DNA from: a virus
Strand: one strand, 5' to 3'
DNA: 57,071 nt
IMG/VR virus record: IMGVR_UViG_3300027963_000090
Coordinates: 1 to 57,071 of that record
Position numbers and translations under genes: made by a program. This document shows positions 1-57,071 of this stretch, one piece after another; the first letter of the stretch is position 1; each line of letters starts with the position of its first letter. The notes beneath the pieces were generated by a model. The model searched no databases. It was not told the origin of the DNA and was given only the letters and a program-made list of their open reading frames with translations.

Positions 1-891
1 TCCTACTTTTTTGACTGTTTTGTCTGATTGCAACAGTGTTATTTCCAAACTGCTCTTGTCCTTTTGTAATTGTTTTAATTCATTGCTGAATTTGGTCCAT
101 TCTTCCAACTGTTGATGTGACACCAGTTCTTGTTCAATGTTAACTGCTTCCAACTCTGTGATGGACTTTTTAAGTTTTTCAATGTCTAAATTCTTTTGTG
201 TGTTCCAAATTTTTTCTTTGTTGCTCAATGAATTGATGGTCTCTTTGATCTTCTCATTGCTCATTTTTAAACCTTCCAAACGAGCATTTTCCATAGCTGT
301 GTCTTCTTTACTGACTCTGATCTTGTCTTTGAGCAATTCTGCTTTCTCGCTCAGCAGTGTGATGCCCAGTAATTGTTCAATGATATCTTTCTGATCGCTG
401 GCACTCATGCTTAAAAACGGTTCAGTGTAAGTGTTCAATGCCAATATGTGTTTGAACATGGAATGTGATAATCCCAACATGTGATTGATAGCAGCCTGAG
501 TCATACGACTGTCTCCTTGGCTCTCATCAGTGATCTCTTGTTCACTGTCATTGATAAAGTATCTCAGAGTGTTGGGACGTCTTCCCCTTTCAATGCGATA
601 TTTTATACCATCTTTCTCAAAAGTTAATGTGACCAACATGTTTTTATTGTTGGTCTTGTTGACTAAATTTTCTCTGCGTATTTTTGTGAGTGCTTCTCCA
701 AACAAACCATAACTCAGTGCATTGATCAGTGTGGTTTTACCAGTGCCGTTTCTGCTGCCAGCATCATCTCCACCTTGATCCAAATTCTCTCCCAACACCA
801 GGGTAAGTCTTTGATTGTCAAAATCCACTCCTTGGGTTTGATTGCCCACACTCATGAAATTTTTAACTGTTAGACTCTTAATTTTTATCAT
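1..891 (-). CDS. 46: gp46-like recombination endonuclease subunit (SbcC/Rad50 family), C-terminal part outside the window
   Basis: ATPase subunit of the gp46/gp47 (SbcCD, Rad50/Mre11-like) nuclease, which in T4 processes DNA ends for recombination-dependent replication and helps degrade host DNA. The reading frame is open from the ATG at 891 to the window edge (297 codons). Residues 45-54 are a Walker A motif, GSRNGTGKTT, inside the usual N-terminal half-ATPase domain. From about residue 160 the chain becomes rich in Lys, Glu and Leu, as expected for the start of the long coiled coil. The zinc hook, second coiled coil and Walker B/signature half lie beyond the window. The ATG overlaps the TGA of gp47 as ATGA (888-891), which implies translational coupling and equal expression of the two subunits. 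Family assignment is firm. Confidence 0.93.
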   Translation of the reverse strand, partial: MIKIKSLTVKNFMSVGNQTQGVDFDNQRLTLVLGENLDQGGDDAGSRNGTGKTTLINALSYGLFGEALTKIRRENLVNKTNNKNMLVTLTFEKDGIKYRIERGRRPNTLRYFINDSEQEITDESQGDSRMTQAAINHMLGLSHSMFKHILALNTYTEPFLSMSASDQKDIIEQLLGITLLSEKAELLKDKIRVSKEDTAMENARLEGLKMSNEKIKETINSLSNKEKIWNTQKNLDIEKLKKSITELEAVNIEQELVSHQQLEEWTKFSNELKQLQKDKSSLEITLLQSDKTVKKVG

Positions 892-1895
892 TGTAGATCT
901 CTGTAAATTTCCAGCAGTGTATTTTTGTTGTAACTGTCGGATTCTATGGCATTGATTTCTTTGCTGACTATTTCATCCACAGATTCAAAACGAGTGATAT
1001 CCAATGTACTGGTCATTTCATCGTCTTTTTTGCCTGGAATTAATACAATCTCTCTACAGTTGTAATCTTTTATAAAAGTTTCTTTGATAAAGCTGGCTTC
1101 TTCATAGCTAATGTCTATGTCCAGTGTGACCTGCAAATGCATTTTGGGTTTGATAATATTTTTGGCATTATTCAATAGCTCTCCGAGATTAACTTTTAGA
1201 TATCTAGGACAATTGAACCAGTTGATATATCTGGGAGTACCACCATGTTCCATAATCATCATGCCTCGTTGATCATCATTCACGTCAGCATAGTTGTGTG
1301 GCATAGGATTACCTATGTAATGTATATTTTTTGCTGTTTGACGTTTGTGAAAATGTCCAGTGAACACATATTCTTGACTCACAAAGTCACCAGTCTGTAT
1401 CAATCCCGTGTCTGGCATCTCTATCATGGCATTCATCAAAAAGTGTGGCAATTCAAAGTGACCAAACATATATCTACTTTTGATTTTTTTAATTTGTTTG
1501 TATTCATCACCCACCAACCAAGGCACCAAAGTGACATCATCTATGGTGGTGGTTTCTGTGACCACAGTGATGCCTGGAATAAATCTAGCAAACTCCACTG
1601 AATGAATATCTCGTTTGTCTTTGTAATATAAATCGTGATTACCAGGAAAGAAATAAAATTTTTCAAATGCTTTGCCCAGTTTTTCCAAACATTTGATGGA
1701 AATATCCATGGTCATCAAGTTCAATGAATTTCTATTGTGATGCCAATCACCACAGAATATACCAGTTTCGCAATTGTTTTGTTTGGCTTGGTCTATGTAC
1801 CAGTCCACAAATTCTTCGCAGTCCTGATTGTGTATCACACTGTTGCTTTTTAACCCAAAGTGTATGTCAGTGAACACTGCTGCTTTTTTAAACAT
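888..1895 (-). CDS. 47: gp47-like recombination endonuclease subunit (SbcD/Mre11 metallophosphoesterase)
   Basis: Nuclease subunit partnering gp46. The calcineurin-like phosphoesterase motifs are all visible: D10-I-H12 in the first strand, GDWHHN at about residues 49-54, GNHD at 85-88 and a late GHFHKR at about 180. Together these bind the two-metal centre. At 335 residues it is close to T4 gp47 (339). The ATG at 1895 is preceded on the minus strand by a strong AAGGAAG ribosome binding site and a sigma70-type promoter (separate entry). This suggests early or middle expression, in line with a replication and recombination role. It is first in the gp47-gp46 operon, with gp55 upstream on the same strand. 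Confidence 0.95.
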   Translation of the reverse strand: MFKKAAVFTDIHFGLKSNSVIHNQDCEEFVDWYIDQAKQNNCETGIFCGDWHHNRNSLNLMTMDISIKCLEKLGKAFEKFYFFPGNHDLYYKDKRDIHSVEFARFIPGITVVTETTTIDDVTLVPWLVGDEYKQIKKIKSRYMFGHFELPHFLMNAMIEMPDTGLIQTGDFVSQEYVFTGHFHKRQTAKNIHYIGNPMPHNYADVNDDQRGMMIMEHGGTPRYINWFNCPRYLKVNLGELLNNAKNIIKPKMHLQVTLDIDISYEEASFIKETFIKDYNCREIVLIPGKKDDEMTSTLDITRFESVDEIVSKEINAIESDSYNKNTLLEIYRDLQ

Positions 1896-1919
1896 TCAAA
1901 TATCTTCCTTTAAATTGAT

Positions 1920-1948
1920 ATTGTAAGGCAAAAATCAAAATAAGTCAA
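1920..1948 (-). promoter_or_regulatory. sigma70-type promoter for gp47-gp46
   Basis: Read on the minus strand: TTGACT (1948-1943), a 17-base spacer, then TACAAT (1925-1920). Transcription would start near 1913, followed by AAGGAAG and the gp47 ATG at 1895. Spacing and both hexamers fit a host-polymerase (early) promoter. Seen in sequence; activity is inferred. Confidence 0.7.
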
Positions 1949-1952
1949 TCTT

Positions 1953-2777
1953 TTAGGATTTCTTTTTAAATTCTCGATCAATGGCTTTGTCGTATGACTC
2001 TTTGTTCTGTCTAGTGGAACTAGGCATCATATCGTTCATTTCCATAATATCATCTCTAATATTTTGATTTCTTTTTTCGATATTGATAATTCTCACAAAT
2101 GAATTGGTCACTGCTGCTGTGTAATATGCAAATGGATTGTTAGACTTTGATTCATCAAATTGCAATCCAATTTGAGTCAGTTGCAGTATGGCCTGTCCTT
2201 GCATTTCATCATTGTAAGTGTAACCTCTCACATTGCCTCGGGTTCCATATCGTTCACATAGTTTCATCCACATCATGGCCAACTTGGCAGTGGGTTTTCC
2301 ACCTATTTTAGTAAACTTACCATTGTGCAAGCCACCTTCCCAATGACTTTTGCCCACGCACACAAGATTTTCTTTTTCATCATACTTCCAATGTTGGAAG
2401 GCAGGAAAGTTTACTTTAACTTTAGAGTCTGCTGAACTTTTGGGATTTTTTTTGCGTCCAGGTTCATTGGGTATGTGATCATAGGTCATCACTCTAAACA
2501 CCAAATCTTCTTTCTTAATTTTTTTATAATCCACTTCGCACTCAGACAACTTAACTTTTGGATCCACTGCTTTGCGTTTTTCAAACTCTTCCTGAGACAA
2601 TCGTTTGGCTCTAGCACGTTTAGCTTCTGCTATGGTTCTAACATTGATACGCTCCAATGAGGACACAATAGCATCGTATCTGTGATGTTCGTCTTTGATA
2701 TAACTGCAATAACTGTTCTTGGACTTATGTATTTCTTCCAGTAGATCTTTGTTATTAAGATAGTTGACTTTTTTCAT
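1953..2777 (-). CDS. 55: gp55-like late-transcription sigma factor
   Basis: Sigma factor that redirects host RNA polymerase to phage late promoters of the TATAAATA type, working with the sliding clamp and gp33 in T4. Recognition rests on the sigma region-2-like segment at about residues 214-240 (NPFAYYTAAVTNSFVRIIN, followed by EKR), which matches the core-binding part of the gp55 family, and on the basic C-terminus. At 274 residues it is much longer than T4 gp55 (185). The first ~100 residues are a highly charged Lys/Arg/Glu-rich extension of unknown role. The neighbourhood (gp46, gp47) is typical of T4-like phages. It has its own near-consensus early promoter directly upstream, as expected for a gene that must act before late transcription. 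The late motifs across this window (ATAAATA/CTAAATA) are its expected targets. Confidence 0.82.
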   Translation of the reverse strand: MKKVNYLNNKDLLEEIHKSKNSYCSYIKDEHHRYDAIVSSLERINVRTIAEAKRARAKRLSQEEFEKRKAVDPKVKLSECEVDYKKIKKEDLVFRVMTYDHIPNEPGRKKNPKSSADSKVKVNFPAFQHWKYDEKENLVCVGKSHWEGGLHNGKFTKIGGKPTAKLAMMWMKLCERYGTRGNVRGYTYNDEMQGQAILQLTQIGLQFDESKSNNPFAYYTAAVTNSFVRIINIEKRNQNIRDDIMEMNDMMPSSTRQNKESYDKAIDREFKKKS

Positions 2778-2801
2778 GCAAATCCTATGTAATTAGCCTT
2801 C

Positions 2802-2830
2802 AGTATAAACTACGCAGTTAATTTTGTCAA
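2802..2830 (-). promoter_or_regulatory. sigma70-type early promoter of the gp55 gene
   Basis: Read on the minus strand: TTGACA (2830-2825), a 17-base spacer, TATACT (2807-2802), then AGGA upstream of the gp55 ATG at 2777. The -35 box is a perfect consensus. Its outer end coincides with the first base of the plus-strand late motif ATAAATA (2830-2836), so the two promoters are back to back. Confidence 0.78.
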
Positions 2831-2836
2831 TAAATA
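2830..2836 (+). promoter_or_regulatory. T4-type late promoter (ATAAATA) of the tail/baseplate operon
   Basis: The motif is followed by CTTAAG. T4 late promoters place TATAAATA at -13 to -6, so +1 falls near 2842. That gives a 14-base leader containing AAAAGG before the gp48-like ATG at 2856. Confidence 0.7.
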
Positions 2837-2855
2837 CTTAAGAAAAGGTAACCAT

Positions 2856-3749
2856 ATGGCAATACCAGATTATTCAAGTCAGTACTCACAAAAAAACGGA
2901 GCATCCTATGTGAATGACCTTGTGGGCAGCGATCCCACCAGCATCACAGGCTATGCTAGCAAAGCAGCCGCTGCGGTTACAGATTTTGCCAATCCACAAA
3001 ATTTTGGATCAATCACCAGATCTGTGGCAGCCAGTTTACCATTTAATGGCATGGCAGCATCAAAATCATTAACTCAAGCTCAAGGTGCCAGCAAACCTGG
3101 TGAACAGGATTGGCGTGTTAAATTAAGTGTGCCAGATAATTTTAGATCCAGTCCTTTAATAGAACCGTTGCTTAAAACTGGAGGATTTACTTTTCCGTTC
3201 ACACCATCAATCATCATGAGTCAATCAGCCAACTACACAGGTCATAATCCTGCACATACCAATTATGCAATGAATTCTTTTAATTACAGCAACGTAGAAC
3301 AAATAACAATTAATGGAGATTTTTTTGTGCAGAATGGTTTGGAAGCACAATATTGGATAGCTGCAGTACATTATTTGAGAAGTGTTACTAAAATGCGTTA
3401 TGGAGAAGGTAGTTCAGATGCGGGATCTCCACCACCGGTGGTTTTATTGAATGGTTATGGAGATTTTGTTTTTAAAAATCTTCCTGTGGTGGTATCAAAT
3501 TTTCAGGTGGAGTTGCCTGCAGATGTGGATTATATCAGCGCCGAACTGTCAAATGCAGGAGATGCTGCATACACTGATTATGGACCAGGTGCTGCTACTG
3601 AAACCAAATCCAATGTGGGATGGGCACCAGCACAGAGTCAACTCACAGTGCAATTAATGCCACAATTTAGCAGAGCATCTGTGTCACAATTTAATATGGA
3701 TGATTTTGTGAACGGCAAATATGTTAGAGGCTCTGGAGGATTTATCTAA
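2856..3749 (+). CDS. baseplate tail-tube cap/initiator protein (gp48/gp54 family)
   Basis: Structural protein expected at the junction of baseplate and tail tube. The first ~90 residues are Ala/Ser-rich and probably flexible. The middle (about 110-240) has a tail-tube-like pattern: an FPFTP segment, a Tyr/Asn-rich strand region, a conserved-looking EAQYWIAAVHYLRSVTKM helix at about 168-185, then a beta-rich stretch ending near a Pro-Ala-Asp-Val-Asp loop. The context, first gene of the operon and immediately before gp53, matches T4-like marine phages in which this slot is annotated gp48. I cannot separate gp48 from gp54 by eye. The ATG at 2856 follows AAAAGG and a late promoter. The stop overlaps the next ATG as TAATG. 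Confidence 0.6.
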   Translation: MAIPDYSSQYSQKNGASYVNDLVGSDPTSITGYASKAAAAVTDFANPQNFGSITRSVAASLPFNGMAASKSLTQAQGASKPGEQDWRVKLSVPDNFRSSPLIEPLLKTGGFTFPFTPSIIMSQSANYTGHNPAHTNYAMNSFNYSNVEQITINGDFFVQNGLEAQYWIAAVHYLRSVTKMRYGEGSSDAGSPPPVVLLNGYGDFVFKNLPVVVSNFQVELPADVDYISAELSNAGDAAYTDYGPGAATETKSNVGWAPAQSQLTVQLMPQFSRASVSQFNMDDFVNGKYVRGSGGFI

Positions 3750-4051
3750 TGGTTAATTACAAAGGAACCAGTCCTTGGTTTGCAACACCGTTGGTGAATG
3801 ATCAATATTTGGATTTACTTTCTATCAGACCCATTCCAGCCACAGCAGATGATGTGTTATGGACAGTGTCAGTGCAATACAATCACAGACCAGATCTGTT
3901 GGCATATGACTTGTACGGATCTTCCAAACTGTGGTGGGTGTTTGCACAGAGAAACATGGATACAATCAAAGATCCCATATATGACTTGGTTGCAGGTTTA
4001 AAAATTTATCTTCCACAAGGACCCAAACTAAGACAATCTTTAGGAATATAA
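3749..4051 (+). CDS. 53: gp53-like baseplate wedge subunit
   Basis: Short baseplate wedge protein (100 residues; T4 gp53 is 196) that in T4 helps join wedges around the hub. The core YNHRPDLLAYDLYGSSKLWW followed by VFAQRN (about residues 44-69) is the gp53 signature: a LysM-like module with the DLYG...WW pattern. The downstream Asp-Pro-Ile-Tyr-Asp-Leu stretch and the IYLP near the end also fit. It starts at the ATG overlapping the upstream stop (TAATG, 3747-3751), so translation is probably coupled. It is shorter than T4 gp53 because only the core domain is present. Confidence 0.82.
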   Translation: MVNYKGTSPWFATPLVNDQYLDLLSIRPIPATADDVLWTVSVQYNHRPDLLAYDLYGSSKLWWVFAQRNMDTIKDPIYDLVAGLKIYLPQGPKLRQSLGI

Positions 4052-4054
4052 TCC

Positions 4055-6280
4055 ATGCCTATAGATGCCACTAATAATATAACAGTTCGATCCCCAGAAG
4101 ATACATTTGGATCTTCCACAGAAGATGAAATTCAAAGAACCACAGTGGATGCCAACAACGCTGAGTTATTTCCCAATAAAATTCCTAATCCTTTACACAA
4201 TTATAATTCATTCAACACCATATTCACTCTAGCATGTCTTACTCCGGAAGAAATGAATTTTCCGTATAGACTGCGTGTGCAATCTCCCTCAGTAACTATT
4301 TTACGCAGTGGTGGATCTGGAGTTTCTAAACTTTCCACATTGTATGATTTGGATTTTGATGGTGGTGGATCCACTGGAATTCGTAGAGAATATTTTATTA
4401 ATAATGTTCAAATTAAATCATACTTGGCTCCCAGTGAAAAAAGCATGACCAATGCCAACAAAATAGATTTCACAGTGTTTGAACCTTACAGCATGGGAAC
4501 TTTTATAGAGACCATTAGACTGTGTGCTGTGAAAGCAGGCTATAAAAATTATACTCAAGCACCTTATTGTCTTATTATGGAATTTGTAGGAATAGATTTA
4601 AACAATAAATTAGTGAACATAACTGATCAAAACAGCAGCAGCACCAAAAGAATCATACCCATACTGTTTTCTCAAATTAATTTTACTGCTGATCAATCAG
4701 GAGCCACGTATCAAGTGAGTGCCATAGCACAAAGCGAATATGCCATGCGTAATACAGTTCAAAGTATTCCAAATGATGTGACTCTTCGTGGATTTACAGT
4801 TCAACATTTTTTGCAGAATTATTTGCAACAGGAACTCAACAAAGATAAACAAAAGAAAAATAAACAGGATCAAAAAAAACCCACAATAATTGATGATATT
4901 ATTATTAATTTTCCCAAACAAGATCAATTAAATTCACAGAGTACTAGAACTGGGTTTTCCAAACAATCCGACAAAGCCACGTATGACCCTAATGAACAAA
5001 GAACACAACTAGTGGGCACAGGCACAGAAGTGTTCAGCTACAATACAGGTATATCATATTTTCAATCAATTGAGTCAATGAATAATATTGGTAAAGCAAA
5101 AATGAATTTTACAGATGATCAAACAAAAAATGTTTTAACTGACGATGAAAAAACACTTTGGGACAGCAAGAAAAAAATATCAAAAGCTAGTCAAATAAAA
5201 TCAACCAAAGAAGGATCGTTGGCATTTAAAAAAATGGCACGCATAGAAGACATAATCACTAACGTGATACTATACAGCGATTATGCCACATCTTTGTTGG
5301 GAGACAGTGATGCTAACGGATTCAAAAACTGGTTCAAAGTGGTTCCCAGAGTGTTTTATATCAATGATCCTGAAATATTGGAAAAAACAGCAGCTTATCC
5401 TAAATTGATTGTGTTTGATGTGATTGAACACAAAGTGCATGAATCACTGTTTGTTAAACCTAATAAAAAAACCAACGTGCAAAAAATCAATAACTTTGTT
5501 GTGAAAGAATATGATTATCTGTTTACAGGAAAAAATTTAGACGTGTTAAAATTTGACATACAAATTAACACTGCATTGGTTGCACAATTGCCCAGCGATC
5601 ATGCCGATTCCAAAGAAGATCCCAATAAAAAAACCAAAGCTGAAAAAGAAACACAGTCCAATATAGACAACAGCAAGGGTGATACCATAAAGAACAACAC
5701 AGGATCTGGAATATCAGTGACCAATATGTTTTACAGTCCTAGAAAAGCCACCATGGAAGCCGTGGGTGAACTGAGCACTGAACAAAAATTAGCATTGGAA
5801 TTTCATGATTTTATAACCACAGGAGGAATTGCATTTGCACAGGCAAATTTGACCATACTGGGTGATCCTTATTTTATTGCTGACAGCGGCATAGGCAATT
5901 ACTATGCACAAATGGCAAAAAATGCAAATGGAACCATTTCATTTATCAACAAAGACGGCAGTATGGATCCAAACTTTACCACCATATACATTGTGTTGAA
6001 CTTTAGAACTCCCATTGATTACGCCAGCAACGGACAAACCATATTCAAAGACACAGCCAGTCAATTGAATAAAAATTTTGTAAAATTGGATCAATTCAGC
6101 GGAGTGTTTAGAGTGAGCGAATTGGAAAATATTTTTGAAAATGGTGTATTTAGACAGGAATTACAATTACAAAGAGTTGCCAATCAAGAAATTCCAGATG
6201 ATAAATCTGTAAAAGCATTGGGAGGCAGCAATGCCTTGAATGCTGTTGGTACAACATTTGAAGGAGATGGTTCAGCATAA
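4055..6280 (+). CDS. putative baseplate hub / virion structural protein (gp27 position)
   Basis: A 741-residue protein in the place expected for a hub partner of the gp5 spike: it lies between gp53 and gp5 and its stop overlaps the gp5 ATG (TAATG). The N-terminal half (about 90-235) is beta-rich with a segment resembling tail-hub proteins (FEPYSMGTFIETIRLCAVKA near 148-167, followed by GYKNY and a YCLIMEFVG strand). A Lys/Gln-rich, probably disordered linker sits at about 260-275 and another near 510-545. The C-terminal part (about 580-720) is again beta-rich. I recognise it as the kind of large structural protein found here in cyanophages and pelagiphages. The gp27-like role is inferred from position; I saw no decisive motif. 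Confidence 0.55.
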   Translation: MPIDATNNITVRSPEDTFGSSTEDEIQRTTVDANNAELFPNKIPNPLHNYNSFNTIFTLACLTPEEMNFPYRLRVQSPSVTILRSGGSGVSKLSTLYDLDFDGGGSTGIRREYFINNVQIKSYLAPSEKSMTNANKIDFTVFEPYSMGTFIETIRLCAVKAGYKNYTQAPYCLIMEFVGIDLNNKLVNITDQNSSSTKRIIPILFSQINFTADQSGATYQVSAIAQSEYAMRNTVQSIPNDVTLRGFTVQHFLQNYLQQELNKDKQKKNKQDQKKPTIIDDIIINFPKQDQLNSQSTRTGFSKQSDKATYDPNEQRTQLVGTGTEVFSYNTGISYFQSIESMNNIGKAKMNFTDDQTKNVLTDDEKTLWDSKKKISKASQIKSTKEGSLAFKKMARIEDIITNVILYSDYATSLLGDSDANGFKNWFKVVPRVFYINDPEILEKTAAYPKLIVFDVIEHKVHESLFVKPNKKTNVQKINNFVVKEYDYLFTGKNLDVLKFDIQINTALVAQLPSDHADSKEDPNKKTKAEKETQSNIDNSKGDTIKNNTGSGISVTNMFYSPRKATMEAVGELSTEQKLALEFHDFITTGGIAFAQANLTILGDPYFIADSGIGNYYAQMAKNANGTISFINKDGSMDPNFTTIYIVLNFRTPIDYASNGQTIFKDTASQLNKNFVKLDQFSGVFRVSELENIFENGVFRQELQLQRVANQEIPDDKSVKALGGSNALNAVGTTFEGDGSA

Positions 6281-7779
6281 TGTTTTCAATAGATAAAAGA
6301 TCTGGCAAAAATAGAATAATGAAAAGTCCTGGACCTTATGAGGCCGTGGTAACCAGTCATTTGGATGGCAAATATTCCGGCACACTGGAAGTGGAGTTGT
6401 TAAGGTCCAATGATCCAGGCAACGAAACAGATGCAGTGAATCAGCGTGTACAAGTGAGATATCTAAATCCATTCTATGGCGTGACCAATTATGATGGTGT
6501 GACTAAAAATAATGATTATGCCAGCAGCCAACAAAGTTATGGCATGTGGTTCATACCACCAGACTTAGGCAACACAGTGCTGGTGATATTTGTGGAAGGC
6601 AACATCAACAAAGGTTATTGGTTTGGTTGTGTGCAGGCAGAAAATCAAAATTTTATGATTCCAGATGGTAGAGCTGCAACCACATACACAGATATTACTG
6701 ACAATGAAGATTTAGCAGGTAAAAAATTACCTGTGGGTGAATACAACAAAGAACTATTGGAAAATTTAAAAAACTTAACTGATTCCACTAAAAATTTAAA
6801 ACCCATCAATCAACAATTTGTGGATATATTGAACAATCAAGGATTGCTGGAAGATGAAACCAGAGGGTTAACAACCAGCAGTGCAAGACGAGAAGCACCC
6901 AGTATGGTGTTTGGAGTGAGCACTCCAGGACCATTGGACAAACGCGGCAATGCCAGAGGCAAAGGTGGTAGATATTATTCTAGATTGGGTGGCAGCAGTA
7001 TTGTAATGGATGATGGAGATGATAAATTTTTGCGTAAAACTTCAGCTGCTGAAGGTCCTTCAGACTATGTGAATAAAATCACTGCTGATGAAGAAGAAAC
7101 AGCAGATGAAACCATACCTCACAATGAATTAGTACGTATTAGAACCAGAACAGGTCATCAAATATTGTTGCACAATTCAGAAGATTTGATCTACATTGGC
7201 AATGCCAAAGGTACCACTTGGATAGAATTAACAGCCAATGGCAAAATAGATGTGTATGCCAAAGACAGCATTAGTTTTCACACAGAAACAGATTTTAATT
7301 TTAAGGCTAACAGAGATGTGAATATTGAAGCGGATCGCAATGTGAATATCAAAGCATTGAACAATGTGCAAATAGAAAGCAGTCAAAATTTAAATCTAGT
7401 GATAGGTGCTGATGGGTTTATAACCACAGGATCTAATTTGAATGTGAACAGTGCCAATAATTATTTCACATCTACCAGTGAAACTCATATTAAAAGTGAT
7501 GTTCAATACAGTTCAGGATCAGCAGCCTATTCAAATTTTCCAACAGGCGGAACAGCTGACGCTACCGCTGCAGGCAGTGCTTCCACTCTCAACACATTTA
7601 CTAATCCTGGAGAAAATTTAGAAAACATAATGAAACGTGTGCCACAGCATGAACCTTGGCCACAGCATGAAAACTTAAATCCCAATAATGTTAGTAATAA
7701 TTTAACAGACAGAGAAAATCCTGACAATATCATCGATTCCTCTTTAACTCAGATAAAAGACACTTTTACAAAAAATTAA
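6280..7779 (+). CDS. 5: gp5-like baseplate central spike protein, without a visible lysozyme domain
   Basis: Central spike of the baseplate. Residues ~12-130 look like the OB-fold domain that sits on the hub (YEAVVTSHLDGKYSGTLEV, then FIPPDLGNTVLVIFVEG). Residues ~285-400 are a VgrG/gp5-type beta-prism region of short repeats: IELTANGKIDVYAKDSISF, then NVNIEADRNVNIKALNNVQI. T4 gp5 (575 residues) carries a T4-lysozyme domain between these parts. Here the middle (about 135-280) is a low-complexity, charged linker with no Glu-Asp-Thr lysozyme motif, so peptidoglycan cleavage must come from elsewhere or not be needed. The C-terminus (from ~410) is a Ser/Thr/Asn-rich tail. It starts at the ATG overlapping the upstream stop. 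Confidence 0.8.
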   Translation: MFSIDKRSGKNRIMKSPGPYEAVVTSHLDGKYSGTLEVELLRSNDPGNETDAVNQRVQVRYLNPFYGVTNYDGVTKNNDYASSQQSYGMWFIPPDLGNTVLVIFVEGNINKGYWFGCVQAENQNFMIPDGRAATTYTDITDNEDLAGKKLPVGEYNKELLENLKNLTDSTKNLKPINQQFVDILNNQGLLEDETRGLTTSSARREAPSMVFGVSTPGPLDKRGNARGKGGRYYSRLGGSSIVMDDGDDKFLRKTSAAEGPSDYVNKITADEEETADETIPHNELVRIRTRTGHQILLHNSEDLIYIGNAKGTTWIELTANGKIDVYAKDSISFHTETDFNFKANRDVNIEADRNVNIKALNNVQIESSQNLNLVIGADGFITTGSNLNVNSANNYFTSTSETHIKSDVQYSSGSAAYSNFPTGGTADATAAGSASTLNTFTNPGENLENIMKRVPQHEPWPQHENLNPNNVSNNLTDRENPDNIIDSSLTQIKDTFTKN

Positions 7780-7782
7780 CGA

Positions 7783-7789
7783 ATAAATA
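7783..7789 (+). promoter_or_regulatory. T4-type late motif exactly 5 bases before the gp25 ATG
   Basis: ATAAATA at 7783-7789, then five bases, then ATG at 7795. If this is a late promoter with T4 geometry (motif ending at -6), +1 is the A of the start codon and the mRNA is leaderless. No Shine-Dalgarno sequence is visible before this ATG. Chance occurrence in AT-rich DNA is the alternative. Confidence 0.45.
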
Positions 7790-7794
7790 TTCAT

Positions 7795-8241
7795 ATGAGC
7801 ACCAAAGAAAAAAAACTATACAAAGACATCACAGTCCGAGCCAATAAAGCACCCTCAGCACCTTTGGGTCCTAGAGCCTACAGAGGCACCAGCACTGTGG
7901 ATCCCAATGCCAACAGTTTTAATCTGTATGACATAGCACTGATCAAGCAAGATCTAATCAATTACTTTCATATACGCCAAGGGGAAAAATTAGAAAATCC
8001 TGAATTTGGTACCATTATTTGGGACGCACTGTTTGAACCTTTGACAGAAAGTATGAAACAAGCCATCATTAATAATGTCACACAGATCGTTAACTACGAC
8101 CCTAGAGTACAAGTAAACAGTGTGACTGTGGACTCTTATGAGAGTGGCATACAAATTGAGTGTGAACTTACCTACCTTCCTTACAATATTTCCCAAAGTA
8201 TGCGTTTAAAATTTGATGAAAACCAAGGATTAATCAGCTAG
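7795..8241 (+). CDS. 25: gp25-like baseplate wedge subunit
   Basis: Inner baseplate wedge protein of the GPW/gp25 family, conserved in all contractile injection systems, where it joins the wedge to the sheath and hub. The family signature is clear at about residues 45-80: IKQDLINYFHIRQGEKLENP, then EFGTIIWDALFEPLTE. It is followed by the I-x-x-Y-DPR-V stretch (about 100-107) and a C-terminal beta-hairpin. At 148 residues it is slightly longer than T4 gp25 (132) because of a ~25-residue basic N-terminal extension. No alternative start lies downstream within the extension, and no ribosome binding site is visible before ATG 7795. The sequence directly upstream is a late-promoter-like motif. Confidence 0.92.
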   Translation: MSTKEKKLYKDITVRANKAPSAPLGPRAYRGTSTVDPNANSFNLYDIALIKQDLINYFHIRQGEKLENPEFGTIIWDALFEPLTESMKQAIINNVTQIVNYDPRVQVNSVTVDSYESGIQIECELTYLPYNISQSMRLKFDENQGLIS

Positions 8242-8268
8242 AATTAACTGAGCATTTAATCAAACCTA

Positions 8269-8275
8269 ATAAATA
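8269..8275 (+). promoter_or_regulatory. T4-type late promoter for gp6
   Basis: ATAAATA in the 54-base gap between gp25 and gp6. Predicted +1 is near 8281, giving a 15-base leader with GGA five bases before the gp6 ATG at 8296. Confidence 0.65.
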
Positions 8276-8295
8276 AGTTCATACAATGGAAACTT

Positions 8296-11200
8296 ATGTC
8301 ATCCACAGATAGATTAAACAGATTATTGCTGGCAGAGGACTGGAAAAAAGTCTATCAGAGTTTTAGAAACGCCGATTTCAAAAGCTACGATTTTGACAAT
8401 TTACGCAGATCCATGATCAACTATCTGCGACAAAACTATCCTGAAGATTTCAACGATTACTTGGAGAGCAGTGAATACTTGGCACTGATTGATCTGATTG
8501 CTTTCTTGGGGCAAAATATTGCTTTTAGAATTGATCTGAATGCCAGAGAAAACTTTATTGAATTGGCTGAACGCAGAGAATCTGTGTTGCGTCTTGCTAG
8601 ATTGCTGAGCTACAATGCCAAAAGAAATCAAGCAGCCAATGGATTATTAAAAATAGAATCAGTTACAACCACAGAAGAGATCATTGACAGCAACAATGTG
8701 AACCTCAGCAATCAAACTATCATATGGAATGATCCCAGCAATGAAGATTGGTATGAACAATTTGTTAAAGTAATGAACGCTGTGTTGCCAGTGAACACCA
8801 AAGTGGGAAGACCCAGCAAAACAGACACAGTGAATGGAATTCCTGTGGAACTATATCAATTTAATTCTAATTTACAAGAAGTACCAGTGTTTTCATTCAC
8901 AAAAAGTATTGATGGAAGAAACACAGCATTTGAAATTGTGAGTGTGGATTTGAATGATGGTACTGTGGAAGAACTAGCACCATTGCCCACAAATAAATTA
9001 GCGTTCATTTACAAAGATGACGGTAGAGGCAATGCTAGTACCAACACAGGATTCTTTTTTCATTTTAGACAAGGTGTACTGCAACAAGGAGAATTCAATG
9101 TGAATTTGTCCATTCCCAATCAAATTGTATCCATAGACGCCACAAATATTAACCAATCAGATGTTTGGTTGTATTCACTAGACACTAATCAAACAGAAAA
9201 AGAATTATGGACCAAAGTAAGCGCCACTGAAGGCAACAATGTGATCTACAACAGCACTGCCAAGTCTATTAGAAATATTTACAGTGTGATCACAAGAACT
9301 GAAGACAGAATTAATTTACAATTTGCTGACGGAACATTTGGCAATTTGCCCAAAGGTGCTTTTAGAATCTATTACAGAACCAGCGACAATAGACAATTTA
9401 AAATTGTGCCAGGAGATATGACTAATATTCAAATTGTTGTGCCTTATGTCAGCACAGCTGGTAAAGATGAAACATTGACCATTGTTCTAGCATTGCAATA
9501 CACAGTGGACAATGCCACAAATTCTGAATCGGATGCTTCTATCAAAACCAATGCACCATCCACATATTACACACAGAATAGAATGATCACTGGAGAAGAC
9601 TACAACGTGGCTCCACTGGCTGTAAATCAAGAAATTATAAAAATTAAATCAGTAAATCGAGTATCCAGCGGCATATCAAGATACTTTGATCTGTTAGATG
9701 CCACAGGCAAATACAGCAGCACTAATTTGTACGGCAAAGACGGAATAATTTACAAAGAAACCATCAACGATGGTCTTACTTTCAGTTATGTGAGCAGAAC
9801 AGACATTGAAGGCATAATCAATAATTCCATTGAACCTATTTTATCCAACACCAAATTGTTTAATTTTTATTTGAATAATTTTAACAAAATATTAATCACA
9901 GATATTGTGATAACTTGGATTCAAACAACTAAAGACACTAATTTAAGCACAGGATATTTGACAGATCCAGAAGACAATGTGTTAGAAGTGAGTTCTTTTA
10001 CAGATAGCATATTAAGATATTTGGAAATAGGTGCTAAATTAAAATTTGAAGCACCGGCTGGAAAATATTTCACAGTGGATGGAAAACTATTGTCAGGATC
10101 TCCTGTAGAGATTGGTGACAGCACAGTGAGATGGACCACAGTGATCAATGTGATTGATAATGGCACAGTGACTCAGGCTGATGATTCAGGACCTATCATA
10201 TTCAATGATGTGATACCCACAGGTGCTGTGCTGGTTGAAATTTTAGCTAAATTTACCAAATATTTGACAGCAGATGTTAAACTTCAAATGTTGGATGAAA
10301 TATTTGCCAACAATACTTTTGGTTTAAGATATAATGTGGATACTAGAACCTGGGATATCATTGATGAAAACAATCTAAATCTTTACGGTGATTTCAGCAC
10401 TGGTAAAACAGGTGACATCAGCAATCAACAATTGGATGCCAGCTGGTTATTATTGTTTACCACAGATACAGAGCTGTACACAGTGACTTACAGAGGTGTA
10501 AGATATGTGTTTGAGAGTGACAAAGAAATTCGTTTTTACTATGACAGCACAGATAAAAATTACAACACAACCAGCGGTAAAGTGATCAAAGACAAGATCA
10601 CAGTGTTAAGCATCAATAATGCTCCAGATTCATTTGAAGCATTAAAACAAGACATTGCTTGGCAAGTAGTGGCAGAATATCGTGATGCTCAAGGATATGT
10701 AGATAGTAAAAAAATTGAAATAACTTTCTTTGATTCAGATGATGATGGGTTAATGGATGATCCTGAATCATTTGATAATTTAATTCCCGCAAACAATTAC
10801 ATCTATCAAAAGAAAATAATCACCACAGATGGTGTGGAAGACTATCGTTATGTGAATGCTGTGGATGAAAATATTGTGGCTGTACAAAATGTGGCTTCTA
10901 TAGGTTCTTATCATGATTACACTGAAAATACTAATTTTTATATCACGGAAGACAATGTGTTTAAAACTTTAAATGTTGCCACAACCACATTAAGCGATAA
11001 TTCAGATTACAAAGCCTTCACAGGTAGAAGTGACTTAAAATTTCAATATGTACACAGCACAGATGTAACCAATAGAATCGATCCTAGCGTAACTAACATA
11101 ATTGACATATATCTATTAACTAGAACTTATGACAGTGATTTTAGATCTTATCTAGATGGAAATGTTGATTCTAAACCATTACCAATGAGTTCAGACAGCA

Positions 11201-11721
11201 TGTATAATAATTTTGGCAAACAGATTAATCTAATCAAATCTATCAGTGATGAAGTGATATATCATCCAGTCAAATACAAAATATTATTTGGAAACAAATC
11301 TGAATCTAAATTCCAAGCAGTGTTTAAAGTGGTTAAAAATTCCAGTGAAGTGGTCAATGATGATGATGTAAAAGTTAGAGTTATTGAAGCCATCAACGAA
11401 TATTTTGCTTTGGAAAATTGGGATTTTGGTGATATATTTTATTTTTCAGAATTAAGTGCTTACGTTATGAATCAGTTGGCACCCGACATAGTAACTTTTG
11501 TAATAGTGCCAGACCAAGCCACACAGACGTTTGGCAGTTTGTTTGAAATCAAATCTGAAAGTGATGAAATTTTTATAAGTGGCGCAACGGTTGACGACGT
11601 TGAAATAATTGATGCTGTAACGGCTTCAAGATTAAAAGCCAGTGGCACTGTGGTTTCATCCACATCCACTAGCAACGTAGGTATAACCAGTACTGCCACT
11701 TCTAGTGGGAGTACAGTTTAA
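8296..11721 (+). CDS. 6: gp6-like baseplate wedge protein
   Basis: Baseplate wedge subunit of the gp6/GpJ-like family, whose dimers form the inner iris ring of the T4 baseplate. The N-terminal ~110 residues carry the family pattern: YDFDNLRRSMINYLRQNYPE (about 31-50), FNDYLESSEYLALIDLIAFL (about 51-70), then ENFIELAERRESVLRLARLL (about 84-103). The rest is beta-rich with a C-terminal ~200-residue part (YHPVKYKILFGN onwards, ending before a Ser/Thr/Gly tail) that resembles the membrane-distal dimerisation region. At 1,141 residues it is far longer than T4 gp6 (660), but large gp6 proteins are usual in marine T4-like phages. The stop overlaps the start of the next gene as TAATG (11719-11723). 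Confidence 0.88.
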   Translation: MSSTDRLNRLLLAEDWKKVYQSFRNADFKSYDFDNLRRSMINYLRQNYPEDFNDYLESSEYLALIDLIAFLGQNIAFRIDLNARENFIELAERRESVLRLARLLSYNAKRNQAANGLLKIESVTTTEEIIDSNNVNLSNQTIIWNDPSNEDWYEQFVKVMNAVLPVNTKVGRPSKTDTVNGIPVELYQFNSNLQEVPVFSFTKSIDGRNTAFEIVSVDLNDGTVEELAPLPTNKLAFIYKDDGRGNASTNTGFFFHFRQGVLQQGEFNVNLSIPNQIVSIDATNINQSDVWLYSLDTNQTEKELWTKVSATEGNNVIYNSTAKSIRNIYSVITRTEDRINLQFADGTFGNLPKGAFRIYYRTSDNRQFKIVPGDMTNIQIVVPYVSTAGKDETLTIVLALQYTVDNATNSESDASIKTNAPSTYYTQNRMITGEDYNVAPLAVNQEIIKIKSVNRVSSGISRYFDLLDATGKYSSTNLYGKDGIIYKETINDGLTFSYVSRTDIEGIINNSIEPILSNTKLFNFYLNNFNKILITDIVITWIQTTKDTNLSTGYLTDPEDNVLEVSSFTDSILRYLEIGAKLKFEAPAGKYFTVDGKLLSGSPVEIGDSTVRWTTVINVIDNGTVTQADDSGPIIFNDVIPTGAVLVEILAKFTKYLTADVKLQMLDEIFANNTFGLRYNVDTRTWDIIDENNLNLYGDFSTGKTGDISNQQLDASWLLLFTTDTELYTVTYRGVRYVFESDKEIRFYYDSTDKNYNTTSGKVIKDKITVLSINNAPDSFEALKQDIAWQVVAEYRDAQGYVDSKKIEITFFDSDDDGLMDDPESFDNLIPANNYIYQKKIITTDGVEDYRYVNAVDENIVAVQNVASIGSYHDYTENTNFYITEDNVFKTLNVATTTLSDNSDYKAFTGRSDLKFQYVHSTDVTNRIDPSVTNIIDIYLLTRTYDSDFRSYLDGNVDSKPLPMSSDSMYNNFGKQINLIKSISDEVIYHPVKYKILFGNKSESKFQAVFKVVKNSSEVVNDDDVKVRVIEAINEYFALENWDFGDIFYFSELSAYVMNQLAPDIVTFVIVPDQATQTFGSLFEIKSESDEIFISGATVDDVEIIDAVTASRLKASGTVVSSTSTSNVGITSTATSSGSTV

Positions 11722-14700
11722 TGGCATACAATAACGATCAAGAAGAATTTCCACTTCCAGTAAACAATCAAACAGAGACAGAAAGAAACTCTGCTAATCT
11801 ACTACCTCGATTTTTTAGAACTCCCACAAATAAAAAGTTTTTATACAGCACATTGGATCAGTTATTATCTCCAGGCACTGTGGAAAAAATTAGTGCGTTC
11901 TATGGTAGAAAAACTGCCAAAGCATTCACACTTGATGACAATTATATAGAAGAAGTGACTGATGATAGACAAAACTATCAATTGGAACCTGTGGTATTGA
12001 GCAAAGACGCATTAGGCAATGTCTCTTTTTACAAAGATTACGTGGACTATGTTAATCAAATCAAAACATTGGGTGGCAACACAGACAACCACAGCAGTTT
12101 GAATGCTCAAGAATATTACAGTTGGAATCCACACATTGATTGGGACAAGTTTGTTAATTTTAGAGAATACTATTGGTTGCCACAAGGCCCAGAGACTGTC
12201 ACAATCACAGGTCAACAACAACAATTACAAAGCACTTACACAGTGAGATTGGCTGATAATTTGGACAATTATGCTTATGTATTAACTCCAGATGGACAGA
12301 CACAAAACGCCACCATTACTTTGTACAAAGGAATCACTTATAAGTTTGATATAGATACTGCAGGAATGCCTTTCACAATCAAGACAGCCAGAACATTGGA
12401 TGAAGATTTTCTTTACAATGAAGGAGTGGATCAACAATCCATAGAAAAAGGCACTATCACATTTGAAGTGGGCATAAACGCACCTGACACTTTATATTAT
12501 GTGTCTAAAAATGATATCAATGCTTATGGATTGATTAAAATTGCCAGTATTGAAGAAAATAGTATTATAAATGTTGAAAAAGACATTGTTGGCAAAAAAA
12601 CATTCACATTAAAAAATGGCACAGCATTATCCAATGGAATGAAGATTAATTTTAAAGGATTGGTCACTCCAGAAAAATATGCCACAGATGAATGGTATGT
12701 GGAAGGTGTGGGAGAAGCCATAGTATTGATCAAAGAACAAGATTTACAAGTGCCCAATGACATTGCTGATGAAAATTTAGAAGGATTTGACGCAGAAAAC
12801 TTTGATAAGGTCACTTATGAAATTGATGATCCTAACAGAGATATCAAAGATTATATTGTCATCAAAAGAAGTTCACCAGATCAAAACCCTTGGACCAGAG
12901 CCAACAAATGGATACACAAATCTGTGCTTCAAATAGTGGCTGACTACAATGGAACCACATTGGACACCGATGAAACACAAAGAGCCAAGCGTCCTATCAT
13001 AGAATTTGAATCAGGATTAAAATTATACAAATTTGGAACTCAAGCCAAACCATATGTGGATGTGGTAGATACATTTACCACAGATGTTTTTTCTGATATA
13101 GAAGGTGCCACAGGATATAATGTGGATGGTATAGATTTAGTGAATGGTATGAGAATATTAATCACTGCTGACACTGATGTTCTAGTTAAGAATAGAATAT
13201 TCACAGTAAAAATTATTAATTTTGGTGGTGATGGAGATCCTACCAACAAACAAATTTCTTTAGTGGACACAGATGACACTCAACCCATGACAGGTGATGT
13301 GGTATTAGTTGACAGCGGAGTAGAAAATCAAGGCAAAATGTACTACTATGATGGAACCGCGTGGAATGTGACTCAAGAAAAAACAAAAGTCAATCAATCA
13401 CCATTGTTTGATTTGTTTGATGAAAATGGAATTAGTTTTAGTGATGGTGAAACTTATCTTAGCACTAATTTTTTAGGCAATAAACTTTTCAGTTACAGAA
13501 AAGGCACAGGCACTGTGGACACAGAATTAGGATTTGCTCTTTCTTATAGAAACGTTAACAATGTGGGTGATATTGTGTTTGATTTTAATCTATTATCTGA
13601 ATCTTTCACATATCAATTACAGGATCAATTGGTAACTCAAAATACTGATGTGGGTTATTTAAAAAAGTACACAGATAGAACCACGAATACCACAGTTACT
13701 GGATGGATCAAAGCACAAGCTCTTAGCAAACAGTTGGTAGTGAGACAATACACAGGCTTGGAACAAGTCAACAGATTTGCTGTGGATGTGTATGATCAAA
13801 GCGGAACTCTTACAGATTTAAAATTAAAAGTTTATGTAAACAATGTATTAAAAAAAGAAACAACGGATTATACCGTTGTTAACAGCAACAATGTATCATA
13901 TGTTCAGTTGAACAGTGCGTTGTCCACCACAGATTCAATTGTTATTAAATCACACAGCTCTGCTGTGAAAAATGCCAATGGTTATTATGAAATGGCCATA
14001 AATTTAGAAAGTAATCCTTTCAATGACAACCTTAATGATTTTACATTTGGAGAAGTTTCCAATCATGTGGGAAGCATTGTGGAACAATTGGATAATTTTG
14101 TTGGATTCAATCCTGGCACAAATAATTTAAGAGATTTGGGACAATTGTCCACATACGGTACAAAATTTGTACAACACAGTGCTCCATTAAATTTAGCAGT
14201 ATACCATGTGTCACAGAAAGAAGTAAATGTGGTTAAAGCCATAAAATTTGCTCAAAAAGAATACGACAAATTTAAAAAAACATTCTTACAAACAGCAGAA
14301 AATTCTAATTTTGATGGATCTGTGCGTGAACATATGGATCATGTGATGAAATTAATCAATGAAGACAAGAACAGCAATATGCCGTTCTACTTCAGTGACA
14401 TGGTGCCTCACGGAGCAGCCAAACGCAACACATTCACTGTGTATGATGACAGCAACAAATATTTTGCTTTGAGCAAAGCATTCTCAATGAGTGTGCTTAG
14501 TACCAAAGCGGTTCAAGTTTATCTCAATGATGAACAATTAATACATGGCATTGATTACATATTCACCACAGAAAATTTCTGTTATATTACCAAAGCATTG
14601 ACTGTGAATGACACAGTGGAAATATTTGAATATGAAAGCACTGATGGTAATTTTATACCACAAACTCCTACCAAACTAGGATTGTATCCAAAATTTAAAC

Positions 14701-17700
14701 CAGAAAAATATTTGGATAATACATTAATAACTCCTGTGAATGTGATACAAGGACATGATGGCAGTATTATTGTGGCGTTTAATGATTATAGAGATGATTT
14801 ATTATTAGAATTAGAAAATAGAATTTACAATAACATTAAAATTGAATTCAATAAAGATTTGCGTAATTTGTATGATTTTATTCCAGGTGTGGATAGAAAC
14901 ACAGGATACACTTTAGCAAGCATTAATTCCAGTATGTCTGCTGATTTTATCACATGGAACAGTGCTGTGGGCACTTTAGATTACACTGAGAATTATTTTT
15001 ATGACATTGCAGATAGTTTCACTTATAACTATGCCTACATGACTGCTTATAATGGATCAAGTTTACCAGGTTTTTGGAGAGCAGTGTACAAACAAGCCTA
15101 TGACACAGATAGACCACACACTCATCCTTGGGAGATGTTGGGATTTACTGAACACCCCATTTGGTGGAACACAGTGTATGGTCCAGCACCTTACACCAGT
15201 GACAACTTAATTCTTTGGGAAGATCTTCAGAATGGTGTGATCCGAGAACCAGGTAAAAAATTAGTTTATGACAGCAGATATGTGCGAACAAATCTATTAA
15301 ATCATTTGCCTGTGGATGAAAATGGAGAATTATTGAGTCCGTTGGACAGTGGATATGCTGGAAACTACACAGTTAGTTTGAGCAATAGTGCATTTAAATT
15401 TGGAGATCATGCTCCAGTGGAAAATGCTTGGAGACGCAGTTCTAACTATCCATTTGCTCTGTTAAAATCCATGATATTAAACAGAACAGCACACACTGTG
15501 GCTGTGAACTTTGATGCTTCAAGAGTGGTAAGAAGTGTCACAGATGAAATAATTTACAGCACCACTAAAAAAAGAATCTCACTTAAAGATTTAGTATTCC
15601 CCAACAGTAGAGCAGATGAAAATTATGTGTTGACTTCAGGATTGGTAAATTACATCAGCAACTATATCAAAACAGATGTGCTGAACAATTATGCAAATTA
15701 TCAGGATTCATTAAAAAATTTAACTCAAAATTTGGGATTCAAAGTTAAAGGATTCACTGAAAAAGAAAAATTTAAATTATTATTGGACAGCAGATCTCCG
15801 TTGAATCAAAGCAATGTATTCATACCAGATGAAAACTATGATATCTATTTAAACACCAGTTCACCCATTGATGTATTAGTATACAGTGGAGTAATTGTTG
15901 AAAAATTACCATCAGGATTCTCCATCAAAGGATATGATCAATTTGATCCAATATTTAAATACTTTGCTCCTATAAAATTACAGAATGATCCAGTGAAAAG
16001 AGTGGGCGGAGTCAGCAAATCTTATGTTCAATGGACTTCAAATCATGTATACACAGCAGGACAAATAGTTCAATATCAAAATAAATTTTATATAGTTGAT
16101 AGAGATCATTTGAGTGCTTCTAAATTTGATTCCACAAAATATACCAAACTGGTGGACTTGCCTATAGAAGGTGGAGTCACTGCCACTTTTAGCAGACAAT
16201 TTGAAAACAAAATCAGCACTTTAAATTATGGCACAGTGCTGCGTACTCAACAAGAAGTGGTGGATTTTTTACTGGGTTACAGCAAATATCTTGAATCCAA
16301 AGGATTTATTTTTGAAAATTTCAATCAAGATATCAATGTTGTTGAAAATTGGAGTTTGAGTGCTCAAGAATTCATGTTCTGGACCACACAGAATTGGAAA
16401 GCTGGAGCAGTGTTGTCATTAAGTCCTGCAGCCAATAAATTAAAATTACAAACCAATTATTCAGTGGCTGACAATATATTTGATAATTTTTATGATTATG
16501 CTGTGCTTAGAGCTGACGGAATTAAACTTAATAGAGAAAAAATAAGTGTTGTGCGTCAAGGCAATAATTTTTCTATGAGTGTTAAAAACACTTCAGATGG
16601 AATTTATTTTGTAAAAATTCCATTGGTACAAAAAGAACATGTGGTGGTTATTGATAATGTCACAGTGTTCAATGATGTAATTTATGATCTAGCACCAGGA
16701 TACAGACAAGATAGAATCAAAGTGATAGGTTATGTGGCCAGCAATTGGGATGGATCTCTTAATGTGCCAGGATTTGTGTTTGATGAAGTAAAAATAAAAC
16801 AATGGCAACCATACACAGATTATGACATGAGTGATGTGGTCAAATACAAACAATTTTATTACAGTGCCAATTCATTCATAACAGGTGATAGCACATTTAT
16901 GTTCGATGAATGGTCTAAACTTTCAGAAAAACCATTGTCTTCATTAAAACCAAACTTTGAATACAAAACCAATCAGTTTGGTGATTTTTATGATTTAGAC
17001 ACAGATAATTTTGATGTGGAACAACAAAAACTTGCTCAACATTTGATAGGTTATCAAAAGAGAGAGTACTTGCAAAACATTATCAATGATGATGTGTCAC
17101 AGTACAAATTCTACCAAGGATTTTTACAAGACAAAGGAACTAAAAATGCTTTGGAAAAATTATTCAATTCATTGGCCAGTGCCAACAAAGACAGCATTGA
17201 ATTCTATGAAGAATGGGCTGTTAGAACAGGTCAATATGGTGCTGCCACAGGATTCAATGAAGTGGAATACTTGTTGTCAGAAAAAAAATTTAAATTAAAT
17301 CCACAACCAATAGAATTAACAGATTCAATTTCTTTTGAATCTCCCAACTTTGTTTACAAAATTAAATCAAACGAAACATATTTGGCTCCGGAAGATTATG
17401 ATCATGCACCGTTCCCAACCAAGTATTTTGATGAAAGTTATGTGAAAACTGCTGGATTTGTGGATCCCAATGATGTGAATTTTACTGTTAAAAATTATGA
17501 AAACATATTGGCTTTGGACACTGCTGAGTTAGCATACAATCAATATGTTTGGGTGGGATTTGAAAAACAAAGTTGGAATGTGTACAAACACAAACAATTG
17601 TCAGATCAGGTTTCATCTGTGAGTGAAAGCAACAATCAAGTGATAGTTGAACTGGTGTCCAACACTTCTAACATACAAGTGAATGAAACTATATCAGTGA

Positions 17701-20700
17701 CTTTGAATGGAACTGTTCAATTGTTCAAAGTAAAAACTGTGGCAGGCACCACCATTACTTGTTACAAGAATGGCACAACCAATCTTGGCAACAATGGAAC
17801 ATTGGGCAGATTCATCAGCATGAAATTGACCACATTATCTGAAATCAATCAAAAAATTATAGACAACGGTAAATCTGTGGGAGAATTATTGTGGATTGAA
17901 AACGATAGCAATGATCGTTGGGTTACTTTAAAAAATGTTCCTGTATGGCAAACTCATCAAGAGATAGTGAATCCAGCAGATGATTCATCAGGAGATTTTT
18001 CTAGATCCATAGCAGTGAACTTAACCAACACCACATTGGCTGTGGCAGATTTAAACAATGCTGTGTACATTTACAAAAGAGCTTCTAATTCTAATCAATA
18101 TACTTTAAGTCAAAAAATTGATGCACCAACAGGATTATGGACTGGCAATGGAGATTTTGGAGCCAGCATGGATATCAGTGCTGATGGCAAGTATCTAATA
18201 GTGGGTGCTCCAGCAGCCAGCAATTTAAAAACCAATTATGTGGGCGACTATGTTGAATCTTCATCGTATGATATCAATAACGTAGTGCGACACAGTGAAC
18301 AATTATGGAGAGTAGTCAATCCAATATTGGGTGAAGATCCTTCTGTGGATTTCACCACTTTTGATAGTGCTGCTTTTGTGTATGATGCCGAATACAATTT
18401 ACCAGATAATTTGTATCCAGATATAAAAATATTCTTGAGAGGTGATTATGTTTTTCCAGCAGTAACCACAAACCACATGTTGATCAGAGCTTCTGCAAAT
18501 CAATACAGAGGATCAGCAGTGGGAGACAAATTACAATTGATTTGGAATGATTTAACCACTCAATATCCCACAGGCAATGATCCTTTTGATGGCAATGCTC
18601 CAGGCATTGACAAAACATTCATTGATAGCAATCATGTGATTCAACACAAAGTGGATGAAATACTTAATATTGATTTGACAATTATTGCTGTGACCGTGGG
18701 AGATGTTGTGGAAACCAACACAGCTGAAGGAACTGTGTGTTATGTGCGTAAAGAAGGCACACGATCATTGATCTATTTGTCTAATATGAATGGTAAATTT
18801 GATGATTCAGGATCTTTAACTGTGGGAATATTAACTGTGGGTGATTACAACAGAGTGATTGCTGAAGATTATGACAGTTTGGGAGGTTGGTGGTACATAA
18901 ATTTAGGATTCACTTTGACTTCTACGGAATTAAGTGATTCAAAAAAATCTTTGGTAATCCAAGACATAATCAAAGCAGCTGAATCTAGAACAGTTAAAAA
19001 TTATTACAACATATTAGATACTCAAGCCACTCAAGCCATAGTATCACCCACAGCACCCACTGCTGCTTCTGAGATTTCTATTTTAAGTTACTACAAACAA
19101 TTTAGTATTGCAGGTCAACCAGTGGTATCAGGCGTTCAAAATGACAATAGATATTTGATAAGGACACCTAAAACATTGAGTAATCAATTCACTATGCCTT
19201 ATGTTTCGGACAGCAAAAAAACAGGTGTATGGTTGAACACTATTAGAACTGGAGATCCATTGGATCGATATGACATCAGTGACATATCACAAGATTTAAC
19301 TTTTGAAGAAATAAACTCTTTTGGCACAGGCGATTCTTCTTTCCCAACTAAAAAAATCAATGATATATGGAATGGATGGATTCAAGTATTAGCACAAGCA
19401 GACGGATTGGGTACATTTTATGTGCCTCAATTGGGCAATACCATAGAAGATTCTGTGACTGGATCACAGGCAGAAGTTGCTTATGTTAAAACTATTGGAT
19501 TTAATACTTTACAAATTTATATCAAAAATAAAACTGGAGATTTTTCATTAGGTTCCACACTGGGTGACACAGCTGATATCATTTTAAAAGGCATTCCTGA
19601 TAGAACTGTGGGAGTATCACGAAGAAGTGAATTGGAAAATTCAGTCACAGGCAGTTTGTTTGTGTTTGAAGCAGCCAGTCTTTTAGAACCACAAAACAAT
19701 ACTTCTACATACAATTATGTGAATGGGTTGGAATATTGGTTCTGGGATGAAGACAAGCAAGACGGTGTTGCTAGATCCGCCAGCATACCTTCTGAAGAAA
19801 ATAGAGATTATGTGCAAGTGTTTAACATACCTGTGGGTTCAGGAGCAGCATCTGCCTACACCAATGAAGGAGCATTTTTAGTGTATGAAAGAGCTGTGAA
19901 TGGCACTTATAGTTTATACAGTGCTTACAGTACACCTGACACAACAACTGATGCCAAACTGGGTACTAAAATAAAAATCACTCAAAACGGCAATGAAACC
20001 ACTGCATTTGTTTCTGATGAGTTCGGTGGCTCAGGAAGAATTTATTTCATAAAAAATAATTCCAGTCAAAAATGGCATTTGGGGGTGGATCCTCAATACA
20101 CAGGAACATTTGATGCTTTACAAAGATATTACACAGATGATTTAGTGATATACAATGAACAAGTGTACAAAAGCACAACCAATCAAGGACCTTCAGCATT
20201 TGATCCGGATTTTTGGATTTTACAAACTAATGATGTGGAATATTTAGGTCATGTGCCCAATGACAGTGGTATAACATTGGATGGTGATTCCAGTCTTGAT
20301 TTAATTAATATTTCAAAATTTGCCACAGACTTTGATGTGAGCAGCTCTGGTGGAGTGTTGGTTGCTTCTGTGAATTATACATCACCTAACAGAAACAAAG
20401 TAGTAATATACAAATTGTATGATGGAAGATATCAATACAGACAGACTATTTCACCTCCAGATGTTTCAGAAGACAACACAGAGTATGCTGTTTCAGTGGC
20501 TGTGAGCAGCGATGGTAAATTTATTGCTGTGGGCAGTCCAGCTGCTGATACAGATTACTCAGACATGGGGGTGGTATATGTGTATCAATTAGTGAATGGA
20601 TCATATGTATTGAGTCAAACATTGAGCAGTCCACAACCTCAAACCAATGAACAGTTTGGAAAAAATTTAGATTTTGATGGCAATACTTTGGTTGTGTCCA

Positions 20701-23700
20701 GTGTGAATAGATTGGATGAATCTTCCAATGTTGTGCCATCAGGGTCAGTTTATATCTATGAAAATTTCAATGACACTTTTGTATATGCTGAAACTTTTGA
20801 ATATGCCAACCAAATACTGGCAGACTTTGGAAGAGACATTTTAATCTCCAACAATCATGTGTATGTGTCATTGCCAAACTTTGATAACAATGAAGGACGC
20901 AATGGATTAGTGGTTGATTTTAGAAAAAATAGCAACACCAGCAGCTGGTTGGCACACAAATCTCCAGTGGACACTGTGGATTTGGAAAAAATCAAAGGCA
21001 TATTCCTTTACAACACAAAAATTAATGAATTACTGAATAGATTGGATTATATAGATCCTATTCAAGGAAAAATTGCTGGGTTAGCTGAACAAGAATTGTA
21101 TTACAAAACTTATTATGATCCTGCTGTTTACACTTTGGGCACTGCCGGAGTTAGTGTGGATGTCAACAACAGTTGGAGCAAAGATCAAGTGGGTAGACTA
21201 TGGTGGGATTTAAGCACTGTGAAATTTTATGATCCTTATCAAGTTAATATTATCTATACCACCAACTATTGGAATAAAATTTTCCCAGGTTCTTCCATAG
21301 ATGTATATGAATGGGTTGAATCCAAATACACTCCATCTCAATGGAATAAACTGGCTGACACCAAAGAAGGCACTGCTGTGGGTATTAGCGGAACAACCAA
21401 ATATGGAAACACAGTGTATGTGAGCCGACAATTGTATGATTCTACATCTGAAAGTTTCAGCACAAGATATTATTACTGGGTAAAAAATAAAAAAGTTTTA
21501 CCAAATATAGAATTTAGAAAATTAAGTGCTTATGATGTGGCACAATTGATTGAAGACCCTAAAAAACAATCTTATAAATTTGTGGCATTACTGTCAAATA
21601 ATAAATTTTCTTTGTATAACTGCAACAATTTAATGCAGAATGAAGATGTTGCTATTAATTTCCGTTACTGGACTATTGACAATCAAAACATTAATATTCA
21701 CAATGAATATCAATTGATCAGTGAAGGTGTATCTTACAGTCGACCTAAAAAAGAAATTGAATCAGTATGGTTTAACAGTTTGATTGGCTATGATGAAAAC
21801 TTTAAATCAGTGCCAGATGTTAATTTGAGTGTGAAATATCGTTATGGTACATTGAGAAAACCTCGTCAAAGTTGGTTTGTTAATAAAACTGAAGCTCTTA
21901 AACAAGTGGTTGAAAGAATCAATGATGTTCTATTGAAAAATCAAATTGTATCCAACTGTGATTTGACAAGATTAACAGAATCTGAAAAAATTCCAAGCAC
22001 GGTTACTAGATTGTATGATTCAACCAAAGATACACTGTCTGAATTGCAATTCATAAACACCAATAAAATTGATCAAGCAGAATTAAGACCGATCATTCAA
22101 AATGGAAAAATAGTGGATGTGACTATTATTAATCCAGGATATGGATACAATGTTGTGCCCACTTATGAAATAGTAGACACTGTGGGATCTCAAGCAAAAT
22201 TAACATTGACCATTGATGCTTTGGGCAAAATAAACAGTGTTACAGTGAATCAAGAAGGATCTAGTTACACAAATAACACAAGAATAGTTGTGAGAAAATA
22301 CAGTGTGCTGGTTAATTCAGATTTAGAAGTGAACAACAAATGGGCTATTCACAGTTGGAATGAAGATGTTCAACAGTGGCAAAGAGTATTATCACAACGT
22401 TATGATGTGAATCAATATTGGAATTATATGGATTGGTATGCTGACGGATACAATCAGTTCACTGAAATAGATCACACTGTGTCAGCCAGTTATCAACTTC
22501 AATTGATAGATGATGTTGTGGGTGATGTGGTGAAAATTGAAAACATTGGCACTGGTGGATGGTTATTGTTGGAAAAAATTGACAATCAAGACAACGTAGA
22601 CTACACAATTAATTACAAAACCATAGGTAGACAGAATGGAACCATTCAATTCTCTAGCAATTTGTATGACACCAGCACATCCACAGTAGGATACAACAGC
22701 ACCAGTTTTGACGTGATAGTGTATGACAATCAACCAGTGATAGAAACTAGAACCATTTTAGAAACTGTAAGAGATTATGTTTTTATAGATGAGTTAGCAA
22801 TTGAATACAATAAATTATTTTTCTCAAGTTTGAGATATGTGTTCAATGAACAATTGTTTGTGGATTGGGCATTCAAAACCAGTTTTGTTAAAGCCACTCA
22901 CAATGTGGGAGAATTAACACAAAAAACAGTTTACAAAAATGACAACTTGTCCAATTATCAAGATTATATCAATGAAGTAAAACCTTACAAAACCAAAGTG
23001 AGAGAATACATCAGTGCTTATGAATCCACAGATCAATCTCAAACATTGACCACAGACTTTGATCTACCAGCCACTTATGATTCGACTACCAATCAAATTA
23101 TCGTGAGCACAGCAAAAATGATCAACAATCAAATTGTTGATTCTAATCTCACTGAAAATTATCCCAACAAACACTGGTTGGACAATGTGGGATTCAAAGT
23201 TACCGCTATCAAAATAGCACAAGTGGGCAGTGGATATTTGGGAACTCCCGCCATCACAATTACAGGTGGGGGTGGCACAGGAGCCACAGCCAAAGCATTT
23301 GTGTCCAACGGCCGATTAACACACATTCAAGTGACCAATTCAGGGTCTGGTTATCTATCAGCACCCACAGTGAATATATTGGGATCTTTGTCCACCACGG
23401 GAGTGGCTGGCAAAGCAGTGGCCATATTGGGAGATTCTTTGGTCAAATCCACTCACATAAGAGTTAAATTTGATAGAACCACAGGAGTATTGCTGATAAC
23501 CAATCTGAGTAGAACAGAAACATTCACCAGCAACGGATCTCAAATCAAATATCCTTTGAAATGGCCAATCAATTTGAAATCCAACAAAGTGAGAGTGATT
23601 GTGAATCAACGCCCTGCATTGTTTAGTGAATACACATACAACAATGAACAAGACAGCACTAAATCATATGTGAGAAGCAAAGGATATATTCAATTTGTGG

Positions 23701-26345
23701 ATCCTCCAGTGAGCGGATACAGCATTGAAATTCAATATGAGATTGACAGTAATGTGTTGCAAACTCAAGATAGAGTTAATTTATTGTATGAACCTACCAC
23801 AGGACAACTGGGCAATGATCTGGCACAATTGATTGATGGCATAGATTACGGTGGAGTGGAAGTACGCAGTTTTGAATTTGGTGGTGGTGGTGGATTTGAT
23901 GATGCTCCTTATTATACAGGAGTTTGGGATTCATATGACACTACCTATGATGATGAAGTGTTTAGATTGGATGGCAGCACCAACATATTCAATTTGAGTC
24001 AACCATTGGTGGATGGTGTCACATACAACATTTATAAAAATGGAGTAAGGATTGATGATCCTAACTACGGCACAGCAGAACCAGTGACCAATCCCAATGC
24101 TTTGATGCAAACCATTCAGGGAGATGGATCTACCACAGTGATACACATAGATGAATCACTGATTCCCACAGTGAATGGTGACATCATTGTGATAAGAAAA
24201 TCCACCAGTGATGGTAGTTTCTTGCCAGACCCAGATGCCTATGACACATTATTGTCGGGCGGTGATTTGGCTTACAGCACGGCCACAGGAATTTTAGCAC
24301 AAGACATCATCGTGGATGGTGATGGGTTTGTGACTCCTACCACCAGCAAAGGTCCAGAAGAATTGGTGCCAGGACAAGTGTTGGACACTTTGGATATCCA
24401 AGTGTATGACAGATCAGGCGAAACAGGCAGCAGAATTTACAGTTACAATCATATTGCTGATGGAACCAACAATACATTCAATATTCAATCATTGCCACAG
24501 AGTCAAGATGCTGTGTTTGTGAAAGTGAATAATGTTATTTTAAACAATGATCAATATTCAACTGATTTTGAAAACAAAACAGTGATTTTAAATTCGACTC
24601 CTGCTGTGGGTTCCACAGTAAACATTGTGACCATGAGCATGAATGGAGAAAAAGTTGTTGACATTGACACATTCACTGGTGATGGTAGCACATTTATTTT
24701 TGTTACCAGAGCAGAATTTAACAACGATTACACCACTTATGTGCGTGTGAATGGTGAACCAGCAGCGTATGTGGTGGAAGAAACAGACAGTGGTTATCAA
24801 ACGGCCAATAGAATTTTAATAAGATTTGGAGCACCGCCAGCAGCTGGCAGTGTGATCAGTTATGTGGTGTATGCTAGTTCTAGCAAAACATTCAGTGAAG
24901 TTACCTATGATGATTTTGTGGGTGATGGCACAACTCGAGTTTTCACATTGAATCAATCTCCATTCAATCAAGAACCTTTGACACAAAACGTGATTGTGAA
25001 AGTGGACAACACCATATTAAATGCTGGATACAACGAATCATTTGTGGTGAGCACTGCTCGTGAATATGAATTAAACAATTGGCAGCAGCCCACAGGATCA
25101 GTGTTGAGAACCAACGTGAGAGCATTCTTGAATGGTGTGGAATTGGGAACCAATGATTACACTTGGAGTTCCAGCAACACCAGCATAACATTGAGAGGTA
25201 ATGTGGGAGTCGCAGGCGACATATTAAAAGTTTACGTGGTCAATGATGGAGAATACATAGTGGTCAACAACATTGTGACATTGGACATTGCCCCAGCAAA
25301 CAATGCTGAAATTAAAGTATGGCAATTCAGTAATCATGACATAACACAGATTGAAAGAATTAATTACGATATAGTGGCTAGAGAAAATATTGTGGTTGAT
25401 TCAGAAAATTATTTTGAATATAAAAATTTGACCAATGGATTGATTAGATTAAGACGCAGTGCTGAAGATGCTCAATATGTTTGGGTAATTGTGAATGGTC
25501 AATTGTTGTCACCCAGCATTGACTACAGAATTTCCAACAATCAACAGTATGTGAAAATTAATAGAACATTGCAACAGACGGATGTGGTGGACATTATTCA
25601 TTTTGCTGCGCCTAAATATGTGGCTAAATTTGGATTTAGACAGTTCAAAGACATGTTGAACAGAACACATTATAAACGTTTGGGCAATAATAACAAATAC
25701 TATTTGAGTCAAGAACTGCATTGGTACAGTCAAGCAATCTATTTGGAAAGCACTGAAGGATTGACAGAACCCAACATTAGTTTAAGTAAACCTGGTGTTG
25801 TGTTCGTTGATGGAGAACGTATTGAATACTTTATAAAAGCAAACAACAAACTGGAACAATTGAGAAGAGGCACACTGGGAACTGGAATCAAAGACACATA
25901 CTCAGCAGGTACAGAATTGTTTGATCAAAGTGCTTATCAAACAGTGCCTTACAAAGATGAGACTATCACTGAAACATTTGAAGGAGATGGCAGCACTGAA
26001 TCATTCACACTGCCTTTTGTACCAAATAATGTGAATGAATTTGAAGTGTTTGTGGGAGGACGCAGATTGAGAAAAAACAGCATACAATCTTACAGTGCTA
26101 CACTGGGTATGGATAGTCCTGAAGCAGACGTTACACTACCAGCAGAGTTCAGTGTGACGGGCACCACACCAATTTTAACACTATTAACTGCTCCTGCTGT
26201 AAATACTAAGGTAATTGTGGTGAAAAAAATAGGTAAATTATGGAACAGCATAGATATACCAGAAGAATCCACAATTCCATTGAGTCAAACCGAAAACGAA
26301 ATAGCAAGATTCTTGCGTGCAAAAGAAGTGAGTTTGCCGCAATAA
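11721..26345 (+). CDS. giant modular virion structural protein (4,874 residues), gp7/gp8 position in the baseplate cluster
   Basis: An exceptionally long structural protein downstream of gp6, where T4 has gp7 and gp8. The N-terminal ~150 residues (LLPRFFRTPTNKKFLYSTLD near 28-47, YSWNPHIDWDKFVNFREYYW near 133-152) are a conserved-looking head that I associate with large cyanophage/pelagiphage structural proteins. Further on I see four carbohydrate-binding-module-like segments (near 1438, 1694, 2178 and 2797). FG-GAP beta-propeller repeats lie between ~2090 and 3055 (separate entry), glycine-rich SGxGYxxxP repeats near 3834-3890 (plus a degenerate copy near 3460), and an array of GDGST repeats at 3930-4770 (separate entry). 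No transmembrane segment or protease motif was noticed. The frame is open throughout, with no frameshift. A baseplate-anchored role with surface-binding modules is inferred; the wedge equivalence is by position only. Confidence 0.8.
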   Translation: MAYNNDQEEFPLPVNNQTETERNSANLLPRFFRTPTNKKFLYSTLDQLLSPGTVEKISAFYGRKTAKAFTLDDNYIEEVTDDRQNYQLEPVVLSKDALGNVSFYKDYVDYVNQIKTLGGNTDNHSSLNAQEYYSWNPHIDWDKFVNFREYYWLPQGPETVTITGQQQQLQSTYTVRLADNLDNYAYVLTPDGQTQNATITLYKGITYKFDIDTAGMPFTIKTARTLDEDFLYNEGVDQQSIEKGTITFEVGINAPDTLYYVSKNDINAYGLIKIASIEENSIINVEKDIVGKKTFTLKNGTALSNGMKINFKGLVTPEKYATDEWYVEGVGEAIVLIKEQDLQVPNDIADENLEGFDAENFDKVTYEIDDPNRDIKDYIVIKRSSPDQNPWTRANKWIHKSVLQIVADYNGTTLDTDETQRAKRPIIEFESGLKLYKFGTQAKPYVDVVDTFTTDVFSDIEGATGYNVDGIDLVNGMRILITADTDVLVKNRIFTVKIINFGGDGDPTNKQISLVDTDDTQPMTGDVVLVDSGVENQGKMYYYDGTAWNVTQEKTKVNQSPLFDLFDENGISFSDGETYLSTNFLGNKLFSYRKGTGTVDTELGFALSYRNVNNVGDIVFDFNLLSESFTYQLQDQLVTQNTDVGYLKKYTDRTTNTTVTGWIKAQALSKQLVVRQYTGLEQVNRFAVDVYDQSGTLTDLKLKVYVNNVLKKETTDYTVVNSNNVSYVQLNSALSTTDSIVIKSHSSAVKNANGYYEMAINLESNPFNDNLNDFTFGEVSNHVGSIVEQLDNFVGFNPGTNNLRDLGQLSTYGTKFVQHSAPLNLAVYHVSQKEVNVVKAIKFAQKEYDKFKKTFLQTAENSNFDGSVREHMDHVMKLINEDKNSNMPFYFSDMVPHGAAKRNTFTVYDDSNKYFALSKAFSMSVLSTKAVQVYLNDEQLIHGIDYIFTTENFCYITKALTVNDTVEIFEYESTDGNFIPQTPTKLGLYPKFKPEKYLDNTLITPVNVIQGHDGSIIVAFNDYRDDLLLELENRIYNNIKIEFNKDLRNLYDFIPGVDRNTGYTLASINSSMSADFITWNSAVGTLDYTENYFYDIADSFTYNYAYMTAYNGSSLPGFWRAVYKQAYDTDRPHTHPWEMLGFTEHPIWWNTVYGPAPYTSDNLILWEDLQNGVIREPGKKLVYDSRYVRTNLLNHLPVDENGELLSPLDSGYAGNYTVSLSNSAFKFGDHAPVENAWRRSSNYPFALLKSMILNRTAHTVAVNFDASRVVRSVTDEIIYSTTKKRISLKDLVFPNSRADENYVLTSGLVNYISNYIKTDVLNNYANYQDSLKNLTQNLGFKVKGFTEKEKFKLLLDSRSPLNQSNVFIPDENYDIYLNTSSPIDVLVYSGVIVEKLPSGFSIKGYDQFDPIFKYFAPIKLQNDPVKRVGGVSKSYVQWTSNHVYTAGQIVQYQNKFYIVDRDHLSASKFDSTKYTKLVDLPIEGGVTATFSRQFENKISTLNYGTVLRTQQEVVDFLLGYSKYLESKGFIFENFNQDINVVENWSLSAQEFMFWTTQNWKAGAVLSLSPAANKLKLQTNYSVADNIFDNFYDYAVLRADGIKLNREKISVVRQGNNFSMSVKNTSDGIYFVKIPLVQKEHVVVIDNVTVFNDVIYDLAPGYRQDRIKVIGYVASNWDGSLNVPGFVFDEVKIKQWQPYTDYDMSDVVKYKQFYYSANSFITGDSTFMFDEWSKLSEKPLSSLKPNFEYKTNQFGDFYDLDTDNFDVEQQKLAQHLIGYQKREYLQNIINDDVSQYKFYQGFLQDKGTKNALEKLFNSLASANKDSIEFYEEWAVRTGQYGAATGFNEVEYLLSEKKFKLNPQPIELTDSISFESPNFVYKIKSNETYLAPEDYDHAPFPTKYFDESYVKTAGFVDPNDVNFTVKNYENILALDTAELAYNQYVWVGFEKQSWNVYKHKQLSDQVSSVSESNNQVIVELVSNTSNIQVNETISVTLNGTVQLFKVKTVAGTTITCYKNGTTNLGNNGTLGRFISMKLTTLSEINQKIIDNGKSVGELLWIENDSNDRWVTLKNVPVWQTHQEIVNPADDSSGDFSRSIAVNLTNTTLAVADLNNAVYIYKRASNSNQYTLSQKIDAPTGLWTGNGDFGASMDISADGKYLIVGAPAASNLKTNYVGDYVESSSYDINNVVRHSEQLWRVVNPILGEDPSVDFTTFDSAAFVYDAEYNLPDNLYPDIKIFLRGDYVFPAVTTNHMLIRASANQYRGSAVGDKLQLIWNDLTTQYPTGNDPFDGNAPGIDKTFIDSNHVIQHKVDEILNIDLTIIAVTVGDVVETNTAEGTVCYVRKEGTRSLIYLSNMNGKFDDSGSLTVGILTVGDYNRVIAEDYDSLGGWWYINLGFTLTSTELSDSKKSLVIQDIIKAAESRTVKNYYNILDTQATQAIVSPTAPTAASEISILSYYKQFSIAGQPVVSGVQNDNRYLIRTPKTLSNQFTMPYVSDSKKTGVWLNTIRTGDPLDRYDISDISQDLTFEEINSFGTGDSSFPTKKINDIWNGWIQVLAQADGLGTFYVPQLGNTIEDSVTGSQAEVAYVKTIGFNTLQIYIKNKTGDFSLGSTLGDTADIILKGIPDRTVGVSRRSELENSVTGSLFVFEAASLLEPQNNTSTYNYVNGLEYWFWDEDKQDGVARSASIPSEENRDYVQVFNIPVGSGAASAYTNEGAFLVYERAVNGTYSLYSAYSTPDTTTDAKLGTKIKITQNGNETTAFVSDEFGGSGRIYFIKNNSSQKWHLGVDPQYTGTFDALQRYYTDDLVIYNEQVYKSTTNQGPSAFDPDFWILQTNDVEYLGHVPNDSGITLDGDSSLDLINISKFATDFDVSSSGGVLVASVNYTSPNRNKVVIYKLYDGRYQYRQTISPPDVSEDNTEYAVSVAVSSDGKFIAVGSPAADTDYSDMGVVYVYQLVNGSYVLSQTLSSPQPQTNEQFGKNLDFDGNTLVVSSVNRLDESSNVVPSGSVYIYENFNDTFVYAETFEYANQILADFGRDILISNNHVYVSLPNFDNNEGRNGLVVDFRKNSNTSSWLAHKSPVDTVDLEKIKGIFLYNTKINELLNRLDYIDPIQGKIAGLAEQELYYKTYYDPAVYTLGTAGVSVDVNNSWSKDQVGRLWWDLSTVKFYDPYQVNIIYTTNYWNKIFPGSSIDVYEWVESKYTPSQWNKLADTKEGTAVGISGTTKYGNTVYVSRQLYDSTSESFSTRYYYWVKNKKVLPNIEFRKLSAYDVAQLIEDPKKQSYKFVALLSNNKFSLYNCNNLMQNEDVAINFRYWTIDNQNINIHNEYQLISEGVSYSRPKKEIESVWFNSLIGYDENFKSVPDVNLSVKYRYGTLRKPRQSWFVNKTEALKQVVERINDVLLKNQIVSNCDLTRLTESEKIPSTVTRLYDSTKDTLSELQFINTNKIDQAELRPIIQNGKIVDVTIINPGYGYNVVPTYEIVDTVGSQAKLTLTIDALGKINSVTVNQEGSSYTNNTRIVVRKYSVLVNSDLEVNNKWAIHSWNEDVQQWQRVLSQRYDVNQYWNYMDWYADGYNQFTEIDHTVSASYQLQLIDDVVGDVVKIENIGTGGWLLLEKIDNQDNVDYTINYKTIGRQNGTIQFSSNLYDTSTSTVGYNSTSFDVIVYDNQPVIETRTILETVRDYVFIDELAIEYNKLFFSSLRYVFNEQLFVDWAFKTSFVKATHNVGELTQKTVYKNDNLSNYQDYINEVKPYKTKVREYISAYESTDQSQTLTTDFDLPATYDSTTNQIIVSTAKMINNQIVDSNLTENYPNKHWLDNVGFKVTAIKIAQVGSGYLGTPAITITGGGGTGATAKAFVSNGRLTHIQVTNSGSGYLSAPTVNILGSLSTTGVAGKAVAILGDSLVKSTHIRVKFDRTTGVLLITNLSRTETFTSNGSQIKYPLKWPINLKSNKVRVIVNQRPALFSEYTYNNEQDSTKSYVRSKGYIQFVDPPVSGYSIEIQYEIDSNVLQTQDRVNLLYEPTTGQLGNDLAQLIDGIDYGGVEVRSFEFGGGGGFDDAPYYTGVWDSYDTTYDDEVFRLDGSTNIFNLSQPLVDGVTYNIYKNGVRIDDPNYGTAEPVTNPNALMQTIQGDGSTTVIHIDESLIPTVNGDIIVIRKSTSDGSFLPDPDAYDTLLSGGDLAYSTATGILAQDIIVDGDGFVTPTTSKGPEELVPGQVLDTLDIQVYDRSGETGSRIYSYNHIADGTNNTFNIQSLPQSQDAVFVKVNNVILNNDQYSTDFENKTVILNSTPAVGSTVNIVTMSMNGEKVVDIDTFTGDGSTFIFVTRAEFNNDYTTYVRVNGEPAAYVVEETDSGYQTANRILIRFGAPPAAGSVISYVVYASSSKTFSEVTYDDFVGDGTTRVFTLNQSPFNQEPLTQNVIVKVDNTILNAGYNESFVVSTAREYELNNWQQPTGSVLRTNVRAFLNGVELGTNDYTWSSSNTSITLRGNVGVAGDILKVYVVNDGEYIVVNNIVTLDIAPANNAEIKVWQFSNHDITQIERINYDIVARENIVVDSENYFEYKNLTNGLIRLRRSAEDAQYVWVIVNGQLLSPSIDYRISNNQQYVKINRTLQQTDVVDIIHFAAPKYVAKFGFRQFKDMLNRTHYKRLGNNNKYYLSQELHWYSQAIYLESTEGLTEPNISLSKPGVVFVDGERIEYFIKANNKLEQLRRGTLGTGIKDTYSAGTELFDQSAYQTVPYKDETITETFEGDGSTESFTLPFVPNNVNEFEVFVGGRRLRKNSIQSYSATLGMDSPEADVTLPAEFSVTGTTPILTLLTAPAVNTKVIVVKKIGKLWNSIDIPEESTIPLSQTENEIARFLRAKEVSLPQ
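17988..20880 (+). repeat. FG-GAP-type beta-propeller repeats inside the giant structural protein
   Basis: Repeats of the form F-G-x-S-(hydrophobic)-x-x-(S/D)-x-D-G-x-x-(hydrophobic)-x-V-G-(A/S)-P ending in a YVYxxxNGxYxxSQ-like strand. Starts are near protein residues 2090, 2144, 2864, 2920, 2976 and 3032, with a weaker one near 2747. Clear examples are GDFGASMDISADGKYLIVGA (2144) and AVSVAVSSDGKFIAVGSP (about 2925). Spacing within each group is 54-56 residues, but the second and third clear repeats are ~720 residues apart, so the propeller appears split by a large insert. Integrin-like propellers of this kind often bind glycans or proteins. Confidence 0.7.
23514..26090 (+). repeat. GDGST-type beta-module array near the C-terminus of the giant structural protein
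   Basis: Seven copies of a short motif, (T/F)-F-x-G-D-G-S/T-T-x-x-F-x-L followed by a strand such as VxVNGxxL. They lie near protein residues 3932 (degenerate), 4077, 4130, 4242 (degenerate), 4315, 4397 and 4751. Examples are DTFTGDGSTFIFVT, DDFVGDGTTRVFTL and ETFEGDGSTESFTL. They are diverged at DNA level, so this is an old tandem expansion. I read them as a string of small beta-sandwich modules forming a fibre-like distal part. Confidence 0.7.
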
Positions 26346-26348
26346 ATA
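26342..26348 (+). promoter_or_regulatory. T4-type late promoter overlapping the stop codon of the giant protein
   Basis: ATAAATA begins one base before the TAA stop (26343-26345). Predicted +1 is near 26354, with a 14-base leader carrying AAAAGGA before the ATG at 26368. Confidence 0.68.
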
Positions 26349-26367
26349 CACATGACAAAAGGATACT

Positions 26368-26982
26368 ATGATAGATAAACTTAAAGAACACAACGGAACA
26401 CTAATCCAAGGACACATCAAAATACACGACCCTAAAACGGGCGAAATATTCGTCAACAAACGCAATGCCATACACTACGAAAATATGAGCATAGCAATGG
26501 CAGAAAGTTTGGCCAATGAAGGTCAAGGATTTATCAATTCCATGGTGTTTGGAACTGGTGGAACTTATATTGATCCCACTGGCATAGTGACTTATCTAAC
26601 TCCTAATTCCACAGGAACCAATGCCACTTTATACAATCAAACATTCAGCAAAGTGGTGGATGACAGATCAGTCAGCAACACAGATCCAGTGAGAAACAAA
26701 ATTGAAACACGTCACGTGAACGGAACCAATTACACAGATATTTTAGTCACATGTTTATTGGACTATGGTGAGCCCAGCGGTCAAGATGCAGTAGATGCTG
26801 CTTCAAACACAGAAAATTTATATGTGTTTGACGAGTTAGGATTACAAAGTTATTCCAGTTCAGGCACAGGAAGATTATTAACACATGTAATTTTTCACCC
26901 TGTACAAAAAAGTTTAAACAGATTAATACAAATAGATTACACAGTTAGAATACAAAGTCTGTCAGGTTTTAACGAGGTATAA
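26368..26982 (+). CDS. conserved virion structural protein, baseplate/fibre-associated (function unknown)
   Basis: A 204-residue protein between the giant structural protein and the fibre genes. I recognise it as a family present in T4-like marine phages at this position, with segments GHIKIHDPKTGEIFVNKRNA (about 15-34) and IHYENMSIAMAESLAN (35-50). It also has a DYGEPSGQDAVDAA stretch (about 132-145) and a VFDELGL near 153-159. It has no T4 name that I can defend. It is beta-rich with one amphipathic helix (about 38-52). Possible roles are a fibre-attachment or wedge-peripheral protein. The start is fixed by AAAAGGA five bases upstream and by its own late promoter, which suggests it needs a higher dose than the giant protein before it. 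Confidence 0.6.
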   Translation: MIDKLKEHNGTLIQGHIKIHDPKTGEIFVNKRNAIHYENMSIAMAESLANEGQGFINSMVFGTGGTYIDPTGIVTYLTPNSTGTNATLYNQTFSKVVDDRSVSNTDPVRNKIETRHVNGTNYTDILVTCLLDYGEPSGQDAVDAASNTENLYVFDELGLQSYSSSGTGRLLTHVIFHPVQKSLNRLIQIDYTVRIQSLSGFNEV

Positions 26983-26988
26983 TAAAAA

Positions 26989-29001
26989 ATGGCTGCTGAT
27001 TACACAATAAATTATTCGGATGGTGCTAGTCTCACTATTCCAGCAAACACTGTAGAAGATAGTTCTACCAGTTTAAAGTTGCCTGGAAGATATACCACTG
27101 ACTACGGCAAACACATCTCAGAAAACTTTTTACGTTTATTAGAAAATTTTGCACACAGCAATGCTCCAGCTAATCCCACAGAAGGACAATTGTGGTACAA
27201 CAACACAGCAGGAGTGGACCAATTAAAAATTTATGACGGAACTCAATGGGTTCCAGCAGGCGGAATACACAAAGCAACCACTCAACCTTTGGCAGGATCA
27301 AGTGTCACAGGTGATCTTTGGGTGGACACTGACAATCAACAATTGTATCTTTTCACAGGATCAGGTTGGGTTTTAGTAGGACCAGAATTCAGTCAAGGAT
27401 TAAGCACAGGAACCAAACCTACCACAATTGTAGGCACAGACAACGTAGAATACACAGTGGTATTGATTCAGGTGGAAGCCAAACCAGTAGCAATAATTTC
27501 CACAAAAACTTTTACTCCAAAATCTAACATCGCCGGATTCACAACCATTCAACCAGGATTTAATTTAAGTTCAGTGGATATTACTGGATCAGGCATTGGA
27601 AAATTTTATGGCACAGCAGAAAAAGCAGAAAAATTAATCAGTGGTGGTGATATTGTATCAGGATCTAATTTTTTACGCAAAGATGCTGCCAATGTGGCAA
27701 ACTTTGGTTTAAAAATAAACAACAATTCAGGAATTGATGTGGGCAACAGTGCCACATTAAACATTGGTATTGAAGGACAAGCAGGTATTATCAGTCACAA
27801 AACTTCTGGAGCCAACATTGATTTTAGAGTGAATGATCAAGGCACCACACGCACAGTGATGAGAATAGATTCCACAACCAATGTGGGTATTAATACCACT
27901 GCTCCCACAGAAGCATTGGATGTCACAGGAAATATTCAAGCCAGTGGAGAATTATATATAAATTCCACAACTCAAAGCGACAGCATCAGCACAGGCAGTA
28001 TAATCACTGCAGGTGGATTGGGAGTGGCCAAACAATTGTATGTGGGTGAAGATGCAGTGTTTGAATCAGATATTACCACAGGCAATATTATGCCCAATGC
28101 TAATATCAGTTATGATATAGGTTCATCCACTAATAGATTTTTAAATGTTTATGCCACAAACTTATACGGAAATTTTGTTGGAACTTTAACAGGATCCATC
28201 AGTGGAGCAGCTGAAACTGCCAATAAATTAAGCAGCGCCACTCGTTTCAGTTTGGTGGGTGATGTTACATCTAACGAAATTGTTTTTGATGGTCAGGATG
28301 ATGATCCAGCAGTGTTCACAACTTCTATATCCAATGCATTTGTTTCTGGCAAAACTGCCACATCATTCAGTCAAAACAGTGATGAAATATTAATCAATAG
28401 AGTTTCAGGCAGCACGGGATTATACAAAATCAGCAGAGATAATTTCTTTTCAGCTATAGCAAAAATACCAACAGGTATGATCACTCCATTTGGTGGAGCA
28501 GCAGCACCTAATTTTTGGTTGCTGTGTGATGGATCAGAATATGAAAGATCATTGTATCCACAATTATTTGCAGTGATAGGAACAAGTTTTGGAACTCCAA
28601 GTTCAGCAACAAAATTCAAAATGCCTGATTTGAGAGGCAGAATGCCTTTGGGCAGAGACAACATGGGTGGTACCAGTGCTGATAGAGTCACAGCCAGTGC
28701 TGCTGATAATATTGGTGGATTCGGCGGAAACGAAACAAAAACTATTCCAGTGGAAAACTTACCACAACACACTCACAACATGCAAGGTGTTACAGGCGCT
28801 CAATATTATGCACTGAGAGATGGGGGAGTAAATCCTGGTGAGACCACAGCAATAGTTTATGATGCACCCACAGGCACAGGTGCAGGAAGTGCTATTGCCA
28901 ACAGTGGAGATGTAGATTCAGGAGCCATAGGCAATGCTCAAGATGTGATGAATCCATATTTGACTATAAATTATATTATTTTTACAGGACAGAGTGAATA
29001 A
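26989..29001 (+). CDS. tail fibre protein with C-terminal tail-collar domain
   Basis: A 670-residue fibre. Residues ~30-85 hold an N-terminal module shared with the next two genes (ISENFLRLLENFAHSNAPAN, then PTEGQLWYNN and a YDGTQWVP strand), probably the attachment domain. The middle is a long beta-helical/low-complexity shaft with intramolecular repeats such as TAEKAEKL and SGAAETANKLSSA. From ~496 there is a phage tail-collar domain like that of T4 gp12: GMITPFGG, a WLLCDGSEY strand, MPDLRGRMPLGRD, ETKTIPVENLPQHTHNMQG and a final NPYLTINYIIF. In T4 gp12 the matching His residues bind metal ions and the head binds lipopolysaccharide; here receptor binding is inferred. The ATG at 26989 follows GAGG. 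The stop overlaps the next ATG as TAATG. Confidence 0.85.
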   Translation: MAADYTINYSDGASLTIPANTVEDSSTSLKLPGRYTTDYGKHISENFLRLLENFAHSNAPANPTEGQLWYNNTAGVDQLKIYDGTQWVPAGGIHKATTQPLAGSSVTGDLWVDTDNQQLYLFTGSGWVLVGPEFSQGLSTGTKPTTIVGTDNVEYTVVLIQVEAKPVAIISTKTFTPKSNIAGFTTIQPGFNLSSVDITGSGIGKFYGTAEKAEKLISGGDIVSGSNFLRKDAANVANFGLKINNNSGIDVGNSATLNIGIEGQAGIISHKTSGANIDFRVNDQGTTRTVMRIDSTTNVGINTTAPTEALDVTGNIQASGELYINSTTQSDSISTGSIITAGGLGVAKQLYVGEDAVFESDITTGNIMPNANISYDIGSSTNRFLNVYATNLYGNFVGTLTGSISGAAETANKLSSATRFSLVGDVTSNEIVFDGQDDDPAVFTTSISNAFVSGKTATSFSQNSDEILINRVSGSTGLYKISRDNFFSAIAKIPTGMITPFGGAAAPNFWLLCDGSEYERSLYPQLFAVIGTSFGTPSSATKFKMPDLRGRMPLGRDNMGGTSADRVTASAADNIGGFGGNETKTIPVENLPQHTHNMQGVTGAQYYALRDGGVNPGETTAIVYDAPTGTGAGSAIANSGDVDSGAIGNAQDVMNPYLTINYIIFTGQSE

Positions 29002-31166
29002 TGAGTTATAAAATAAACAAAACAGACGGATCATTGTTGGTAGATTTGATTGACGGTACAATTAATACTGAATCAACTGATATCACACTGATAGGAAGAA
29101 ATTACAAAGGATTTGGAGAATTAATCAACGAAAACTTTGTGAAGATGTTGGAAAATTTTGCCAGCTCTTCTGCTCCAGCAAACCCTTTGCGTGGACAATT
29201 ATGGTATGACACATCAGAAAACAGATTAAAAGTTTACAATGGCTCAGAGTTTAGCACCAATGGTATTATATTAAGCTCTACTCAACCTAATTTAGCAGCT
29301 GGTGATCTTTGGATTGACAGTTTAAATCAACAATTAAAATTCTTTGACGGTAACGACATAGTAACAGTTGGTCCTGATTACACCAATGATCAAGGAGTGA
29401 GCGGGTTCGTGGTAGATTCTATATTGGACACACAAAATGTTACTCGCACTGTGATAAAATTCTTTGTGGGCAACTCTTTGTCAGGAGTTTACAGTGCTGC
29501 TCAATTCACACCAGTAACTTCACAATTAATTGCTGAATTAGTTTCAGGCAGTAATCCCACAGGTACTATCTATCAAGGATTTAATTCAGTTTCAGACACT
29601 TTCAAATGGCGTGGAGTAGCCACCAAAGCAGATTCATTGGTGGATGGATCAGGAGTGTATCGTAATGCTGATAGTTTTTTAAGAACTGATGTGGATGATC
29701 TCACAGAAGGCAGCATCACAGTTCAAAACAATGATGGAGTTATTATTGGATTGAACAACGATACCAGTTTGAGATATGCCAGCAATAGTTTTATAATTCA
29801 AAATAACTTTGCCAATGCAGATATAGCATTCAAAATTAAAACACCTGCAGTGACTGATGCTATCTATATTGATGCCAGTGCTCAAGCAGTGGGAATATTC
29901 AACAACACTCCAACCTATCCTTTGGATGTGATAGGCAATGTAAGAATTCAAGGTAATCTAACTGTTCAAGGCACAGGAGCAGCCACAATCACAGAAGATC
30001 TTAGAGTGGAAGACAAAACCATTGAATTGGCCACTATCACTGGAACACCTTTGGGCAATGATTCATATGTGTCAGGTGGAGGTATTGTATTAAAATCTTC
30101 AGTGACTGATAAAACATTACTGTGGCAAAATCTTGCCACTGGTTGGAACAGTTCAGAACATATAAATTTAGCCACAGGAAAAAATTATCAAATTAACGGA
30201 ACCACAGTGATATCTGCCACAGCGTTGGGATCAACCATCACCAGTGCTCCAGGATTGACATCGTTGGGTACTTTGACAGGACCTTTGAATGTGGACAATT
30301 TAAGATTGCAAGGTATTACATTAAGCAGCCAAAGCGGACAAAATTTACAATTACAAGCAGCCACTAACATAATTTCTGTTCAAGGATCAGCAGTGATCAG
30401 AGGAGTAGGCACACCCACTCAGGCCACTGATGTGGCCACCAAAGGTTATGTGGATGGCAGAGAATTGATCAGTTTTATGTTGGATGTTACAGATTTAGGT
30501 TCTGGCGGCACATTGAATACCAACATTGCCACTGTATTAAATGATCTTTATCCAGCAGCTGGTTACACTTATTCAGGATCAAATTCAGGATTAAATATTC
30601 CAGCAAGACAAGCAGGATCTTTAGCCAGAGTACACACTGTGGCATTTGGTGGAACTTCAGTGTCATTCTCTGGTGCTAATTTAGAAGCAGCCTCTGACAA
30701 AAGTTACACAGCAGTGGATCAAACCATCACAGCATCTCCACTCACAGTGTTGTCTGTGGAAACAGGTTACGATACACCAACATTGGGAACACAAGTAAGA
30801 ATTACCACCAGTACTCCACATGTGTATGAAGTGGATCAAACTGTGACTATTTCAGGCAGTGCTGGAATTAGTTTTGATGGCACATATCTTATCACAGAAA
30901 TTACCAACAGCACAGATTTTGTTATAGAATTAGCACCGTATTTTGATCTATCTAGTACTCCAGGATCAACATACACTGCTAGCACAGCCACAGTGGCTAG
31001 AACACCTTTCACAGGACTTGCCAACAAAACAGTATTGATGGACATAGCATTTGGCACAGCAACAGGAAGTATTACTGCTAGCACCACAAGAGCATTAAAA
31101 CAATTTGTAGTTTCTGGGGGTGCTTGGGTGTTTGACCAGGATTTAACACAAGGAACTTTAATATAA
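29001..31166 (+). CDS. tail fibre protein (second of three paralogues)
   Basis: A 721-residue fibre with the same N-terminal module as its neighbours (INENFVKMLENFASSSAPAN, then PLRGQLWYDTSENRLKVYNG, about residues 42-81). A shaft-like middle follows, with ITEDLRVEDKTIELATITGT (about 329-348) and a TSAPGLTSLGTLTGPL segment (about 413-428). These are typical of marine T4-like fibres, where intramolecular-chaperone-like and trimeric coiled elements alternate. The C-terminal third (about 490-721) is different and lacks a collar domain. I see Ser/Thr-rich beta structure and a DGTYLITEITNSTDFVIEL motif of the kind common in fibre tips. No peptidase S74 motif is visible. The start ATG overlaps the upstream stop, so the two fibres are probably made together. 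Confidence 0.78.
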   Translation: MSYKINKTDGSLLVDLIDGTINTESTDITLIGRNYKGFGELINENFVKMLENFASSSAPANPLRGQLWYDTSENRLKVYNGSEFSTNGIILSSTQPNLAAGDLWIDSLNQQLKFFDGNDIVTVGPDYTNDQGVSGFVVDSILDTQNVTRTVIKFFVGNSLSGVYSAAQFTPVTSQLIAELVSGSNPTGTIYQGFNSVSDTFKWRGVATKADSLVDGSGVYRNADSFLRTDVDDLTEGSITVQNNDGVIIGLNNDTSLRYASNSFIIQNNFANADIAFKIKTPAVTDAIYIDASAQAVGIFNNTPTYPLDVIGNVRIQGNLTVQGTGAATITEDLRVEDKTIELATITGTPLGNDSYVSGGGIVLKSSVTDKTLLWQNLATGWNSSEHINLATGKNYQINGTTVISATALGSTITSAPGLTSLGTLTGPLNVDNLRLQGITLSSQSGQNLQLQAATNIISVQGSAVIRGVGTPTQATDVATKGYVDGRELISFMLDVTDLGSGGTLNTNIATVLNDLYPAAGYTYSGSNSGLNIPARQAGSLARVHTVAFGGTSVSFSGANLEAASDKSYTAVDQTITASPLTVLSVETGYDTPTLGTQVRITTSTPHVYEVDQTVTISGSAGISFDGTYLITEITNSTDFVIELAPYFDLSSTPGSTYTASTATVARTPFTGLANKTVLMDIAFGTATGSITASTTRALKQFVVSGGAWVFDQDLTQGTLI

Positions 31167-31172
31167 AATAAG

Positions 31173-31179
31173 ATAAATA
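31173..31179 (+). promoter_or_regulatory. T4-type late promoter for the third fibre gene
   Basis: ATAAATA in a 36-base gap. Predicted +1 is near 31185, with an 18-base leader containing AAAAGGA before the ATG at 31203. Confidence 0.66.
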
Positions 31180-31202
31180 ATTGAGCAAAAGGAAAACGCA
31201 AT

Positions 31203-32642
31203 ATGCCATATCAAATAGATAGATACGCTTTAGGGACATTAACTACCGTGGAAGACGGTACAGTAGACCAATCTACCAACTTAAAATTAGTGGGAAAAAA
31301 CTATGCTGGCTACGGGGAAATTCAAAACGAAAACTTTGTACATTTATTAGAAAATTTTGCTAGTGCTAACGCTCCCACAAGACCTTTGAGCGGTCAAATA
31401 TGGTTTGATTCAGCCACTAACAAATTAAAATTTTACGACGGAACAAAATTTAGAACCACTGGTGGTGCAGAAGTAGGCACAGCAGAACCAGCAGGATTAA
31501 CAGTGGGTGACTTTTGGTGGGACACTGCCAATGATCAATTATATGCTTACAACGGCACAAGTTATGTGTTGGTTGGTCCTCAAGGAGTAGGCGATACTGT
31601 AACTCAAATTGTCAGCAGAACAATCAGAGACAGTTTCAGTGCTAATCAATTAATTATTGAAGCAAAAGTTAATGACAAAACAATTTTCATCGTAAGCGAC
31701 ACAGCATTTACAATTCTTTCAGCAGATAGACCCACAGGATTTACCACTGTAAAACAAGGTCTTACACTGCGTGGTGCAGATTCTACCACAGGAGCACAAA
31801 CGGCATTTTCTAATGGCACTTTGGATAAATTTTGGGGCACAGCAGCCAATGCAGATAGATTGGGTGGATTAGAAGCATCTGCTTTTGTTCAAGTGGGAGG
31901 CAATAGTAATTTTGATGACAATGGATTCACAGTAGGCACAGGCAACGATTTAAGAATTAATATCGTAAATGATAATGAAGCAAAAATTATCAACGAAGTT
32001 GGTTCTGTTATTAAAATGGGAGCCAGCAATACTCACTCAGTGAGCATAACTGCCACAGGCATTGAGCCTAGAATAGACAGCACTTATGACATTGGAACCA
32101 ATGCTAATAGATTTGCCAACATTTATGCGGATAACATTTATGGCATAGCAGAAAAAGCCACCAACATAAGATTCAGCTCAACTGATTATGCTGGAGCAAT
32201 TACCACAGTGAATAACTCAGTGGCATTGCGAGATGGCAGTGGAAATATCACAGCAAACATTTTTCAAGGTGTAGCTTCTCAAGCAAGATACGCTGATTTG
32301 GCAGAAAAATACATGGCAGATGCCACATACGAAATTGGCACAGTGTTGGCCATTGGTGGCACAGCAGAAGTTACAGCAGCCACTGAAGGTTCTATTGTGG
32401 CAGGTGTGGTGAGCGGTGCTCCTGCATTCCTAATGAATGCAGACCAAATAGGTGGCACATCGGTGGCTATCAAAGGTAGAGTACCTGTTAAAGTTAAGGG
32501 TGCTGTTGCCAAAGGCGACAAAATTGGTACTGGTTCTACTCCGGGAGTTGGAGTTGTTGTTACAGGATCAGACTACTTTGCTGTGGCTTTGGAAGCAGAT
32601 TCAAGAATCACAGTTACAACTGTTGAGTGCTTTATCAAGTAA
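31203..32642 (+). CDS. tail fibre protein (third of three paralogues)
   Basis: A 479-residue fibre with the shared N-terminal module (IQNENFVHLLENFASANAPT, then RPLSGQIWFDSATNKLKFYD, about residues 36-80). The shaft region includes a TYDIGTNANRFANIYADNIYG segment near 297-317, also present in the first fibre as SYDIGSSTNRFLNVYATNLY. The C-terminal ~110 residues (from AEKYMADATYEIGTVLAIGG) form a compact Val/Gly/Ala-rich domain with IKGRVPVKVKGAVAKGDKIG. I have seen such domains at the ends of phage fibres next to the site where an S74 chaperone would sit, but the catalytic Ser-Lys dyad region is not present. A separate late promoter and AAAAGGA ribosome binding site fix the start. Confidence 0.75.
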   Translation: MPYQIDRYALGTLTTVEDGTVDQSTNLKLVGKNYAGYGEIQNENFVHLLENFASANAPTRPLSGQIWFDSATNKLKFYDGTKFRTTGGAEVGTAEPAGLTVGDFWWDTANDQLYAYNGTSYVLVGPQGVGDTVTQIVSRTIRDSFSANQLIIEAKVNDKTIFIVSDTAFTILSADRPTGFTTVKQGLTLRGADSTTGAQTAFSNGTLDKFWGTAANADRLGGLEASAFVQVGGNSNFDDNGFTVGTGNDLRINIVNDNEAKIINEVGSVIKMGASNTHSVSITATGIEPRIDSTYDIGTNANRFANIYADNIYGIAEKATNIRFSSTDYAGAITTVNNSVALRDGSGNITANIFQGVASQARYADLAEKYMADATYEIGTVLAIGGTAEVTAATEGSIVAGVVSGAPAFLMNADQIGGTSVAIKGRVPVKVKGAVAKGDKIGTGSTPGVGVVVTGSDYFAVALEADSRITVTTVECFIK

Positions 32643-32690
32643 TCCAAAATGACCAATAATCTAAAATCATTCAGGGACACTTTAACCCAA

Positions 32691-32697
32691 CTAAATA
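32691..32697 (+). promoter_or_regulatory. T4-type late promoter (CTAAATA)
   Basis: CTAAATA followed by CTTTT in the 75-base gap after the third fibre gene. Predicted +1 is near 32703, with a 15-base leader containing CAGGA before the ATG at 32718. Confidence 0.65.
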
Positions 32698-32717
32698 CTT
32701 TTAACAGGAAATAAATT

Positions 32718-33620
32718 ATGACAGTAGGTGCTCAAATAACAGCAGAACGTTACAACTTAATTCAAAACAAAGTGGCCACAGTACTGGGTCAAGGCACTGG
32801 AGACAGTGGTTATGGACAAACAGTTGTTAGTTCTAACGTGGCAGTATCACAATTGATTGAAGACAATCATTTGAATGATTTGCGTTTGGATATTAGAAAA
32901 GCCCACATACATCAAACAGGATCTTATCCCACTTTAGGAACAGTAAACACTACTGTGACTGTGGATGATAACAACAGTGGAGCAGGCACAGGATATGTTC
33001 AATTTGAAACTCTTGCAGACACAATCACCACAAACAGAAACACTTCAAACGCAGGAAGATTTGCTATCAATTCCACCAGTTCTACCTACACAAGAACGCC
33101 CGTATGGAATGGATTGCGTACAGGAACATTCACAGTGACATTTGCCAGCGTTAATGCTAAAAGATATTATTTCAACACAGGCAGTGCTGTGCAAATCTCA
33201 ATGAATATTTCAGGCAGTGTTGCCAGCAAAGTAACTGAATGGAATGCTTTATTTTCAGGCATGGGCACATTGTCATTCAGTAATTCTTCAACCAAAACAG
33301 GTGCATCAGGCACATTAAATTCCATCAACGCTTTAAATTTAACCACAGCAGATCAAACGATCTACACATCCAGCAATCCACTAGCACCTTATGCTGCCAA
33401 CTATTTCACAGTGAGTGCAAAATTCACAGACATTAGTGAAATGGCCATTCAATTCACCATTAACCTGCGTGATGACGCAGCAGGAAACGTGGACGAAGAT
33501 GTGGATGGCAGTTTGACCATAACTGTTTCGGACAAAAGACCAGACAGTGCATTGACTGATGGATTGACCATTGTGGCTCCCGCTTTTGGTAGCATGGGCA
33601 GCAACATTACTACTGCTTAA
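32718..33620 (+). CDS. virion structural protein, fibre-like (function unknown)
   Basis: A 300-residue protein closing the structural block. The N-terminal ~80 residues (ITAERYNLIQNKVATVLGQG, then a GDSGYGQTVVSS loop and a HLNDLRLDIRKAHIHQTG helix) match a family I associate with cyanophage and pelagiphage virion proteins, often annotated only as structural. Residues 90-290 are almost entirely Ser/Thr/Asn-rich beta sequence, as in a receptor-binding or decoration domain. No enzyme motif is visible. It has its own late promoter and a CAGGA ribosome binding site. The 116 bases that follow contain no gene but do contain two promoters for the accessory region. Confidence 0.6.
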   Translation: MTVGAQITAERYNLIQNKVATVLGQGTGDSGYGQTVVSSNVAVSQLIEDNHLNDLRLDIRKAHIHQTGSYPTLGTVNTTVTVDDNNSGAGTGYVQFETLADTITTNRNTSNAGRFAINSTSSTYTRTPVWNGLRTGTFTVTFASVNAKRYYFNTGSAVQISMNISGSVASKVTEWNALFSGMGTLSFSNSSTKTGASGTLNSINALNLTTADQTIYTSSNPLAPYAANYFTVSAKFTDISEMAIQFTINLRDDAAGNVDEDVDGSLTITVSDKRPDSALTDGLTIVAPAFGSMGSNITTA

Positions 33621-33656
33621 TTTTACCAATTCCTAATACCACCTAACTGTTCATAT

Positions 33657-33663
33657 CTAAATA
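33657..33663 (+). promoter_or_regulatory. T4-type late motif (CTAAATA) upstream of the accessory region
   Basis: CTAAATA followed by CAATC, the same core as 32691. Predicted +1 is near 33669, giving a 68-base leader that would include the whole sigma70 promoter described next. Tandem late and early control of the accessory operon is inferred. Confidence 0.55.
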
Positions 33664-33682
33664 CAATCATAATCCATATTTG

Positions 33683-33711
33683 TTGACTTTTAGCTAGAAA
33701 TAACATATAAT
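33683..33711 (+). promoter_or_regulatory. near-consensus sigma70 promoter of the accessory operon
   Basis: TTGACT (33683-33688), a 17-base spacer, TATAAT (33706-33711). Transcription would start near 33718 and AAGGA lies at 33718-33722, upstream of ATG 33737. This is one of the three best host-type promoters in the window; the other two serve gp55 and gp47. Confidence 0.78.
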
Positions 33712-33736
33712 TCTAGTAAGGATTATTATAAAATTT

Positions 33737-34093
33737 ATGATTAAAAATCTTAACGTTGTTGCTGAATTATTAATAGTTACTGATGCAATGTCCAGTTTTA
33801 ACAATCAATTAAAAATATTGAAGAATAAATTTTTGGACAGCAATATTGCTTTTGTAGAAGGACATCAGTTCACAATAACATCTGCACTGATATCACATTG
33901 TGATATTTTGATTGCTGCTGAAAGAACTCAAGATGTGATACTATTGGATGATTATCAAAATCCTGTATTGATTAAAAATCTTGTAGATTTTAAAGATAAC
34001 ATTATAGATTTGTATCAAAGCAATTTGAATTCATATTATACTGAATACAATGAATTGTTAAAAACCAAAGGTGAAGTCAAGGACAATGCATGA
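33737..34093 (+). CDS. hypothetical protein, first gene of the accessory operon
   Basis: A 118-residue protein that I do not recognise. It has a hydrophobic N-terminal stretch (NVVAELLIVTDAMSS, about 5-19) too broken for a clear membrane segment or signal peptide. A mixed alpha/beta middle contains DILIAAERTQDVILLDDYQN (about 56-75), and a Tyr/Asn-rich helix lies near the end. It has no Cys and no visible catalytic motif. Its stop overlaps the next glycosyltransferase-like gene by four bases (ATGA), so it is co-translated with the cassette. It could be a small accessory subunit or a substrate/carrier of the modification enzymes. Nothing in the sequence decides this. Confidence 0.6.
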   Translation: MIKNLNVVAELLIVTDAMSSFNNQLKILKNKFLDSNIAFVEGHQFTITSALISHCDILIAAERTQDVILLDDYQNPVLIKNLVDFKDNIIDLYQSNLNSYYTEYNELLKTKGEVKDNA

Positions 34094-34950
34094 AAAAAGG
34101 TATAATAATTTATGCTCATAACAATAGCAGCATTGACTATGTCAAGCAGGCCATATTCTGCACTCAACAAATTAGAAAACATTTAAAACTTCCAGTAACA
34201 CTGATCACTTCCAATCAGGAACATCTTGAAAAAAATTATAAAAAACAAGCAATAATTTTTGATAAAATTATCTCTGTGCCTGATTACAGCACTGCTCAAC
34301 AAAAAACTTTTTATGATGGGCAAAACAAGCATGTCACAGATCAATGGAAAAACCATTTGCGTTCCACTGCTTATGAGTTAAGCCCTTATGATGAAACGCT
34401 TGTGATGGATTCAGATTATATTGTTTGTAATAATAATTTGTCTAAATGTTTCAAATCCAACGAAGATTTTCTTATACACAAAAAATCCATTTATATCAAT
34501 TATTCCAGTAAATCAGAATCTAAATTAAAAGCTATCAGTGATACAGGTGTTGATATGTATTGGGCCACTGTGTTTTATTTTAAAAAGACCACGAGAGTTA
34601 AAAAACTATTTGAACTAATACAGCATATCAAAGATGATTGGCAATTTTATAGATTCAGTTATCAAATAGTGGACACGTCATTTAGAAACGATTTTGCTTA
34701 CAGCATAGCCATACATATGATAAATGGATTTCAACAAGGAGTATGGCCTTATTCATTGCCAGACAGTTTGTATCATATTACTGATAGAGATCTAGTAAAT
34801 TCTTTTAATAAAGAAGTTTGGAATTTTTCTCTAGCTATTGATAACAATCAGTACATGCCTATGAGTGTTAAAGGTATCAATATACACATCATGAATAAAT
34901 TTGCACTGGATAAAATTATAGACAAAGGATTAAATCGTGTTAGAATCTAA
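34090..34950 (+). CDS. glycosyltransferase-like protein (GT-A fold, DxD)
   Basis: A 286-residue protein with the outline of a nucleotide-sugar glycosyltransferase of the GT8-like/GT-A type. It has an N-terminal IIIYAHNNSSIDYVKQA strand-loop-helix (about 5-21), a VTLIT strand, and LVMDSDYIV with the metal-binding-type D107-x-D109. The downstream part contains YWATVFYFKKT and an NDFAYSIAIHMINGF segment near 212-226, as in enzymes that read an acceptor. It is paralogous to the next gene: both share a (F/Y)AxxNxxxDYVxQA start and a (M/L)D(S/A)D motif. The donor and acceptor cannot be read from sequence. It overlaps the preceding gene by four bases and the next by fourteen. Confidence 0.65.
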   Translation: MKKGIIIYAHNNSSIDYVKQAIFCTQQIRKHLKLPVTLITSNQEHLEKNYKKQAIIFDKIISVPDYSTAQQKTFYDGQNKHVTDQWKNHLRSTAYELSPYDETLVMDSDYIVCNNNLSKCFKSNEDFLIHKKSIYINYSSKSESKLKAISDTGVDMYWATVFYFKKTTRVKKLFELIQHIKDDWQFYRFSYQIVDTSFRNDFAYSIAIHMINGFQQGVWPYSLPDSLYHITDRDLVNSFNKEVWNFSLAIDNNQYMPMSVKGINIHIMNKFALDKIIDKGLNRVRI

Positions 34951-35779
34951 AGGATATTGTATATTTGCACAAAAAAATAATCAAGTGGATTATGTGCGTC
35001 AAGCATACGCATTGGCTTTGAGTATAAAAACACACATGCCTCTCAGTCAAGTGTGTTTAATTACCAATGTGAATGTGCCTGCTTATATGAAAAAATTATT
35101 TGATTATATCGTGGATATACCAGGAGATGATGATGCAGTAAATTCTGAATGGAAAATAGAAAATAGATATAAAATTTATCAAGCCACACCATATGAACAT
35201 TCAATCATATTGGATGCTGACATGCTGATATGCAGCGATATCAGTCATTGGTGGGATTTTTTAAAGAATTTTGATCTATTTTTTACCACACAAGTAAGAA
35301 CATACAGAAATGAAATTGCTAATTCCACTTATTATCGTAAAACTTTTAAAAATAATCAATTGCCTAATTTATATTGTGGCATGCATTACTATAAAAAATG
35401 TCGAAACAATGGAGATTTTTTAGGATTATTAAAACAAATAGTTTTGAATTACAAATTATTCTATGAAAAATACACACCCAACAACACACAAACTTGGTGC
35501 AGTATGGATGTGAGTGTGGCCATAGCAAGTAAATTATTAGGCATAACTGAAAAAATTACCAGCAAAGTACCTTATATTGGATTCACACATATGAAACCAC
35601 ACAGTCAAGGGTGGGAACATACACCAGATCACTGGATGGAAAAAGTTAACATATATTATGATTCAAAAAAAAGAATAAAACTGGGTAACTTTTTACAGCA
35701 AGGTATATTGCATTATGTGGAACCTGAATTTTTAAGTGAACAATTAATGAATCAATTGGAAAAAAATTACAATGGATAA
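34937..35779 (+). CDS. glycosyltransferase-like protein (GT-A fold, DxD), paralogue of the preceding gene
   Basis: A 280-residue protein that probably starts at GTG 34937. AAGGA (34924-34928) lies eight bases upstream, and the next ATG would remove the first beta-strand. The N-terminus YCIFAQKNNQVDYVRQAYAL (about 7-26) and the strand IILDADMLICS with D93-x-D95 are the visible GT-A features. Later segments NLYCGMHYYKKC (about 144-155) and TWCSMDVSVAIASKLLGI (about 190-207) parallel the acceptor-side region of the paralogue. It overlaps the upstream gene by 14 bases and the next by 8 (ATGGATAA). Two adjacent paralogues suggest sequential addition of two sugars or a recent duplication with changed specificity. 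Confidence 0.68.
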   Translation: MLESKGYCIFAQKNNQVDYVRQAYALALSIKTHMPLSQVCLITNVNVPAYMKKLFDYIVDIPGDDDAVNSEWKIENRYKIYQATPYEHSIILDADMLICSDISHWWDFLKNFDLFFTTQVRTYRNEIANSTYYRKTFKNNQLPNLYCGMHYYKKCRNNGDFLGLLKQIVLNYKLFYEKYTPNNTQTWCSMDVSVAIASKLLGITEKITSKVPYIGFTHMKPHSQGWEHTPDHWMEKVNIYYDSKKRIKLGNFLQQGILHYVEPEFLSEQLMNQLEKNYNG

Positions 35780-36347
35780 TCAAAAATTTAGATATTTAAA
35801 ATTTGATAAGTTTACCGGAGAAATTCAATCCTGTCAGGGAGGTTATATTGCTGATGGGTTGGCTATCAATGAGGAATTAGGCATAGACTTTGTTACTGGT
35901 AAAGAAGTTATGAGCAATTACAAAGTGATTTTTGTTGATAATGCTTACAAGTTAATTAAAAAATATGTGATACAAAAAGATTCTTACAACAACACACAAT
36001 CAAACGATACTGTTATTAATAAAAATATTTATAAAATCACAACAGCAGTCAACGATAATAATTGTATTTCAATTAGATTGAATAAAAAAGAAAAAAATTT
36101 AATGTTTTCAGTAACAGAACAGTTTAAAGATAGTATGAAAGATTATTTTATAAAAAATTCTTCTAAAGATCACTATTTTTTTGCTACTAAAAAGAACGAT
36201 GGTAGTATATTAGATAATATATTTGTTATTGATATGAAAGAATTACTAGAACAAGGAATCATAAATGTAAGTTATGACCCAAAACACAGCGTGGACCTGT
36301 ATTGTCGTAAAACATTTGATTACAAATATGAGGAAATCAATGAATAA
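35772..36347 (+). CDS. hypothetical protein of the accessory operon
   Basis: A 191-residue, Lys/Asn/Asp-rich, beta-prone protein that I do not recognise. The N-terminus (FRYLKFDKFTGEIQSCQGGY, about 6-25) reads like a small beta-domain. The middle has short alternating strands (NCISIRLNKKEKNLMFSVTE, about 97-116), and it ends in a charged tail. Only two Cys residues are visible. There is no signal peptide, membrane segment or known active-site pattern. It is joined to both neighbours by eight-base overlaps (ATGGATAA upstream, ATGAATAA downstream), so it belongs to the glycosyltransferase cassette. With the 33737 and 53756 genes it is one of three orphans that could be the substrate or scaffold of the surrounding enzymes. 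That is speculation. Confidence 0.6.
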   Translation: MDNQKFRYLKFDKFTGEIQSCQGGYIADGLAINEELGIDFVTGKEVMSNYKVIFVDNAYKLIKKYVIQKDSYNNTQSNDTVINKNIYKITTAVNDNNCISIRLNKKEKNLMFSVTEQFKDSMKDYFIKNSSKDHYFFATKKNDGSILDNIFVIDMKELLEQGIINVSYDPKHSVDLYCRKTFDYKYEEINE

Positions 36348-37248
36348 AATTGCTATCAAAGATTGTGATATCATATTTTTAAGTTATGATGAGCCCAATG
36401 CTGATAAAAATTATGCTGATTTAAAAAAGAAAATGCCATGGGCCAAACGAGTGCATGGTATATTTGGGTCAGACACAGCTCATAAAGCCTGTGCTGCACT
36501 GTCTGACACAGAATATTTTGTTACTGTGGATGGTGATACTCAATTGGATGAAAAATTTATTAATTTAGTGATTGATTTGGACAGCATGGGCATGGATAAT
36601 TCATATATTTTTAGTTGGTGTGGACACATTGATTTAAATGGATTAAAATATGGCAATGGCAGTATTAAATTATGGACCAGAACATTTGTTAATGAGATGA
36701 AAACTCATGAAAACTATCAAGGCAAAGACAGAAATTTAATTGAGTTTTGTTATTTTGACAAATTATTTCAGTTTAATGAAAATTATTCCACCAGTTACAT
36801 CAATAGTACTCCCAAACAAGCATGGAGAGCAGGATTCCGTGAAGGTGTAAAAATGAGTATTGCTAAAGACAGCAGAGTAAAAGACTATAAAACACTGTGG
36901 TGGCAAAATTATCATAGATTAATCATATGGATGACAGTGGGTATGGATGTGAAGAATGGCATTTGGGCCATTGCTGGTGCTAGAGAAGGTTGTTACAGAA
37001 CCATATGTACTGATTGGAATATTAGTTTGACTAGAGATTTTAAATATCTGGATCAGACTTGGTCGGATTTTAGTCAACAGATATCTCAAAATCAAGAAAA
37101 ATGTCTTGAAAGAATAAAAGATCTTGGTAAAGAAATACTTAAAAAACAATCAATGGAATTGCCTGTTGAACCTTTGAATGCTGAGCAGAGTAAATTTTTT
37201 AAAAAGGTGTATATTAATTCGCCTAGAGTGTTAAGAAAGACCATATGA
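36340..37248 (+). CDS. glycosyltransferase-like phage protein (DGD motif)
   Basis: A 302-residue protein if started at ATG 36340, chosen because AGGA lies at 36331-36334 and the family N-terminus begins here; an in-frame upstream start would only add residues overlapping the previous gene. It has CDIIFLSYDEPNADKNYADL (9-28), a KRVHGIFG loop and FVTVDGDTQLDEKF with D64-G-D66, the metal/nucleotide-sugar site expected of a family-2-like GT-A enzyme. A later KQAWRAGFREGVKMSI segment and an AIAGAREG loop are shared with the next gene. The C-terminal ~60 residues form a predicted helix not found in the paralogue. The start overlaps the previous stop as ATGAATAA. Function and substrate are unproven. 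Confidence 0.66.
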   Translation: MNKIAIKDCDIIFLSYDEPNADKNYADLKKKMPWAKRVHGIFGSDTAHKACAALSDTEYFVTVDGDTQLDEKFINLVIDLDSMGMDNSYIFSWCGHIDLNGLKYGNGSIKLWTRTFVNEMKTHENYQGKDRNLIEFCYFDKLFQFNENYSTSYINSTPKQAWRAGFREGVKMSIAKDSRVKDYKTLWWQNYHRLIIWMTVGMDVKNGIWAIAGAREGCYRTICTDWNISLTRDFKYLDQTWSDFSQQISQNQEKCLERIKDLGKEILKKQSMELPVEPLNAEQSKFFKKVYINSPRVLRKTI

Positions 37249-37952
37249 TGTACGATATATTTTTTATAAGTTATAATGAACCCAATGCAGATCAAAATTA
37301 CTCTCTATTGAAACAAAGATTTCCATTGGCTCAAAGAGTTCACGGCATAAAAGGCATTCAACAAGCACATATCAGAGCTGCCACATTGAGTTTGACCAAA
37401 ATGTTTTGGGTGGTAGACGGTGATGCAGTGATTGAAGACGATTTTATGTTTGATTTCCAAGTGGATCCTAATGAATTAAATGCTGTGCATGTGTGGAGAA
37501 GCCGAAATCCCATCAATGAACTGGAGTATGGTTATGGCGGAGTAAAATTACTGCCCAAAAGACTCACGATGAACATGGATCCCAATAGAATAGACATGAC
37601 CACCAGCATATCTAATAGGTTTAGAGCCATGCATGAAGTATCCAACACCACTGTGTTCAATACAGATCCATTCAACACATGGAAAAGTGCTTTTAGAGAG
37701 TGTGTCAAGCTCAGCAGCAAGGTAATCGATCGTCAGGTGGACAAAGAAACTGAAAAAAGATTATTGATTTGGTGCACAGTGGGAGATGATAAACCATGCG
37801 GAGAGTATGCCATTGCTGGAGCACTGGCAGGCAGAGTGTACGGCACGGACAACCAAGGTAATTCAGATGCTTTGAGAATGATCAATAACTTTGAATGGTT
37901 AAAATTAGTATTTGTGGGACAATTTCCACACATGGAGAAAAAAATATTATGA
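37245..37952 (+). CDS. glycosyltransferase-like phage protein (DGD motif), paralogue of the preceding gene
   Basis: A 235-residue paralogue of the 36340 protein. Shared features are FFISYNEPNADQNYSLLKQR (6-25), QRVHGIKGIQQAHIRAA (30-46) and MFWVVDGDAVIEDDF with D58-G-D60. It also shares the TWKSAFRECVKLSS and YAIAGALAGRVYG segments. I associate this short form with hypothetical proteins of T4-like marine phages; the glycosyltransferase label comes from the DxD-containing strand and the overall Rossmann-like start. It lacks the C-terminal helix of its neighbour. It starts at the first of two ATG codons at 37245, giving an ATGA overlap with the previous stop, and is followed by an ATGA overlap with the radical SAM gene. 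Confidence 0.65.
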   Translation: MMYDIFFISYNEPNADQNYSLLKQRFPLAQRVHGIKGIQQAHIRAATLSLTKMFWVVDGDAVIEDDFMFDFQVDPNELNAVHVWRSRNPINELEYGYGGVKLLPKRLTMNMDPNRIDMTTSISNRFRAMHEVSNTTVFNTDPFNTWKSAFRECVKLSSKVIDRQVDKETEKRLLIWCTVGDDKPCGEYAIAGALAGRVYGTDNQGNSDALRMINNFEWLKLVFVGQFPHMEKKIL

Positions 37953-38950
37953 TAGATACCAACATTCCATTTGATAAAATTGTAAACTTTGGTCAACGCA
38001 CCATGTTGAACAGTAAATTGTTTTCTGTGAGTTGGATCTTGGCTCGTTTTTGCAACTATGATTGTTCTTACTGCTGGCCTTATGCCAAAAGCAAACAGAA
38101 AGATCACAGACCATTGTCAGTTTACACAGGAGTGGTGGATGAAATCAAACGACAGGCCAGACAGAATGGATTCACAGACTATCATTTCAGTTTTTCAGGT
38201 GGAGAACCCACTGCCTACAAAGATTTTTTACAATTGGTACAGCATTATAGTGCTGATACTGCTCCAGAATATCAAAGTATTCACATGACCACCAACCTAA
38301 GTCCTTCAGAAAAGTGGTGGGAAAGATGGTTGGAAGCCACAAAAACATTGAACCGCAGAAGTATCACTGCCAGCTTTCATGCTGAATTCGCTGATGAACA
38401 AAAATTTGGAGATAAAATATTACTGTTGATGAAGAATAATGTGTTTGTCACAATTAATCAAGTGATGGTGCCTGATAGATTTGCTGAATACTATGATAGA
38501 TGTGCAAGATTCCACTCCAGAGGTATCAATGTTACACTGAAACCACAGAGTGATCCCACAGCAAGTTTTGTTATTGAAGGTTATACTCGAGATCAACTGA
38601 ACACTTTACAAACAGGATTTCCTCAACGCATACAAGAAGGTGAAAATTACAAAGATTTATTTCAAATTGAGATGATGGATGCTCAAGGCAACAAGTATTA
38701 CATGGATCAAGCAGAGAGATTCAATGCTTTTGGCTTCAATAAATTCAAAGGATGGCACTGTAATGCTGGATATCAGAGTTGTGTCATTAGAGAACCAAAC
38801 GGAGAAGTCAAAAGAAGTTACAGTTGTCATGATCAACCACTGGGTAACATAGAACAAGGATTCAAATTGTTTGATAAACCAAAAGTTTGTATAACTCCCA
38901 CTTGTGTGAGTTCAGCAGATTCAAAAATACCCAAGGCTCGACATGTATAG
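37949..38950 (+). CDS. radical SAM protein with Cys-rich C-terminal domain (1 of 6)
   Basis: A radical S-adenosylmethionine enzyme, 333 residues from ATG 37949; longer in-frame forms only extend into the previous gene. The cluster motif is C35-x3-C39-x2-C42 (CNYDCSYC) and the SAM-contacting GGEP is at 84-87. A STTNLS-like strand follows near the middle of the barrel. The C-terminus GWHCNAGYQSCVIREPNGEV and then CHDQPLGNI and VCITPTC supplies further Cys residues for an auxiliary cluster of the SPASM/twitch kind. The same C-terminal pattern is found in the genes at 43800 and 44686. Reactions of such enzymes include peptide or amino-acid C-H activation; the substrate is unknown. It is coupled by ATGA to the upstream glycosyltransferase-like gene and by ATGTATAG to the next radical SAM gene. 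Confidence 0.85.
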   Translation: MIDTNIPFDKIVNFGQRTMLNSKLFSVSWILARFCNYDCSYCWPYAKSKQKDHRPLSVYTGVVDEIKRQARQNGFTDYHFSFSGGEPTAYKDFLQLVQHYSADTAPEYQSIHMTTNLSPSEKWWERWLEATKTLNRRSITASFHAEFADEQKFGDKILLLMKNNVFVTINQVMVPDRFAEYYDRCARFHSRGINVTLKPQSDPTASFVIEGYTRDQLNTLQTGFPQRIQEGENYKDLFQIEMMDAQGNKYYMDQAERFNAFGFNKFKGWHCNAGYQSCVIREPNGEVKRSYSCHDQPLGNIEQGFKLFDKPKVCITPTCVSSADSKIPKARHV

Positions 38951-39932
38951 ATACCAAGATATAAAGGATATTCATTTGGAAATCACCAGCAAGTGTCAAG
39001 CCAAATGTCCCATGTGTCCTAGAAGAATCAGTGGAGGACCAATAAATCCATTTATCAAATTGGACGAAATAACTTTAGGTGTATTCAAACAATGGTTTGA
39101 ACCAAACTTCATAAAACAATTGGACAGTTTATTCATGTGTGGTAATTTGGGAGATCCTATCATATCCAAAGACACATTGGAAATATATCAGTACTTGCGT
39201 GAACTAAATCCCAACATTAGATTGGCCATGCACACCAACGGCAGTGCTAGAGATACAGAATGGTGGCAAAGATTGGCTCAATTGAAAGTAAAAGTGACAT
39301 TTGGCATTGATGGTTTAGCAGATACCCATCATCTTTATAGGATCAGCACAGATTTCAATAAAATAATTGAAAATGCTCAAGCATTTATTTCAGCAGGTGG
39401 AGTGGCCAAATGGCACATGTTGGTGTTTGCTCACAATGAACATCAAATTGAACAGTGTAGAACAATGTCCAAAGACATGGGCTTTGTGGATTTTTCAATC
39501 AAACACACTTCTAGATTCAAGCAGGATTATTTACAAGTGATTGATGACTTGGGTAGACCCACACACAGAATCAAACCCACTCAAACCAGTTTGGATATGA
39601 TTCCGTTGTCTGAAGCAGCACAAAAAGAAGTCAAACCACACATTGTTTGTAAAGCACAGAAATATAAACAGTTGTATGTGAGTGCTTGTGGTAATGTGTC
39701 ACCTTGTTGTTGGTTGGATATGGAATGGATACCACCCATGCAAGAATCCAGAGTAGATTATATGGAAAAAATTTCAGAATTTCCCAATCTTCATCGCGAA
39801 ACATTGAAAGAAATATTTGATAATGGATTTTTTTCAAAAATAGAAACACAATGGAGCACAGTGGGATTGAAAGAATGCACCAAACAATGTGGGTCATTTG
39901 ATAAACTAGGAGCACAATTTGTTGAAAATTAA
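38943..39932 (+). CDS. radical SAM protein with SPASM-like C-terminus (2 of 6)
   Basis: A 329-residue radical SAM enzyme. The cluster motif lies close to the N-terminus, C18-x3-C22-x2-C25 (CQAKCPMC, in HLEITSKCQAKCPMCPRR), the arrangement seen in SPASM-type enzymes that act on peptides or aminoglycosides. The GGEP position reads CGNLGDP (66-72). The C-terminal half has KLYVSACGNVSPCCWLD-like sequence and a final CTKQCGSFD, giving five or more Cys for auxiliary Fe-S clusters. This architecture differs from the other five radical SAM proteins in the window, so it probably catalyses a different step. It is translationally coupled on both sides by short overlaps. Known SPASM members make RiPP crosslinks, quinones or dehydrogenated sugars; which applies is not visible. 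Confidence 0.85.
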   Translation: MYRYQDIKDIHLEITSKCQAKCPMCPRRISGGPINPFIKLDEITLGVFKQWFEPNFIKQLDSLFMCGNLGDPIISKDTLEIYQYLRELNPNIRLAMHTNGSARDTEWWQRLAQLKVKVTFGIDGLADTHHLYRISTDFNKIIENAQAFISAGGVAKWHMLVFAHNEHQIEQCRTMSKDMGFVDFSIKHTSRFKQDYLQVIDDLGRPTHRIKPTQTSLDMIPLSEAAQKEVKPHIVCKAQKYKQLYVSACGNVSPCCWLDMEWIPPMQESRVDYMEKISEFPNLHRETLKEIFDNGFFSKIETQWSTVGLKECTKQCGSFDKLGAQFVEN

Positions 39933-40530
39933 TATACAAGACGTTTTATTTTGGATGGATGCTATCAGACAATCTGATGACAGATATCGTACATTGGAAA
40001 GTTTCTGGAAAGGTCAAATCAACAGCAAAGTATGGTTGATTGAACAATTAAAAAAATTACCCAGAGCACACAGCATGGATATTTTAATTTGTGGTGGATG
40101 GTATGGAGTGATGGCCACACTTTTATTCAACAGTGATCTGTATGTGAATAAAATAACCAGCATGGACATAGACAGCAAGTGTGAAAACACAGCAAATACC
40201 ATGAACAAACAGTATGAAATGTCTGGTAGATTCCGTGCTGTTACTCAAGACATGCTCACTTATAAAGATTACAATCGTTATGACATGATTATCAACACAG
40301 TGTGTGAGCATTTGACAACAGAACAGTACAATGAATGGTTAAATTTAATACCCAAAGACAAAATTATTGTGTTGCAAAGCAATGACTATGTGATTCCTGA
40401 ACATGTAAACCCCATGAAGGATTTAAATCAGTTTGTAAACCATAGCAAATTGTATCCTATTGTGGAACCTAGTGAATTACAAACAGAAAAATACAAAAGA
40501 TTTATGATTGTAGGTAAAAACAATGAATAA
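39919..40530 (+). CDS. SAM-dependent methyltransferase-like protein
   Basis: A 203-residue class I methyltransferase-like protein. The glycine-rich motif I is MDILICGGWYGVMATLLFN (about 53-71), followed by an acidic strand end SMDIDSKCENTANTMN (about 85-100) that would bind the ribose of SAM. MINTVCEHL (about 127-135) sits where motif IV is expected. It probably starts at TTG 39919: AGGAG is six bases upstream (39908-39912) and the first helix, NIQDVLFWMDAIRQSDDRYR, precedes the next ATG at 39955. It overlaps the upstream radical SAM gene by 14 bases and the downstream oxygenase by 8 (ATGAATAA). Acceptor unknown; the setting suggests methylation of a product of the cassette rather than DNA. 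Confidence 0.68.
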   Translation: MLKINIQDVLFWMDAIRQSDDRYRTLESFWKGQINSKVWLIEQLKKLPRAHSMDILICGGWYGVMATLLFNSDLYVNKITSMDIDSKCENTANTMNKQYEMSGRFRAVTQDMLTYKDYNRYDMIINTVCEHLTTEQYNEWLNLIPKDKIIVLQSNDYVIPEHVNPMKDLNQFVNHSKLYPIVEPSELQTEKYKRFMIVGKNNE

Positions 40531-41191
40531 TGAACAAATAACCAAACAAGTATTGGAAAAATTTAAAAAAAAACAAATAGGTTGGTTGCAACTAGATATT
40601 TCTTTTGAAAATTACATTGATCATCAAGAAGTATCTGCTGTGAATGATTTTTACGTGGATCATAGAGAAGGAGAAAACCACAAAGGATGGCAAAGTTGTT
40701 GTGTGTATGGGTTAGGCATTACTAAAACCCAAGTGGCACAACATTATGGACACACGAATGAATTAAATGCTCCTTATCATTGGACTGCATTGACACAATT
40801 GGCTCCAAAAGCCACTGAATTTTGGAAAAATTTTCCTGCAGAAAAATATACTAGAGTTAGATTTATGAAATTAGCACCTAATGGATATGTGGGATTGCAC
40901 AATGATGCTCCCAGCAATATGCCACCTGATATTGATTTATTAAATTATTTATTACCCATTAATTTAAGCATTACTCACCCCAAAGATTGTGTTATGGAAA
41001 TAGAAAATCACGGCATAGTGCCTTGGAAACCAGGCAGTGTATTTTTAATCAATATACTGAATAACCACACAGTAAAAAACAACAGCACAGAAGATAGAAT
41101 ACACATGATTGCTCAAGCACACGTGGGCAATCAACGTGAAAAATTCTGTGAATTAATTGCTAAAAGTGCTATAAAAAATGATATTCTTTAG
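40523..41191 (+). CDS. Fe(II)/2-oxoglutarate-type oxygenase, aspartyl beta-hydroxylase-like (1 of 6)
   Basis: A 222-residue cupin-fold oxygenase. The iron-binding triad is visible as H126-x-D128 (in GLHNDAPSN) and H182 (NHTVKNNS), with R192 (EDRIHMI) placed to bind the 2-oxoglutarate carboxylate. The layout, including the PWKPGSVFLINILN strand before the distal His, is that of aspartyl/asparaginyl hydroxylases. The first ~100 residues are an N-terminal extension with a Trp/Tyr-rich region (YHWTALTQLAPKATEFW). It would hydroxylate a side chain or a sugar/amino-acid intermediate using O2. It is joined to the methyltransferase upstream by ATGAATAA and overlaps the next gene by 14 bases. Confidence 0.78.
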   Translation: MNNEQITKQVLEKFKKKQIGWLQLDISFENYIDHQEVSAVNDFYVDHREGENHKGWQSCCVYGLGITKTQVAQHYGHTNELNAPYHWTALTQLAPKATEFWKNFPAEKYTRVRFMKLAPNGYVGLHNDAPSNMPPDIDLLNYLLPINLSITHPKDCVMEIENHGIVPWKPGSVFLINILNNHTVKNNSTEDRIHMIAQAHVGNQREKFCELIAKSAIKNDIL

Positions 41192-42530
41192 TGGATTAAA
41201 CAAAAGATCTGATATAGTTTTTGTATGTGTGGACAACACACATTTGATTAAAAATAATGATCATAAAGAAATTATAAAAAATATTGCTGATTACAGTATC
41301 AGTAACATTTGTGTAAAAGGATATGATGTGTTTAATGGATTAGATACAAATAATATATTACCTAGAATAGCAGATCAATACACGCATGCTGTGGTATTTG
41401 ATGCTGATACTGAATTTACAGGATCAAATTTTTTTAAAGAATTAAAAAAATTATGCGTTAAAGATTTCTTTTTGGCTGGACATGTGTTGGATAGAAAAGA
41501 AGGATATTACGAATTACACTCTCAATGTTATGTGATAAATTTAAAAAAATATATTCAATATGGAATGCCACACATAACTCACCCAACACCTAATGTTTCT
41601 CACGAACATATTGAACCTATTAGAAGTGAAGAAAATTATCACGATGATTATACTCCTTTATGGATTAAATCAGGTACTACAAAAAAACAATATCAACATT
41701 TATGGCATGGTAATAATATATTAAGTGTAGGGTTGGAAAACAATGAAACTGTTTTAATATTTGATGCAGCTATTCGTAACAGCAAACAATGTTATTATGC
41801 TCAATATGAGAACGAATTTTTAAAAAACAATCAACACATTTATGAAAAATCTAAATTCTCATCCACTAGATTGTTTTATCCTATTAACACAGAAGAACCA
41901 CAACAGATAAACATTAATGGTCCTATAACACAATTGATTACTCCTGCCAGCGGATTCAACTGGTTGCATTATGTCAACAAATATGGTTATAACAATGATA
42001 CTTTGATTTCTTTTTATGATTATAATCCAAACTCTTTATACTACATGAAAAATATTGTGGAAAATTTTGATGGCACAGATTATTATGCTTTTTTAAAATC
42101 TATAAAATCTAATGACACTAACGATTGGATTAATTCAAAAGAAGAAATTAATCAAAATTTTGAAACAATAAAACATTTATGGCATATGGTTAAAAAAATA
42201 AAATTCAGTTATCATGAGTGTGATTTATTAAATAATTTTAATATACCTGTGATAAATGACCATAACACTATAATGCATTTGAGCAATGTATTTTGTTATG
42301 AACCCACAGCAGCTTTTAATAGTTTTGTTAAAAGAGTCAATGCAGAAAACAACTTGATTAAAATTTTAAAAAATAACAATTCAAAAATTAATCTAATTGT
42401 GTCGGGTCATGCATGGTCTGGATTGGCTGATTACCCCAAATATGTAGGGTATGTGAGCGATTTTGTTGAACAAAGTCTTAATAAATGTTATAAAGCCACA
42501 TGGCATCAAAAAGAAGATTGGGAAATTTAA
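41178..42530 (+). CDS. two-part protein: glycosyltransferase-like N-terminus and methyltransferase-like C-terminus (putative)
   Basis: A 450-residue protein with two apparent domains. Residues ~1-140 contain YTHAVVFDADTEFTGSNFF with D75-x-D77 and an AGHVLDRKEGYYELHSQCYV strand pair, resembling a GT-A-type domain. Residues ~235-435 include a PASGFNWLHYVNKYGYNND motif and then LISFYDYNPNSLYYMKNIVE (about 281-300) with DGTDYYAFL. I associate these with methyltransferase-fold proteins that place an Asp-Tyr-Asn-Pro after strand 2. It ends with a VSGHAWSGLADYPKYVGYV segment. Neither domain shows a complete catalytic set, so both calls are tentative. It overlaps the upstream oxygenase and lies nine bases before the next radical SAM gene. 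Confidence 0.5.
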   Translation: MIFFSGLNKRSDIVFVCVDNTHLIKNNDHKEIIKNIADYSISNICVKGYDVFNGLDTNNILPRIADQYTHAVVFDADTEFTGSNFFKELKKLCVKDFFLAGHVLDRKEGYYELHSQCYVINLKKYIQYGMPHITHPTPNVSHEHIEPIRSEENYHDDYTPLWIKSGTTKKQYQHLWHGNNILSVGLENNETVLIFDAAIRNSKQCYYAQYENEFLKNNQHIYEKSKFSSTRLFYPINTEEPQQININGPITQLITPASGFNWLHYVNKYGYNNDTLISFYDYNPNSLYYMKNIVENFDGTDYYAFLKSIKSNDTNDWINSKEEINQNFETIKHLWHMVKKIKFSYHECDLLNNFNIPVINDHNTIMHLSNVFCYEPTAAFNSFVKRVNAENNLIKILKNNNSKINLIVSGHAWSGLADYPKYVGYVSDFVEQSLNKCYKATWHQKEDWEI

Positions 42531-42538
42531 ATACTGTT

Positions 42539-43807
42539 ATGAAAAATAAAAGTTGTACATTCTGCATGCATCCATTCACAGGATTAGCCACTAGAGAAGA
42601 TGGTGCTATTAAGGTGTGTTGTAGAAGTTTACCCATTGGAAACATACAGAATGAGACCATGGAAGAAGCATGGAACAATGAAAAAATGCGTGAAGTAAGA
42701 CATCAGGTGTTGAACAATGAGCGACCTAATGTGTGTGCACCTTGTTTTGATTTGGAAGATCAGGGAGTGCAAAGTTTGCGACAAAGACACATCAGTGACA
42801 ATATTCCAGAATCAAGGATCAATCTTTATCCCACAGCTTTAGATAGTTTAAAAGAAGATTATACCATGCCTTTTGAACTGCCCACTATGGAAATCAAAAT
42901 TAACAACTTGTGTAACCTAAAATGTCGTATGTGTAATCCATTAGACAGCACACAATGGAAAGATTGGAACAGCATTGTGGATCATTACAAGAAAGAAAAC
43001 AATTACTTGGTCAAAGCCGTGGAAGATCTTGGTCTGACACAAGCGCCGCATGTGGATCTTTTCGAAGATAAACCACACTTTTGGGACAATTTAAAAAAAC
43101 TTATTCCTTATTTTAAACGTGTGGAATTTGCTGGTGGTGAACCTTTGATGGATCCCACCCATTACAAAATATTAGATTTATTAAGCACCAATGGATCCAA
43201 CATTGAAATCAAATATGCCACCAATGGCACAGTGTTGGGCATCAAAGGTGGAAGAACCATACAAGAATACTGGCCCAAATTCAAAAGTGTGGCAGTGAAT
43301 GTGAGCATTGACGGAATCTTTGACACTTATGAATATATCCGAAGTAATGGCAAGTTTATGGATGTGGTCAACAACATAAAAATAATGAAACAAATACCCA
43401 CAGTGAGTAGAATAGTGGGAGCATTCACAGTACAAGCCAACAATATCATGCAAATAGATCGTGTGATTGATTACTTTTTAAATGATCTGGGCATTGTGTT
43501 TTACAGTCATAGGGTAAATTATCCCAGAGCGTTGAGTGCTCAAGTGTTGCCTACAAAATTAAAAAATCAAGTGATAGACAAATTGGAAGCAATGAAACCT
43601 CAAATAAAAGATTATGCATTGGTCAAACAACATCCAATATTAGAAAAAATTACTCTGCAACAAATACAGGACAACATTAATTTTTTAAAAGCCAGAGATC
43701 TTAATCAATACTGGATGGATTGTGTGGACTTTAATCGCAAATTGGACATCACAAGAAATCAAGGACCTTTTGAAAAAATAAACCCGGAGTTTGCTGACTA
43801 TGTTTAA
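42539..43807 (+). CDS. radical SAM protein with N-terminal Cys-rich (twitch/SPASM-like) domain (3 of 6)
   Basis: A 422-residue radical SAM protein with the auxiliary Cys domain in front of the barrel, as in the N-terminal-twitch radical SAM family. Cys residues occur at 6, 9, 27, 28, 66 and 69 (CTFCMHP, KVCCRSLPIGN, CAPCF). The catalytic cluster motif is C125-x3-C129-x2-C132 (CNLKCRMC), followed by VEFAGGEPLMD and a SIDG strand. I start it at ATG 42539, eight bases past the previous stop, rather than at an ATG 39 bases earlier, because the Cys motif begins right after 42539. Neither start has a strong ribosome binding site. It shares its architecture with the 45642-47060 gene on the opposite strand. 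Substrate unknown. Confidence 0.83.
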   Translation: MKNKSCTFCMHPFTGLATREDGAIKVCCRSLPIGNIQNETMEEAWNNEKMREVRHQVLNNERPNVCAPCFDLEDQGVQSLRQRHISDNIPESRINLYPTALDSLKEDYTMPFELPTMEIKINNLCNLKCRMCNPLDSTQWKDWNSIVDHYKKENNYLVKAVEDLGLTQAPHVDLFEDKPHFWDNLKKLIPYFKRVEFAGGEPLMDPTHYKILDLLSTNGSNIEIKYATNGTVLGIKGGRTIQEYWPKFKSVAVNVSIDGIFDTYEYIRSNGKFMDVVNNIKIMKQIPTVSRIVGAFTVQANNIMQIDRVIDYFLNDLGIVFYSHRVNYPRALSAQVLPTKLKNQVIDKLEAMKPQIKDYALVKQHPILEKITLQQIQDNINFLKARDLNQYWMDCVDFNRKLDITRNQGPFEKINPEFADYV

Positions 43808-44696
43808 AGTGGAACACTTATATCCTCATATTAGAAACAGTGTCAAAGTGGAATGGAATCTTGGCAAACGATGCAATTTAGATTGTAGTTATTGTCCAGC
43901 AGAAATACATGACAATCACAGTGAACACACTGATATAGAGATATTGAAACGCACTGTGGACACACTGAGCACAATACCCAATGTGCGAATCAGTTTGACT
44001 GGTGGAGAACCTTGTGTGCATCCAAACATAGAACAGTTATTACAACATGCCAAAAATAAAATCAGTTGGATCAACGTCACCACCAATGGTACCAGAACTG
44101 TGGAATTCTACCAAAATATTTTGGAAAATTATATCAATCATATGGTATTCAGTGTGCATTTTGAATCCGATTGGCAAAGGGTCATAAACACAATTATCAA
44201 GGTTTATACACAGTCTGTCAACAAAAATGTTCTAGTGCATATGATGATGCTACCAGGACGTTTAAAAGACGTTAAAGACGCTTGCAAGGCTCTTTTAGAT
44301 GCGGGCATACGCTATGCACTGAGACCTATACGCTGGACCAAAACACATGATGATTTCGAAGACATGATTCATTACAGTGAGGAAGAAAAAGAATTTTTGG
44401 CAGTGAGCAATCACACACCACCAAAAAATACTCTCATAGACAACACAGTGGAATGCAATGTGAATGATTTGCTGATCAACAAAACCAATAAATTCCAAGG
44501 ATGGAGTTGTATGTCTGGAGTGGAAAGTTTAATGATCAATTGGGATGGTGAAGTTCACCGAGCCACTTGTAGAGTGGGTGGCACTTTGGGTAACATTTAT
44601 CAAGACACTTTTGTACGACCCACAGCGCCTGTTGATTGCACTCGCACATGGTGCACTTGTGCTGCAGATATCAATATTACAAAAATCAAAGTTTAA
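43800..44696 (+). CDS. radical SAM protein with Cys-rich C-terminal domain (4 of 6)
   Basis: A 298-residue radical SAM enzyme from ATG 43800; GGAG lies at 43785-43788. The TTG three codons upstream sits only two bases from that GGAG, so ATG is preferred. The cluster motif is C25-x3-C29-x2-C32 (CNLDCSYC), followed by SLTGGEPCVHP and TTNGTRT. The C-terminus GWSCMSGVESLMINWDGEV, then TCRVGGTLGNI and CTRTWCTCAAD, follows the same plan as the genes at 37949 and 44686. It is the last gene of the plus block and overlaps the upstream gene by eight bases (ATGTTTAA). Its 3' end overlaps the convergent minus-strand radical SAM gene by 11 bases, so transcripts from both sides must collide or read through here. 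Confidence 0.85.
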   Translation: MFKVEHLYPHIRNSVKVEWNLGKRCNLDCSYCPAEIHDNHSEHTDIEILKRTVDTLSTIPNVRISLTGGEPCVHPNIEQLLQHAKNKISWINVTTNGTRTVEFYQNILENYINHMVFSVHFESDWQRVINTIIKVYTQSVNKNVLVHMMMLPGRLKDVKDACKALLDAGIRYALRPIRWTKTHDDFEDMIHYSEEEKEFLAVSNHTPPKNTLIDNTVECNVNDLLINKTNKFQGWSCMSGVESLMINWDGEVHRATCRVGGTLGNIYQDTFVRPTAPVDCTRTWCTCAADINITKIKV

Positions 44697-45645
44697 ATTT
44701 ATCCAATAAACTTTCAGGTTGACACATACAAGTATTTTTTTTATCGCAAATTTTAGGTTTAATATTAGGATTAAATTTTTTAACAAAATCTTTATCATAG
44801 ATATTGTATTGTTCAAATAATTTTGTTCTACAAGCTGAGGTTATAATACCTGCAGGATCTATCATCATACTGTCAACACCAATATTACACATCCATCCAT
44901 AAAAATCATTCTGTTTATTTAATACAATCCAGTTTCTGTTTACAGATTTAATAGATCCATCTTCAAATTTTACTTTAGGAGATCCTTTCATATGTTTGGA
45001 TTGACGTAACAAAGTCCAGATATTAGGCATGCGTTTGATTGGTTTAGATACAAATGCTTTTTGTTTGTCAGTAAATTTAATAGTTTTGTGCATGACTTCC
45101 GTGGCCACTATAAACCATCTGTAACGACTGGTTTTTAATTTTTCAATTAAATCCAGACATTTCTGCCATGCTGTGGGATCCATCAACATCATCACAGTAG
45201 GACTGCGTCCTTTTTTATGACACATATCAGCCACTTTGATAAAATCTTCCACTTGTACCTGTTGATGATGACAACTTAATAAAATTTTATCAAATACATG
45301 AGCATATTGCTCCCACCATCTTAACGCTCTACTGCCATTACTGCTGATAGAAATATGGGAAGGGATTTGATCACGTATTTTTTCTACAAATTCTCCCAGT
45401 TGTGGCCACAATGTGGGTTCTCCTCCCACTATGTGCAGTTCTAATTTTCGTTTGCCTATGGTTTTGTATCTATCAAACAAATGAACAAAATTTGCCACCA
45501 GTTGTTCCAAGTCATTGGTCCAACGATGTGTGCCTTCGTGTGAACCTTCAAAGCAATACCAGCACTTGTAATTACAGGTGTTACCTATCATAAACTCCAC
45601 ACGTAAAACGTCTTTGGGCTGAGGGTTATAAACTTGTGTTATCAT
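44686..45645 (-). CDS. radical SAM protein with Cys-rich C-terminal domain (5 of 6)
   Basis: A 319-residue radical SAM enzyme. The cluster motif is C24-x3-C28-x2-C31 (CNYKCWYC), followed by the strand LELHIVGGEPTLWP and SISSNGSR. The C-terminus GWMCNIGVDSMMIDPAGIIT, then SACRTKLFEQYNI and CDKKNTCMCQ, matches the auxiliary Cys region of the 37949 and 43800 proteins. The three therefore form one subfamily, although this copy lies on the other strand. It is the last gene of a four-gene minus operon and its ATG overlaps the preceding stop as ATGA (45642-45645). Its convergent 3' end overlaps the plus-strand paralogue by 11 bases. It is enzymatically intact by motif; substrate unknown. Confidence 0.85.
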   Translation of the reverse strand: MITQVYNPQPKDVLRVEFMIGNTCNYKCWYCFEGSHEGTHRWTNDLEQLVANFVHLFDRYKTIGKRKLELHIVGGEPTLWPQLGEFVEKIRDQIPSHISISSNGSRALRWWEQYAHVFDKILLSCHHQQVQVEDFIKVADMCHKKGRSPTVMMLMDPTAWQKCLDLIEKLKTSRYRWFIVATEVMHKTIKFTDKQKAFVSKPIKRMPNIWTLLRQSKHMKGSPKVKFEDGSIKSVNRNWIVLNKQNDFYGWMCNIGVDSMMIDPAGIITSACRTKLFEQYNIYDKDFVKKFNPNIKPKICDKKNTCMCQPESLLDKFKL

Positions 45646-47060
45646 AGTAAATGTTTCAATTCAGGAAAAATTTTAGCAGCACTCAATCCTCTGATAGCAT
45701 CCAATTTATTCACATACTCCTTAAATCCAGGCAGCAGTCTAGAATTATCTTTGGCTTCCATGTGCATCAGTACTGCCTCCCAACGTCTCCATCCATAAGG
45801 ATTTATTTTCCAAAAATCATCGTCCTGTCTATAGTTGTGCCACAACCAATCTTTAAAATCCATAAACAGTTCTCTTATTTGTTGTTTGTCTTCTCGGGGT
45901 AATATTTGTATGCTTAAAAAAGTTGGTATGTATAATAAATGCATGTTAACCAATCCACCACCCATTTGTACTCCACCAGGCACAGTGCCTACGTTTAATT
46001 TTTTAAATCCACTCTGTATTTTCCATTTCATAAAATCAGGCAAGTGTTTGATATTAAAAATTTGTATAGCAGTAGCCAAACTCACTTGTATGTTGTCAGG
46101 AGTATTGTCTAACATGTGTAAATTCTTTTCCACTGTGGCCCATTGTGTGGGAAAACGTATGTATTCATCACGCTGATGTGTGGCATCCATGCTCACAGCA
46201 AATTTAACTTTTTTAAATTTACTCCATAACTTGATTAAATCTTCATCCACTAATATACCATTGGAATTGTAACGTAATAATATACGATCTTGATAACCTT
46301 GTCTTATAATTTCTTCAATAAACACTTTGTGTTCTTTGATCATCAATGGTTCACCGCCAGCAAAATATACTTGTTTTAAATTGGGTATTTGGCGATACAT
46401 TTCCTGCCAGAAAGTATCTTTTTCATGCCAGAAGTTATTAAATTCTTTTTTGTCCCATTGAATCTGGTCTTTAACTTCTTTGTTTTGTAATTGTGGCATC
46501 AGTTGTTGCCAGTCATTCACCCATTTGCTGCTGTCATGTGGAGAACACATCACACATTTGATATTACAAGTGTGTCCTAGACGCAGATCCAAATACAATA
46601 ATTTTTCAGGCACTGTGCCATCTTCTTTGGTTTGACGTATCAGTTCCGGCACATCCACTCCATCTCGATGCCATGTGCCAGTTTCCCATATTCTTTTACT
46701 CACCACTCCCACACGTTCTTCATCAAAACACTTGCGACAACTGGCAGGTATCTCACCTTTCAACATGGTGGTACGCACACTTTTCATGTAATCATTGTTC
46801 CAAGCACTCATAGGAGTATCCACACCAAAGTTGGCAGGTGTGCCATCTTCTTTTTTAATAATACCCACTGTGTGATCAGATCCAGCACCACTGGCGTTGG
46901 CTGAACAACACAATCTCATATCACCGTTGGGTCTGGTGGCAAAATGTATCCAAGGCAATATACAGTAAGTGGGAGTGCCTGTGACAGATTCTATTTCTCT
47001 CTGCCATTTGCCCAATTGTGAATCTTCAGGATTCATCCAATATTCATTATGATCTGTCAT
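45642..47060 (-). CDS. radical SAM protein with N-terminal Cys-rich (twitch/SPASM-like) domain (6 of 6)
   Basis: A 472-residue protein from the ATG at 47060, chosen because AAGGA lies six bases upstream on the minus strand; a longer reading would run deep into the upstream gene. The N-terminal auxiliary Cys residues are C33 (TYCILPWIHFATRPNG), C51/C52, C108 and C111 (SCRKCFDEE). The catalytic cluster motif is C165-x3-C169-x2-C172 (CNIKCVMC), followed by VYFAGGEPLMI and a SMDATHQRDEYIR segment that parallels SIDG in the 42539 protein. It is 50 residues longer than that paralogue because of a C-terminal extension rich in Trp and basic residues. It overlaps the upstream SGNH gene by 14 bases and the downstream radical SAM gene by four. 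Confidence 0.85.
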   Translation of the reverse strand: MTDHNEYWMNPEDSQLGKWQREIESVTGTPTYCILPWIHFATRPNGDMRLCCSANASGAGSDHTVGIIKKEDGTPANFGVDTPMSAWNNDYMKSVRTTMLKGEIPASCRKCFDEERVGVVSKRIWETGTWHRDGVDVPELIRQTKEDGTVPEKLLYLDLRLGHTCNIKCVMCSPHDSSKWVNDWQQLMPQLQNKEVKDQIQWDKKEFNNFWHEKDTFWQEMYRQIPNLKQVYFAGGEPLMIKEHKVFIEEIIRQGYQDRILLRYNSNGILVDEDLIKLWSKFKKVKFAVSMDATHQRDEYIRFPTQWATVEKNLHMLDNTPDNIQVSLATAIQIFNIKHLPDFMKWKIQSGFKKLNVGTVPGGVQMGGGLVNMHLLYIPTFLSIQILPREDKQQIRELFMDFKDWLWHNYRQDDDFWKINPYGWRRWEAVLMHMEAKDNSRLLPGFKEYVNKLDAIRGLSAAKIFPELKHLL

Positions 47061-47679
47061 TGTATTCCTTAAAAATCTTATGTATTTTGTCTGCTGTGTC
47101 AATATTACTTTGTATTCCTGGATGCATGTCATCTGTGGCTTTGTCTAACACAGTTATACCAGTGTTATGGTAATTGTTAACTTTAATAAAATCCAATTTA
47201 TTTTTATCAAATTCTTCTGGAGTAGCTGGATAATGAATGTATTGAATATTTTTATCGCGTAGATATAAATCTGCATGATGTATATTAAACCAACTTTTCA
47301 TAGCATAATCTTTTTCATTTAAATACTCTGCCCATTTGCGTTCTTGATGTGTTTTACCCCATGGTCCTAATCTATTTCTAAAAAAAGGAAATTTGTGTTG
47401 ATTGTTAAACAACATATCTCTAGCATAATGAGTCCACATAATAATCACTTTGTCATCATTTTGAAACTTAAATTTAAGCAAAGTGTATAATATTTCTGTA
47501 TTACTTGAACCAGGAAAACTTTCGTTAATTAATTCACAATTTAATTTTTCAGACAACAGTTTGGGCCATCCTAATTGACTGGGCTTTAAATTATGTATCA
47601 TATCAAAAAGCCAGTTTTTACAGTCAGGTAATCCTGTGCCATATGCGTATGAACAACCAAACACAATTAATCTTGACAT
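47047..47679 (-). CDS. SGNH/GDSL-type hydrolase-like protein
   Basis: A 210-residue protein with the block motifs of SGNH hydrolases: FGCSYAYGTGL at 7-17 with nucleophile S10, NESFPGSSNTEIL at about 52-64 (block II Gly and block III Asn), and DDMHPG near 180-185 supplying the catalytic D-x-x-H. Members remove or transfer acyl groups on sugars, peptidoglycan or lipids. In phages and in surface-polysaccharide clusters they are often O-acetyl esterases or acyltransferase partners. No signal peptide is visible, so it should be cytoplasmic. It overlaps the PP-loop gene upstream by 13 bases and the radical SAM gene downstream by 14, within a four-gene operon. Confidence 0.72.
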   Translation of the reverse strand: MSRLIVFGCSYAYGTGLPDCKNWLFDMIHNLKPSQLGWPKLLSEKLNCELINESFPGSSNTEILYTLLKFKFQNDDKVIIMWTHYARDMLFNNQHKFPFFRNRLGPWGKTHQERKWAEYLNEKDYAMKSWFNIHHADLYLRDKNIQYIHYPATPEEFDKNKLDFIKVNNYHNTGITVLDKATDDMHPGIQSNIDTADKIHKIFKEYNDRS

Positions 47680-48488
47680 TTATCCACTCCCCATTGTCTT
47701 TCTTGACACCAAAAACACTTGCCACACACAGGTACGGGCGACCCTGGCACATAAGTTCTGTAATCTAAGTCACCAAAGATTTCAGGATATGTGTTTAGAT
47801 CACCTTCACAACTGCGAGTAAGATCAAATAGGTCCATAATGCCTAATCTTTTAAATTGAGCAACTATCCAATCTTTCTGTACATAAGTGAATGGGTGACA
47901 TGCAAAGCCGCCCATGTGTGCTTTGATTAACTTGTCCAACAGAGCATCAGAAACTGTGTCAATAAACACATCTCTATCTGTCAAACGTTGATCAAATTCT
48001 TTATCAGGATTCTTGGTCACTCCACAGTACCAAGCATCTAATTTTTCTGTGTGAGCCACATATTCAGCATGTGCTCTTAATTCTATTTGATTGCCACTTT
48101 TTAATCTGCCATATTCATCCACAATGCTGGGTCCTTTGGATCCCCATTCTAATTCGGGAGCAATAAAATTTTCGTGTCTTTTGAATCTTATATTTTTAAA
48201 TTTATCAGTCAACCAACCATAAACTTCTATGCTGTTATGACGCTGCCAAGGTCTGGTTTTCCAACATCTAATATTGGTAATAATATGAACAGTGATATCC
48301 AATTGATTTTTGGTAATCAGATTGCACAGCAGATAACTCATCAAGGCACTGTCGGCACCACCACTCACACTAACGCCAATATTTTTCCATTTTTGAGACA
48401 ATGGAACATACACTCCATCAATCAGATGTAGAATATTTTTGAAGACACTGGTTTCGTAAACCGTTTTTAACTGTTTGTAATTAGACAT
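47667..48488 (-). CDS. PP-loop ATPase, QueC-like, with C-terminal zinc-type Cys motif
   Basis: A 273-residue ATP-pyrophosphatase-fold enzyme. The PP-loop is SGGADS at 42-47, in NIGVSVSGGADSALMSYLL. The C-terminal part has a lone Cys (RSCEGDL, about 227-233) followed by CGKCFWCQERQ (about 255-265), the four-Cys zinc site placed as in QueC (7-cyano-7-deazaguanine synthase). QueC adenylates a carboxylate and converts it to a nitrile; related enzymes make amides. Neither FolE, QueD nor QueE is found nearby, so a preQ0 role is not supported. Adenylation of a carboxylate in the pathway of this cassette is as likely. It is the first gene of the minus operon 48488-44686, with a late-type promoter just upstream and no clear ribosome binding site. 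Confidence 0.72.
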   Translation of the reverse strand: MSNYKQLKTVYETSVFKNILHLIDGVYVPLSQKWKNIGVSVSGGADSALMSYLLCNLITKNQLDITVHIITNIRCWKTRPWQRHNSIEVYGWLTDKFKNIRFKRHENFIAPELEWGSKGPSIVDEYGRLKSGNQIELRAHAEYVAHTEKLDAWYCGVTKNPDKEFDQRLTDRDVFIDTVSDALLDKLIKAHMGGFACHPFTYVQKDWIVAQFKRLGIMDLFDLTRSCEGDLNTYPEIFGDLDYRTYVPGSPVPVCGKCFWCQERQWGVDKCQD

Positions 48489-48500
48489 AGTATGGACAGA

Positions 48501-48508
48501 ATATTTAT
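48501..48508 (-). promoter_or_regulatory. T4-type late promoter of the minus operon
   Basis: Read on the minus strand: GATAAATATT with core ATAAATA at 48508-48502. Predicted +1 is near 48496, leaving an 8-base leader without a Shine-Dalgarno sequence before ATG 48488. Confidence 0.55.
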
Positions 48509-48542
48509 CGTAATTAACTGCTCACATAATTTTTTACGATAA
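48505..48542. repeat. 9-bp inverted repeat carrying divergent late-type promoters
   Basis: TTATCGTAA (48505-48513) and its exact inverse TTACGATAA (48534-48542), 20 bases apart, centred between the divergent genes at 48488 and 48551. Each arm, read outward, runs into a late-type box: ACGATAAATA on the minus strand and ACGATAAGTA on the plus strand. The repeat may simply be two promoters facing apart with a shared extended motif, or an operator. Confidence 0.6.
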
Positions 48543-48545
48543 GTA
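48539..48545 (+). promoter_or_regulatory. late-type motif (ATAAGTA) exactly 5 bases before ATG 48551
   Basis: One mismatch to ATAAATA. With T4 geometry +1 is the A of the start codon, so the transcript would be leaderless. No ribosome binding site is visible upstream of this ATG. Confidence 0.4.
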
Positions 48546-48550
48546 TAGCT

Positions 48551-49222
48551 ATGCTTGACCAAATTAATATAACATGTTCAGCCAAAGAGATCTTTGAAAG
48601 TTTACCAATTTTGGATTTACCAAAAACTCAGTTGAATAAACCCACTGGAGATTTTTTCTATGACGTTTGGCAGCTGAAAGATGAATTCAAAAAAACACCC
48701 ATTGTGAATCTTTTTGCTCAATTAGGGTCTGTGGGCGAAGCAAGAATAATTGTGTTGGAACCAGGCGAAAGTTATTGTGCTCATGCCGATATAGATGACC
48801 GATATCATTTGACACTACAAGGTGAACACAGTTATCTGTATGATTTAAAAAATTTAAAAATATACCCTACTGAAGTAGATAACAAAGTGTATCTTATGGA
48901 CGCTGGTCGCATACACTCTGCTGCTAATTTAGGATATAAATCACGCATTCAATTGGTCATAAGAAAGTTATTGAACAAAGTTGAATTGAAAGATCCTTGT
49001 GCTGTTAAAATCACAGTGAACAATCCACCATACAATTTGAGATATTTGTTTGATCACAGTTTTTCCATAGTTTTAAATAGATTAAACAAGCAAGGATGTG
49101 TGAATAAATTTAAAAAAATTTCTGAAACTGAAATAAGTTTTGAAATAGAACGTACTCATTTGCCACAAGTGAACAAAGTGTTGGACAATTGCGGATTTGA
49201 TGTAAGGATCAGTCATGATTAA
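48551..49222 (+). CDS. Fe(II)/2-oxoglutarate-type oxygenase, aspartyl beta-hydroxylase-like (2 of 6)
   Basis: A 223-residue protein. The jelly-roll core has H78-x-D80 (CAHADIDDRYHLTLQGEH) and H122 (LMDAGRIHSAANLG), with R132 (KSRIQLVIR) for 2-oxoglutarate. The spacing and the LEPGESY strand are those of aspartyl/asparaginyl beta-hydroxylases. After about residue 142 comes an extra ~80-residue domain (KITVNNPPYNLRYLFDHSFS onward, ending in a THLPQVNKVLDNCGFDV segment) that looks like a small ferredoxin-like fold, perhaps for substrate binding. It is first in the four-gene plus block 48551-50950. Its stop overlaps the next start by eight bases (ATGATTAA). Confidence 0.8.
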   Translation: MLDQINITCSAKEIFESLPILDLPKTQLNKPTGDFFYDVWQLKDEFKKTPIVNLFAQLGSVGEARIIVLEPGESYCAHADIDDRYHLTLQGEHSYLYDLKNLKIYPTEVDNKVYLMDAGRIHSAANLGYKSRIQLVIRKLLNKVELKDPCAVKITVNNPPYNLRYLFDHSFSIVLNRLNKQGCVNKFKKISETEISFEIERTHLPQVNKVLDNCGFDVRISHD

Positions 49223-49850
49223 AGATTGGAATCATTTTTACAAATATGAATTGGGCAAAATAGAATTAGCCAACATGGTGTATGAACCATTGATTAGTCT
49301 TGATAAAGACATATTTAAAATGAACTTTAACAATAATCAATATTTCGTTAATCCCAATATGACTGACGATCTTAGACAAAATTGGTTTGCTAGAGAAACC
49401 AACTACATAGAAAAGTTAAAAAATAAACCATATGTTCCTGAAATTCTAAATATTGATCACAGAAATAGAACAATTGAATTCAAATGGTATGATCGTAGTT
49501 TAAGCAAACTCATACACACGGGTGAAATATCCACAGTTTCCAATTGGCAACAACAGATCAAAGATATTTTGTCAGACTTATTGTCACAGAACATACACAA
49601 ATCCAATTTGTATCCACATACATTTTACTTAGATAGTAAAAACAAAGTTCGCATAATGGATCTTTATGGTTGTACCTGTGACGAAGATAGATACGTGTCC
49701 AAAGAATTGTTAAAATCCATATTATTTGATCCCAATCATCCTAGATTTGCTCAAAGTCTTGTGGGTGAACTGTATGACACTTTCAAATTGTATGAATCAA
49801 CGGTGAAAATGAATTATGGCAAATGGCCAGGAGATTTTTTAAATGCTTGA
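49215..49850 (+). CDS. degenerate kinase-fold protein (APH/protein-kinase-like)
   Basis: A 211-residue protein with the order of kinase landmarks but altered chemistry. E61 (ARETNYIEKL) fits the alpha-C Glu. NIHKSNLYPHTFYLD (126-140) lines up with the catalytic loop HGDLHPGNILVD, but the catalytic Asp is N131 and the metal-binding Asn is T136. VRIMDLYG (145-152) lines up with the DFG region, with D149 kept. The Gly-rich loop is not clear. It may be a pseudokinase, or an atypical small-molecule kinase like those in polysaccharide clusters. It is coupled to an oxygenase on both sides by eight-base overlaps (ATGATTAA and ATGCTTGA), suggesting the three act together. Confidence 0.58.
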   Translation: MIKDWNHFYKYELGKIELANMVYEPLISLDKDIFKMNFNNNQYFVNPNMTDDLRQNWFARETNYIEKLKNKPYVPEILNIDHRNRTIEFKWYDRSLSKLIHTGEISTVSNWQQQIKDILSDLLSQNIHKSNLYPHTFYLDSKNKVRIMDLYGCTCDEDRYVSKELLKSILFDPNHPRFAQSLVGELYDTFKLYESTVKMNYGKWPGDFLNA

Positions 49851-50391
49851 ATACGTGGGTAATTGCAAAGATGTGATTGATTGGCACAGTGTTATAAAAA
49901 GCATTGAAGATCAACAGAGTGCTTACATAGGTCCAAGACACGATGTGGGACATCATGTGCCTGGAGTGGAAGAAGTGGCTAAGCCATTGCGTGAGGCTGG
50001 CTATAAAATGAAACACGAAGGAGGCAATGCCAGTTGGGATATGTATCTACCAGGCACAAATTTTGATAAAAAGATAGCAGAAAAGTTTTGTGAATGGGTT
50101 GGAATGAAAAGTTATATCAATGCTTGGATCAGCAGAGTAAAACCTGGTGATGTAGCACCTTGGCATTGGGATATTACAGATGATGAAAAAACATTAGAAC
50201 ACAAAAAAGAAATGGTTAGATATCATTGTCATATAAGTCCTCCAGCACCAGGACATGTTTTTATCGTAGAAGATCATTGTTTGTACAATCAAGAAATGGG
50301 AGCCACTTGGAAATGGCCCAAACGAACTTCATGGCACGCTGGGTCTAATTGTGGATTGATTCCAAAATACGTTTTCAATATTTGGGGATAA
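49843..50391 (+). CDS. Fe(II)/2-oxoglutarate-type oxygenase-like protein (3 of 6)
   Basis: A 182-residue cupin-fold protein. The iron ligands are H108-x-D110 (VAPWHWDITD) and H165 (RTSWHAGSNCG). The 2-oxoglutarate-binding position, normally Arg, appears to be K175 (GLIPKYVFNIWG), as in some JmjC-type and related enzymes. The segment RYHCHISPPAPGHVFIVEDH (about 126-145) supplies the strand between the ligands. The first ~60 residues contain a His-rich stretch (PRHDVGHHVPGVEE) of unknown role. It is small, with almost no extension beyond the core. It starts at the ATG overlapping the previous stop (ATGCTTGA). The next gene follows after seven bases. Confidence 0.74.
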   Translation: MLEYVGNCKDVIDWHSVIKSIEDQQSAYIGPRHDVGHHVPGVEEVAKPLREAGYKMKHEGGNASWDMYLPGTNFDKKIAEKFCEWVGMKSYINAWISRVKPGDVAPWHWDITDDEKTLEHKKEMVRYHCHISPPAPGHVFIVEDHCLYNQEMGATWKWPKRTSWHAGSNCGLIPKYVFNIWG

Positions 50392-50398
50392 AAATATA

Positions 50399-50950
50399 AT
50401 GAAAATAATTATCACAGGTCATACGTCAAACATAGGCAAAATGTTGTTTGAATATCTTAGTAAAAATCACGAATGTTTAGGATTTTCTAAATCCACAGGT
50501 TGTGATTTAAATGTTAAAGAACAAATGGATTCTTTAATTAAAAAATCATTAGACAGTGATTGTTTGATAAATTTAGCACACATAGATAATATTCAAAGTC
50601 AAATTTTAATCAACATTAATGAACAATGGAGCAATCACAGATTAAAAAATGTTATCACATTTGGCACTCTAGCTACTAAAATACATCCAAAACTTTTAGA
50701 AAGTATTAACGCTAACATCACATATCTTAAACAAAAACATCATCTTGATGTGATACATAATTCTTTGAGTATACAAAAACCATTTGGAACCCAGGTCAAA
50801 TTTACCATGTTAAGAATTGCTAATTATGGTCCAAAGACTGGAGAAAGATCCAATGAACCTACTTGTAGTGCTGAAGATATTACTAGAACAATAGATTATA
50901 TTTTAAATCAAGATTTATATATTAGTAATATTGATTTAAGAAAAATTTAA
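50399..50950 (+). CDS. short-chain-dehydrogenase/epimerase-like NAD(P)-binding protein, truncated
   Basis: A 183-residue protein that begins with a Rossmann dinucleotide motif, IIITGHTSNIGKMLFEYL (3-20; T6-G7-x5-G13). CDLNVKEQ (about 35-42) and a LINLAH strand (about 56-61, the NNAG position) follow. It is shorter than the usual 240-300 residues. The Ser-Tyr-x3-Lys catalytic set is not intact: the strand NVITFGTLATKIHP has no Tyr-x3-Lys after it, though LKQKHHLDV follows. It may be a minimal sugar-nucleotide reductase/epimerase or a non-catalytic relative. It is last in the plus block, and its stop shares the bases TTAA (50947-50950) with the stop of the convergent amidinotransferase gene. 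Confidence 0.65.
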   Translation: MKIIITGHTSNIGKMLFEYLSKNHECLGFSKSTGCDLNVKEQMDSLIKKSLDSDCLINLAHIDNIQSQILININEQWSNHRLKNVITFGTLATKIHPKLLESINANITYLKQKHHLDVIHNSLSIQKPFGTQVKFTMLRIANYGPKTGERSNEPTCSAEDITRTIDYILNQDLYISNIDLRKI

Positions 50951-52017
50951 ATTATTTTTCTTTTAGAACCTTTTCTTTTCACATCAAGAGTGCAACAATG
51001 AGTACCACCTTCCCAATACACTTCATGTCTTTGTGTGACTACATGACAATTGATATTGTGTGTTTTTAAAAACTCAAATAATTCTGGCAAATGTTTGCCA
51101 AACAATATATTTTTTGAATCTAAAATTAATACATTTAAATCAAAACAAATCTCCTGTGTGTATCCTCTCCAATTGGCCAAATATTTTTCTAACCAAGCAT
51201 TAGAATATTTTCCATCAGTGGCAGTATAATCATTGATATAGTTGTCTGTAATAACTGTGCCTACAAAATTTTTAACATCAATTAATTTTTTATTGCGTAA
51301 ACATAAAGGAACCCATTCTATACCAGCATGTATCACAGTGTTATCATCTATCAGCAAAAATCCATGATCAATGTGTCCATAATTTTTAAATATGGTATCA
51401 CCTGTATTTTCAATATAATTAAATTCTTTCAAATTGCGTTTAAGCCATTCTAATCCTAATTGCGAACCTGGTCCTCTGCCGTTGTATATCAATGAATCGC
51501 CTGCTTTAAACACTGAGGCTGTGTGCCACAACAATTGATCTGCTAATTTTTCTTTGTATATGGAGTCTGATATGTACCAATTGTCATCAATTTTTGAATC
51601 AATCAACATAGGCAATGGTTGAGCAATCCAGTTGTATCCTTCTTTAAATAATTCATTAAAAATCTTTCTATAACTTAAAGAATCAAAATATCTGTCGGTA
51701 TAACTGGTATATGTTTGTATGATATCACGACCCATAATCAAATACTGATCTCTGGGCACTATGGGGCATATAGGTAAATTAATTTTAAAATTGGGCATCT
51801 GAATTGATTGTTCAAACTTTTGCACTTCAGGTCTGTGTACTTTAATATTAGATTTTTTTAAAAAATCTGTTAAATTGTTGAGATCTTGTTTGGTTTCTTC
51901 TAATATTTTATTAAAACTTGAAATACTTTCTTTAGGTAAAAAATTATCCACATCTCCAGGAGCATAGCAATCACCCACAATTACTTCTTGTAATGGATCA
52001 AATTCTGTGTAGATCAT
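50947..52017 (-). CDS. amidinotransferase (L-arginine:glycine amidinotransferase family, pentein fold)
   Basis: A 356-residue enzyme of the family that moves the amidino group from arginine to an amine, making a guanidino compound (human GATM makes guanidinoacetate; StrB-type enzymes guanidinylate aminocyclitols). Visible features are CPIVPRDQYLIMGRDII (84-100), a candidate catalytic Asp at 174 (FKAGDSLIYNG), GLEWLKRNL as in the family, H215 in YGHIDHGFLLID, and the catalytic Cys of EGGTHCCTLDVKRKG, best matched by C341. All residues of the Cys-His-Asp site seem present, so it should be active. It is the last gene of the minus operon 55716-50947, downstream of a class III aminotransferase that could make its amine substrate. 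Acceptor unknown. Confidence 0.85.
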   Translation of the reverse strand: MIYTEFDPLQEVIVGDCYAPGDVDNFLPKESISSFNKILEETKQDLNNLTDFLKKSNIKVHRPEVQKFEQSIQMPNFKINLPICPIVPRDQYLIMGRDIIQTYTSYTDRYFDSLSYRKIFNELFKEGYNWIAQPLPMLIDSKIDDNWYISDSIYKEKLADQLLWHTASVFKAGDSLIYNGRGPGSQLGLEWLKRNLKEFNYIENTGDTIFKNYGHIDHGFLLIDDNTVIHAGIEWVPLCLRNKKLIDVKNFVGTVITDNYINDYTATDGKYSNAWLEKYLANWRGYTQEICFDLNVLILDSKNILFGKHLPELFEFLKTHNINCHVVTQRHEVYWEGGTHCCTLDVKRKGSKRKII

Positions 52018-52021
52018 AATT

Positions 52022-52648
52022 TTATATTAAATATTTGTAATTTATAAACATTTGCATTGATAATCTTACAACGCCTTTTTTTGCCACCACTGTTGATACA
52101 GCATGAATGTGATCTGTATAATTTATTATTATTCTGTTGGGAGTAGGTTCAATAAATTTTCCATGTGTATCATCTTTGTCTTCTTTATAAAGAAAAAGAC
52201 CTCCATCGTTAATATCCCAAGTATCGTGTAAAAAGTGTGTTACTCCTACATAATCTATAGAATTGTCCTTTTCATAAGTGCTGTCAAGATGCCAATGCCC
52301 CCCGTATGGAGCATGATTTTCATGATAACGCACCAAACAATCCATGGTATTAAGTATGTCTTTGGACACAACATTTTTGCTCACTAAATTTTTTAACCAA
52401 AATGTTCTGCTTTCACCTGTTAACATGTAATATGTGGAATTGTGAAATCCATAGTGATCATTTTCTACTTGTCCAGAAAATTCTGTAATTTCATTTCCAA
52501 TTTGTTTTATTATTTTTGAATCCTTGGCATGTTCTGGATCAATATAATGTAGTTCACATTCATTATTGGCAATTTCATGTTTAATAATAGATTTTAACTC
52601 AACCAATGTTGGTGTATCGAAAAAATTATCAATTGTTTTTATTGTCAT
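52022..52648 (-). CDS. Fe(II)/2-oxoglutarate oxygenase, prolyl-4-hydroxylase-like (4 of 6)
   Basis: A 208-residue protein with the prolyl-hydroxylase type of core. The first ligand set is H120-x-D122 (GGHWHLDSTYE), followed by YVGVTHFLHDTWDINDGGLF with the usual G-G-x-L strand. The distal His is in YTDHIHAVSTV (H182, with H180 adjacent) and R195 (GVVRLSMQMF) binds 2-oxoglutarate. The substrate may be a peptide side chain, free amino acid or metabolite. It starts inside the aminotransferase gene (20-base overlap, 52629-52648) and ends four bases before the amidinotransferase gene, so the three are almost certainly co-expressed. Phage P4H-like enzymes are common in marine T4-like phages but their substrates are mostly unknown. 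Confidence 0.82.
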   Translation of the reverse strand: MTIKTIDNFFDTPTLVELKSIIKHEIANNECELHYIDPEHAKDSKIIKQIGNEITEFSGQVENDHYGFHNSTYYMLTGESRTFWLKNLVSKNVVSKDILNTMDCLVRYHENHAPYGGHWHLDSTYEKDNSIDYVGVTHFLHDTWDINDGGLFLYKEDKDDTHGKFIEPTPNRIIINYTDHIHAVSTVVAKKGVVRLSMQMFINYKYLI

Positions 52649-53747
52649 AGTAATCTAAATCCTGTTTTAAAACTGTAAAATACTCATCGTTAGCATTCAA
52701 AGGCATCATGTATAAATTTTTAAAATTGCCTTTGCGTATCATGTAAAGACAACCAAAACGATTCAATATTTCAAAACCCGTGCTTTGAATAGTTTTAATA
52801 GCTGTGTTTTGGATGCTTTGATGTTTGTCTAATATTTGTTCTTTTTCCAATATGTCTATGTATTTCAAAGCACTGTTTATGCCTGGCAAAGAAAAACTAT
52901 AAGTGTATCCGTGATCCCATTCAAAATTAGTGGGTAAAATATTATGTATTTTTTCATTGTACATGGTTATACTCAAAGGAAAATATCCACCTGTGATAGA
53001 TTTGCCCATGGTAAAAATATCAGGTTGTATGGGCAAATGTTTCCAACCAATATAATTGCCTGTTTTGCCACCTCCTATAAAAATATCATCCACAATTAAT
53101 ATAACGTCAAATTTTTCTTGAACATATTTTATTTTTTCCCAAAAAATGTCTGAATTAGGTGTTAAATCATCTCCCCACGAACATGTTTCTACTATAATAC
53201 TCATCACTTGATTCCAATCAACAGAATTTACATCAAAATCTCTGTTTAATCTAATAACTCCATCATATCTATTCATGGTATATAAAGGATTATTCACTAA
53301 CAAATCTCCAAGATTGCTATTAAGGAAAGTGCATCCATGAAAACTGCGATAAAAACTTACAATTTTATTTTTGTTTTGATTTTTTTTAATTGAATGATAT
53401 GCTGAAGATAATTTTACTGCTCCTTCATTGGCATCGCTGCCTGACAAAGCAAAAAAACTTCTATATCCATTGCTCATATTAAACAATTTATCGGATAGTT
53501 CATAACTGGCATGATTTAATTTTAAATCTTCTTCATATATTGAAGATTCTGCTATTTCTGGTTTAACATTTTTAATTGAATCGCACACATGTTGAATAAT
53601 GTCTGTTCTATCAAATCCCAGTGTAAAACAACCATAGTGTAACAGAGGATCTATTTTTTTGATGCCATTCTCCACAGTACCAAATTGCCAATGATCTTTT
53701 GATGGATGAGTAGGTTTCTGTTGTCCTGGTATCAATCCTTTTAACAT
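52629..53747 (-). CDS. class III PLP-dependent aminotransferase
   Basis: A 372-residue fold-type I aminotransferase of class III, the ornithine/4-aminobutyrate/DAPA aminotransferase group. Residues 102-106 SGSDA bind the PLP phosphate, 134-138 RSFHG holds the ring-stacking region, D220 (IVDDIFIGGGKTG) pairs with the pyridine nitrogen and K249 (FTMGKSITGGYFPL) forms the Schiff base. It is shorter than most members (400-450), mainly at the C-terminus, but the active site is complete. It could convert an aldehyde or ketone to an amine. With the amidinotransferase two genes downstream, this gives an amine-then-guanidine route like that used for guanidinylated cyclitols and amino acids. That pathway is inferred. 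Confidence 0.85.
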   Translation of the reverse strand: MLKGLIPGQQKPTHPSKDHWQFGTVENGIKKIDPLLHYGCFTLGFDRTDIIQHVCDSIKNVKPEIAESSIYEEDLKLNHASYELSDKLFNMSNGYRSFFALSGSDANEGAVKLSSAYHSIKKNQNKNKIVSFYRSFHGCTFLNSNLGDLLVNNPLYTMNRYDGVIRLNRDFDVNSVDWNQVMSIIVETCSWGDDLTPNSDIFWEKIKYVQEKFDVILIVDDIFIGGGKTGNYIGWKHLPIQPDIFTMGKSITGGYFPLSITMYNEKIHNILPTNFEWDHGYTYSFSLPGINSALKYIDILEKEQILDKHQSIQNTAIKTIQSTGFEILNRFGCLYMIRKGNFKNLYMMPLNANDEYFTVLKQDLDYYDNKNN

Positions 53748-53755
53748 GTTAATAA

Positions 53756-54310
53756 TTATCGTAATTCTAACCTAATTTGGTCAAACGTGGTCTCTGTGTT
53801 ATTTTGAAAAGTTTTTTTTGAATCTAAAGATATCGTTAATCCTTGCTGTTGTAAATTAATTTTATCAAAAAAATTTATGTTTTTTGTTTCTCCTTGGTGA
53901 TAGTTTTTACCAAAAATATGTGTGTGTTCATTTATGTTAATTGTAACTTCATAATTGTCATCCAATTGTTCACTGCCCAACACATAATTGTGTCTGTTTA
54001 TTTCTGTTTTTATAGAATGATATTGATCATTTATGGGTTCAAACTTATACAAAACATCCACAAGTTCTTTGCTGGGATCTTTAAAATTTATGTTATAGTT
54101 AAATTTTAATACATTAACCGTGTTGTAATCAATATCAATATTTTTTTTTAATGTGATAGGCAAGTTTTCTTCAGCATCATTTATACCTTCAAACAATAAA
54201 TTATTGTTAAGATATATGTTTAAATGATTAGAATAATGATGTTTTTTAAAAGAAAAATAACTTTTTTCTTGTTCTTTAGGACAAATAACAGTGATAGTTC
54301 TTTTATTCAT
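53756..54310 (-). CDS. hypothetical Asn-rich beta protein of the aminotransferase operon
   Basis: A 184-residue protein from ATG 54310. The ATGAATAA overlap with the upstream stop is the junction used elsewhere in this region; a longer TTG start is possible but has no support. I do not recognise it. It is rich in Asn, Lys and Ile, with alternating strands (HLNIYLNNNLLFEG, about 29-42; YEVTININEHTHIFG, about 120-134) and a final TTFDQIRLELR. There are no enzyme motifs, one Cys and no signal peptide. It is composed like a small beta-sandwich or fibre-like domain. Within an operon of oxygenases, aminotransferase and amidinotransferase, it may be the protein that is modified or a carrier, but no direct evidence shows this. 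Confidence 0.55.
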   Translation of the reverse strand: MNKRTITVICPKEQEKSYFSFKKHHYSNHLNIYLNNNLLFEGINDAEENLPITLKKNIDIDYNTVNVLKFNYNINFKDPSKELVDVLYKFEPINDQYHSIKTEINRHNYVLGSEQLDDNYEVTININEHTHIFGKNYHQGETKNINFFDKINLQQQGLTISLDSKKTFQNNTETTFDQIRLELR

Positions 54311-54899
54311 AAGCAATGTCTTTGAATATTTCCAATGCTTCGTCAAATTGAAGATGAGAATTATTTAATTTTAATAACGTGAAACACAATGTCCAACGAT
54401 CCTGTTTGTTATCAGGATTGTATGTGGAATGCAGTTGCCCAACATTCATTAGACTGGGTTTATTAATAACTTTTTCACACACTAAATTACAACTTTCTTC
54501 TGTAGATTGGAAAGCGTTAGTAACAACTATATCTGGCACAATACCTTGAGATTCTATGTGTGAATTGTCTGGAAAAGCTGGAATTAAAAAAGATTCATCT
54601 TTGACTTGCCACCATCTTGTTGTGCTGTTGGTTGGTCCCCAGGTAAAGTTAATTTTTGTTGCATTGCTTATTGTGCTGGTATCATTGTGCATGGGTAGTT
54701 TGCCCCCATTGGGTGGAGTATAAAACCCTTCAATGACATTTGAAACTTTAAGATTAAAATTTTTTATCCAAGTTATAATACTTTGATCAATGAATTTATT
54801 TGGAACAAAAATCATATTGGGATGACTGTAACTTTGATTAAAACAATCTGGTTTTGGGTATTCAAAAGGGAGTTTTAAATATCTGTGATACTTGTTCAT
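54303..54899 (-). CDS. Fe(II)/2-oxoglutarate-type oxygenase-like protein (5 of 6)
   Basis: A 198-residue protein. The ligands are H71-x-D73 (KLPMHNDTSTISNATKINFT) and H157 (NVGQLHSTYNPD), and R168 (DRWTLCFTLL) fits the co-substrate position. The residue order and the W-G-P/T-x-W-W insert (FTWGPTNSTTRWWQV, about 85-99) follow a family I associate with hypothetical oxygenases of T4-like marine phages. AAGGAG upstream of ATG 54899 gives it the best ribosome binding site in this operon. It is preceded by the 268-residue oxygenase after ten bases and overlaps the next orphan by eight bases (ATGAATAA). Two oxygenases in tandem suggest successive hydroxylations or distinct positions. Confidence 0.75.
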   Translation of the reverse strand: MNKYHRYLKLPFEYPKPDCFNQSYSHPNMIFVPNKFIDQSIITWIKNFNLKVSNVIEGFYTPPNGGKLPMHNDTSTISNATKINFTWGPTNSTTRWWQVKDESFLIPAFPDNSHIESQGIVPDIVVTNAFQSTEESCNLVCEKVINKPSLMNVGQLHSTYNPDNKQDRWTLCFTLLKLNNSHLQFDEALEIFKDIAYE

Positions 54900-54909
54900 A
54901 TAAAACTCC

Positions 54910-55716
54910 TTAATAGTTTTTTAAATGATTTATGCCTAACTTTTTTCTAAATTCATCTGTAAACACACAATCAATTCGCAATCCATACTCTTGCTCACGA
55001 TTGATCTCACCACCGTGCCAGTCTTGATCGTTCCAAAAAGCAGCATTTGAATTGATATAAACTTTGTTTTTTGTTTCAGGATCCCAAATGTAAAATCCTC
55101 TTTTAGTATTGTGACGTATGTGTATAAACTCATTGCAATGGTCACTGTATCCTTGTGAGTCACCATGTTTGCCATCTAAGTCTCTGTGTTCAAATGGCTG
55201 TCCGTCATGTTCACAATGAAAAAATATCACTCTGCCTATTTGACTCACTATGTTTTGATTCACAAGATTTTTAACCCATGTGACCACTCCAGGAAAATGT
55301 TTGCTTTCTTCCGTGAGATGTCTTTCAGAATTTCTATTATCCCAATCACCTTCATTCCATAAAAAATAATAGATGTATGGATCTTTAGCACCCAACACTG
55401 CTTTGAGATAGCGTGTGAATTGATTTCTTGTGCGGTAATCTTTGATGTTGGCATAAAGATCATCACCATTTTTTCTAATAGGGTGATCTGTGGGCAGTGC
55501 AAGATATTCTTTCACAGCCTGATAAATTGGTTTCCAATTCAATTGATAACTCATGTCTTGTAGATTAAATCCTGGTGACATCCATGTGCCTTCTTTGGCA
55601 TATTCTCTAGCCAAAGCAAATCCCCTGCAGATTTCAGGATGTAATTTCTTGAAACCTTCTATGTCCAAATGTGGAGTTAAATCAATATATGGTTGACCAC
55701 CAATTCCTCTTATCAT
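54910..55716 (-). CDS. Fe(II)/2-oxoglutarate-type oxygenase-like protein (6 of 6)
   Basis: A 268-residue protein, the largest of the six oxygenases. H177-x-D179 (QPFEHRDLDGK), H234 (WNDQDWHGGEIN) and R247 (YGLRIDCVFTDEF) provide the iron and 2-oxoglutarate site. The ~160 residues in front (with GFNLQDMSYQLNWKPIYQAV and a NQFTRYLKAVLGAKDPY helix) are helical and Trp/Tyr-rich. They may form a substrate-binding cap. It is the first gene of the minus operon 55716-50947. The late-type motif CTAAATA ends exactly five bases before its ATG and there is no Shine-Dalgarno sequence, so leaderless translation is possible. Confidence 0.76.
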   Translation of the reverse strand: MIRGIGGQPYIDLTPHLDIEGFKKLHPEICRGFALAREYAKEGTWMSPGFNLQDMSYQLNWKPIYQAVKEYLALPTDHPIRKNGDDLYANIKDYRTRNQFTRYLKAVLGAKDPYIYYFLWNEGDWDNRNSERHLTEESKHFPGVVTWVKNLVNQNIVSQIGRVIFFHCEHDGQPFEHRDLDGKHGDSQGYSDHCNEFIHIRHNTKRGFYIWDPETKNKVYINSNAAFWNDQDWHGGEINREQEYGLRIDCVFTDEFRKKLGINHLKNY

Positions 55717-55720
55717 CCAA

Positions 55721-55738
55721 ATATTTAGTGTTAAATAT
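55721..55738. repeat. palindrome ATATTTA-GTGT-TAAATAT with divergent late-type promoters
   Basis: A perfect 7-bp inverted repeat with a 4-base loop between the divergent genes at 55716 and 55756. The left arm read on the minus strand gives CTAAATA (55728-55722), and the right arm on the plus strand gives TTAAATA (55731-55737). Predicted starts are 55716 (the ATG itself) on minus and 55743 on plus (13-base leader with GGA overlapping the start site). This repeats the design of the 48505-48542 site with different bases. Confidence 0.5.
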
Positions 55739-55755
55739 TGTGGACAAAAATATTT

Positions 55756-56328
55756 ATGACTTACAAATTGGTACCATATTCTGAATCAATTGATTTAACA
55801 GAATTTTATCTTCAAGCAGAATCTAGAGGATTCAAAAACAACAACAGCAAAAAAACGTTGGTGGATAGTATCTCCACAGAAAGACTTTCACGTGTTTGGA
55901 TTCTTTATTATAACAATGAAATAGTCGGTACCACTGCTGCTCACAGTTTTGATGAAATGGGACCAAATTGTTTTCGTATTGCTGTGAGATCTTGTGCGTT
56001 CACAGATCGTATGCCAATCAAAAGAGTAAGAACCCGAACGGGGATCATTGAACATCAGCACGTGAGTCCTCAATTTTTTATGACTGCTGGCATAGAATGG
56101 GCAGGCAAAGATAAAAATTTTTATATCACATCAAATAAAAATAGCTGGGGCACTCAACAAAGAGTTCACAGAACTTGGGCTCCAATATTGGCCAAAACAG
56201 GTTGTTTGGAAAACTGTGGTGAAATGTTTTACAGAGGAACTGAACAAACAATTTGGAAAGTAAACGTTGAAATATTCTATCAACAATTAGAACAATACGG
56301 CAGATGGCCTATTGATTGGACTTTATAA
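55756..56328 (+). CDS. GNAT-like acyltransferase-type protein (putative)
   Basis: A 190-residue protein started at ATG 55756; an in-frame TTG 18 bases earlier lies in the promoter region and is less likely. The pattern RVWILYYNNEIVGTTAAHSF (about 46-65) resembles the N-terminal strands of GNAT acyltransferases, followed by a strand FRIAVRSCAF and, later, a WGTQQRVHRTWAPILAKTG helix where the acyl-CoA-binding region would be. The classic Q/R-x-x-G-x-G/A pyrophosphate loop is not obvious, so the call is tentative. I associate the family with hypothetical proteins of T4-like marine phages. It stands alone on the plus strand. Its 3' end overlaps the convergent desaturase by 20 bases. Confidence 0.5.
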   Translation: MTYKLVPYSESIDLTEFYLQAESRGFKNNNSKKTLVDSISTERLSRVWILYYNNEIVGTTAAHSFDEMGPNCFRIAVRSCAFTDRMPIKRVRTRTGIIEHQHVSPQFFMTAGIEWAGKDKNFYITSNKNSWGTQQRVHRTWAPILAKTGCLENCGEMFYRGTEQTIWKVNVEIFYQQLEQYGRWPIDWTL

Positions 56329-57016
56329 GTCGAATAAAAAATCCAGATAAATCCGGTGAAGGATTACGCCAAGCAGTTGAATTGGTGTGATGATATTTGT
56401 GCCAGCCTTCCCCAGCCACAGTCCATGCTATTAATTTACTGTCAGAAACTTCACCATTCCAATGATTAAAAACATTCACTATGCCGCCCATGATAACACT
56501 TAATACTGTGGGAAATATCCATAAAGGAAAAATCAGTATGGGATTAATAATAGCCAATAATACAATATAAAAAGACAACAATTTAAAATAATGCTTATGA
56601 ACAAATTTGTGTTCAGGATATTTCAAAAGTCGTGCTGCATATCTTGGTTCCACATCATAAGCATCAAAGAAGTATCCAAAGAATACTTTGAAATGACCTT
56701 TGTATTTGGGAGAATGTGAATCTTGTTCAGTGTCAGAGAATCTATGATGTTTCAAATGCACAGCAGTCCATGCCACAGTGGAACCTAGTGTAACTATACT
56801 GCTGCAGAACAATAAAAAATAATGCCAAAATTTATTTGTGTTAAAACTTTTATGAGTAAAATATCTGTGCAATCCCACAATGTGTCCAAACACAGCCAAC
56901 AAATATCCAATGATTAAAAAATAAAGAATATTACTAGTCGATAGGATTAATGGGCTAACCAAAAATAATATCCAGCTAATGGAATGAAATATTAATAGTT
57001 TTTTATTGTCTGGCAT
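56309..57016 (-). CDS. fatty acid desaturase (membrane di-iron, acyl-CoA delta-9 type)
   Basis: A 235-residue integral-membrane desaturase. The three His boxes are all present: H50-RYFT-H55, H87-LK-HH (90-91) and HKYHH in GEGWHKYHHTN (about 206-210), which hold the two iron atoms. Hydrophobic segments at ~8-25, 30-48, 65-84 and ~150-185 fit the four-helix plan. It is shorter than bacterial delta-9 desaturases (~300) but the core is complete. Related genes occur in cyanophage genomes, where they are thought to adjust host membrane lipids. The role here may be the same, or acyl-chain modification of a cassette product. The ATG at 57016 lies 18 bases after the predicted start of an imperfect late motif (ATAAATG, minus strand 57046-57040). 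Confidence 0.85.
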   Translation of the reverse strand: MPDNKKLLIFHSISWILFLVSPLILSTSNILYFLIIGYLLAVFGHIVGLHRYFTHKSFNTNKFWHYFLLFCSSIVTLGSTVAWTAVHLKHHRFSDTEQDSHSPKYKGHFKVFFGYFFDAYDVEPRYAARLLKYPEHKFVHKHYFKLLSFYIVLLAIINPILIFPLWIFPTVLSVIMGGIVNVFNHWNGEVSDSKLIAWTVAGEGWHKYHHTNSTAWRNPSPDLSGFFIRLIKSNQ

Positions 57017-57071
57017 GCTAAACTACTTATAATTTTTATCATTTATTTTTTGATGTTTTGATTGGTAATAA

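Follow-up and report, generated by a model that had tools for sequence, protein, structure and literature searches.

A giant structural-family protein encoded directly after gp6 as a candidate phage baseplate-wedge subunit

A giant gene directly downstream of gp6

The window analysed here is the whole of a linear 57-kb IMG/VR fragment (57,071 nucleotides). Genes for a gp53-like baseplate wedge protein, a gp5-like hub protein, gp25 and gp6 are followed by a single giant reading frame, whose modules are listed together with its neighbours in Table 1. The ATG of the giant gene at 11721 shares one nucleotide with the TAA stop codon of gp6 ('tttaatgg'), and the frame runs through 4,874 codons with zero internal stops to its own stop codon at 26343-26345. 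The predicted product has a computed mass of 549 kDa and a pI of 4.75. An earlier sequence-only reading of this DNA had described one uninterrupted frame directly after gp6 and a mass above half a megadalton, and both descriptions were borne out. In comparison with a relative of ~70% identity (L007), dN/dS was 0.16-0.34 in each 400-codon segment, so the entire frame is coding sequence under purifying selection. The relatives' frame also stays open in 37 of 37 IMG/VR records from a distal-core search which, together with the low dN/dS throughout, argues that the frame did not arise by chance.

The wedge-type position claimed for the giant held up across its relatives. The order gp25-gp6-giant seen in the window recurred in each of the 78 IMG/VR loci that included gp6, where the giant started -1 to +21 nt from the end of gp6, and the giant followed gp6 in nearly all isolates. 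An exception was SCTP-2, in which gp6 lies ~90 kb away from the giant. Immediately ahead of its phrog_10938 giant, SCTP-2 (L003, 6630-15920) also encodes a second one of 3,096 aa, assigned to phrog_8401 (beta-propeller repeat protein). Downstream of the giant gene in the window, the 204-aa protein p204 showed no gp8 similarity; it is encoded directly or nearly directly after the giant in five relatives other than RaK2. The three fibre-type genes that come next have in common an N-terminal domain (phrog_14394/15511), likely a common attachment domain.

Table 1. Baseplate-region genes of the window and modules of the giant protein
Feature	Position (nt)	Strand	Basis or remark
gp53-like baseplate wedge protein	3749..4051	+	phrog_7145
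gp5-like hub protein	6280..7779	+	phrog_13211
gp25	7795..8241	+	profile match
gp6, 1,141 aa	8296..11721	+	phrog_10646 E 8e-299; phrog_219
Giant ORF, 4,874 aa, 549 kDa	11721..26345	+	phrog_10938, E 0
Conserved N-terminal head, residues 1-160	11721..12200	+	'LLPRFFRT..NKKFL..TLDQL', '..NPHIDWDKFVNFREYYWLP'
Cupredoxin-fold module, residues 163-282	12207..12566	+	VIA-align
First large conserved core block, residues 377-1870	12849..17330	+	relatives' alignments
CBM5/12 (chitin-binding type 3), residues 1437-1465	16029..16115	+	Pfam and fold
Helical segment with K1805-G1806, residues 1743-1845	16947..17255	+	KGT at 17133-17141; candidate wedge signature
FG-GAP (propeller-type) region, ~residues 2100-3120, approximate boundaries	18018..21080	+	Pfam
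Extra insert in FG-GAP region, residues 2203-2711	18327..19853	+	isolate/relative alignment
Second conserved core block, residues 3060-3800	20898..23120	+	relatives' alignments
Gly-rich 'GxGY..P' repeat module, residues 3776-3935	23046..23525	+	phrog_460 match
C-terminal tail, four 'GDG[ST]T' modules, residues 4128-4874	24102..26342	+	sequence inspection
'..VDGERIEY..LRRGTLGT..' module, residues 4647-4724	25659..25892	+	hhalign to cyanophage gp7
p204, 204 aa, phrog_11259	26368..26982	+	profile match
Three consecutive fibre-type genes, 670, 721 and 479 aa	26989..32642	+	profile matches

Farther along the window, downstream of the tail genes, positions 37895-47132 code for a protein of the Asp/Asn beta-hydroxylase type and for five members of the radical SAM group, two of which have SPASM domains. 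A radical SAM gene is likewise found in Phosso and Atu_ph07, a few genes past the giant. Such proteins could modify a phage protein or a surface molecule. A class III aminotransferase gene (52629-53747, E 6.6e-35) was found amid unassigned genes.

The giant belongs to a known family of jumbo-phage proteins

In a profile search the giant matched phrog_10938, 'virion structural protein', in four stretches (E 0, 1120.8 bits); the protein of this family is the largest gene in RaK2-like and other jumbo phages. A tblastn search with residues 1-1400 returned 62 phage records, mostly jumbo phages, including RaK2, K64-1, PBECO4/121Q, CBB, GAP32 and Munch as well as PA5oct and its kin, Atu_ph07, Phosso, SCTP-2 and Vibrio 2.275.O, and the middle and C-terminal thirds of the protein returned 57 records each. 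The IMG/VR scan with the giant gave 312 matching stretches, from which 80 loci were retrieved for comparison; a scan of viral contigs based on RaK2 returned RaK2 alone.

The giants of 12 translated isolates ranged from 3,313 to 4,555 aa (RaK2 ORF070, 3,326 aa; CBB_236, 3,340 aa; PA5oct gp355, 3,857 aa; Atu_ph07 gp180, 4,449 aa; Phosso, 4,555 aa), and phAPEC6 gp245 is also a member. Giants complete within the retrieved IMG/VR loci had 4,071-4,648 aa, and frames of the same family reached 5,633 aa on longer contigs. By the standard of its own clade the window giant is therefore unremarkable in size: it is a real protein of an already known family and not the largest of its kind. The description of it as among the largest phage virion proteins was overstated, given these frames of up to 5,633 aa and a cyanophage counterpart, in S-SM1, of 6,180 aa.

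Two annotations depart from a single giant gene: the K64-1 record (NC_027399) breaks the gene up into many small hypothetical proteins and that of SD-2_S15 (OR699181) into two proteins. Both splits are probably annotation or sequencing artefacts. Two near-identical contigs (L006 and L008) differ from the window almost only at 22521-24920, corresponding to residues 3601-4400, where pS was 0.22 and then 0.07, compared to about 0 elsewhere. This difference looks like local allele exchange inside one population.

Mass spectrometry of virions has detected several members of the family. In phAPEC6, gp245 (381.88 kDa), which adjoins and follows the baseplate wedge protein gp244, was identified by 17 unique peptides covering 7.6% (PMC7247149). 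In CBB, 21 peptides covered 7.72% of CBB_236 (PMC5259590), which our analysis matched as that phage's family member, and the database record of PA5oct gp355 bears an ESI-MS/MS mark. Presence in the virion is established for these relatives of the window protein. Since the coverage in relatives is ~7-8%, there is room for processing of the chain, and the giant might be a polyprotein-like precursor cut into a wedge protein (~1-1870), a propeller protein and a tail/fibre protein, leaving no 549-kDa chain in the virion. A variable region between two conserved blocks, like the low coverage, would fit such cleavage. However, the gene is one frame in 37 of 37 records and in 12 of 12 translated isolates, and, apart from the likely annotation artefacts, no case was seen of the gene divided into two functional parts; we regard a precursor as very unlikely.

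Binding modules are carried on a conserved two-block core

Comparison with isolates divided the chain into two conserved core blocks, residues 1-1870 and 3060-3800, with variable stretches between and after them. The N-terminal 1,870 residues retain 22-30% identity across very different hosts. The structure model and fold searches covered the residues before 2051, and domain prediction was run along the chain. The sequence-only reading had seen several recognisable binding modules, and two of these, CBM5/12 and FG-GAP, indeed exceeded Pfam cut-offs.

The first 160 residues were mostly helical in the structure model, at low confidence, and are a candidate part of the core bundle. The module that follows has a cupredoxin fold (2dv6 by VIA-align: Z 11.4, rmsd 2.3, 100 residues aligned). 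It contains no His and no Cys, so the fold is without a type-1 copper site, which needs two His and one Cys. The module is missing from RaK2-type relatives, where the alignment shows a gap in RaK2, and gave weak tblastn matches to cyanophage tail proteins. The CBM5/12 domain at 1437-1465 scored 31.2 bits against a Pfam cut-off of 26.2 and was found in 8 of 10 relatives. Its fold resembled that of the chitin-binding domain 1ed7 (TMt 0.73) and of 3wx7 (Z 7.2, 45 residues aligned, rmsd 1.2).

The FG-GAP region was recognised by two stretches matching FG-GAP_2 (34.1 bits against a cut-off of 23), with the above-cut-off match at 2968-3013. It is the fastest-evolving, lineage-specific part of the giant: relative to L007, identity was 52-60% and dN/dS 0.28-0.34 in this zone, compared to 67-78% and 0.16-0.23 elsewhere. 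The ~500-residue insert within it is not present in four close relatives (L045, L050, L055 and L056).

Toward the C-terminus, the match of the Gly-rich module to phrog_460, 'head closure Hc2', was rejected as an identity, being a module or composition match at the GxGY repeats, and a match of the giant to ribosomal L21 was rejected on the same grounds. Phrog_460 also matches a cyanophage gp7 (L095) at Gly-rich GxGY repeats; since it matches both giants, the 'head closure Hc2' label can mislead the annotation of large tail proteins. The C-terminal tail gave a weak match to the T7 tail-fibre N-domain, below the Pfam cut-off.

The length of the chain, its repeats and the weak tail-fibre domain matches would suit an extended adsorption fibre, such as a side tail fibre or whisker, instead of a wedge component, and the hairy phages CBB and phAPEC6 both have relatives of the giant (PMC5259590, PMC7247149). 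However, the whiskers of CBB are described as atypical (PMC5259590), whereas the giant protein is group-wide. Its N-terminal 1,870 residues, unlike fibres, are conserved across very different hosts, and three separate fibre genes come after it. A fibre or whisker therefore seems extremely unlikely.

Sequence evidence on a possible link between the giant and gp7, gpI and Tri2

K1805-G1806 is the sole Lys-Gly pair of the window protein that is invariant in 10 of 10 diverse relatives. In the giant family it lies in the context 'FYQGFLQDKGTKNALEKLFNSL', and a helix-KG[TS]-helix motif is also found in T4 gp7, cyanophage gp7, P2 gpI and the pyocin Tri2 protein PA0619. The full motif pattern was present in 8 of the 10 relatives, the other two keeping the Lys-Gly only; when the window protein was shuffled 2000 times, the pattern arose in 65 of the products. 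In the AlphaFold model the pair is flanked by helices at 1792-1803 and 1808-1818, with pLDDT <50. Low confidence here and at the N-terminal helices would be expected if these helices need gp6 in order to fold, yet is no evidence that they do.

To compare the giant family with gp7, 150-residue windows of the family alignment (n=95) were slid along a gp7 profile led by the T4 protein. Ranks one to three of the 95 went to the three windows that hold the KGT, and the best of them beat 95 of 95 reversed and 150 of 150 column-shuffled controls. When the profile was led by a cyanophage protein instead, one reversed and one shuffled control reached the observed score. The E-value of the best KGT window was ~0.02-0.03, making the profile similarity to gp7 only suggestive. 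Two local matches involved cyanophage proteins. Residues 4647-4724 of the giant aligned with residues 54-131 of a cyanophage gp7 (hhalign probability 83, E 8.5e-6), scoring 44.1 compared to 23.0 for the best reversed control, and the N-terminus of a cyanophage giant aligned with T4 gp7 727-790 at 'FYxxKG[TI]xxS' (hhalign E 1.4e-4).

Other searches for wedge proteins were negative. BLASTP of the giant and its neighbours against T4 baseplate proteins gave no real match for the giant, and neither did hhalign against gp6-gp11 and gp53. No similarity was found in a profile comparison with P2 gpI, no overall match to cyanophage gp7 was found, and a Pfam search to E 10 of the KGT segment and the N-terminus returned neither Tail_P2_I nor the gp7 family. 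Searching PDB sequences with the N-terminal region (phmmer and hmmsearch) found nothing. A gp7 fold was absent among the Foldseek and VIA-align matches listed, but this absence carries little weight, given the poor prediction of the helical contact regions (pLDDT <50). No part of the giant showed similarity to gp8 (hhalign probability 0.1). Of the earlier proposal that the giant sits where T4 has gp7/gp8, the gp7 part is favoured by the gene order, the gp7 annotations of cyanophage counterparts and the KG motif; the gp8 part found no similarity to stand on.

The lack of robust similarity to gp7 or gpI, the binding modules and two neighbours without an assigned role (p741 and p204) would also fit a peripheral baseplate or arm protein that is not homologous to gp7 and lies outside the wedge, like gp9-gp10, with another protein serving as the third chain. 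Against this, P2, T4 and cyanophages encode the third chain directly after gp6/J, and within the giant family the Lys-Gly motif does not vary. We consider a peripheral location unlikely.

A proposed third chain of the baseplate wedge

Wedges of contractile tails combine two chains of the gp6 type with a single chain of the gp7/gpI/Tri2 type. In XM1 the wedge is (gp16)2-gp17, homologous to (gp6)2-gp7 of T4, and gp17, a 242-aa orthologue of T4 gp7, is the protein that holds the tail spikes (PMC10457771). As XM1 gp17 is small yet holds spikes, size and appendage binding vary in the third wedge subunit. The wedge of A-1(L) is (gp31)2-gp32 (PMC10966104). In T4, gp7 is monomeric, occurs in six copies and binds gp8, gp6, gp9 and gp10 (PMC3004832).

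We propose that the giant is probably the third baseplate-wedge chain, with the function of T4 gp7, P2 gpI and Tri2, expanded by surface-binding modules. Position and motif agree on this, with marginal profile evidence; the location of the SCTP-2 giant away from gp6 was counted against the proposal. A single copy in each wedge, or six in the virion, would join two gp6 chains via its N-terminal helices and the helices around the KGT (1743-1845), completing a (gp6)2-X wedge beneath gp25. The remainder of the two conserved blocks would form a scaffold doing the work that T4 splits among gp7-gp10. The cupredoxin fold, CBM5/12, FG-GAP region and repeat-rich C-terminus would point outward, touching the host surface and/or anchoring the downstream fibres. 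The stoichiometry, the gp6 contacts and host binding are all inferred. The suggestion that the giant acts as a host-binding arm is plausible at the sequence level, because its chain carries the lineage-specific part that evolves fastest as well as modules of carbohydrate-binding type.

A more tentative extension, which we think somewhat doubtful, is a split wedge domain in which helices 1-160 and the KGT helices at 1743-1845 pack together, with ~1,600 residues of binding domains looped out. The loop-out site would correspond to the spike-holding place in smaller homologues (XM1 gp17 residues 80-106), and a single chain extending between the contraction trigger and the receptor-binding surface would stand in for several peripheral proteins of T4.

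If the giant is the third wedge chain, this one subunit spans 176 aa (P2) to ~6,200 aa (S-SM1). RaK2-like/PA5oct-like phages and cyanophages, two sets of large myophages whose giant proteins are without overall sequence similarity to each other, would both have made the wedge subunit a giant module carrier. In many jumbo phages the largest gene is at present labelled just 'structural' or 'hypothetical'; the proposal would assign it a role that can be tested, and the FG-GAP region is a suggested place to look for host-range variation.

Comparison with known systems

P2 gpI, Tri2 PA0619 and XM1 gp17 are third wedge chains encoded, like the giant, beside a gpJ/gp6-type gene, and P2 gpI and PA0619 have the KGT motif as in the window giant; these proteins have only 176-242 aa and are without binding modules of the giant's kind. 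T4 gp7 (1,032 aa) is encoded directly after gp6, with which its gene overlaps, and has the helix-KG-helix motif. Gene I of P2 overlaps J just as gene 7 of T4 overlaps 6, the same overlapping order as that of the giant and gp6. The giant is nearly five times longer than T4 gp7, to which it has no significant sequence match, and unlike in T4, no gp8 gene was recognised next to it.

In Kyanoviridae, giants of ~3,400-6,200 residues occupy the gp25-gp6-X position, several of them annotated as gp7 or 'baseplate wedge initiator'. Those of Synechococcus phages annotated as gp7 or baseplate wedge include Sf-CH8 (4,878 aa), ACG-2014f (4,225 aa), S-SM2 (4,156 aa), Bellamy (4,067 aa) and S-8S55 (3,891 aa). 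The S-SM1 counterpart (55821-74363, 6,180 aa) bears the annotation 'virion structural protein T4-GC969' and was detected in the purified virion (PMC3037559). The cyanophage giants share with the window giant their position, size class, KGT motif and C-terminal-type module, whereas overall sequence similarity is absent. The KGT lies at ~residue 200 of cyanophage gp7 (~700 in S-SM1), compared to 1805 in the window giant, and the downstream gene is gp8 in cyanophages and that of the 204-aa protein in the window.

The closest likeness is to the phrog_10938 relatives. Between the two blocks RaK2 has ~130 aa, where the window giant has the FG-GAP region with its 500-aa insert, and the window giant differs further in its cupredoxin-fold insert and longer C-terminal tail. 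These relatives have in common with it the two-block core, the place after gp6 and, in most of them, CBM5/12.
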